Of a stretch of 34,019 bases of DNA, positions 1 through 34,019 are shown piece after piece (position 1 is the first letter of the stretch; every line of letters begins with the position of its first letter). A program made the translations under genes and the position numbers. This stretch comes from a virus, in the IMG/VR virus record IMGVR_UViG_3300023210_000116, positions 1-34,019 of that record; one strand, 5' to 3'. Under the pieces are notes generated by a model, which was given only the letters and a program-made list of their open reading frames with translations, was not told the DNA's origin and made no database searches.

Positions 1-89
1 GTTCTCTCTGTCTCGTTGTACCTCGTTATCATAGAACGTATTAATCAGATACGTGGTATGATAACGAGGTACAACGAGACAGAGAGAAC
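1..89. repeat. Long perfect inverted repeat (hairpin) upstream of the terminase genes
   Basis: Bases 1-33 are exactly complementary to bases 57-89. After two mismatches (34-35 against 55-56) six more pairs form (36-41 with 49-54), leaving a loop of about 7 nt. Bases 87-99 form a second small palindrome (AACCAA-A-TTGGTT) that overlaps the distal end of the hairpin. There is no T-tract after it, so it is not a typical terminator. It lies about 40 nt before the first gene of the terminase block, where packaging (pac/cos) sites often lie. Because the left arm starts at base 1, it may continue outside the window. An amplification or assembly fold-back artefact at a contig end is the main alternative. 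Confidence 0.9.
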
Positions 90-128
90 CAAATTGGTTG
101 AAGCTGATGTTAAGGAGGTTAAGGAATA

Positions 129-386
129 GTGGCAATAAGCGATATACCTACAGGCATGAGATATTTGTGGTTGATTGGTTGTGGGTTCATATTGGGGTAT
201 GTCGTCATGGATAACACAATAATGATAATAGGCGATGCTAATACTGGCTTATCTGGCGTGTTGCCGTTGTTGAGGGTTGTTGATATGTTTCATGCAATGG
301 AATCACAGATTGTAGAGGCGGCACAAAGCATGGGTAATGAAATATACGAAAGCATAAGTATGTGTTTTTTAGAAATAGACGAATAA
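129..386 (+). CDS. Small single-span membrane protein, unknown function
   Basis: 85 aa, GTG start preceded by a strong AAGGAGG at 112-118. The stop codon TAA abuts the ATG of the terminase gene, so the two are almost certainly co-translated. Residues about 12-28 (YLWLIGCGFILGYVV) form one membrane segment; the remainder is acidic and probably soluble. Its place directly before the large terminase is where a small terminase subunit often sits, but there is no DNA-binding helix-turn-helix and the membrane segment argues against that role. A holin-like or other membrane role is possible. I do not recognise the family. Confidence 0.7.
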   Translation: MAISDIPTGMRYLWLIGCGFILGYVVMDNTIMIIGDANTGLSGVLPLLRVVDMFHAMESQIVEAAQSMGNEIYESISMCFLEIDE

Positions 387-2147
387 ATGAACAACACCCT
401 TGAAGATGACATAATACTACAGGCATTGATGGTTGAAGTTGAAGAAATCGGGGTGGACATAGAGGCGTTGTTGTTTGGCAAGGAAAATCCAGAGCTTGAG
501 TTTGCAGTAAATAAACACCGTACATTCAAAGGCAATCGTCTTGATTTCAAAAAACACGCATTTCTCATAGACCTATACAAAGACCCCAGTAGTGAGATAA
601 TCGTCAAGAAGCCAACACAGGTCGGATTGACTGAGTGGATTATATACAAGATGTTCAAAGCCGCATTCAATGGTCATACCTCTTTTACGGTTCTACCGAA
701 ACAAAAACTCAGAGATGCCTATGTGGACACTCGTATTAACCCGTTACTTACGACATGTTATTTTGATATGTTGAAAAATGGCGAAAAAGGCAACCTATCA
801 CTTAAAAAGCTAAAACACGCATATCTGCATTTCGTTGGTTCCAATTCAGAAACAGAAATGGTATCACATCCAGCCGACCAGCTAATTATTGATGAATTAG
901 ATTTCTGTGACAGTAGGAACTTGCCATTGGCAGAGAACAGGCTTGACCACAGTAACTTAAAGCATCGGATATATGTCAGTACTCCAACATTGGCAGGCGT
1001 GGGTATAGACAGGCGTTATGTTGGCTCTGACAAGAAGAAATGGCACTTGAAATGTGAGCATTGTGGCAAATGGCAGACACTTAACTTCTTTGGTAATGTA
1101 TTGATGAAGGATGACGACATTACAGGTGATTGGATTCCTATAACTGGTGGTGTGGGAATACATTGTGTCAAGTGTGGCGGTATTATGAACAGGTTTGCAG
1201 TAGGTGAATACATAGCCGAGCAAAAAAGCGATCCTTCTGGTTATCACATACCTGCATTATGCCATCCAACTAAATCAATTAAGGAATTATATAAAAAATG
1301 GATATATTCAAAAGATAATGAATACGAGAAACAGATTTTTATGAACAATGATTTGGGTGAGTGTTATGCCGCAGAAGGTAGTAATATTTCACAGAATTCC
1401 CTTGACAATTGTAAGGCAAACTATAACCTATCTAATACGCACATCAATGTTTCTGACCGTTGCGTGATTGGTATTGATGTTGGTAAATACTTTCATGTGA
1501 TTGTCGGAAGGGTTGAGGGAAAGAAATTAAGAGTCGTTGTTGTGAAAAAACTTTTGATCGACGACGATGCGAGTATCGTGGAGATATTCGCACTAATTAA
1601 AAAATACGGAATTAAAAAAGGGGTTATAGATGCTAGACCAGAAAATAAATTATCTAACAAGATAAGCGAGAAGTCAGGCGGCATAATTTGGACGTGTGAC
1701 TATTCGACCAAAGAAAACGCTACTGAGATTTTCAAAGAGGATAAAGAGAAAAGGCGTGTGGTTGCAAATCGCACGTGGTCGATTGATGACATGGTGGAGG
1801 GTGTGAGGTTGCAGAATATTCTTTTGCCAATGGAAGCACACACAATCGGCGGAGGCTATGACGAAGTTCAAGCAAAAGGGAAAAAAGGGGCAAAGCCTTG
1901 TGGTGAGTTTTATTCCCAATTGCAAGCACCGACCAGAATAGCAATTAGAGATTCACGGGGCTTGATTCGTTATTCATGGCAAGAGGGTAGTGAGCAAGAT
2001 CATTACTTTCACGCCTTAAATTATTGCAACATAGCAAAATTGCAAATCGGAACCATGACAAGTATAAGCGAAAATCCTGAGAACTTCCAACCGCAATTAA
2101 GAGACAGAGACATGATGACGGGCATGGAGGATTTTGATAGTTTTTAA
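387..2147 (+). CDS. Terminase large subunit, GpA-like
   Basis: 586 aa. This is the DNA-packaging motor: an N-terminal ATPase translocates DNA into the prohead and a C-terminal nuclease cuts it. The ATPase has a P-loop-like KKPTQVGLTE at residues 74-83, a Walker B IIDELD at 167-172 and a coupling motif STPT at 198-201. Two Cys pairs (C223/C226 and C260/C263) form a zinc ribbon, as in the GpA-type family. The RNase H-like nuclease shows acidic residues in GIDVG (D364), VIDARPE (D415) and DHYFHAL (D538). Length fits the GpA family. The P-loop lacks the usual Lys before Thr (GLT rather than GKT); in many terminases the basic residue lies at the front of the loop, here K74/K75. The start directly follows the upstream stop. 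No small terminase subunit is recognised in the window. Confidence 0.93.
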   Translation: MNNTLEDDIILQALMVEVEEIGVDIEALLFGKENPELEFAVNKHRTFKGNRLDFKKHAFLIDLYKDPSSEIIVKKPTQVGLTEWIIYKMFKAAFNGHTSFTVLPKQKLRDAYVDTRINPLLTTCYFDMLKNGEKGNLSLKKLKHAYLHFVGSNSETEMVSHPADQLIIDELDFCDSRNLPLAENRLDHSNLKHRIYVSTPTLAGVGIDRRYVGSDKKKWHLKCEHCGKWQTLNFFGNVLMKDDDITGDWIPITGGVGIHCVKCGGIMNRFAVGEYIAEQKSDPSGYHIPALCHPTKSIKELYKKWIYSKDNEYEKQIFMNNDLGECYAAEGSNISQNSLDNCKANYNLSNTHINVSDRCVIGIDVGKYFHVIVGRVEGKKLRVVVVKKLLIDDDASIVEIFALIKKYGIKKGVIDARPENKLSNKISEKSGGIIWTCDYSTKENATEIFKEDKEKRRVVANRTWSIDDMVEGVRLQNILLPMEAHTIGGGYDEVQAKGKKGAKPCGEFYSQLQAPTRIAIRDSRGLIRYSWQEGSEQDHYFHALNYCNIAKLQIGTMTSISENPENFQPQLRDRDMMTGMEDFDSF

Positions 2148-2192
2148 AGCGGTACGTGTTTTATTATTTTTATTAAAGGGAGGGTATACCAT

Positions 2193-2297
2193 GTGACGAA
2201 CGGTAAAGCGTTCAGTTGTTGGTTTCCCTGTAGGAACGTAGTATACATACTCGCAATTTTGAATTTGATTGTATGCTGGAAGGTACTCAGTGGGTGA
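2193..2297 (+). CDS. Tiny hydrophobic peptide ORF between terminase and portal
   Basis: 34 codons starting with GTG, preceded by a near-ideal SD AAGGGAGGG at 2176-2184 with 8-nt spacing. Residues about 16-31 (VVYILAILNLIVCW) look like one membrane-spanning helix. The GTG overlaps an ATG at 2191 that is followed immediately by TGA, so the same SD could also serve a start-stop AUGUGA. This ORF is the only content of the 224-base gap between terminase and portal. It may be a real small phage membrane peptide or a leader that affects downstream translation. The call rests only on the SD and the hydrophobic segment. Confidence 0.4.
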   Translation: MTNGKAFSCWFPCRNVVYILAILNLIVCWKVLSG

Positions 2298-2371
2298 GGC
2301 AGGCAGAGACTAACAACATGAAAGTTTTATAATTCATGGTTTTTTTACGGGGTGAGGAATGAGAAAAGTTA

Positions 2372-5300
2372 TTGAACGGTAAAATTAACCCATACCAACA
2401 TGCAGGTCTTGACCGCACACAAACACGCCTTGAGCAAGGTGATGTATTAAAGGAACTTGCCGTCGCAGAGAGTTCGCATTTTTTATCATGGGGATTCAAT
2501 ACGTTTCCAAATCCAGATGAATTGGTACAGAAAAAGGGTTTGATTGAATATGATAAGATGCGCAAGGATGAACAGGTTACAGCGTGTCAGGAAGCAAAAA
2601 TAAAATCAAGATTATCGACAGGCTATGAAATTAAGGTCGGTTTAGAAGGAAATAAGCTGAGTGAGGAACTGGCTGATTTCATTCGTGACCAACTTGACAG
2701 TATTCAGGGTACATTCAATGCAAAACTCAAAGACATATTAACGGCACGTTATTATGGGTTTTCTATCACAGAGAAAGTCTTTGAGATTATCGAACAGGGT
2801 AGGTTTGAAGGTAAAATTGGACTAAAGAATTTAAAAACAAAGCCACCATTTGATTATGAGTTCAAGACAGATGAATTCCGTAATCTATTGGGCATCGTAA
2901 ACCGCAACACCGCATTCCGTTCTGTAAAAGGACAAGACGAAAGACTTCACGATGTTGGTAGTGAAGGCAATCCGTTTCCGCCGTCAAAGTTTGTTATCTA
3001 TTCCGCAAATAAAGAATTCGGCAATTTCTATGGTCAGTCAGATTTAAGACCAGTATGGAAGGTCTGGTGGTCAAAGAATTTTGTGATGAAGTTCTATAAT
3101 ATTTTCCTTGAACGCTTTGGTATGCCTGCCATTGTTGCAACATATCCAGATAGTGTCGGACAAGATCAAGCGGTGCTTGGTGTAATTGACGACATGTTGA
3201 CCAATTATCAGGCGAAGTCAGGTTTCAGAGTACCAGAGGAAGTAAAGATTGATTTGCTTGAAGCGACCAGAACAGGTAAGCCAACATACGGTGAGGCAAT
3301 AGCATTATATGACCTAAAGATTGCAAGGGGCTTGCTATGTCCAGACATGGCAACACAGGGTGGTGAAAAGGGTGGTAGTTTCGCATTATCAAAACAACGG
3401 TTTTCCTTATTCGTTTTAATCCTTGACGAAATGGGTTATGAGATTGAGGATGTTGTTATGGACGACCAGATAATTAAGCCTTTGATTACTATGAATTACG
3501 GTACTGTGCCAACCGAGTTGTTGCCACATTTCAAGTTCAATTCCATATCAGAAGAAAATGTTGAAATGAAATCTAAGATTATTGACATTCTCATTAAGGC
3601 GGAAGTGGTACATCCAGAGGAAGAATGGATAAGAGATTTCACGAATATTCCAGACCTTGACCCAGTGATTAAGGCAAAGATGGAAGCTGAGAAAAAAGAG
3701 AGGGAAGAAAAAGAGAAAGCAGACCAAAAGGCACTGGTAGATGCAAAGAAAACGGAGGCTCAAAACATAATTCCAGATGCAGACGGTAATGAAGAAACAG
3801 GCAAACAAGATATTAAAGATACTGATGCCAAAAAAGAAGATATTGATAAATCAACGCCATTCGGATGCCAGCATTTTCAAGAGGTATTTGAAGATGATGA
3901 ATTAAGACGACAGCCTAATGTGTTTGAGGAAAAGATACAACCAAAAGAGCTTGCCGACATAATGACTTCATACGAGGACTTTATGCAGGCTGATTTGGAA
4001 CGTGTCACTAAGAAGTGGAAGAAACAAATATTCAGACAGGCAGAATTAATATTTAAGAATGATAATCGCAGAGCAATAAATAAAATGTTTTTGCGTGATA
4101 TAGGTGATTTCAAAAACACTCTGAAAAACTGGCTGGTAAAAATACACCTTGACATGAAGTTTAGGGACACCGATGTATTGAAACGTGCAGGCGAGCCGTT
4201 TGAGACAGAAGCGAAACCAATCCCGAAGCCAATACAGTTTTCACATGAAAGTGTAATTGAATTTGAGATGACACCAGAGTTCGACCCGTGGAAGCCAATG
4301 CCAATAGCACAGTCGTTGACGTTTTTCAATGCAAAGCGTATAGCACGTGTTATTGAAGAAAACGGCAAGAAGAAAGTTATCACATTGGGCAAAGCCAAAG
4401 AGTTGGCATTCTACGATGACACCGCATTTGCCATATCAGGCGTGGAGTCTGCAAACGTATTAAACAAATCAAAGCAGATTATGTTTGATGCCATTGAGAG
4501 TGGCGACCAGAAAACCGCATTCAAGAATCTTGATAATTTGTTTGCACAGTATATTGATGAAGGCGCAATAAGTGAAAACTTACGTGACCCGAATCGTATC
4601 AAAACAATCATCCGCACTAATTCAAATACAGCGGCTAATAGAGGGCGTGACGCTTTATATGATGACCCAGATGTTGACGAATTCGTTCCATTTGTACAAA
4701 TATCTGCAATCATAGACGGGCGAACAACTGAATTCTGTTTGGGTATGGATGGTAAGACATTCAAGAAGGCAGACGTGGAGAGTCCGCCGTTCCATTTCAA
4801 TTGCAGAACTGTACTTGTGCCAGTAACGATAATTGAAGCAGAGGAAGAAAAACCACAGGTATCAGACTTTTCAGATCAGGAAGCCGCTATTCGTGCAGAC
4901 AATGTAAATTCCAAAGGCAATACCAATCCGAGTGCAGTACGTGGTGTTGGATTCGGAGGCACACAGCCAATTAAAAATACACTTGAAATATTTAATCAGG
5001 AAACGCTTGATTTCAAAATGCCGAGTGATACGTTTGTTGCCAGTACGTCGGCAGAGGTAGGCATGTACAATATAAGGGCTTTTGATGCGCCTGTTCTTCA
5101 TATCAGGAATAATGACGAACGTATAATGACCATAGGCAAGATATTGATTAGTTCGGATATACAGCGTCCAGTTATTTCATTGATTAAAGACATGTTCCTT
5201 GAAACTACTGATAACGATGAAGATGTTGAGAGAATACAAGACGGTATATTCCATAATCCAGCCAAAGTTGGTAGCGGTAATATGTTTGCAAATGCGGCGT

Positions 5301-5524
5301 GTTGGGTTTGGAACGGTGAAGGCACTGGTCTTGTAGGTCTTACTGGTGGTGAGCATATCAAATCATTTCACGTAGGTTTGGGTGAGTCAAAAGCAGGCGT
5401 TGGAAAAATAATGTTAAAGCAAGGTCAATCCTTGACAATCCATTACAACTATGACCCGAACACAAAAGGTCAGATATTGAATGGTGCTGAATTTGAGTGT
5501 TCTGTTAAATTTGGATTTGCATAA
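2372..5524 (+). CDS. Portal (Mu gp29/DUF935-like) fused to MuF minor head protein and an extra C-terminal domain
   Basis: 1050 aa. Residues about 45-440 resemble the Mu gp29-like (DUF935) portal: an N-terminal segment NPDELV...YDKMRKDEQVTAC followed by a portal core. A charged, coiled Glu/Lys linker follows (about 430-480). Residues about 740-820 carry the Mu gpF/SPP1 gp7 signature: IIRTNSNTAANRGR, then DGRTTEFC, then PPFHFNCRT with a conserved His and Cys. These portal and minor head proteins are usually separate genes (Mu 29 and 30/F). Residues about 850-1050 form a third, beta-rich region (key segment GLTGGEHIKSFHVGLGES) that I do not recognise. The start is TTG at 2372 with only a weak SD; an 8-codon ORF (ATG at 2359, stop at 2380) overlaps it and may couple translation. 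A start at a later codon is possible. Confidence 0.87.
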   Translation: MNGKINPYQHAGLDRTQTRLEQGDVLKELAVAESSHFLSWGFNTFPNPDELVQKKGLIEYDKMRKDEQVTACQEAKIKSRLSTGYEIKVGLEGNKLSEELADFIRDQLDSIQGTFNAKLKDILTARYYGFSITEKVFEIIEQGRFEGKIGLKNLKTKPPFDYEFKTDEFRNLLGIVNRNTAFRSVKGQDERLHDVGSEGNPFPPSKFVIYSANKEFGNFYGQSDLRPVWKVWWSKNFVMKFYNIFLERFGMPAIVATYPDSVGQDQAVLGVIDDMLTNYQAKSGFRVPEEVKIDLLEATRTGKPTYGEAIALYDLKIARGLLCPDMATQGGEKGGSFALSKQRFSLFVLILDEMGYEIEDVVMDDQIIKPLITMNYGTVPTELLPHFKFNSISEENVEMKSKIIDILIKAEVVHPEEEWIRDFTNIPDLDPVIKAKMEAEKKEREEKEKADQKALVDAKKTEAQNIIPDADGNEETGKQDIKDTDAKKEDIDKSTPFGCQHFQEVFEDDELRRQPNVFEEKIQPKELADIMTSYEDFMQADLERVTKKWKKQIFRQAELIFKNDNRRAINKMFLRDIGDFKNTLKNWLVKIHLDMKFRDTDVLKRAGEPFETEAKPIPKPIQFSHESVIEFEMTPEFDPWKPMPIAQSLTFFNAKRIARVIEENGKKKVITLGKAKELAFYDDTAFAISGVESANVLNKSKQIMFDAIESGDQKTAFKNLDNLFAQYIDEGAISENLRDPNRIKTIIRTNSNTAANRGRDALYDDPDVDEFVPFVQISAIIDGRTTEFCLGMDGKTFKKADVESPPFHFNCRTVLVPVTIIEAEEEKPQVSDFSDQEAAIRADNVNSKGNTNPSAVRGVGFGGTQPIKNTLEIFNQETLDFKMPSDTFVASTSAEVGMYNIRAFDAPVLHIRNNDERIMTIGKILISSDIQRPVISLIKDMFLETTDNDEDVERIQDGIFHNPAKVGSGNMFANAACWVWNGEGTGLVGLTGGEHIKSFHVGLGESKAGVGKIMLKQGQSLTIHYNYDPNTKGQILNGAEFECSVKFGFA

Positions 5525-5533
5525 AATAAAATC

Positions 5534-6838
5534 ATGGGTGTTATTTTAAACAAATTAACATTAGCTGTTGCGGCTTTTCTTGCCGATGAAAATTCTGAAC
5601 AGACAGGGATTGTTAGCAATCCACTCGAAGTCCAAGATTCACAGTCTTTGGTTGATTCAAAGGGTCGGTTGCGTCATTCTAATTTTATGGGTACAGGGAA
5701 TGATCCACCCGAAACGATATTTGATACAAAGCAGATTGTTGATAATAACCCTCTTTTTTGGGACGATCAAGAGGTTTCGGGTGGAAGTACAACGAGTGTT
5801 CATTCTGTAAATAAGGCATGTAGTACGTTAGGGGTTGCGTTAAATACTGCGGGGGTCAGGGTACGTCAGACATACATGTGGCATAATTACCAACCCGCGA
5901 AGATTCAGCATGTTATCCAGACAGGGGTGTTGATTTCATTAGGTGGCGGTTCGGGAATAAAGTCATATATAGGACAGTTAAACGATGATAATGGGTTGGC
6001 ACTTTTTTATGACGAGGGAACTATCAAGTCTCTTATTAGAACGAAAACAAGTGGTAGTGTTGTCAATAATACACAAGACAGAGCCGATTGGGATGACCCG
6101 ATGGATGGAAGTGGTAGGTCGGGGCTAAACTTAGATTTATTATCAGAGGAACGCATTTTCGGTATTACTTACGGATGGCTAGGGGTAGACGTAGTTCTTT
6201 TCTGGACAAAGGCAAATGGCGAGTTATATGTTTATAATTCAATGGTTACTGATGCAGGGATTCAAGTGCCTTATATGTCGTCACCAAATTTACCTTTAAG
6301 GTTTAGCATTGAAAATGATGGTACTGGCGTGGCAAGTGAGATGGTACATGCCTGTTCAACCATTATATCGGAGGGCGGTACACAAAAATTAGGGGCTTTA
6401 AGGCATAACGATTCGGGCGCAATAACGGGGTTGTCAGTGGGAACAACTTATGCGGTATTAGGGATGCGTCTTAAAGCCACGCAGTTGGGTATCTCGGTAT
6501 TGATAGAGGCAATATCGGCACTGGCTACGACTCAAAACGATCAGGCGCATTGGGATTTAGTTTTAAATCCCAACATTGCTGGTACGTTTACGTATGTAGA
6601 CCAAACAAATAGTGCTGTTCAAATTGCTACGGGTGCGGCAGAAAATACAATTACTAATGGCACACAGATAGATGGAGGGTATTTTTCTACTGTTGCACCA
6701 ATAAGCCTTGAAGCAGAGAATGCAATTAGGCTTGGCTCAAAAATAGATGGCACACCCGATGAAATAGTGGCGGTGGTAACCCCAATTACTAATAATATTG
6801 CCGTTCACATGTCAAAGACTCGAAGGGAATTAAATTGA
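5534..6838 (+). CDS. Beta-rich virion structural protein, probably fibre or decoration type
   Basis: 434 aa, rich in Gly, Ser, Thr and Asn, without membrane segments. The central part (residues about 80-270) has a pattern I associate from memory with beta-sandwich virion proteins in phage and large-virus genomes: a TTSVHSVNKACSTL segment, RQTYMWHNYQPAK, YGWLGVDVV, then YMSSPNLPLRFSIEND and a conserved CSTIISEGG. That resemblance is not checked. The first 80 residues look like an adaptor for virion attachment. It lies 9 nt after the portal-MuF gene but has almost no SD (TAAAATAAAATC), so translation may be coupled to the upstream gene. A receptor-binding or capsid-decoration role is inferred from position and composition. 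Confidence 0.6.
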   Translation: MGVILNKLTLAVAAFLADENSEQTGIVSNPLEVQDSQSLVDSKGRLRHSNFMGTGNDPPETIFDTKQIVDNNPLFWDDQEVSGGSTTSVHSVNKACSTLGVALNTAGVRVRQTYMWHNYQPAKIQHVIQTGVLISLGGGSGIKSYIGQLNDDNGLALFYDEGTIKSLIRTKTSGSVVNNTQDRADWDDPMDGSGRSGLNLDLLSEERIFGITYGWLGVDVVLFWTKANGELYVYNSMVTDAGIQVPYMSSPNLPLRFSIENDGTGVASEMVHACSTIISEGGTQKLGALRHNDSGAITGLSVGTTYAVLGMRLKATQLGISVLIEAISALATTQNDQAHWDLVLNPNIAGTFTYVDQTNSAVQIATGAAENTITNGTQIDGGYFSTVAPISLEAENAIRLGSKIDGTPDEIVAVVTPITNNIAVHMSKTRRELN

Positions 6839-6839
6839 T

Positions 6840-6911
6840 ATGAAACCAAATCTAAAAATAAAAACGATTGTTATTGCGATACACGGGATTAAGAAACATG
6901 GCAAGGGATAA
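6840..6911 (+). CDS. Possible micro-ORF, basic peptide
   Basis: 23 codons starting ATG 1 nt after the upstream TGA, encoding a Lys-rich peptide with a short hydrophobic centre (KTIVIAIHGIKKHGKG). The only SD candidate is GAAGGGA at about 6821-6827, rather far from the ATG. It may equally be chance in a 170-base intergenic region. Listed because tightly coupled small ORFs recur in this genome. Confidence 0.2.
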   Translation: MKPNLKIKTIVIAIHGIKKHGKG

Positions 6912-6921
6912 ACAATGGACG

Positions 6922-6981
6922 AAAAATAAAAGACACCCCGTTTTTAAATAGAGTCTGTTGCCCCTTGTCTTTATTATTTTT
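6922..6981 (+). terminator. Possible AT-rich terminator or structured leader before the lipoprotein gene
   Basis: AAAAATAAAAGACA (6922-6935) can pair with TGTCTTTATTATTTTT (6966-6981) with two bulges, closing a loop of about 30 nt and ending in a T-rich run. It lies about 30 nt before the ATG at 7011, in the same relation to its downstream gene as the clearer terminators at 14123, 16903 and 26988. The stem is AT-rich with only two G-C pairs, so the call is weak. Confidence 0.3.
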
Positions 6982-7010
6982 ACAGCTTTTAGACAAGCGA
7001 GGATTGTAAG

Positions 7011-7724
7011 ATGAAAAAGTTTATTAGTTTAATGGTTTGCAGTATGTTCGTAATGTTCTTTGGTGGCGGCTGTATATTGTCTGATTTATTCGGTGTTGAT
7101 AGTCCAAGACCAAAGGAATATCAGGTTGAAGCGTCGAAGGAGATTACAACCACAAGTGTCACGGAAATTATGAAGGGACAACTTGAAAAACAAGATGGTA
7201 TTGAAGCGGTGGCAATAGCGGCAATAGTGGCAATGGAAAAAGCCGATACTAAATACAAGGCGGCGGCAATTACCAACATTGTCGCAAATACGGCAAATGA
7301 TATAAGAAGGGCGGATGGTTCGGCAAAACTATTGAGTGAATTGGCTGGAAAATCTAATAAAAGTATAACTGAAATGAGTGCAATGGAATACATGTCTTAT
7401 GTGGCTGGACAATCTGCTTTAGCTATGGGAAACAGGGAAAAATTATCACATGGTATTGAAGCAGGGTTTGAATGGACAAAATCTATGACAGGTATGTTGG
7501 CAGGCGGAATTCCAGCAGGTGGAACTTTACTTGCGCTGTTGGTAGGTTATATGCGTAGAGGAAAAACCTTGACAAATAAAGATGACTTGTTAAAAAGAAC
7601 AGGAAATGCTATTAATGATTTTACAACGATAAACAAAGATGCTGGCGGAGAACTTAAAAAATTAGTGGCAAAGAAAACTTCAAGTGTACCATTGGATGTA
7701 AACAAAGAGTTCGGGATAAATTAA
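7011..7724 (+). CDS. Predicted lipoprotein with a second internal membrane segment
   Basis: 237 aa. The N-terminus is a signal peptide with two Lys, a hydrophobic stretch (FISLMVCSMFVMFF) and a lipobox-like GGGC at residues 18-21, so C21 would be lipidated. Residues about 25-145 are helical and Ala-rich (GIEAVAIAAIVAMEKADTKY). A Gly/Leu-rich segment near 160-175 (GGIPAGGTLLALLVGYMRR) looks like a second membrane helix. SD GCGAGGA lies about 7 nt before the ATG. It is followed 2 nt later by a coiled-coil/membrane protein, and the pair could act at the host envelope (lysis or superinfection control), though no known spanin or holin is recognised. The family is unknown to me. Confidence 0.65.
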   Translation: MKKFISLMVCSMFVMFFGGGCILSDLFGVDSPRPKEYQVEASKEITTTSVTEIMKGQLEKQDGIEAVAIAAIVAMEKADTKYKAAAITNIVANTANDIRRADGSAKLLSELAGKSNKSITEMSAMEYMSYVAGQSALAMGNREKLSHGIEAGFEWTKSMTGMLAGGIPAGGTLLALLVGYMRRGKTLTNKDDLLKRTGNAINDFTTINKDAGGELKKLVAKKTSSVPLDVNKEFGIN

Positions 7725-7726
7725 AA

Positions 7727-8065
7727 ATGTTTGAGTCAAAAAGAGACTTACAGGAACGCAAAGAAAGTCGTAAACTTGCCACAGAAACGCATGACGCTGT
7801 TATCCGTATTGACGAAAGATTGAAATTTGTCGAAGAAAAACCATGTCCTTATGGTGAAGTGATTGAAGAAATTAGAAGATATAACAAAGATCAAAACGGT
7901 CATATTGCTGACTTAGCGACACAAGGCGCACAAACACAGACATCCCTTTTAGAGTTGAAGAATATGAAAAAAGGGAAGATTCAATTCCTTAAAGACATGG
8001 GTGCTGTAACTCTTATATTGATTGGTATTATCACACTTGTCTTAAAGATAATCGGTGTTATTTAA
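7727..8065 (+). CDS. Coiled-coil protein with C-terminal membrane anchor (XhlA-like architecture)
   Basis: 112 aa. Residues 1-85 are charged and heptad-like (RLKFVEEKPCPYGEVIEEIRR), followed by a basic segment and one hydrophobic helix at about 93-112 (AVTLILIGIITLVLKIIGVI) that ends the protein. This N-terminal coiled coil plus C-terminal anchor resembles small phage proteins such as XhlA-type lysis accessories, but the resemblance is of layout only. It starts 2 nt after the lipoprotein gene with a poor SD, consistent with coupled translation. Confidence 0.65.
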   Translation: MFESKRDLQERKESRKLATETHDAVIRIDERLKFVEEKPCPYGEVIEEIRRYNKDQNGHIADLATQGAQTQTSLLELKNMKKGKIQFLKDMGAVTLILIGIITLVLKIIGVI

Positions 8066-8102
8066 TATGGGAATTTAAAGAACAGAGAGAGAGGTTTTGC
8101 AA

Positions 8103-8642
8103 ATGCCAAGAGAAGGCGTTGGAATAAAAGTCAAGATAGGATTGAAGCTGAATGGTAGGGATGCGTTATACCCAAATTGGGACAATCTCCCTTTAGCAAA
8201 AACAGGAACACCAGAGTCACACCAAATAGTCAAATGGGAATATGAAAAAACATTCGGGCATAAAGAGGATAATGGTGGGGATAGTCCTGTTGGCGTTCAG
8301 TGGGGAATGATGATAGTCACTGAACAATTTGCTGATGAAGCGGTTGCAATGTACCCTACGGTTGTAAAAAAAATGACCGCACCTGAAACTGAGACTTTTT
8401 GGGACACCAGAGTAATGGCACATATTGATGATAACCTATATGATTCAAAGACTATTAATGATTTGTTAAGTGAAATAACAGCACATGAAGTAGTAGGTTC
8501 TGACATAAATTTAATTACGGTTCTTAAAAATAGGTTGAAGAATGCTATTGACCCCGACCATGCAGAAAAAGGTATAAAAAAGAACAAGAGAAAAAAGATC
8601 GCAGATGCAAAAGCGAATGGGGGATTTACATTGAAACCATAA
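8103..8642 (+). CDS. Hypothetical protein
   Basis: 179 aa from the ATG at 8103, preceded by GAGAGG at 8089-8094 with 8-nt spacing; an in-frame TTG at 8097 is less likely. The N-terminal half holds aromatic and Gly-rich segments (LYPNWDNLPLAKTG, GDSPVGVQWGMMIV), the C-terminal end a Lys-rich tail (GIKKNKRKKIADAKANG). No membrane segment or known catalytic motif is seen. It ends 2 nt before a glycosyltransferase gene, so the two are probably co-translated. Function unknown; its surroundings suggest a late or virion role. Confidence 0.65.
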   Translation: MPREGVGIKVKIGLKLNGRDALYPNWDNLPLAKTGTPESHQIVKWEYEKTFGHKEDNGGDSPVGVQWGMMIVTEQFADEAVAMYPTVVKKMTAPETETFWDTRVMAHIDDNLYDSKTINDLLSEITAHEVVGSDINLITVLKNRLKNAIDPDHAEKGIKKNKRKKIADAKANGGFTLKP

Positions 8643-8644
8643 TA

Positions 8645-9322
8645 ATGAGAAAGAAAATACTTGTAACAGTAACAAATGAACATTGGATTCATAAATCAGT
8701 CGTCAGGGTTATGTTAGAACTGATGAAAGAAACAAGGCATGATATAAAAATTACCATGCCTTCTCGCAAGCCGTATGAAAACAATCTTCATCACATAGTG
8801 GTAGATTTTATTAAAGGTGATTATGACTTCTGGTTAAATATGGACTCTGATAATCCACCATTAAACAACCCTATAGATTTGGCGGATTTGAACAAAGATA
8901 TAATTGGATTGCCAACACCTGTATCTCATTTTGATGGCAAGGGGTCTGGTGATATTCCAGTTTATTTAAATGCTTATGATTATGTGCCAAGAGCAGATGC
9001 CTATAGACCACATGGGATGTTTGAGGGATTAAGAAAGATTGATGCAGTGGGAACAGGATGTGTGTTGTTTGCACGTAGGGTGTTCGAGCATCCTGAAATG
9101 CAGAAAGGATGTTTCACTAGAAAACTGAATTCAGATGGTACTGTTGACAAAGGGAATGATATAAGTTTTTGTGAAAGAGCAAGGGAGAATGGTTTTGAAA
9201 TATATACACATTATAATTATATGTGCGACCATTTCAGTGAACTGTCATTAAGAGAGATGAACAGGCATTATATGGAATATCACAAAAAGGAATTAACAGA
9301 GGAAATAAATGGTCAAGCTTAA
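8645..9322 (+). CDS. GT-A fold glycosyltransferase (GT2-like)
   Basis: 225 aa. It shows a GT-A pattern: a beta-strand start (KILVTVTNEHWIHKSVVRV), a DxD-type metal/nucleotide motif DSDN at 67-70 inside YDFWLNMDSDNPP, a conserved VGTGCVLFARRVF segment near 135-147, an acceptor-side GNDISFCERA (D172) and a late DHF (196). This is the usual order in small GT2-like enzymes carried by phages. The expected reaction is transfer of a sugar from a nucleotide donor; the acceptor is unknown. Its last 14 bases overlap the start of the Ser/Thr-rich repeat gene at 9309, which suggests that gene or the neighbouring fibre as an acceptor (inference). No membrane segment, so cytoplasmic. Confidence 0.78.
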   Translation: MRKKILVTVTNEHWIHKSVVRVMLELMKETRHDIKITMPSRKPYENNLHHIVVDFIKGDYDFWLNMDSDNPPLNNPIDLADLNKDIIGLPTPVSHFDGKGSGDIPVYLNAYDYVPRADAYRPHGMFEGLRKIDAVGTGCVLFARRVFEHPEMQKGCFTRKLNSDGTVDKGNDISFCERARENGFEIYTHYNYMCDHFSELSLREMNRHYMEYHKKELTEEINGQA

Positions 9323-10013
9323 TACGGCATGGACAAGTAGTTCGAAACACTTTAAGCAATCTGGGGAATTTTCGGCTACTGTCAAGAATTCTTTGGATAT
9401 TTCTGGTATAGATTCTTCCTCAGATATTGACTTAGATCAGACCGCGATTGAAACATTCTGGTGTGGAACGGTAGATGATAAGATGTATAGAAATGCAGGA
9501 TATTTTTCATCAACAATTACTGATTCTCAAGCAATAGGAAATCCAACAGGCATAGACTTTAACCAAATAGATACTTTAATTACAAGAGATGATGGGGTAA
9601 CGGATAAGCTCGTTAAACAGTCAGGGAGTTTTTCGGCTACTGTTAAGACTTCTTTGGATATTTCAGCAATAGAGACTGCACCAAATGGTATAGCTGATGA
9701 TGGTACAGACACTATATGGTCTGGAAATACTGGCAATAAGTTATACAAAACATCAGGGGCTTTTTCTGCTACATTTAAGACCTCTAGGGATGTTGGAACT
9801 GTAGATACAGAGCCAGTGGGTTGTGATTGGACGGGGGAGGACACTTTGTGGTCTGGAAGTGAAAATAATAAGTTATACAAAACATCAGGGGCTTTTTCTG
9901 CTACACTAAAAAATTCAATAGCGGTTGGGGGTATAGCATCACCTGTAGGTGTCTCAGAGGGTGAGGATGTGTTAGTTATTGCAATTTTAAGACGAAGAAT
10001 TGAGGGATATTAA
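9309..10013 (+). CDS. Tandem-repeat beta protein, probably a tail or fibre adhesin
   Basis: 234 aa made of about five imperfect repeats of roughly 43-45 residues. Each has the core KLYKTSGAFSATFKTS followed by a Gly/Asp linker and a WSG motif (first copy SKHFKQSGEFSATVKNS). The regular W-G and SGxFSAT spacing suggests blades of a beta-propeller or rungs of a beta-solenoid. Copies 4 and 5 share an exact 39-base DNA repeat, so at least one duplication is recent. It overlaps the glycosyltransferase gene by 14 nt and is followed 3 nt later by the long fibre gene. A virion surface role is inferred. Confidence 0.72.
   Translation: MVKLNTAWTSSSKHFKQSGEFSATVKNSLDISGIDSSSDIDLDQTAIETFWCGTVDDKMYRNAGYFSSTITDSQAIGNPTGIDFNQIDTLITRDDGVTDKLVKQSGSFSATVKTSLDISAIETAPNGIADDGTDTIWSGNTGNKLYKTSGAFSATFKTSRDVGTVDTEPVGCDWTGEDTLWSGSENNKLYKTSGAFSATLKNSIAVGGIASPVGVSEGEDVLVIAILRRRIEGY
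9735..9773 (+). repeat. 39-bp direct repeat, copy 1
   Basis: Begins AATAAGTTATACAAAACATC and recurs exactly at 9867-9905, 132 bases downstream. It encodes the NKLYKTSGAFSAT core of two neighbouring protein repeats. Exact identity, including synonymous positions, points to recent duplication or gene conversion. Confidence 0.93.
9867..9905 (+). repeat. 39-bp direct repeat, copy 2
   Basis: Exact second copy of 9735-9773. The flanking bases differ (the next codons are CTAAAA here and TTTAAG in copy 1), so identity is confined to the core of the repeat. Confidence 0.93.
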
Positions 10014-10016
10014 AAA

Positions 10017-13000
10017 ATGCAAGGAACACAATTAAGAGAATACGGTGTAGCGGCTACAATTAACTTTGATTTATTTGAAGTCGATGGAGTTGATTTTAGG
10101 GTTGATGCGGTAGCCGCTAGTGGTGACACAAAAATAATGAAAGACGAAGGTGTGGAAGCTAACGCCGCCAATAATTTTGTTGACGAAGGTAATGGTTATT
10201 CTCTTTCTTTGACAGCAGAAGAATTGACGGTTGCAAGGCTTGTTATTTATTTAATTGATGCAACTGCAACAAAAGTTTGGCTTGATAAAAGTATTATCAT
10301 TGAAACTTATGGAAATGCGTCGGCACAACACGCAATGAATTTTAATGATGCTGTTCGTGGTGGCATGATGGCATTGCCAAACGCAAATGCAGATGCCGCA
10401 GGTGGATTGCCAATTTCAGATACGGGTGGTCTTGACTTGGACGCAATGAATACTAACATTAATGATATTGAAACAGCAACGGGAGTTATAAGCGGTGACA
10501 CGGCGGCGATACTCGTTGACACAGGAACTACGTTAGACGGAAAGATTGACACAATAGATACGGAAGTCGGGTTGATTAGTGGTGACGTAGCACTTGTTCT
10601 GGTAGATACCGCAGATATGCAACCGAAGTTGGGAAGTCCTGTATCGGATATTTCGGCGGATATTGCAACAGTGAAAACCGAGACAGGTGTTATTAGTGGA
10701 GATACCGCCGCTATATTGGTTGACACGAATTCACTGAATGATACGAAGGTTCCAGACATAATTTCATTGGCAAATATTAATGCTGAATGTGATACGGCGA
10801 TTTCAGATGCGGCATTGGCAACGGCGGCAAATCTTGCAATCGTTGATACGGAAGTCGGTCTTGTCAGTGGTGACACGGCGGCTATCTTAGTTGATACAAA
10901 TGAAATGCAGGGCAAATTGCCTGCAAACAATATAATGGGTAGTTCGGTTACTACGGACAAGGATGATGAAATAGATGCAATCAAGGCTGTAACTGACAAC
11001 TTACCAAATAGTGGTTCATTAACCGATTTAGCAACCACTCTTGCAGAGGTCAGGCATGTGAGTGGCGACTTGGCTATTGTCAGTGGCGATGTCGTTGTCA
11101 TTGATACGGAAGTTGGGTTGGTCAGTGGCGATGTTGCCGCAATCTTGGTAGATACTGCAGAGATTGGTACGGCTGGTGATGGTCTGACTGATTTGGGCGG
11201 AATGGGTACAATAATGAAGGCAGAGGTTCAGGTTGAATGTGATGATGCTTTGGTTGCCAGAAAATTAGATCATTTAATGGATGTAGCCGTAGCCAATACA
11301 GATGTTGCGGACGATTCAGTCATTGCGAAAATGACAGCCAGTGGTGCAACGGCGGATTTTGATACATTTGATAATAAATCTGATTCGTTAGAAGCATTGG
11401 CAGATGCAACGACAGCTTCCGCACCAACGGTGGTACAGATAAGAGAGGAAATGGATAGTGGCTCTGTTCAGTTGGCACAAATTAGTGGTGACACCGCCGC
11501 AATCCTTGTAGATACGGGAACTACACTGGACGGCAAGATTGATACGATTGATTCAAATATTGATACGACTCTTGCAGAGGTCAGGCATTTAAGTGGCGAT
11601 CTTTTGATTGTTAGTGGTGACGTAGTGAGTGCGCTTGCAGATACAAATGAGATGCAAGGCAAGTTACCAACAAATAACATAATGGGTTCAAGTGTTAAAA
11701 CCGATAAAGATGACGAAATAGATTCAATTAAAGGTGTCACTGATAATATTCCAGATTCGGGTTCAATGAATGATTTGGCGACGACTCTTGGAGAGGCAAG
11801 ACATATCAGTGGCGACTTAACGGTTGTCAGTGGCGACGTTGTGGTAATTGATACAGAGGTTGGATTAATCAGTGGCGATACCGCAGAAATCGGAATAGCA
11901 GGTGCAGGTTTGACAGGTCTTGGTGGAATGTCTGCGACTATGCAAAATCAAGTTGAGTCTGAGGTTGATGACGCTTTGGTTGGGAGGGGTCTTGACCATT
12001 TGATTAATGCGGCGGTAGCCAATACAGATATAGCCGATAATTCAATCATTGCAAAGATGACGGCGAGTGGGGCGACAGCCGATTTTGATAATTATGATAA
12101 TACTACTGATTCGCTAGAAGCAATTTCAGACACTCAGAGTTCAATAGCACCAACGGCGGTACAGATCAGGCAGGAAATGGATAGTAATTCTGTGCAATTA
12201 ATACAGATTAGCGGTGATACTGCGGCGGTTCTCGTTGATACCAGCACAACGCTTGATACAAAAATTGATGATATACAAGGCGCAGGTTTTGCGTCTGGTG
12301 ATGATAGTCTGGCGGCAATAAGGGCAAGAGGTGATGCGGCGTGGGGTAGTGGAGATACATCGAATGTTCCAACAGCCGTAGAGAACAGGCAAGAGATGGA
12401 TAGTAACTCTGTTCAACTTGCACAGATAAGTGGCGACACAGCCTCTATTCTGGTGGACACTGGCACAACCTTAAATAATAAGATCGACACCATTGACACC
12501 GAGGTTGGGCTTGTAAGTGGTGACGTTGCGTTGATTCTGGTAGATACAGGCACTACACTTGATGGTAAGATAGACACCATTGATGCAGAAGTCGGTTTAA
12601 TCAGTGGAGATACTGCACAACTGAAAACAGAGTCCGCTTTAATTAGTGGCGACGTTGCGGCAATCCTTGTGGACACTGGAACAACTTTGGATGGCAAGAT
12701 AGACACCATAGATACTGAGGTTGGTTTAATCAGTGGTGATACTACGGCGATCTTAACAGATACCGCAGACATGCAACCTAAACTTGGAAGTCCTGTATCG
12801 GACATTTCGGCAGACATAGCGACTATTGACACAGAGGTTGGTTTGATTAAAACGGAAACGGGTGTTATCAGTGGAGATGTTGCAGGGCTTGACGGTGCGG
12901 CAATGAGGGGTACAGATAGTGCGTCATTGGCGACGGTTTGTACTGAGGGTAGACTTGCAGAACTGGACGCTGGAAACATACCAGCGACAACAGACAGGAA

Positions 13001-13559
13001 TGAAGTTGCATTGGGTGTTATAAGCGGCGATACTGCGGCGATTTTGGTAGACACTGGAACCACTCTTGATACTAAGATTAATACCATTGACACTGAGGTT
13101 GGATTGATTAGTGGAGATACGGCACAGTTAAAAACCGAGTCTGCATTGATAAGCGGAGATGTTGCGGCGATACTCGTTGACACTGGAACCACACTTGATG
13201 GAAAGATTGATACGATAGACACTGAGGTCGGATTGATTAGCGGTGATACTGCGGCAATCAAGATAAAGACTGACGAATTGCCAGATGGTATAAAGAAAAA
13301 TACCGCACTTACGAATTTCACATTCTTCATGGCGAAGTCAAGTGACCATGTAACAGCGCAGACAGGTTTGAGTATTACGTCAGAGAGAAGTCTTGATGGT
13401 GGGGCGTTCGCAGGTACAGCCAATTCCGCAACCGAGATTTCAGATGGATTCTATAAGATCGACTTGGATGCGGCAGATTTGAATGGCGATATCGTAGCTC
13501 TGAGATTTACGGGTACAAATGCAGATGATACCGTGTTGACAATTAAAACCGAGGCATAA
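10017..13559 (+). CDS. Long repetitive tail-fibre-like protein
   Basis: 1180 aa. Residues 1-110 form a non-repetitive, beta-rich head that may attach to the virion. Residues about 150-1090 consist of heptad-like repeats built on SGDTAAILVDTGTTLDGKID, with TEVGL spacers; the core GTTLDGKIDTID occurs five times exactly, with several variants. Embedded in this is a duplicated block of about 200 residues starting EMQGKLP..NNIMGSS (about 10902 and 11651). QPKLGSPVSDISADI also occurs twice. The last 85 residues (ERSLDGGAF, GFYKIDLDAADLNGDIVALRF) form a globular beta tip of a kind seen at the ends of phage fibres. Such shaft repeats normally make a trimeric coiled coil. The gene starts 3 nt after its neighbour. 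Host recognition or a long side fibre is the likely role. Confidence 0.8.
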   Translation: MQGTQLREYGVAATINFDLFEVDGVDFRVDAVAASGDTKIMKDEGVEANAANNFVDEGNGYSLSLTAEELTVARLVIYLIDATATKVWLDKSIIIETYGNASAQHAMNFNDAVRGGMMALPNANADAAGGLPISDTGGLDLDAMNTNINDIETATGVISGDTAAILVDTGTTLDGKIDTIDTEVGLISGDVALVLVDTADMQPKLGSPVSDISADIATVKTETGVISGDTAAILVDTNSLNDTKVPDIISLANINAECDTAISDAALATAANLAIVDTEVGLVSGDTAAILVDTNEMQGKLPANNIMGSSVTTDKDDEIDAIKAVTDNLPNSGSLTDLATTLAEVRHVSGDLAIVSGDVVVIDTEVGLVSGDVAAILVDTAEIGTAGDGLTDLGGMGTIMKAEVQVECDDALVARKLDHLMDVAVANTDVADDSVIAKMTASGATADFDTFDNKSDSLEALADATTASAPTVVQIREEMDSGSVQLAQISGDTAAILVDTGTTLDGKIDTIDSNIDTTLAEVRHLSGDLLIVSGDVVSALADTNEMQGKLPTNNIMGSSVKTDKDDEIDSIKGVTDNIPDSGSMNDLATTLGEARHISGDLTVVSGDVVVIDTEVGLISGDTAEIGIAGAGLTGLGGMSATMQNQVESEVDDALVGRGLDHLINAAVANTDIADNSIIAKMTASGATADFDNYDNTTDSLEAISDTQSSIAPTAVQIRQEMDSNSVQLIQISGDTAAVLVDTSTTLDTKIDDIQGAGFASGDDSLAAIRARGDAAWGSGDTSNVPTAVENRQEMDSNSVQLAQISGDTASILVDTGTTLNNKIDTIDTEVGLVSGDVALILVDTGTTLDGKIDTIDAEVGLISGDTAQLKTESALISGDVAAILVDTGTTLDGKIDTIDTEVGLISGDTTAILTDTADMQPKLGSPVSDISADIATIDTEVGLIKTETGVISGDVAGLDGAAMRGTDSASLATVCTEGRLAELDAGNIPATTDRNEVALGVISGDTAAILVDTGTTLDTKINTIDTEVGLISGDTAQLKTESALISGDVAAILVDTGTTLDGKIDTIDTEVGLISGDTAAIKIKTDELPDGIKKNTALTNFTFFMAKSSDHVTAQTGLSITSERSLDGGAFAGTANSATEISDGFYKIDLDAADLNGDIVALRFTGTNADDTVLTIKTEA
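10902..12280 (+). repeat. Tandem duplication of a roughly 750-bp block inside the fibre gene
   Basis: The block that begins near 10902 (protein EMQGKLPANNIMGSS) and runs to about 11560 is repeated from about 11650 to 12280 (EMQGKLPTNNIMGSS). Shared landmarks in order are TDKDDEID, DLATTL, SGDVVVIDTEVGL, GLDHL or KLDHL, IAKMTASGATADFD, and EMDS.SVQL.QISGDTAA. The proteins remain close while many codons differ at third positions, so the duplication is not recent. A third partial copy of the last motif follows near 12380. Confidence 0.85.
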
Positions 13560-13560
13560 C

Positions 13561-13734
13561 ATGATATTTGATTGGCGAAGCAATAGGTTTGCCCGTATGA
13601 GTAAATTCATAGCACCGTCAAGAGTGATTATGGCGATGACGGGCGTATTGTTTCCAGATTTCGGTTCGCTTAATCCGAGCAGTAGGTTTATTTCACCAAA
13701 AAGGCAGAAACTTTTTAAAAATCAAAAGAGGTAA
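13561..13734 (+). CDS. Small basic hypothetical protein
   Basis: 57 codons, ATG 1 nt after the stop of the fibre gene and stop 3 nt before the next gene, so it exactly fills the gap. The N-terminus is aromatic and basic (MIFDWRSNRFARMSKF), the middle moderately hydrophobic (VIMAMTGVLFPDFG), the C-terminus Lys/Arg-rich (SPKRQKLFKNQKR). No SD is evident, which fits translational coupling. I do not recognise it. The tight fit is the main evidence that it is a gene. Confidence 0.5.
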   Translation: MIFDWRSNRFARMSKFIAPSRVIMAMTGVLFPDFGSLNPSSRFISPKRQKLFKNQKR

Positions 13735-13737
13735 ACC

Positions 13738-14064
13738 ATGAGCTTTTCAGTAGACAAGCAACCAGACGAAACACTAAGATTATTCGCTGATTTTAGAAAT
13801 GATTTGCGGAGTGGTGACAGTATATCGTCTGCAACTTATGTTGTGACATCAGGCGATACAGTGGTTACGGACGCATTGACAGTAAGCGGTTCGGGTCAGA
13901 TTTCAAATGAGAACCCGAACGATGTTCCCAGTGTAAACGACACGGCATCGGTAAAGGTTATTTCTGGTGATTCAGGGGTTTCATACAAATTGACGGTGCT
14001 TGGTTCGTCTGCAAACGGTGAGGTTTTTGAGTCAGATATTAATATTCATGTGCTTGACACATAA
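13738..14064 (+). CDS. Small Ig-like beta domain protein of the virion
   Basis: 108 aa. The start (VDKQPDETLRLFADFRNDLRSGDSI) and end (SYKLTVLGSSANGEVFESDINIHV) match a pattern I associate with small single-domain proteins next to fibre or capsid genes in tailed phages, with alternating strands and no Cys. An Ig-like beta-sandwich that accompanies the fibre or decorates the capsid is likely. It is the last gene before a strong terminator at 14123. The short coding region upstream (13561) is 3 nt away. Confidence 0.6.
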   Translation: MSFSVDKQPDETLRLFADFRNDLRSGDSISSATYVVTSGDTVVTDALTVSGSGQISNENPNDVPSVNDTASVKVISGDSGVSYKLTVLGSSANGEVFESDINIHVLDT

Positions 14065-14072
14065 TTTTATAC

Positions 14073-14100
14073 TTGACAACCACAGTTTTGTTGTTTAAAT
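14073..14100 (+). promoter_or_regulatory. Candidate sigma70-type promoter
   Basis: TTGACA at 14073-14078 is followed after 16 bases by TTAAAT (14095-14100). The -35 is perfect, the -10 only fair. Transcription would start near 14107 and meet the terminator hairpin at 14123 before the capsid-module gene at 14209. A second TTGACA at 14054 lies in the end of the preceding gene and has no good -10. Sequence only; the phage may use its own promoters. Confidence 0.35.
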
Positions 14101-14122
14101 ATTTATTATTGTATTAGAAATC

Positions 14123-14196
14123 GGGGTGATTCTTTACAGGGAGTGTGGACTTGGTTGGCACATTCTTAGACTGTAATGAATTTCCCCTTTTTTTTT
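14123..14196 (+). terminator. Strong intrinsic terminator before the protease/scaffold gene
   Basis: Bases 14123-14139 (GGGGTGATTCTTTACAG) pair with 14171-14187 (CTGTAATGAATTTCCCC) with few mismatches, extended inward by GAGTGT with ACATTC, and are followed by nine T (14188-14196). The SD GGAG of the next gene begins at once at 14197 and the ATG is at 14209, so there is no room for a separate promoter between. The gene must be reached by read-through or antitermination, or by a promoter that overlaps the structure. Confidence 0.85.
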
Positions 14197-14208
14197 GGAG
14201 TCAAAAAA

Positions 14209-15471
14209 ATGCCGACAAATGACTTTGTAAATATATCCGACATGGAAGTATTTAAAGAAGGCACTCATAATGGTCATAAATTCACACCAGAAGATATTGA
14301 CGGAATCGTAAGTAATTTCAATACCCTTAAAAACCAATTAACACCAAAGGTAAAAATCAGTCATGGAGTCAAGCAAGAATCAATTGCTGGTCTTGCGAGT
14401 TATGGCGATGTCACAAAGGTAGTTTCCAAATCGGTTGATGGTATCAGGAAGATATTTGTTGACTTGACAAATGTTCCAGATCAAGTGGCACAATGGATTA
14501 AGGATAGAAGATTTGGAGAGCGTAGCGTTGAAATATTTCCGAATATAAAAATAGGCGGTAAGAATTTTAAAAATGTTCTGGCAAAGGTGGCATTACTGGG
14601 GCATCAAATACCAGCGGTTGCAGGTATGAGTCCTGTCACGGTAAATCTATCAATAGATAACGAGTTTGAAGAATCGGGTATTGAGATAGAGTCATCCGAT
14701 GTGGCGGAATGTTTTGAATATACATTGGAAGGTAAAGACAATATTGTTATTTTTAACTCTGAAAGTGAGGGTAAATTGGATAAAAAAGTGTTGGATGAAA
14801 TCGCAAGTCTGCAAACACAGATGAAAGGTCTTGAGGGTAAGTTGACTACCGACGAAGGTAAGCAGATGTTTAATGACCTCAAAACCAAACTGGAATCCTT
14901 TGAGAAAAGGGTTGAGGCATCAGAAACAGGTAAGAAGTCAGCGGAAGAAAACGCGATCAAACTGTCAGCCGATAATGAGAAGTTGACAGGCGAAGTTGAT
15001 TCGTACAAGAAAAAAGAAGAAGATGCAATGGTGAAGTTGAAGGCTGAAAAAACTTCAAACTTTGTTGCCGACTTAAAAAAGAACGGCAAGATAACACCAG
15101 CCGTTGAGGAAGAACTAACAATGTTCTTAAATAGCTTAGATGATAGTGATGAAGCATTGGAATTCACTACTAAGTTGCAGGGTGGCGGTGATGTCAAGCA
15201 GAAGTTTACAAGGCTTGAAACCGCAAAACGTATTTTATCACGATTATCAAAAGTAGTTGAGTTTGGCGAACTTGCAGGCGGCGATACCGATTTGGAGAAT
15301 CCAGAAGGTGGCAAGTTAGATAATTTTGTCGAAATTCAGGGTACGACATATCAGGTTGATGGTCTAGCCGAAGAAAAAGCAATCCAGCAGTACATGGTAG
15401 AGAACAAAGTGGGCGAACTGGAAGCTACGAGAGTCATTCTTGACGCAAAAGAAAAAAGGGAAAACAAATAA
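14209..15471 (+). CDS. Mu gpI-like prohead protease with C-terminal scaffold
   Basis: 420 aa from the ATG at 14209, which has SD GGAG at 14197-14200. An in-frame ATG at 14176 lies inside the terminator stem and is unlikely. The N-terminal 150 residues fit the phage I-like/prohead protease family: EGTHNGHKFTPEDID, PKVKISHG with a conserved His, GERSVEIFP with a conserved Ser, and LAKVALLGHQIPAV. Residues about 195-330 form a charged coiled coil (KSAEENAIKLSADNEKLTGE), as expected for a fused internal scaffold that is degraded during head maturation. A short Gly/Asp-rich tail follows. In Mu the I gene precedes the capsid gene, as here. The catalytic residue assignment is by analogy. Confidence 0.85.
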   Translation: MPTNDFVNISDMEVFKEGTHNGHKFTPEDIDGIVSNFNTLKNQLTPKVKISHGVKQESIAGLASYGDVTKVVSKSVDGIRKIFVDLTNVPDQVAQWIKDRRFGERSVEIFPNIKIGGKNFKNVLAKVALLGHQIPAVAGMSPVTVNLSIDNEFEESGIEIESSDVAECFEYTLEGKDNIVIFNSESEGKLDKKVLDEIASLQTQMKGLEGKLTTDEGKQMFNDLKTKLESFEKRVEASETGKKSAEENAIKLSADNEKLTGEVDSYKKKEEDAMVKLKAEKTSNFVADLKKNGKITPAVEEELTMFLNSLDDSDEALEFTTKLQGGGDVKQKFTRLETAKRILSRLSKVVEFGELAGGDTDLENPEGGKLDNFVEIQGTTYQVDGLAEEKAIQQYMVENKVGELEATRVILDAKEKRENK

Positions 15472-15474
15472 ACC

Positions 15475-15888
15475 ATGTCTATAAGAGGAACGCAAGCCGC
15501 ATCAACAGACGATTATTCATGTCGTGCTGGTGAGGTCTTGGCACAATATAGGGCGGTTGTTTTGGATTCTATTGAAAACGGCGACCACATAGTGAAATAT
15601 CCATCGGCGGCAAGAGATGTTGCTTATGGTATTACACAGGAAGCGGCGGCGGCAAGCGGAGACAGAATTTCCGTTAGACGTGGCGGTACTTCTTATGTGG
15701 AAGTTGACGAAGCCACTACACTTGGTCGAGTCGCTATGATTGCCGATACAGTAGGTAGGGTCGAAGATACTGCTTCAAACAACTGGGCTAGTGGGGACGG
15801 TGTTGTCGGGTCATTTGATGAAGCCGCAACAGCATCAGGTGACAAAGTAATAGTAAAACTTAATCTATACGAAGTCGTTACGGCTTAA
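15475..15888 (+). CDS. DUF2190-like capsid decoration protein
   Basis: 137 aa, between the protease/scaffold and the major capsid genes, where head decoration proteins normally lie. It has the alternating Gly/Val/Ile pattern of this small beta-rich family: GEVLAQYRAVVLDS, GITQEAAAASGDRISVRRGG, TLGRVAMIADTVGRV and GDKVIVKLNLYEV. It would bind the outside of the mature HK97-fold shell and stabilise it. The gene begins 3 nt after the preceding stop. Confidence 0.77.
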   Translation: MSIRGTQAASTDDYSCRAGEVLAQYRAVVLDSIENGDHIVKYPSAARDVAYGITQEAAAASGDRISVRRGGTSYVEVDEATTLGRVAMIADTVGRVEDTASNNWASGDGVVGSFDEAATASGDKVIVKLNLYEVVTA

Positions 15889-15908
15889 CCTATAAAGGAG
15901 AAAGCATA

Positions 15909-16859
15909 ATGTCGAGTCCTACAAGGAACGATACACATGTGGATAGACCATTAAGTAATCTATCCATAATGCTTGGTTCACCAGCCTTTATGGGTCAAGC
16001 ATTGTTTCCAGAATTTTTCGTATTAAAAGAATCAGATAAGTATTACACGTATAAAGACCGTGAATCATTAAGGCGGTTAGATTCCAGACGTGCAATTGGC
16101 GACCCGTCAAGGGAAATTGATTTTAAACCTTCAACAGAAACTTATTCATGTGAAGAATATTCCTTGAGCAAGTTGCTTGCTGATAGGCTTATGAGAAACG
16201 CCGATTCACCGACAAGGTTGAGAGAAGTGGCTTTAAGGTTAATCAGGGAATGGATTGACAGAGATTTGGAAGCCGACATAATCAAAGCAGTGACACAGGG
16301 TGGACTTGATGCGGCTACACCATCAGTTAAATGGGATGCAGGTTCAGGCACTATTGATATTGAAGGTGATATTGATACTGGTAAACTTGCCATTCAGAAT
16401 AACGGTGGTGGAATTGCAAATACTATCCTGTTTAATACTGGCGTAAAGAATGCTATTAAAACCGATTCAACAGTACGTAATCTTTTAAGATATACAGTTA
16501 CGGGTTTTGCAGGTAAGGAACTGGTTGTCAACGGTGAATTGCCACCTGTATTGTGGGGCTTGAAGATTAATGTTGCTGGTGCAGTAGAAAATACTGGACT
16601 AATTGGTGCGGCTGATAGCATTTCAACGATGTGGGGCAACCATGCGATAATCGCACAAGTTGATTCTGCGCCGTCACTCGAATCCAAAACTCTTGGTTTA
16701 CAGTTTACCGTAAGGCAGGGTGGAACACGTGGTGCGCCTCTTGTAAAGACTTTCAGAGATGAAAGACGTGCAGGAACAAGGTATGAAATGTCTATGTTGA
16801 AAGACAATAAGATTGTTGCAACACAGTGTGGGTATAATCTTCATAGCGTTTTGACTTAA
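15909..16859 (+). CDS. Major capsid protein (HK97 fold)
   Basis: 316 aa. The sequence fits a phage major capsid protein: N-arm with GSPAFMGQALFPEFFV, the E-loop region YTYKDRESLRRLDSRRAIGDPSREIDF, a helix with the pattern of the spine helix (LADRLMRNADSPTRLREVALRLIREWIDRDLEADIIKAV, residues about 86-125), and P-domain/A-domain strands ending in VRQGGTRGAPLVKTFRDERRAGTRY. Length is right for a minimal HK97-type protein. A very good SD, AAGGAG at 15896-15901, precedes the ATG, which fits high expression. A strong terminator follows within 45 bases. No separate prohead cleavage signal is seen. Confidence 0.87.
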   Translation: MSSPTRNDTHVDRPLSNLSIMLGSPAFMGQALFPEFFVLKESDKYYTYKDRESLRRLDSRRAIGDPSREIDFKPSTETYSCEEYSLSKLLADRLMRNADSPTRLREVALRLIREWIDRDLEADIIKAVTQGGLDAATPSVKWDAGSGTIDIEGDIDTGKLAIQNNGGGIANTILFNTGVKNAIKTDSTVRNLLRYTVTGFAGKELVVNGELPPVLWGLKINVAGAVENTGLIGAADSISTMWGNHAIIAQVDSAPSLESKTLGLQFTVRQGGTRGAPLVKTFRDERRAGTRYEMSMLKDNKIVATQCGYNLHSVLT

Positions 16860-16902
16860 TCAGAGTTAAGTTATGTTTAAAAATCATTACTATTTATGAA
16901 CT

Positions 16903-16953
16903 AAAGGTTAGGGTGTTATGTGATTCATGGTCACATAATCCTAACCTTTTTTT
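16903..16953 (+). terminator. Intrinsic terminator after the major capsid gene
   Basis: AAAGGTTAGG (16903-16912) pairs with CCTAACCTTT (16940-16949), with an inner stem TTATGTGA (16916-16923) to TCACATAA (16931-16938) and a 7-base loop, followed by a T-run to 16953. This is a textbook structure. The next gene begins 20 nt after the T-run, with its SD AAGGGG at 16956-16961. Confidence 0.92.
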
Positions 16954-16973
16954 ATAAGGGGTGTCTGTAAAAA

Positions 16974-17276
16974 ATGGCGAATATAATAACTAGCAAAACA
17001 AGGCGAAGATACCAACCGAACAACAACAACCGTGTTTCAGTAAGCCGTCCCGCATTTGTAAAGCAAAAGCGTGAGGTTGAGACAAGTGGTGGTGGTAATC
17101 TCAGTGAGTATCTGTATGAGAAGCGTATTCACGAATTATCAAATGCAGGGTATGGTGCAGATGCAATATGTGGAATGATGCACGGTGAGAAGGGTTCAGA
17201 GAAGGGTGATTTGGGTTCAGTGAAAGAAGTCATCAAAAGAAAAGGTAAGACTATTAAATTGGATGGAAATATTTAA
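16974..17276 (+). CDS. Small basic protein after the capsid gene, possible HTH
   Basis: 100 aa. The N-terminal 35 residues are basic and Asn-rich (KTRRRYQPNNNNRVSVSRP). Residues about 45-90 (YLYEKRIHELSNAGYGADAICGMM, then GSVKEVIKRKGKTIKL) could form a helix-turn-helix like those in resolvase C-termini and small terminases. It has a good SD (AAGGGG, 12-nt spacing) right after the terminator. Its position, between capsid and connector genes, matches Mu gene 35, which I cannot identify by sequence here. DNA binding or connector function are both possible. Confidence 0.6.
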   Translation: MANIITSKTRRRYQPNNNNRVSVSRPAFVKQKREVETSGGGNLSEYLYEKRIHELSNAGYGADAICGMMHGEKGSEKGDLGSVKEVIKRKGKTIKLDGNI

Positions 17277-17288
17277 GGGGGTATAATC

Positions 17289-17765
17289 GTGGATAATGTA
17301 AACGAGAATACAGAAAAAAATGGCGAGGTTACAGAGGAAGTGACTCAGCCAGTAGAGGGCGACACAGTGACAGAGGAAGGCACAGAACCGCCAGTTGGTG
17401 ATGAAGTTGAGCCATTAGAGGGTAATGATTTAATGGACGAAATCGACCCCGACGAAGGCACAGAGCCACCAGTTGGTGATGAAGCCGACACGCCAGAAGG
17501 CACAGAGGCGGAGGCGGAAACTGAGATTGATGAACATGACGCATGGTGTGACGTTACACAGAAGTCAAGTATTCCAGCGTTAAGGAATATGGGCGAACTT
17601 AAAGAGAAGCTTGCTGTTCACGGTAACAAGCATGGTCATACATTTTATCAGTGTATGAATTGTGAGGGTATTTACATCGACATTAAACCAGACCAGTGTA
17701 ATTGCGGCAATATAGTTGATACCGCATTTGCAAAGGTAATTTTGCATTTAAAAGGGGTGGCGTAA
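17289..17765 (+). CDS. Acidic protein with one Cys4 module
   Basis: 158 aa, GTG start with SD AGGGGG just upstream. Residues 1-80 are very acidic and repetitive, with GTEPPVGDE twice. The C-terminal half (about 95-155) is a module made of RNMGELKEKL, a spacer, then YQCMNCEGIYIDIKPDQCNC and NIVDTAFAKV. The four Cys in CxxC and CxC pattern look like a small zinc ribbon. The same module occurs twice in the next gene. I do not know this family. Position between the capsid and the Mu gp36-like gene suggests a head or connector role. Confidence 0.7.
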   Translation: MDNVNENTEKNGEVTEEVTQPVEGDTVTEEGTEPPVGDEVEPLEGNDLMDEIDPDEGTEPPVGDEADTPEGTEAEAETEIDEHDAWCDVTQKSSIPALRNMGELKEKLAVHGNKHGHTFYQCMNCEGIYIDIKPDQCNCGNIVDTAFAKVILHLKGVA

Positions 17766-17767
17766 TT

Positions 17768-18256
17768 ATGCAGGGATTAGTATTCAGGAATATGGAAGAA
17801 TTAAACAAAAAGATTGCAGATGAAGGCGTTGGTGCATGTGAGGAATATTACCAGTGTATGGATTGCAATGTCATTTATGATGGTAAACCACAAAAATGTG
17901 AATGTGGTAATGACGTTGATAATGCTTTTGCAAAGGTACTCGTTAGTAAAAAAGGTAGGCTTGCAGAAAACAAAAGCGAAAACAATGATGGTTGGTTCGC
18001 ATATAAGAAACAGGACGAACCGCATTTCAAAACCGTTGCTGATTGGTTGGAAGCAGTAAAGGAAATCGGCAATGAGAACAGGAATTGTTTTTATGCGTGT
18101 GAGAACTGTCATGGTATATTTGTGAATAATTATCCAGACACATGTACTTGTGGTAATAACCTTGAGGAAAGTTTCAAAGAAATCGACGGTCAAATGCGTA
18201 AACAGCTTATTGATGGCAGACCTTTAAAAGAGTTGCTTAAACATTCACGGGAGTAA
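17768..18256 (+). CDS. Protein with two Cys4 modules
   Basis: 162 aa, starting 2 nt after the previous stop. Two copies of the module described in the preceding gene: residues about 5-60 (RNMEELNKKIADEG, YQCMDCNVIYDGKPQKCECG, DNAFAKVLV) and about 85-145 (VADWLEAVKEIG, YACENCHGIFVNNYPDTCTC, EESFKEI). Spacings are C-x2-C, 11 or 12 residues, then C-x-C, followed by Gly-Asn. A metal-binding ribbon in each is likely. Gene duplication followed by fission or fusion explains the 1+2 distribution. Function unknown. Confidence 0.72.
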   Translation: MQGLVFRNMEELNKKIADEGVGACEEYYQCMDCNVIYDGKPQKCECGNDVDNAFAKVLVSKKGRLAENKSENNDGWFAYKKQDEPHFKTVADWLEAVKEIGNENRNCFYACENCHGIFVNNYPDTCTCGNNLEESFKEIDGQMRKQLIDGRPLKELLKHSRE

Positions 18257-18262
18257 TACCGA

Positions 18263-18757
18263 ATGCCATACTACGGTGATAATGCAACAATCAGAAAAGA
18301 CTTTTTGAGTGGTGGCGTTGACGAAGGACATCCACAGTTTCAAACCGAAGGGTTGGTTGCAGATGCTTTGATAACCAATGGTCGCAGGTATGCGTTTGAG
18401 ACAATAAACCGAATATTGCGTGGTCGTTTTGCTGGTTCCATTCCATTTACTTCTGGAAGTGAAGAACAGATTATCAAAGAATACTCGAATATAATTGCGG
18501 CGTGGTGGATTCAAAATCAACGGTTACAACATCTTATTAATGTCTCAGAGAATCCTTTAAACACATTATATGCAGAAACCATTGAACAGTTAAAAGAGAT
18601 CGCAACCACAGGCATTGGGCTTGCTGAAACGACATCAGGAAAAGCGGCGGCATTTCATACACATGCCAACAGAACGCCAACATTTGACATTGACGATGAA
18701 TTTGATCAAATTCCAGATCAAGACAGGCTTGATGATATTGCAGATGCAAGACTATGA
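18263..18757 (+). CDS. Mu gp36-like (DUF1320) head-tail connector protein
   Basis: 164 aa. Helical pattern of the DUF1320 family: an N-terminal aromatic segment (MPYYGDNATIRKDFL), GLVADALITNGRRYAFETINRILRGRF for the helix pair that ends in an Arg-Phe, then SEEQIIKEYSNIIAAWWI and LYAETIEQLKEIATTGIGL. This order and size suit the small adaptor that sits between portal and tail in Mu-like heads. The position, before gpG- and gp37-like genes, agrees with Mu. The C-terminal tail is acidic. Its stop overlaps the next ATG (ATGA). Confidence 0.78.
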   Translation: MPYYGDNATIRKDFLSGGVDEGHPQFQTEGLVADALITNGRRYAFETINRILRGRFAGSIPFTSGSEEQIIKEYSNIIAAWWIQNQRLQHLINVSENPLNTLYAETIEQLKEIATTGIGLAETTSGKAAAFHTHANRTPTFDIDDEFDQIPDQDRLDDIADARL

Positions 18758-19218
18758 TTGATTTAGACTTAAATATAAATGTCGAAAAAATATCAAAGAG
18801 GCTTGAACGGGAATTTGAAAGTATTACTGATTACAGGGTTCCGTTAAAGCGTTCTGGTATAGTAATGCTTGCGTCTACTGATAAGAATTTTAAAAATGAG
18901 AGTACGCCAGACAAAGAGAAGTGGAAGCCTTTAAAGCCTGCAACGGTAGCAAGGCGATTGAAAAAAGGCAAGGGTGCAAAGATACTTCAAGACAGTGGTG
19001 CGTTGAAGTCATCGCCACAGTTTAAGGGTGAGTCAAAAAACAAACTCAAGATATTTGCAATAAGAAAATCTGACGGCACAGACATTGCGATTGTTCATCA
19101 GGAAGGTTCCAAAGACGGCACGATTCCAAAGCGTTCATTTATGGGGTTTTCAAATCAAGATGCAAATAACATTGCCGAGGTTTTTTCACTATGGGTTGGA
19201 GATAAATTGAAAAACTAA
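18754..19218 (+). CDS. Phage virion morphogenesis protein (Mu gpG-like tail completion)
   Basis: 154 aa. Matches the Mu gpG family in its conserved parts: WKPLKPATVARRLKKGKGAK, ILQDSGALKSSPQF, then AIVHQEGSKDGTIPKRSFMGFS with the HQxG and IPxRxFxG motifs, and a final amphipathic helix. Family members help to join or complete the tail. It overlaps the gp36-like gene by ATGA and abuts the following gene with no spacer, so it is in one translational unit with both. Confidence 0.87.
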   Translation: MIDLDLNINVEKISKRLEREFESITDYRVPLKRSGIVMLASTDKNFKNESTPDKEKWKPLKPATVARRLKKGKGAKILQDSGALKSSPQFKGESKNKLKIFAIRKSDGTDIAIVHQEGSKDGTIPKRSFMGFSNQDANNIAEVFSLWVGDKLKN

Positions 19219-19671
19219 ATGGATGAAATTTTAAAACGCACAAAAGTTGAACTGACGGAAAAACTTACTGGACGGTATTTTATAAAGATAACGCCACCAG
19301 ATGTAATTGAGGAAGCGAGAATCCACAACAATGAACTTCCATATATTGCTATTTCGCCACTCAGCACTGCAAGAGAAGTAGAGAGTACATTATTGATCAG
19401 GCCAGATCATTTAATGCAGATAACTATTTTAGACCATTACCCATTCAATGAGGAATCAATTGTTGGTGATAACAAAACGAAGGGCATAATCGGGCATGTA
19501 AACGATATAATAAATAATCTGGAATTTAGTACATTGGGTATTGACGGATTAGCCAAAGGTGCTATAATGGTAACTAATATTCAATACAAGTCGTTACCGA
19601 GAGAGCCGCATACTTTTCAAATAGCAATCTTAACCGTTGCCGTTCAAGGCAAGTTGGAAAAGAAATCTTAA
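19219..19671 (+). CDS. Putative tail terminator protein (Mu gp37-like)
   Basis: 150 aa, starting at the base after the preceding stop. The layout is like tail-terminator proteins: an N-terminal helix (DEILKRTKVELTEKL), beta-strands with LPYIAISPLS, a central helix (GIIGHVNDIINNLEF) and a final strand carrying PHTFQIAILTVAVQGKL. Position after gpG-like and before the tail tube gene (further downstream past the enzyme block) supports this. Sequence similarity to a specific family is weak by eye. Confidence 0.6.
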   Translation: MDEILKRTKVELTEKLTGRYFIKITPPDVIEEARIHNNELPYIAISPLSTAREVESTLLIRPDHLMQITILDHYPFNEESIVGDNKTKGIIGHVNDIINNLEFSTLGIDGLAKGAIMVTNIQYKSLPREPHTFQIAILTVAVQGKLEKKS

Positions 19672-19694
19672 CCTTTAGAGAGGTTTAAAAACAC

Positions 19695-20903
19695 ATGTCG
19701 AAAATCCTCATTGTCGCAGAAAATCCCCGTTTGGACACAGGACAAGCAAGAATTGGAAGAACCGTTGCTGACGCATTATCCAAAGTAGGTCATGGTATCT
19801 TGTATCTTGCATGGTGTCCCTCAGAAATAAATCTCAATAGAAAATTTAGATACAACGTCATTTATTCGCAAACCAAAGCTGGTAGTGATATATTTGACCA
19901 GACCGTAATGAAAGAACGTCCAGACATTGTGCTTACAATAGGCGATTGCTGGAATTTTGATTATATAAATATGTGTAAGACAAGAGGCTTGTTTTATTAC
20001 ATGATGTATACGGCAGTTGATGGTATTGGTTATAGCGGTGGAGTGCCAAAGCACTTTGAAGATTATATTGGCGGTGCTGATTATGTGGTGACGTATACAG
20101 AGTATGGCAGAAGGGCGGTATTGAAAACCATGCCGTATTTTGAAAATCGAATTGCTATGATATATCATGGTATTGACGATAAGGTTTATCACAGACTTCC
20201 AGACGAAGTGGTCAAGGAAAAGGTAAACAGATTTAATCCTCAGAAGAAATTTATGTTCCTCTATTCAGGGCGAACACATTTCAGAAAGAATTTCATTCAT
20301 ATCATAAAGGCATACAGGATTTATATTGACCGTACAGGTGACAATGAATCTGGTTTATGGTTAAATGTCAATTTCAAGGATAGTGTGGGGCATGACGTTA
20401 ATAAACTAATACTGGAATATGGTTTAAAAGGCAGAATACATGCGTTTGATTACGCCGTTAATAATAAGTCTGCAATTAGGCTGATGCCAGAGGAAGAATA
20501 TGTTGCACTGTTAAATATGTGTAATTGCGTTGTCAGTGTTGGTGGTGAAGGCTTTGGGTACTTAATAGCGGAAGCGTTTATGGCAAAGACACATGTGATA
20601 ACACTGGGTGATTCTGCTACGGGTGAACTTGGTGCGGCTGGCAGGGCGAGGCTTATAAAGCCAGAGGGACATTTGGCAGTAACAGGTATGGAGTTGACAG
20701 AAAGACCTTTTCCGAATCCAAAGGAAATTGCAAAGGCAATGATTGAAGCGAGGAAGGGCAAGAATAAAGAATACATTGACAAAGCATATAAGTGGGCGAT
20801 GGAAAACCTTTCACAATCAAAGGTTGACAGGGATTGGAAACGTCTGCTTAATAAGATTGAACACCCACTTGATTATCCTGTTGTTATGGAGGTTCCGAAA
20901 TGA
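19695..20903 (+). CDS. GT4-family glycosyltransferase (GT-B fold)
   Basis: 402 aa. The N-terminal half begins SKILIVAENPRLDTGQARIGRTV, as in GT4 enzymes that approach a Gly-rich acceptor loop. The C-terminal half has the donor-binding strand FLYSGRTHFRKN (about residues 187-198) and the diagnostic GGEGFGYLIAEAFM (about 284-297) with the two Glu that contact the nucleotide sugar. No membrane segment; cytoplasmic. SD AGAGAGG lies at 19676-19682. This is the first gene of a block of sugar and radical SAM enzymes between tail genes. Donor and acceptor are unknown. It is only loosely similar to the second GT4 gene at 20983. Confidence 0.8.
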   Translation: MSKILIVAENPRLDTGQARIGRTVADALSKVGHGILYLAWCPSEINLNRKFRYNVIYSQTKAGSDIFDQTVMKERPDIVLTIGDCWNFDYINMCKTRGLFYYMMYTAVDGIGYSGGVPKHFEDYIGGADYVVTYTEYGRRAVLKTMPYFENRIAMIYHGIDDKVYHRLPDEVVKEKVNRFNPQKKFMFLYSGRTHFRKNFIHIIKAYRIYIDRTGDNESGLWLNVNFKDSVGHDVNKLILEYGLKGRIHAFDYAVNNKSAIRLMPEEEYVALLNMCNCVVSVGGEGFGYLIAEAFMAKTHVITLGDSATGELGAAGRARLIKPEGHLAVTGMELTERPFPNPKEIAKAMIEARKGKNKEYIDKAYKWAMENLSQSKVDRDWKRLLNKIEHPLDYPVVMEVPK

Positions 20904-20986
20904 AGCAATTAAAAGGGAGTAAAAATTGTGTGGCATGGAAGTTAGAAAAACAGAAGAATCGAAATTACATGTGGGGGTTTAAATGA
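20900..20986 (+). CDS. Micro-ORF bridging two glycosyltransferase genes
   Basis: 28 codons. Its ATG overlaps the TGA of the upstream glycosyltransferase and its own TGA overlaps the ATG of the downstream one (ATGA on both sides), so it fills the gap exactly. The peptide is basic (MKQLKGSKNCVAWKLEKQ). A leader or coupling element is as likely as a functional peptide. Confidence 0.4.
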   Translation: MKQLKGSKNCVAWKLEKQKNRNYMWGFK

Positions 20987-22083
20987 AATACGCATTAAAT
21001 TGGTATGGTGCTATAGCTGGTCAATCTGGCTACGAATTAATAACACGTGAGATATTACTTGCCCTTGATAAGTTGGGTGTGACGGTATCGTTCAAGCATA
21101 TCGACAAATGGAACAAAGAGAGAATTTCGGTGTCCAGTGATGTAGCTACACGGTTGGAACGTATGGCGAGAATGCCAATGATACCAGATGCGCCTTTGGT
21201 TGTGATGCAGAAATGGCATGAAGGAATGCCAGAAACCGACAAAGACGTGTATATATATTCGCTTTTTGAAACCGATAGAATCCCAACGGATTGGATTGAT
21301 GGATTTAAGAAAGCAAAAAAGGTGTTTACATTCAGTAAGTTCAATCGGGATGCGTGGAATATGTATATCAAAGGCGTGACACGGCTTGGATTTGGCATGA
21401 CAGATAGTTTCAGGTATGAAAAAGGTGTTGCAAATATATTAAATGCAAAGGGTTACAAGTTTATAACCGTTGGCGATTATACTGAACGGAAAGGATTTGA
21501 TGTATTATTAGACGCTTATGCCGAAGAATTTAGTGCAAATGATGACGTGACGTTGATTATGAAGGTACATAGAGGTGGCTTTACAGCCACGCACAAGGAG
21601 TTGTTGCGCCGAGACATACAAACGTACCTCAGTCGACATAAAGACGTGCCACGTGTCCTGTTGTGGATGGATAAAGTACAGTATGACGACTTGCCAAAGC
21701 TGTATAACGCCTGTGATTGTTTTGTGCTACCGAGTAGAGGCGAGGGATTGGGCTTGCCAGTTGCCGAAGCAATGGCGTGTGGCTTGCCTGTAATCGTTAC
21801 AGACGGCGGTGGTTATATGGATTTCGTTGAAAATGGTGTTAATGGTTTGACTGTTAGCTGTAGAGAACAGTTGGTTGACAGTGTTAATTATATTGGTAAG
21901 TGTCCACAGGCGTTGAATCATAAATGGCTTGAACCAGATAAAGGTGATTTGAGAAAGAAAATGAGAGAGGCTTTTACAGATCGCACACGTATGGTAATGA
22001 TGGGAACAAAAGGAAAACAACAGATGTTTGACATGCACTGGAAAGACGTTGCTTTGCAGTTAACTAAGGAGATTTTTGAATGA
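20983..22083 (+). CDS. GT4-family glycosyltransferase (GT-B fold)
   Basis: 366 aa. Starts MKYALNWYGAIAGQSGYELITREILLAL, a common beginning of GT4 enzymes with the acceptor Gly loop. VGDYTERKGFDVLLDAY (about residues 163-179) marks the donor domain and SRGEGLGLPVAEAMACGLPVIVTDGGG (about 251-277) is the nucleotide-sugar motif. VFTFSKFNRDAW precedes the interdomain linker. Cytoplasmic, no membrane segment. SD GGGGG lies about 8 nt before the ATG, and the start also overlaps the micro-ORF before it. The sugar donor is unknown. Confidence 0.87.
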   Translation: MKYALNWYGAIAGQSGYELITREILLALDKLGVTVSFKHIDKWNKERISVSSDVATRLERMARMPMIPDAPLVVMQKWHEGMPETDKDVYIYSLFETDRIPTDWIDGFKKAKKVFTFSKFNRDAWNMYIKGVTRLGFGMTDSFRYEKGVANILNAKGYKFITVGDYTERKGFDVLLDAYAEEFSANDDVTLIMKVHRGGFTATHKELLRRDIQTYLSRHKDVPRVLLWMDKVQYDDLPKLYNACDCFVLPSRGEGLGLPVAEAMACGLPVIVTDGGGYMDFVENGVNGLTVSCREQLVDSVNYIGKCPQALNHKWLEPDKGDLRKKMREAFTDRTRMVMMGTKGKQQMFDMHWKDVALQLTKEIFE

Positions 22084-22096
22084 AAAGGGGTGGACA

Positions 22097-22327
22097 GTGG
22101 ATAGTATGAATGAAACAAATATTGAACTGGTAGAATTAACTGGCGATGATTTTAAGGCAGAAGTGGCACTCTTATCTATTGAGAAACGAGTTTATATGAC
22201 AAAACTTGCAGAAGTAGAAAATTGTAATAGCGATCTTAAACAGGAAAACGAAGGTTTATACAAAAAAGCAGATGAAAGAGAAGCGGTAATTTTGGAACTA
22301 CAGAAAAAATGCGGTATTGTTAAATAA
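22097..22327 (+). CDS. Small coiled-coil protein
   Basis: 76 aa from the GTG at 22097, with SD AAAAGGGG at 22083-22090. ATG at 22106 is a possible alternative, as it overlaps the stop of a 9-codon ORF that starts at the end of the upstream gene (22080). Residues about 25-70 form one long coiled coil (VENCNSDLKQENEGLYKKAD, EREAVILELQKK). No enzyme motif. Its stop overlaps the start of the next small ORF. Function unknown; small size and coupling may suggest a partner of a neighbouring enzyme. Confidence 0.55.
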   Translation: MDSMNETNIELVELTGDDFKAEVALLSIEKRVYMTKLAEVENCNSDLKQENEGLYKKADEREAVILELQKKCGIVK

Positions 22328-22479
22328 TGGAAACTCGAAAGGATGAAACGGTATTGAAAAGCGAACATATCTATTCGTGTAAGAATTGGAATCACAGGGT
22401 AAAATTGATATTCAGGTTTATGAAAGCTATTTGGTGTATATTGATATATGGATATGCAAGGGTGACAAGAAATGCTTGA
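22327..22479 (+). CDS. Small membrane-like protein, 50 aa
   Basis: The ATG overlaps the last base of the upstream TAA (TAATG) and the stop overlaps the start of the methyltransferase gene (22472), so it fills the gap exactly. Residues about 28-43 (IFRFMKAIWCILIYGYA) can span or lie on a membrane, with basic residues on both sides. It may tether the neighbouring enzymes to the membrane where lipid-linked sugars are handled (inference). Support is the exact fit and hydrophobic core only. Confidence 0.5.
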   Translation: METRKDETVLKSEHIYSCKNWNHRVKLIFRFMKAIWCILIYGYARVTRNA

Positions 22480-23104
22480 AAGCACATCAGAAGAACATAA
22501 GGATTTAGAAACTTATTTGCAGGTTAAGGCACGTGAGAAAATCCACAAGGATTTACACCTTCAAGATACGATGACTCTTGAAAAGGTTAAAACCTATAAT
22601 CCGTTTAATGATAGCGACAAAAACACACGTGAGGCAATGGAGTGGTTGTATTATGATTCCTTGAGCTTGGCGAGATCAATGGTTGATTTGGGGTGTGGCG
22701 TTGGCTTGCCAACAATGGCAATTGCTTTGCATTTAAACATACCAGTGTTGGCAATAGACGGTTCTAAATTGTTAGTTGGTTTTGCAGAGGCTATGAGAAC
22801 AAAATGTGGAATTGGAAACGTAACATTTCTCAACGCATTAATTGACGATAATTTGAGTGAAGGATTTGATGTTGCTTTTAGTATGCACACCCTTGAGCAT
22901 TTGACTTGTCCAGAAAGAAGCCTGTTGCAAATGAAACGCATTGCAGATACGACGTGTGGAATAGTACCAAAAGAACATGCCAATAATTCAACAGAGCATT
23001 TGTGGCATTGGACAGATGTAGAATTAAGAACACTATTGGTCAAGGTATTCAAAGAGGTTGAGGTAAAAGAGTTTGGAAACCTTTTGGCTTTTGTGGCGAG
23101 ATGA
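22472..23104 (+). CDS. Class I SAM-dependent methyltransferase
   Basis: 210 aa. Motif I MVDLGCGVGLPT (about residues 69-80), acidic residue of motif II in LAIDGSK (about 94-100), motif IV FDVAFSMHTLEHL (about 133-145). This is the pattern of the small UbiE/COQ5-like and sugar or lipid methyltransferases. The 65-residue N-terminal extension is helical and charged. The start overlaps the small ORF before it. In a block of glycosyltransferases the substrate may be a sugar, lipid or peptide; nothing in the sequence shows which. Confidence 0.85.
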   Translation: MLESTSEEHKDLETYLQVKAREKIHKDLHLQDTMTLEKVKTYNPFNDSDKNTREAMEWLYYDSLSLARSMVDLGCGVGLPTMAIALHLNIPVLAIDGSKLLVGFAEAMRTKCGIGNVTFLNALIDDNLSEGFDVAFSMHTLEHLTCPERSLLQMKRIADTTCGIVPKEHANNSTEHLWHWTDVELRTLLVKVFKEVEVKEFGNLLAFVAR

Positions 23105-23259
23105 AGCACACTAATATAATAAACAAGGGCAATGTCACAGTCGTTCAAACGCTTAAATTTACAGGAAACATATTTGAAATAGGAACAGAGAATGTCGAAA
23201 TTAAAAGAATATCTGACAAAGGCGTTGGCTTTTCCAGCGGAGATTCACCTAGAATCTAA
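23101..23259 (+). CDS. Possible small ORF overlapping the radical SAM gene
   Basis: 52 codons beginning ATGA at the methyltransferase stop and ending inside the next gene (overlap of 68 bases). The predicted peptide is a beta-rich alternation (NVTVVQTLKFTGNIFEIG). The overlap with an active-site-bearing gene and lack of an SD make it doubtful; it is listed because the ATGA start fits the pattern of this operon. Confidence 0.25.
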   Translation: MKHTNIINKGNVTVVQTLKFTGNIFEIGTENVEIKRISDKGVGFSSGDSPRI

Positions 23260-24223
23260 TTCGGGATGCAATGCAAGATGTGTGATGTGTCCACGTGATG
23301 GCATGGAAAGGTATCAGGGTGATATGTCACGGGAGTTATTTATCAAGGCGATTGATGAATGTGGTGAACATCCTGAAATGACTTATATACATTTCCACAT
23401 GAGTGGAGAGCCTTTGTTGTTGGACATTGATGAATTGTGTTGGCGTATTAATTATGCCAGAGAGAAAAACCCACAGGAGTTCAGGGGTCATTATGATTTC
23501 CAGCGCAAAGAATTTAAGACACCATCGTTATGCTTTTTCACAAACGGTAGTCTTTTGACTGAGGACAAGATTGAAAAGTTGTTAAAAACTCCATTGGATA
23601 TAATCGTTATCAGCATAGACGGCGGAACCAAAGAGGATTATGAAAAGATTCGGGTGGGATTGAAATTTGAAACTGTTGTGGAAAACGTGAGAAAATTGGT
23701 TGAGCTACGTAATAAAATGGGTAGTGACATGAAGATACAGACCGCCATTGTGCCACAGAAGGCAAATGAAAATTCAGTTGGCTTGTATCATAAATTATTT
23801 CGGGAAATGGGCGTTGATGATGTAGGTGGTTCAGGTGTGCAGAACATCGGGGGCTTGGTTGATTCAGAGTCAATGATATTAGATACACAGTACATGGGCG
23901 GTGATATCAATAGTCCGTGTTGGCGTGTGTTCCTTGATTTGAGTGTGACGGCAGACGGCAAGGCCGTTGTGTGTTGTCAGGATGTCAGGGCGATGGAAGT
24001 AGTCGGTGATTTAAACACTCAGAGTATTAAAGAGATATGGCAACGTGGTCGCATGATGGACATACGCAACATGTTTGCCGTAGGAAGGAAAGATGATATT
24101 CCGTTTTGTGCGAATTGTGATTCAATGAAGTCGATGTGTTTGGGCAATTTCCCACAGTGGAAATTAAGTCCTGAATTCGTCAGAACATTTATTGATGTTT
24201 GTAAAGAATTGGGGGTGTATTGA
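23192..24223 (+). CDS. Radical SAM protein with SPASM-like C-terminus
   Basis: 343 aa. The [4Fe-4S]-SAM motif CxxxCxxC is C26, C30, C33 (GCNARCVMCPR), followed by the GEP motif (SGEP, 71-74). The TIM-barrel strands VISIDGGTKEDYEKIR and IQTAIVPQKAN are in place. The C-terminal 100 residues carry further Cys (SPCWRV about 243, VVCCQD about 261, FCANC about 307, and one about 315) that fit a SPASM or twitch auxiliary cluster domain. Such proteins modify peptides, sugars or cofactors. Here glycosyltransferase neighbours suggest a sugar or glycolipid substrate (inference). SD AGGAACAGAG precedes the ATG. Confidence 0.9.
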   Translation: MSKLKEYLTKALAFPAEIHLESNSGCNARCVMCPRDGMERYQGDMSRELFIKAIDECGEHPEMTYIHFHMSGEPLLLDIDELCWRINYAREKNPQEFRGHYDFQRKEFKTPSLCFFTNGSLLTEDKIEKLLKTPLDIIVISIDGGTKEDYEKIRVGLKFETVVENVRKLVELRNKMGSDMKIQTAIVPQKANENSVGLYHKLFREMGVDDVGGSGVQNIGGLVDSESMILDTQYMGGDINSPCWRVFLDLSVTADGKAVVCCQDVRAMEVVGDLNTQSIKEIWQRGRMMDIRNMFAVGRKDDIPFCANCDSMKSMCLGNFPQWKLSPEFVRTFIDVCKELGVY

Positions 24224-24224
24224 T

Positions 24225-25091
24225 ATGCAAATAGGTCTAATTGATATTGATTCAAAAATTCCTAATATTGCATTAATGAAATTATCTGCCCACCATAAAT
24301 CCCAAGGCGATGACGTCGAATGGTGGAAAGGTGTTTTATTCCATAAAAAGTATGACAAGGTTTATGCAAGTAAAGTGTTTGATTTTACCGAAATGCCCTA
24401 TGACATTCCTGATGATATAGAAATCGGTGGTACTGGCTATGACCTAAAGAAAGAGTTGCCAGATGAAATTGAATATCGTTGTCCTGATTATAGCCTGTAT
24501 CCTGAATGTGATTATTCAATAGGGTTTTATACCAGAGGGTGTATTAGGAAATGTAAATTTTGCAAAGTTCCAGAGAAAGAAGGCGATATTCAATTTCATC
24601 AAAGAATGGATGGGTTTGAAAATATTAATGGTAAATATTGGGTTTTCCTTGATAATAACGTTTTTGCATATAAGAATGTTGAAAGCTTTTTGCAAGAAAT
24701 TATTTATCGTCAAATTAAAATTGACTTTAACCAAGGCACAGATATTAGATTAGTAACGACGCGAATTGCTGAATTAATAGCTAAAATTAAATGGAATACC
24801 TTTTACCGATTTTCATTTGATTGGATTGGCATGTCAGATATTATCAAGGAAAAAGTCCAACTAATATCTTCTTTTGGGCTTAAACCATATAAAATGTTTT
24901 GTTATGTTTTAATTGGATATAATACAACCGAATCAGAGGATATGGATCGCGTAGAATTACTGAGGAATTTAGGCGTTAACCCTTTTGTGATGCCGTATAA
25001 TAAAGCAAACAATTATCAAAAGAAATTTGCAAGATGGGTTAATCATAAGGCAATATTTAAATCGGTGAAATGGGAAAATTATAAGGGGTGA
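24225..25091 (+). CDS. Phage-type radical SAM protein with N-terminal B12-binding-like domain
   Basis: 288 aa. Start chosen at the ATG at 24225, which has SD GGGGGTG at 24211-24217; an upstream in-frame ATG at 24192 lies in the preceding gene. The N-terminus MQIGLIDIDSKIPNIALMKLSAHHKSQGD is characteristic of a family seen in many phages and bacterial genomes, with a degenerate cobalamin-binding-like region. The cluster motif is C106, C110, C113 (GCIRKCKFCKVPEKEG). Its substrate is not established to my knowledge. The gene is distinctly AT-rich in third positions compared with its neighbours, hinting at separate acquisition. Confidence 0.87.
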   Translation: MQIGLIDIDSKIPNIALMKLSAHHKSQGDDVEWWKGVLFHKKYDKVYASKVFDFTEMPYDIPDDIEIGGTGYDLKKELPDEIEYRCPDYSLYPECDYSIGFYTRGCIRKCKFCKVPEKEGDIQFHQRMDGFENINGKYWVFLDNNVFAYKNVESFLQEIIYRQIKIDFNQGTDIRLVTTRIAELIAKIKWNTFYRFSFDWIGMSDIIKEKVQLISSFGLKPYKMFCYVLIGYNTTESEDMDRVELLRNLGVNPFVMPYNKANNYQKKFARWVNHKAIFKSVKWENYKG

Positions 25092-25094
25092 GAT

Positions 25095-25883
25095 ATGCAG
25101 ACGACGAAAATTAAATGGATTAAAACGTCAAAGGTAGAAGAATTGGAATTGTCAAGACTGTGCCTCGGTGGTGGCAAGATGACGGATATGAGCTATGAGG
25201 ATGCACACAAGTTGGTAATCAATGCGACAACGAGTGGTATAAATATATTTGATGCACACCATAGATACGGAAACTGTGAATGGTTACTTGGTAAAATTTA
25301 TGAATTCGACAAGAATTATTTTGGCAAAAAACATGTGATGACAAAGATTTCTGCTTACCTAACATGGACACAGGCACACACCAAGATAATGGAGAGCCTT
25401 GAAAAACTGGGTCGTGAACCGACGATATACTGGGTGTCTGATTTAGACAATGACGAACTGTATAAGAACGGTGAGGATTTATATAATAAATTAAGGGATA
25501 TGCCATTTCGGAAGTTACGTGTTGGTATCACAACGGAGTCCGCAGAGTTGGGGCGCAAGTTTATGTTGAATTATCCTGAGTGTAATTATTTTATGATTCC
25601 ATTGCATATATGCCAACACAAAGGAATGTTTGATTTTGCACGGGAGGTCAAAAACGAAGGCAAGCATTTGTTCATTATAAAGCCGTTCAATGATGGGCGG
25701 TTGCATGGTACAGGTATATCGTTGATAGACAGGCAAGAGATACGGGAATCGTTTGAGGTAATTATGTCAGTTAATCCAGATGTAATTTGTTTCGGAACGA
25801 AAGACGTTGAGCATTTAAAAGAAACTATTGAAATCTTTAATGAGGTATGCGATGGAAATAATAAAGACACCAACACTAAGTGA
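25095..25883 (+). CDS. Aldo/keto reductase-like protein, catalytic His replaced
   Basis: 262 aa, ATG with strong SD AAGGGGTGAG 4 nt after the previous stop. The fold is that of aldo/keto reductases: LSRLCLGGGKM at the start, NIFDAHHRYGNCEWLLG with D53 and Y58, VMTKIS with K84, repeated alpha/beta units, and VNPDVICFGTKDVEHL near the end. The position normally filled by the catalytic His (LHxPD) reads YWVSDLDND, so S115 replaces it. Enzyme activity may therefore be changed or lost, or the protein may be a non-catalytic or radical-SAM-associated partner. Its last 32 bases overlap the next small gene. Confidence 0.82.
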   Translation: MQTTKIKWIKTSKVEELELSRLCLGGGKMTDMSYEDAHKLVINATTSGINIFDAHHRYGNCEWLLGKIYEFDKNYFGKKHVMTKISAYLTWTQAHTKIMESLEKLGREPTIYWVSDLDNDELYKNGEDLYNKLRDMPFRKLRVGITTESAELGRKFMLNYPECNYFMIPLHICQHKGMFDFAREVKNEGKHLFIIKPFNDGRLHGTGISLIDRQEIRESFEVIMSVNPDVICFGTKDVEHLKETIEIFNEVCDGNNKDTNTK

Positions 25884-26082
25884 CATCGGTGGTAAGAAGA
25901 TGCAATGGATAAAGCATGGCAAAAAGGGCAAGCGTCGATCATTGGGTATGAGTCCGAGTCGTTATAATAAAGCGAGGCGTAGAAGGGAAAAGCGAAAGAC
26001 ATTATTAAAGCGGTGTTATGTTGGCAATACGCTGGTTTCGCATTTAACAAAATCTGAAAGAAGGGCGATAACAGAACGATGA
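25852..26082 (+). CDS. Very basic small protein
   Basis: 76 aa from ATG 25852, with SD GAGGT 5 nt before; an in-frame ATG at 25840 is possible. Rich in Lys and Arg (KHGKKGKRRSLGMSPSRYNK, ARRRREKRKTLLKR), with no zinc or enzyme motif. Possibly nucleic-acid binding. It overlaps the AKR-like gene by 32 bases and its stop overlaps the next ATG (ATGA), so it belongs to the same translational unit. Confidence 0.55.
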   Translation: MEIIKTPTLSDIGGKKMQWIKHGKKGKRRSLGMSPSRYNKARRRREKRKTLLKRCYVGNTLVSHLTKSERRAITER

Positions 26083-26951
26083 AAAAAGTGATGCTGGTAC
26101 TGGTAAAAGATATGGGTGATGTGATGTGTGCCAATAGTCTTGCTCAAGACATAAAAGATTATCATGGCGAGGACACAGAGATTACGTTGTTTGTCAATCG
26201 TGTTTGGGCGGAATTGGTTCAGCATAATAAGAATTTTAAGACATTGTTGTGTAAAGAGAATTGGTTGAACGATTGGGATTATATTCTGGATGCGGCAACG
26301 AGTGGCGACTTTGACATTGTAATGATGCCACAACAGATCAGACAGGAAGATGGTGTATGGCATCAGATGGATTATCTACGACACAATCACTTGCTCAATT
26401 ATTATCAGTTGCGTTGTGGGTTGCCTGTCAGGAAAACACCATTGGTATTTCGTCCGAATCCAAAGACCGAAGAACATAATGATGTTGTGAGATACGTCGT
26501 AGTACATTGCCAGACACGTAATCCAGATAAAGATTTTAAGGATTTCGTGCCATTAAGTAATGAATTTCGGAATTCTGGATATGAAGTATTTCAAATCGGT
26601 GGCAAAGGCGATTCGCAAATTGTAGACGATGACCATAGGTTTCATGGTACATTTTCAGAGATATGGCATTTGATAAAGAATGCCACGGCATACGTAGGTC
26701 TTGATTCTGGATTGTCTTACCTTGCGTCAACTACGGGTACGTTGGGGTTCCAACTATGTGGCTGTACCATACCAAAGACATCAGGTGGCTATGGAAAGAA
26801 CTTTTATCACATCGTTTCAGAGCCTTGCCCGACATGTAGACCTATCAGATGCCATGCACATTGTCGTTCGGAAGTAAATTGTATATCGAGATTAAAGGTT
26901 GATAAAGTATGGAATTTCATTGACAAGAGACTAAAGACCATTACTATATAG
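26079..26951 (+). CDS. GT9-family (heptosyltransferase-like) glycosyltransferase
   Basis: 290 aa. MLVLVKDMGDVMCANSLAQDIK resembles the start of ADP-heptose:LPS heptosyltransferases (GT-B fold, GT9). The C-terminal domain contains YVVVHCQTRNPDKDFKD, EVFQIGGKGDSQIV, and the hallmark VGLDSGLSYLASTTGT near residues 205-223. A Cys-rich C-terminus (CPTCRPIRCHAHC) is unusual and may bind a metal. The enzyme would act on a lipid-linked or LPS-like acceptor from the cytoplasmic side. Overlaps the previous gene by ATGA and is the only gene here ending in TAG. Donor unknown. Confidence 0.85.
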   Translation: MKKVMLVLVKDMGDVMCANSLAQDIKDYHGEDTEITLFVNRVWAELVQHNKNFKTLLCKENWLNDWDYILDAATSGDFDIVMMPQQIRQEDGVWHQMDYLRHNHLLNYYQLRCGLPVRKTPLVFRPNPKTEEHNDVVRYVVVHCQTRNPDKDFKDFVPLSNEFRNSGYEVFQIGGKGDSQIVDDDHRFHGTFSEIWHLIKNATAYVGLDSGLSYLASTTGTLGFQLCGCTIPKTSGGYGKNFYHIVSEPCPTCRPIRCHAHCRSEVNCISRLKVDKVWNFIDKRLKTITI

Positions 26952-26987
26952 CGTGAATACGCATATATATTTACGAGATGCTAAATC

Positions 26988-27026
26988 GGGGTGATTTCAT
27001 CAATAGATGGGATTGCCCTTTTTTTT
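26988..27026 (+). terminator. Intrinsic terminator within the enzyme block
   Basis: GGG (26988-26990) pairs with CCC (27016-27018) and ATTTCATC (26994-27001) with GATGGGAT (27006-27013, two G-U pairs), loop AATA, followed by eight T (27019-27026). The next ATG is at 27045 with SD AGGGA at 27031, so there is no room for a separate promoter between. A smaller hairpin (ATATAGCGT...ACGCATATAT) lies at 26946-26968. It shares AAATCGGGGTGATT with the terminator at 14123. Confidence 0.8.
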
Positions 27027-27044
27027 ATTCAGGGATAAAAAAAT

Positions 27045-28412
27045 ATGACAAAGGGAAAAGTATTATTTGTGTTGAAGTGGTTTATTATTGAACCGTTGGG
27101 TATCGGGCTTTTATCAGCAGGGTTAAAGAAAAAAGGATTTGAAGTTGATTTACTACAAATAGAGGAAGGTGTTGATGTGCTTTCTTATGTAAGGGAGTAC
27201 AAACCAAATATAATATGTTTCAATATATGGACGGGTTCGCAACAATATTTTTACAGTCTGAACAGGCATCTAAAATTAAATTGTAATTTCGTTTCTATAT
27301 TCGGCGGCGCACATGCAACATTTTGTACCGATGATGTTATCAAGCAAAAGGGCATTGATTATGTTGTGAAGGGTGAGGGCGACACGATGTTGCCTGAGTT
27401 GTGTGATGACATAAGGAGGGGTTTCCATTTTGGTGATTCGAGAGTTGAAAGAGTCGGAACCACTGGCGCACTTTTATTAAACGTAAAAACGCCACCACAG
27501 AATTTAGACGAATTACCGCGACCAGACAGAGAGTTATTATATAAATATGAACATAACAGGAACAATCCAATACGATCAATCATGGCAAGTCGTGGGTGTC
27601 CGTATGCGTGTACGTTTTGTTTCAACAGTCAGTTTAATGAGTTGTTCGAGGGTAAGCGGTTAAGATTCAGAAGCATGAAGGAAATAATCAGGGAAGCTAT
27701 TGATATAAGAATGACTTATCCTGAAACAAAATATTTCTTTTTTCAAGATGATGAACTTGGTGCGAGGAAAAAAGAGTTAATATATCTTGCTGATAATTGG
27801 GCTTATGTCGGTGTTCCGTTTCACGCACAGTTAAGGGTTGAATATATTGACCATACAAGAATAGGGTTGTTAAAAGAGGCTGGATGTAACAGTGTGACAT
27901 TTGCAATTGAATCTGCAAACGAAAGTACACGCAAGGATATACTGGGTAAGCGATTCAGTGACGAAACGATTGCAAGGGCAATCAAGGTATTAAAGCATTA
28001 CGGGATGCGTTATCGGGTTGAGAATATGATTGGCATTCCTTTCTGTGATACCATGAAGGATATGTGGGACACGTTTCAGCTTAACAAGAGTCTTGGCACA
28101 ACATTGAGTTGGGCATCATTGTGTCAGCCGTACCCGTCAACAGAATTGGGTAACAGATGCGTAAAGGAAGGCATCTATGACAACGATATAGATAGCATTC
28201 CAGAAGCGTTTTTTGGTAAGACCGTGCTATTGTTTCCCGTGGAACAAAAGAGAAAGCTTGAAAACATGCAAAGACTGTTTACTTTGTTGGTTGGTTTGAA
28301 AGTGCCGAAGTGGTTGGCTAATATTTTAATAGGATTGCCATTGCCGAGGCTCTATGAGCGAATAGGTAAATGGTATAAAGAAAGATGCTTTAAGAGGTTA
28401 TACGATCTATGA
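27045..28412 (+). CDS. B12-binding-domain radical SAM protein
   Basis: 455 aa. Residues 1-130 resemble a cobalamin-binding Rossmann domain (KVLFVLKWFIIEPLGIGLLSAGL, NFVSIFGGAHATF, KGIDYVVKGEGD). The radical SAM motif is C185, C189, C192 (SRGCPYACTFC), then the barrel with FFFQDDELGARKKELI, NSVTFAIESANESTR and MIGIPFCDTMKDMWD. The last 50 residues contain an amphipathic or membrane-contacting stretch (LFTLLVGLKVPKWLANILIGL). Families of this type include sugar- and lipid-modifying or methylating enzymes; the exact reaction cannot be read. The start follows the terminator at 26988. Confidence 0.87.
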   Translation: MTKGKVLFVLKWFIIEPLGIGLLSAGLKKKGFEVDLLQIEEGVDVLSYVREYKPNIICFNIWTGSQQYFYSLNRHLKLNCNFVSIFGGAHATFCTDDVIKQKGIDYVVKGEGDTMLPELCDDIRRGFHFGDSRVERVGTTGALLLNVKTPPQNLDELPRPDRELLYKYEHNRNNPIRSIMASRGCPYACTFCFNSQFNELFEGKRLRFRSMKEIIREAIDIRMTYPETKYFFFQDDELGARKKELIYLADNWAYVGVPFHAQLRVEYIDHTRIGLLKEAGCNSVTFAIESANESTRKDILGKRFSDETIARAIKVLKHYGMRYRVENMIGIPFCDTMKDMWDTFQLNKSLGTTLSWASLCQPYPSTELGNRCVKEGIYDNDIDSIPEAFFGKTVLLFPVEQKRKLENMQRLFTLLVGLKVPKWLANILIGLPLPRLYERIGKWYKERCFKRLYDL

Positions 28413-28591
28413 GAGATAAAGACGGCAATAAAAAAGGGTTATTCTCAAAAGTAGATACTAAAAAGATTAAGCTAAAACTCAGTGAATTCGAGATTACAAA
28501 TTTATTGTGTAAGCTATTGCGAACCGATAATGAATTTACCAGAAAACTTAAAAAGTTCATTTTGAAGGTCGTCAATGAAAAGACAGATTAA
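28409..28591 (+). CDS. Small Lys-rich helical protein
   Basis: 60 aa, overlapping the preceding stop by ATGA. Highly charged with a helical core (LKLSEFEITNLLCKLLRTDN, FTRKLKKFILKVVNEK). No known motif. It closes the enzyme block and precedes the tail tube gene by 30 nt. Function unknown. Confidence 0.5.
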   Translation: MRDKDGNKKGLFSKVDTKKIKLKLSEFEITNLLCKLLRTDNEFTRKLKKFILKVVNEKTD

Positions 28592-28621
28592 CTTTATTGA
28601 AGGAAGGAAGGGCGTTATAAG

Positions 28622-29512
28622 ATGACAATTGCAATTTCCTCAGTTGGTCATTTAAGGGGCAGACGTGAGGAATCCTTTGCATCAGGTGGTGCAGGGACAT
28701 TCAGCCAGCCGATAATATCTGAATCGCTGGTTTCGGCGAAAAACTATTTTTATCCGTCACAGATAATGAATAGTCGCCAACAGCAGGGCGGTCAATTGAT
28801 GAACGAGCTTGCAAACGGTTCGGTCAGTTTTTATATTACACCGCAGAATGATGAAACATGGTGGAGATGTGGCATTGGTGCGGCATCAAGTCCTTATTCG
28901 CCAGTGGGAACAACAACATTGGAGTCTATGGCATTGGAAGTGAATCGTGTGACTTCTGATTTATACGTTTCGGGCGCAATGATTACTTCACTGGACTTTA
29001 GTTCAAGCAATAGTGATGCTTTGGTTTGTACCGTAGGTATAGAGGCAGAAGGTTTTTCAAGTGGTGACTCAACAGCGGCAAGTTTCAATTCATCAGATGA
29101 CCCGTATATGCATAGTGAAGGTGCGTTTGTCATTGGCGGTGCGGCTGATAATGAAATCATTGCGTTTAGTGTGAATGTGAATAACAACAATATCACTGAT
29201 TTGTTCACAGGTAACAGATTTAAACGTCGAGAGATTCCAGCGACAAGCACTACGGTTACGGGCAGTATAACAAGGCTGTTTACCGACAACACGGCAAGAA
29301 CATTGTTTTTTGCTAACGCACAGACCTCGTTTCAGGTCACATTTTCAAGGGGCGCACGTAGCTTTAAAATATTACTGAATAAAGTAAATTTTGAGGCGCA
29401 TGACGCACAACTTAGTGGGTTCGCAAGTGCTATCACTGAAACCATACCATTTACCGCACAGGTTGATGATGTGTCTAGTGATGATGTGATTCAAATTACA
29501 GTAGCTACTTAA
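28622..29512 (+). CDS. Major tail tube protein
   Basis: 296 aa. The pattern fits large tail tube proteins of long-tailed phages: mixed beta strands, RREESFASGGAGTFSQPIIS, a DETWWRCGIG segment, and a C-terminal strand set with TVTGSITRLFTDNTARTLFFANAQTSFQVTFS and FKILLNKVNFEAHDAQL, then ETIPFTAQVD. These final strands form inter-subunit contacts in tube families. Position before the chaperone pair and tape measure strongly supports the call. SD AGGAAGGAAGGG is at 28600-28611. No sheath gene is seen in the window, favouring a siphovirus. Confidence 0.83.
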   Translation: MTIAISSVGHLRGRREESFASGGAGTFSQPIISESLVSAKNYFYPSQIMNSRQQQGGQLMNELANGSVSFYITPQNDETWWRCGIGAASSPYSPVGTTTLESMALEVNRVTSDLYVSGAMITSLDFSSSNSDALVCTVGIEAEGFSSGDSTAASFNSSDDPYMHSEGAFVIGGAADNEIIAFSVNVNNNNITDLFTGNRFKRREIPATSTTVTGSITRLFTDNTARTLFFANAQTSFQVTFSRGARSFKILLNKVNFEAHDAQLSGFASAITETIPFTAQVDDVSSDDVIQITVAT

Positions 29513-29552
29513 TAGCTAATAACCCTTTTCAGAGAAAGGTAGGGGTGTTTAT

Positions 29553-29936
29553 ATGCAGTTAATAGACACAAAGCAGACGTATGAGTTTCAGGTTGATATG
29601 GGGCTTGGTAAAGAAAAGAATCCCATATTTCAGATGAAGAAATTGACTTCTTATGAGGTTGATGAATTGGATGACAATAGTACATTAACATCTTCTGATT
29701 CTTCAAAGTCAGGTGAGGTTAAATTTTTGCAGGGTACATTGAGGAAGATGAAGTTGGACTTTGCAGTGGTTGGGTTTGTTAAAAATATTATGAGTGGTGA
29801 CAAACTAGCGAAGTTTAACAAAGAAAACATGGCGATGCTACCGCCGAATGTAAGGAATAAACTTGTTGAGCATATAGACGAAAAGAACGAGTTGAATCCA
29901 GAGAAAAATGAGGAAGATTCAAAAGTAAAAAAATGA
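29553..29936 (+). CDS. Tail assembly chaperone (gpG-type position)
   Basis: 127 aa. It starts with a beta segment (QTYEFQVDMGLGKEKNPIFQMKKL) and ends with a charged tail (NELNPEKNEEDSKVKK). Between tail tube and tape measure, this is where tail chaperones of the lambda G type lie. The sequence before the stop is A AAA AAA at 29927-29933, in the correct phase for -1 slippage, immediately followed by TGA. A slip gives a 211-aa fusion with the next ORF, like lambda gpGT. The chaperones bind the tape measure during tail assembly and are not in the virion. SD AGGGGTG lies about 8 nt before the ATG. Confidence 0.78.
   Translation: MQLIDTKQTYEFQVDMGLGKEKNPIFQMKKLTSYEVDELDDNSTLTSSDSSKSGEVKFLQGTLRKMKLDFAVVGFVKNIMSGDKLAKFNKENMAMLPPNVRNKLVEHIDEKNELNPEKNEEDSKVKK
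29927..29933 (+). promoter_or_regulatory. Candidate -1 programmed frameshift slippery site
   Basis: A AAA AAA in the reading frame of the 29553 gene (codons at 29928-29930 and 29931-29933), directly before its TGA. After a -1 slip, reading continues ATG ATG ACG in the frame of the ORF at 29933. The ATG at 29933 overlaps the stop as ATGA, so re-initiation could also yield the second ORF alone. Confidence 0.7.
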
Positions 29937-30187
29937 TGACGGCAGTGGAGTTGTTTATGGGCGACACTGATACTGAGGGTATTTGCAAACACCTTGATAT
30001 TGAAAGACTCCCTGCCGAATTAGAAATGTATTTTATTTGTTGCCCGTCGATGGATTTGAACCTTAGATTTTTGCCACGTGAAGGCGGTTATTATAACCAG
30101 TTTTATACTGATATGAAATGGTTTAAGATAATCGAAAGACAAGTCATTCAACATCTAAACAGAAAGGCGCAAACCAGTGGCGTTTGA
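29933..30187 (+). CDS. Tail assembly chaperone extension (gpT-type)
   Basis: 84 aa, overlapping the previous stop by ATGA and in the -1 frame. It is helical with aromatic residues (CKHLDIERLPAELEMYFICC, YTDMKWFKIIERQVIQHL). The first residues MMTAV would follow VKK in a frameshift product. Its last 11 bases overlap the GTG of the tape measure gene. The order G-like, T-like, tape measure is conserved in long-tailed phages. Confidence 0.7.
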   Translation: MMTAVELFMGDTDTEGICKHLDIERLPAELEMYFICCPSMDLNLRFLPREGGYYNQFYTDMKWFKIIERQVIQHLNRKAQTSGV

Positions 30188-33100
30188 ACGACAAGTTGAA
30201 ATTGCGATAGTTGCAAAGGAAAAAACGAAGGCGGCGGTGCGTGTTGCTGGTGCATCGTTGAAGTCTTTACAGAGAACGGCGATTGCTGTTACTGCAAAGA
30301 TGAAGATTGCCTTTGCAAAAGCAGGGGCGGCAATTAAAGCGTTTGGTGGTGCGGCAAAGGCGGCAATGGCAAAGTTTAAGGTTGCTATTTTATCAACCAT
30401 TGTCGCTGGTGCAGGCTTGTTATTGTTTATCAGGTCATCAATTACGGCGGCGAAACAACAGGAACTTGCAGAGCGTAAATTGGAAGCCGCTTTTTTAGGT
30501 TCTGGCAAGGCTACCAAAGCACAAATCAATAGCCTCAAGGAATATGCGTCACAATTACAACTTACCACAGGCTTTGGTGATGAACAAATTATCAACGCAC
30601 AATCAATGCTTGCCACTTTTGCTCTGACTTCTGAACAGGTCAAGGCAACCACTATAAGAATGTTAGACATGGCGGCGGCTACTGGTGCGATTACAGGCAA
30701 ACAAGTGGATTTGCAGACTGTAGCCATTGCACTTGGAAAAGGGTTGACAGGTCAGGTCGGTATTTTGTCCCGTTATGGTGTTGTGATTTCAGATGCAGTA
30801 AAGGCGAGTGGTGATTTCAATGATATTCTTGGCGAATTGGATAAGAATTTCAGGGGCTTTGCTGAATTAATTGGTTCGGGAACATTTGAAGGTTCAACCA
30901 AAGGATTGTCAGATGCCTTTGGAGATTTTAAGGAAAAGCTTGGTGATATAATAATTAAGTCAGATGCCGTTAAAGGCTTTTTGAAAACCATGCAGAATGG
31001 GTTTGAGAGTTTACAAGTTATTATTGTAAACAACAACGATAAGTTGAGGGATTTGGTAGAAAAGGGTTTGTTGCGATTCATAAAGTTCGGTACTGTTGTT
31101 GCTAAGACAGCAGTAATAATGGGTGGTGCATTTAAAATATTTAATTTAATTATAAGACCGATTGGCGCAACAATACTTTTTATCATTGAAAAGATTAAGG
31201 ATTTAATCGGGATTCTGGCAAAACTTCCAGTTGTCAAGAGGGCTTTCAAAGGAATTTCAGATGGCATTGAAAATATAAGAGGTAAGTTGCCTGTATTGGG
31301 CGACCTCAAAGATGTTATATCTGATACATCAGATCAGTTAAAATCTATTGATGCCGCCTCAGAAAAATTTGGTGAAAAATTAACTACTAATACAGAGAAA
31401 TCAAAAGTTGCCACTAAAAAACTGAGCGAAACATTAGGCAAGATGACGGGTGTAACAGAAAAAGCAGGTGAAGCCGCAGGTAAAATGAGCAAGGAACAAA
31501 AAAAGGCTATAAAAGAAACAGAGGCGGCATACCGAGCAGGCGTGCAACGCATAAGTGATACGGTATCTGATTTATTATTTACACGATTGACTAAAAAAGG
31601 TCAGGATTTCCGTGATACGATGATAAATATATTTCGTGACATGGGAGATTCTATTATACGAAGCATGACCAATGCGGCATCAACGTCGGCATTGGGCTTA
31701 TTGGGTATATCAAATGCTGTCACTGGCGGTGGTGGTGGAATCATGGCGGCAAATCGTGCCGTAAGAACACCAGCAGGCGGAATGACAAGTGGTGCAGGTA
31801 TTGGCGGTGCAATGATTTCCCCTGCGGCGGCGGCTTTGGGTATCGGAAGTGGCGGTGGTGGCAGTAGTGGTGGCAGTAGTGGTGGCAGTGGTGGTGGTTC
31901 CCTTTCTAATATCGCAGGCGTTGGGATAGCGGCAGGTCAAGGCACGTTCAGTACGGGTGGATTAGGAAGTGCGGCGAGTTTGATTCGTTTAGGCGGTTCG
32001 GGTCTTGGTTCGGCTATCAGAAGTATTCCGAGAGTTTCACAAGGTGTTCAAAGCTTACTGGGGTTTGGTGGAACCAGAATATTACAGGGTGGTTTGGGTC
32101 TGGCTGGCGGTCTTGGAAGTCTTGCAGGTGGGTTTGCACCTTTGGGCGGTGTTGGTGACAGAGGCTTTGCACGAACAGGTGGTGCAATTGGCGGTTTAGC
32201 TGGTTCAATCGGTGGCTTTGCATTGGGCGGTGGCATCGGTGCAGGTATTGGCGGTGCGGCTGGTACAATTCTTGGAAGGCTTGGCGGTGGGCTATTTGGT
32301 GGTGGTTCAAACAGACGCTTACCATTGGGTGCAACTTCAAACCGAGAATTTGGTGCGTCGTTAAGGGCAAGGGCTGGTTCTATTACCGCAGGTGAGACAG
32401 GTGTGAATCAGGGATTTGCAAGTTTTGGATTAACAGGAAGTGACGTAGAGCAAAGGTTCTCGTCAGCATTTAATAATAGACGGGTTCCATCGAGTCCTCA
32501 AGACGCTTTAAATATTCAGAGTCAAATGAGCGCGGTGGTTGATAGCTTTAAAAAGGTGGTTGACCAGTTAGGTGCTATTTTAAACGATACAGTTGTGAGT
32601 TCTATAAGTTCAGGTTTCAAAGAGTCTACTGCGTCGGCAGGGTTTGCCAGTTTTAAATCGTCGTTGAAATCATCAGTATTTGATAATATTATAAGTGCGG
32701 TGGTTGCAAGTCTTGGAAACACAACAGTGATGAAGTCAATCATGGCGAAAACAGTTGCGCCGATTGCAGAGTTTTTGTCTAAACAGGGTGATTCGTTTGA
32801 TACATCAGGGTTCCAGAGTGTAATCAAAGGCATAAGTGTGTCACCAGAGTTTTCAAAGGCACAAGATGTATTTAGTGGTGTGTTTGGTGGTCTTGAATCG
32901 TTGTCAAAAAACTTTTTTCCAAATAGGTCAAATCCCGCGGCGTCTGCGATTAAGGTTCCGAAACTTGCTGGCGGTGGTGAGATAACAAGGTCAGGGCTTG
33001 CGTTTGTAGACAAGGGCGAGACATTTTCAGGTATAGGAACATCAAGATTGATGTCAGGTGGTAGCGGTGGCGTTACGATTGATATGCGTGGTGCAAATAT

Positions 33101-33200
33101 TAATCTCTCAAGTACACAGGATATAAGGACGGTTGGCAATGAATTGGGTGGTATTATAAAATTGAATCTTAATAAGCCGAGACAATTTAGCAAAATATAA
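30177..33200 (+). CDS. Tail tape measure protein
   Basis: 1007 aa, GTG start with AAAGG at 30163-30167. The N-terminus (FERQVEIAIVAKEKTKAAVRV) resembles tape measure starts. Residues about 60-85 (FKVAILSTIVAGAGLLLFI) and about 300-335 are hydrophobic and helical. Residues about 425-500 include MINIFRDMGDSIIRSMTNA, like the lambda H C-terminal region. A long Gly/Ser-rich stretch (about 520-725) and a C-terminal part with MLAGGGEITRSGLAFVD-like motifs end the protein. By the rule of roughly 0.15 nm per residue, a tail of about 150 nm is expected. It may also take part in DNA ejection; no peptidase motif was noticed. Confidence 0.87.
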   Translation: MAFERQVEIAIVAKEKTKAAVRVAGASLKSLQRTAIAVTAKMKIAFAKAGAAIKAFGGAAKAAMAKFKVAILSTIVAGAGLLLFIRSSITAAKQQELAERKLEAAFLGSGKATKAQINSLKEYASQLQLTTGFGDEQIINAQSMLATFALTSEQVKATTIRMLDMAAATGAITGKQVDLQTVAIALGKGLTGQVGILSRYGVVISDAVKASGDFNDILGELDKNFRGFAELIGSGTFEGSTKGLSDAFGDFKEKLGDIIIKSDAVKGFLKTMQNGFESLQVIIVNNNDKLRDLVEKGLLRFIKFGTVVAKTAVIMGGAFKIFNLIIRPIGATILFIIEKIKDLIGILAKLPVVKRAFKGISDGIENIRGKLPVLGDLKDVISDTSDQLKSIDAASEKFGEKLTTNTEKSKVATKKLSETLGKMTGVTEKAGEAAGKMSKEQKKAIKETEAAYRAGVQRISDTVSDLLFTRLTKKGQDFRDTMINIFRDMGDSIIRSMTNAASTSALGLLGISNAVTGGGGGIMAANRAVRTPAGGMTSGAGIGGAMISPAAAALGIGSGGGGSSGGSSGGSGGGSLSNIAGVGIAAGQGTFSTGGLGSAASLIRLGGSGLGSAIRSIPRVSQGVQSLLGFGGTRILQGGLGLAGGLGSLAGGFAPLGGVGDRGFARTGGAIGGLAGSIGGFALGGGIGAGIGGAAGTILGRLGGGLFGGGSNRRLPLGATSNREFGASLRARAGSITAGETGVNQGFASFGLTGSDVEQRFSSAFNNRRVPSSPQDALNIQSQMSAVVDSFKKVVDQLGAILNDTVVSSISSGFKESTASAGFASFKSSLKSSVFDNIISAVVASLGNTTVMKSIMAKTVAPIAEFLSKQGDSFDTSGFQSVIKGISVSPEFSKAQDVFSGVFGGLESLSKNFFPNRSNPAASAIKVPKLAGGGEITRSGLAFVDKGETFSGIGTSRLMSGGSGGVTIDMRGANINLSSTQDIRTVGNELGGIIKLNLNKPRQFSKI

Positions 33201-34019
33201 ATGGCAGAACTAATACACAGTATATCGGGATTCACTGAACAGGCTACGGTAAAAGATAGCCTCAGTTTTCCATTGGCGGTTGAATCTGCATTTGGCGCGG
33301 TCTTTGTTGGCGTCAGTGGCGATGTAATCAGATCAAATGAAGGCGATAGCAAGAACTGGACAACCGAAGGCGCGGGTTTAACTGGTAAAGTAACTGCTCT
33401 CAAACTGCACACAGATGGATTCCTGTACCTTGGAACCGATGGTGGTAGGTTATACCGCAAAAACAGCGTTGGCGGTGCGTGGGCGCAGGTAGGAAGCGCG
33501 CAATCGACGATATTTCACCAGATTGCCAGTAAAAGTGGTGATAATGTCTACATTGCAGGCGAGGACGGCGATGTCTACACATCAGACGGCAGTACGCTTA
33601 CGTCTGACCACACCACAGGTGAAACCTCGGTAAAAGGTGTTGAAGTGTGGGACGGTAAAGTATATGCGTCCACAACGGCGGCGAAGATATTCGCAAAAGA
33701 CGCGTCGTGGTGGCAACAGGATATATTGTCAGGTGACAGTATAAACTATATATGGCGATTATTAGAGGTTGACGGACAGCTTACAGGTGTCGCCGATAAC
33801 GGGTTTCATTACAGGCATGATGGTTTTGTCTGGGAAAAGAATAAGATAAGCGATGGATTGATGCAGGCACACGCCGTGTATCTGGACAGGGAAGTTGCCA
33901 GTAATTCAAGCGGTGATTTGTTCTTCCTCGAAAATAAGAGATGGAACCGCAAACATACATTCCCGACTATTGTTGGTCTTGGTTCACATGTCGGCAGATT
34001 GATTGCCGTGGTCAGCGGT
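33201..34019 (+). CDS. Beta-propeller tail protein, partial (runs off the window)
   Basis: 273 codons open from the ATG at 33201, directly after the tape measure stop, with no stop before the window ends. The sequence shows blades of a beta-propeller: KVTALKLHTDGFLYLGTDGGRLYR, AGEDGDVYTSDG, VEVWDGKVYASTTAAKIF, GVADNGFHYRHDGFVW, each with a Gly-Asp/Gly-x-x-Tyr repeat of roughly 40-45 residues. The place right after the tape measure fits a distal tail or baseplate-like component with binding function. The gene seems more GC-rich than those upstream, so later acquisition is possible. Full length and product are unknown. Confidence 0.75.
   Translation, partial: MAELIHSISGFTEQATVKDSLSFPLAVESAFGAVFVGVSGDVIRSNEGDSKNWTTEGAGLTGKVTALKLHTDGFLYLGTDGGRLYRKNSVGGAWAQVGSAQSTIFHQIASKSGDNVYIAGEDGDVYTSDGSTLTSDHTTGETSVKGVEVWDGKVYASTTAAKIFAKDASWWQQDILSGDSINYIWRLLEVDGQLTGVADNGFHYRHDGFVWEKNKISDGLMQAHAVYLDREVASNSSGDLFFLENKRWNRKHTFPTIVGLGSHVGRLIAVVSG

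What the first reader, a model, noticed from the sequence alone, without database searches (positions are those of the whole stretch)
2372..5524. Portal, MuF and an unknown C-terminal domain in one polypeptide
Mu-like phages normally encode the gp29 portal and the gpF minor head protein separately. Here one 1050-aa ORF carries both, plus about 200 C-terminal residues with no family I recognise. MuF proteins in some phages carry C-terminal toxin domains delivered with the virion, so this extra domain could be structural or an ejected effector.
Basis: partly seen in the sequence, partly recalled or inferred. Interest (0 to 1): 0.6.

Follow-up and report, generated by a model that had tools for sequence, protein, structure and literature searches.

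The report
Fused phage portal–MuF with orphan end
A phage gene really does join the portal ring (the DNA gate of the head) and the MuF minor head protein in one chain, plus a 205-residue end found nowhere else; joins of these two parts are already known, so the open question is only what the extra end does.

Summary
One uninterrupted 1050-aa ORF (2372-5524, +) carries a Mu-type portal (PF06074, residues 60-425), a linker, a MuF domain (PF04233/TIGR01641, about 700-818) and about 205 C-terminal residues matching nothing in Pfam, PHROGs, NCBIfam, PDB, phage or plasmid records, or IMG/VR apart from one near-identical contig. A missed stop or frameshift is very unlikely: a second contig encodes the identical protein, codon usage stays in one frame, and two diverged viral contigs (34% identity) carry the same fusion. 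The fusion is not unprecedented: HSTV-1 gene 3 is portal plus MuF, and Microbacterium clusters EA/EB have it (PMC7302621). C-terminal extensions on MuF proteins are common (PMC5576092). In this lineage the C-terminus varies: orphan here, Cys-rich (zinc-ribbon-like) in the two relatives, HExxH-bearing on separate MuF genes of related phages. The next gene encodes a virion structural protein, not a small immunity-sized ORF, which argues against a classical MuF toxin. Best reading: the fusion hard-wires MuF to the portal inside the capsid, with a lineage-specific accessory module at its end. Structure prediction of the C-terminus failed, so structural versus ejected effector stays open.

The parts
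2372..5524 (+). Fused portal-MuF-orphan C-terminus, 1050 aa, TTG start (start uncertain by a few codons)
2549..3646 (+). Mu-type (DUF935) portal domain, residues 60-425
   Evidence: PF06074 E=1.9e-52; PHROG phrog_113; Foldseek to G20C/P23-45 and Mu portals
3755..3955 (+). Charged, low-confidence linker between portal and MuF, residues about 462-528
   Evidence: pLDDT below 50; composition
3908..4906 (+). MuF (SPP1 gp7-like) region, residues about 513-845; Pfam core 720-815
   Evidence: PF04233 E=8e-8; TIGR01641 E=4e-12; alignments
4907..5521 (+). Orphan C-terminal region, residues 846-1050, with no detectable relative outside a near-identical contig
   Evidence: pLDDT 31 alone, below 50 in full chain
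5534..6838 (+). Next gene: virion structural protein (phrog_1645), 434 aa, 9 bp downstream; context against an immunity gene
14176..15471 (+). Head maturation protease (phrog_976), candidate for processing the fusion
   Evidence: homologue in L008

Best explanation
The ORF is a genuine natural fusion of a Mu-type (DUF935) portal and a MuF (SPP1 gp7-like) minor head protein, ending in a lineage-specific accessory module. Portal subunits form a twelve-fold ring at one vertex and their C-termini face the head interior (established for other portals). Placing MuF after the portal C-terminus therefore fixes MuF inside the capsid at the DNA gate, the place to which separate gp7/MuF proteins are brought by binding the portal. 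This would give up to twelve MuF copies per head unless the chain is cut, for example by the head protease encoded at 14176-15471. The C-terminal ~205 residues ride on MuF as an exchangeable virion-internal module, more likely a structural or DNA/capsid-contacting accessory domain than a dedicated toxin with an immunity gene. Shown here: the single ORF, both domains, conservation of the fusion in three lineages, and unrelated C-termini among them. Inferred: internal location, copy number, processing, and the role of the C-terminus.
For: Both domains above curated cut-offs in one ORF; identical protein in a second contig; same fusion in two contigs at 34% identity; same fusion type in HSTV-1 and Microbacterium phages (PMC7302621); in SPP1 the portal binds gp7 and targets it into the procapsid (PMC6316719); C-termini differ between lineages; the following gene is a virion structural gene here and encodes repetitive fibre-like proteins in L008 and L009.
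Against: No experimental data on this virus. The role of the C-terminus rests on context only: its fold could not be predicted and it has no diverged relatives, so structural versus effector cannot be separated by sequence.
Confidence: 0.6

Rival explanations
1. The C-terminal region is an effector or toxin ejected with the DNA, as proposed for MuF polymorphic toxins and polyvalent proteins, with the portal-MuF part as packaging carrier.
For: About a third of MuF proteins with C-terminal extensions have a recognised toxin domain (PMC5576092); effector domains fused to MuF or portal are described (PMC5512222); related phages carry HExxH-bearing extensions on MuF.
Against: No toxin family matches; next gene is a 434-aa virion structural protein, not an ORF under 150 aa; same pattern of large downstream genes in L008 and L009.
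Confidence: 0.3
2. The fusion is a precursor: a protease separates portal, MuF and C-terminus during head maturation, so the mature parts act as separate proteins.
For: A head maturation protease is encoded at 14176-15471; the linker 462-528 and region 846-895 look disordered; SPP1 carries only 1-2 gp7 per capsid (PMC5576092), which a twelve-fold fusion would exceed.
Against: No cleavage site is known for this protease and no virion data exist. Not exclusive with the best explanation.
Confidence: 0.3
3. Assembly or sequencing error: a missed stop or frameshift joins separate genes.
For: Nearest phages have separate genes.
Against: Identical protein in contig L001; same-frame coding signal across all segments; same fusion in two diverged contigs.
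Confidence: 0.02
4. The C-terminal region is an ordinary, strongly diverged part of the MuF fold.
For: Sequence divergence could hide homology, and no structure is available.
Against: In four of five aligned phages MuF ends a few tens of residues after the PVT motif, and fused relatives have unrelated C-termini there.
Confidence: 0.05

Closest known systems
HSTV-1 (Haloarcula sinaiiensis tailed virus 1) gene 3, NC_021471, 881 aa
   Same: Portal and MuF in one polypeptide, portal first
   Different: HK97-type portal (PF04860), not Mu-type; MuF lies at 741-861 of 881, so no long C-terminal extension
Microbacterium phage subclusters EA3, EA5, EA8 and cluster EB portal-MuF fusions (PMC7302621)
   Same: MuF-like function fused to portal
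   Different: Sequences not examined here; no third region described in the passages read
IMG/VR contigs L008/L046 (3300036766_000466) and L009 (3300033407_000441)
   Same: Mu-type portal fused to MuF, 34% identity, extra C-terminus
   Different: C-terminus is unrelated, with CPYxxC and CxxC motifs
SPP1 gp6/gp7 and Mu gp29/gp30, separate portal and MuF
   Same: Same two head components, adjacent in the genome
   Different: Encoded as separate proteins; gp7 joins the portal by binding (PMC6316719)
MuF polymorphic toxins (PMC5576092)
   Same: MuF domain with a C-terminal extension of more than 100 aa
   Different: No toxin domain and no small downstream immunity-sized ORF here; MuF is fused to a portal

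Membership tests
Mu-type phage portal (PF06074) | Match above the curated cut-off across the profile | tested here: met
   E=1.9e-52, 179 bits against cut-off 23.9, profile 4-335 of 336
MuF / SPP1 gp7 minor head protein | Match above the curated cut-off | tested here: met
   PF04233 33.4 bits against 29.6; TIGR01641 46.5 against 39.65
Portal-MuF fusion protein (HSTV-1 / Microbacterium EA-EB type) | Both domains in one uninterrupted ORF, portal first | tested here: met
   relatives
MuF polymorphic toxin | C-terminal extension of at least 100 aa on a MuF domain | tested here: met
   About 205 aa beyond the MuF end
MuF polymorphic toxin | Recognisable toxin domain in the extension | tested here: not met
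   No match in Pfam, PHROGs or NCBIfam
MuF polymorphic toxin | Small (under 150 aa) immunity-like ORF directly downstream | tested here: not met
   Next gene starts 9 bp on and encodes a 434-aa virion structural protein
MuF polymorphic toxin | Toxic activity and delivery with the virion | not testable with these tools
   Needs expression and virion experiments

The most novel reading that the evidence does not exclude
The C-terminal 155-205 residues are a new domain family carried in up to twelve copies on the portal ring inside the head, either ejected as an uncharacterised effector or forming a new internal portal-vertex structure, with the C-terminus of portal-MuF fusions serving as an exchangeable cargo slot.
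Probability: 0.2. Interest if true: 0.6.

Novelty: new variant of a known kind. Interest (0 to 1): 0.32.

Why it matters
A covalent portal-MuF link makes MuF location and copy number testable by structure: SPP1 carries only one to two gp7 copies per capsid (PMC5576092), whereas a fusion would give up to twelve unless processed. Fusions with two different portal families (Mu-type here, HK97-type in HSTV-1) support the view that MuF works at the portal. The C-termini differ between lineages, which suggests a variable module at a fixed internal site of the virion.

Tried and rejected
Structure of residues 845-1050 alone: pLDDT 31, unusable. Full-chain model: C-terminus below 50, so Foldseek results say nothing about it. 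Searches for relatives of the C-terminus by tblastn in phages and plasmids, by back-translated peptides and by a degenerate WNGxGxG motif gave only the near-identical contig or noise. Prokaryote genome scans with fusion and portal alignments found no relative; these need exact matches to short peptide patterns and are weak for distant relatives. Internal translation starts: ATGs at residues 538 and 898 lie near the MuF and C-terminal boundaries with GAGG upstream, but synonymous-codon shuffles give 2.6 such sites on average against 3 seen, so this is chance level. Similarity of the C-terminus to other window proteins: none. Literature on portal-MuF processing in haloarchaeal viruses: nothing found in the library.

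Full report
Observation. The window is a 34-kb virus contig. ORF 2372-5524 (+) encodes 1050 aa without a stop. Pfam gives Portal_Mu at 60-425 (E=1.9e-52) and Phage_Mu_F at 720-815 (E=8e-8), both above curated cut-offs. PHROGs give portal (phrog_113) and several head-morphogenesis families. NCBIfam gives the SPP1 gp7 domain at 702-818. Nothing significant matches the last ~205 residues in Pfam, PHROGs, NCBIfam, PDB sequences, phage or plasmid records.

Is the fusion real? Contig L001 aligns to the window over 6918 bp at 99.9%; its seven differences all lie at or before position 479 and its 1050-aa protein is identical. A codon-usage model trained on other genes of the window scores portal, linker, MuF and C-terminus as coding in the same frame, with stops in the other two frames. 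Two diverged IMG/VR contigs, L008/L046 (966 aa) and L009 (1010 aa), carry portal and MuF in one ORF at 34% identity; Pfam confirms both domains in each. A missed stop or frameshift is therefore very unlikely.

Relatives with separate genes. The closest annotated phages (Bacillus Finn group, Geobacillus GBK1, Rossellomorea phiT1, Staphylococcus MVC_VPHSA2, Pectobacterium PcaP2EGY) have portal and MuF as neighbouring genes. Their portals are 28-30% and their MuF proteins 22-29% identical to the corresponding parts here. In four of the five the MuF protein ends a few tens of residues after the conserved PPxHxxCR...PVT motif, at about residue 845 here. The remaining ~205 residues are therefore an extension, not an ordinary part of either fold.

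The C-terminus varies. L008 and L009 end in a segment with CPYxxC and CxxC motifs, zinc-ribbon-like by inspection. GBK1 and contigs L026, L031, L032 and L034 have separate MuF genes with extensions of about 300-400 aa holding an HExxH-type motif. The extension here has no detectable relative except in the near-identical contig. AlphaFold2 gave pLDDT 31 for it alone and below 50 in the full chain, while most of the portal (about 50-460) and the MuF core (about 660-805) were predicted with usable confidence. Foldseek matches the portal part to solved G20C/P23-45 and Mu portals; the best viral-library match, A0A516M230 (728 aa), aligns over 795 columns, which suggests but does not prove another fusion.

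Precedent. HSTV-1 gene 3 is annotated 'Portal (N-terminus) and Mu F-like (C-terminus)'; Pfam finds an HK97-type portal and MuF in it, and PHROG portal models phrog_12 and phrog_2662 align through its MuF end. Portal-MuF fusion thus occurs with at least two portal families. Microbacterium phages of subclusters EA3, EA5, EA8 and cluster EB also have MuF fused to the portal (PMC7302621). Extensions on MuF proteins are common, and 34% of extended MuF proteins have a known toxin domain (PMC5576092); effector domains fused to MuF or to portal are described as polyvalent proteins (PMC5512222).

How it probably works. In SPP1 the portal protein gp6 binds gp7 and targets it into the procapsid in few copies; virions without gp7 assemble but only about 25% are infectious (PMC6316719). 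Portal C-termini face the capsid interior in known portals (general knowledge, not tested here). A fusion places MuF there by construction, in up to twelve copies unless a protease, such as the head protease encoded at 14176-15471, cuts the disordered linker. The C-terminal module would then sit inside the head at the portal vertex. These steps are inferred.

Toxin or structure? 89.4% of MuF toxin genes are followed by an ORF under 150 aa, against 25.5% of short MuF genes (PMC5576092). Here the next gene begins 9 bp later and encodes a 434-aa phrog_1645 virion structural protein with relatives mainly in cyanophages; in L008 and L009 the next gene encodes a repetitive fibre-like protein. This, with the absence of any toxin-family match, tilts towards an accessory structural module but does not exclude an effector.

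Verdict. Observation confirmed; interpretation partly supported. The arrangement is a new variant of a known kind, with one open point: the identity of the 205-residue end.

Noticed in passing
window 19695-28412: Between neck and tail genes lies a block of non-structural genes: two phrog_2170 glycosyltransferase-like, a methyltransferase, three radical SAM proteins (one with a B12-binding domain), a weak aldo/keto reductase and a GT9-like protein. It looks like a surface-sugar or nucleotide modification cassette carried by the phage.
   Followed up: partly
window 10017-13559: An 1180-aa protein built of degenerate repeats such as 'ISGDTAAILVDTGTTLDGKIDTIDTEVG', fibre-like by inspection, followed at 13738-14064 by a Gp77-type fibre-tail adaptor (PF23148).
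   Followed up: partly
L008:12900-15704 and L009:5116-6357: The genes after the fused portal-MuF in both relatives encode repetitive SGD-rich fibre-like proteins, unrelated by BLASTP to window proteins but in the same genomic position.
   Followed up: partly
L001:1-637 versus window 1-381: The near-identical contig L001 departs from the window upstream of position 382, and its seven differences cluster in the first 100 bases after that point, which suggests a recombination or assembly junction there.
   Followed up: no
L026, L031, L032, L034 (separate MuF genes), and GBK1 (L004): Separate MuF genes of related phages carry long C-terminal extensions with an HExxH-type motif that Pfam does not recognise, possible metallopeptidases.
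   Followed up: no
window 2359-2382: A seven-codon reading frame ATG AGA AAA GTT ATT GAA CGG TAA overlaps the TTG start of the fusion gene at 2372; may be meaningless or a leader.
   Followed up: no
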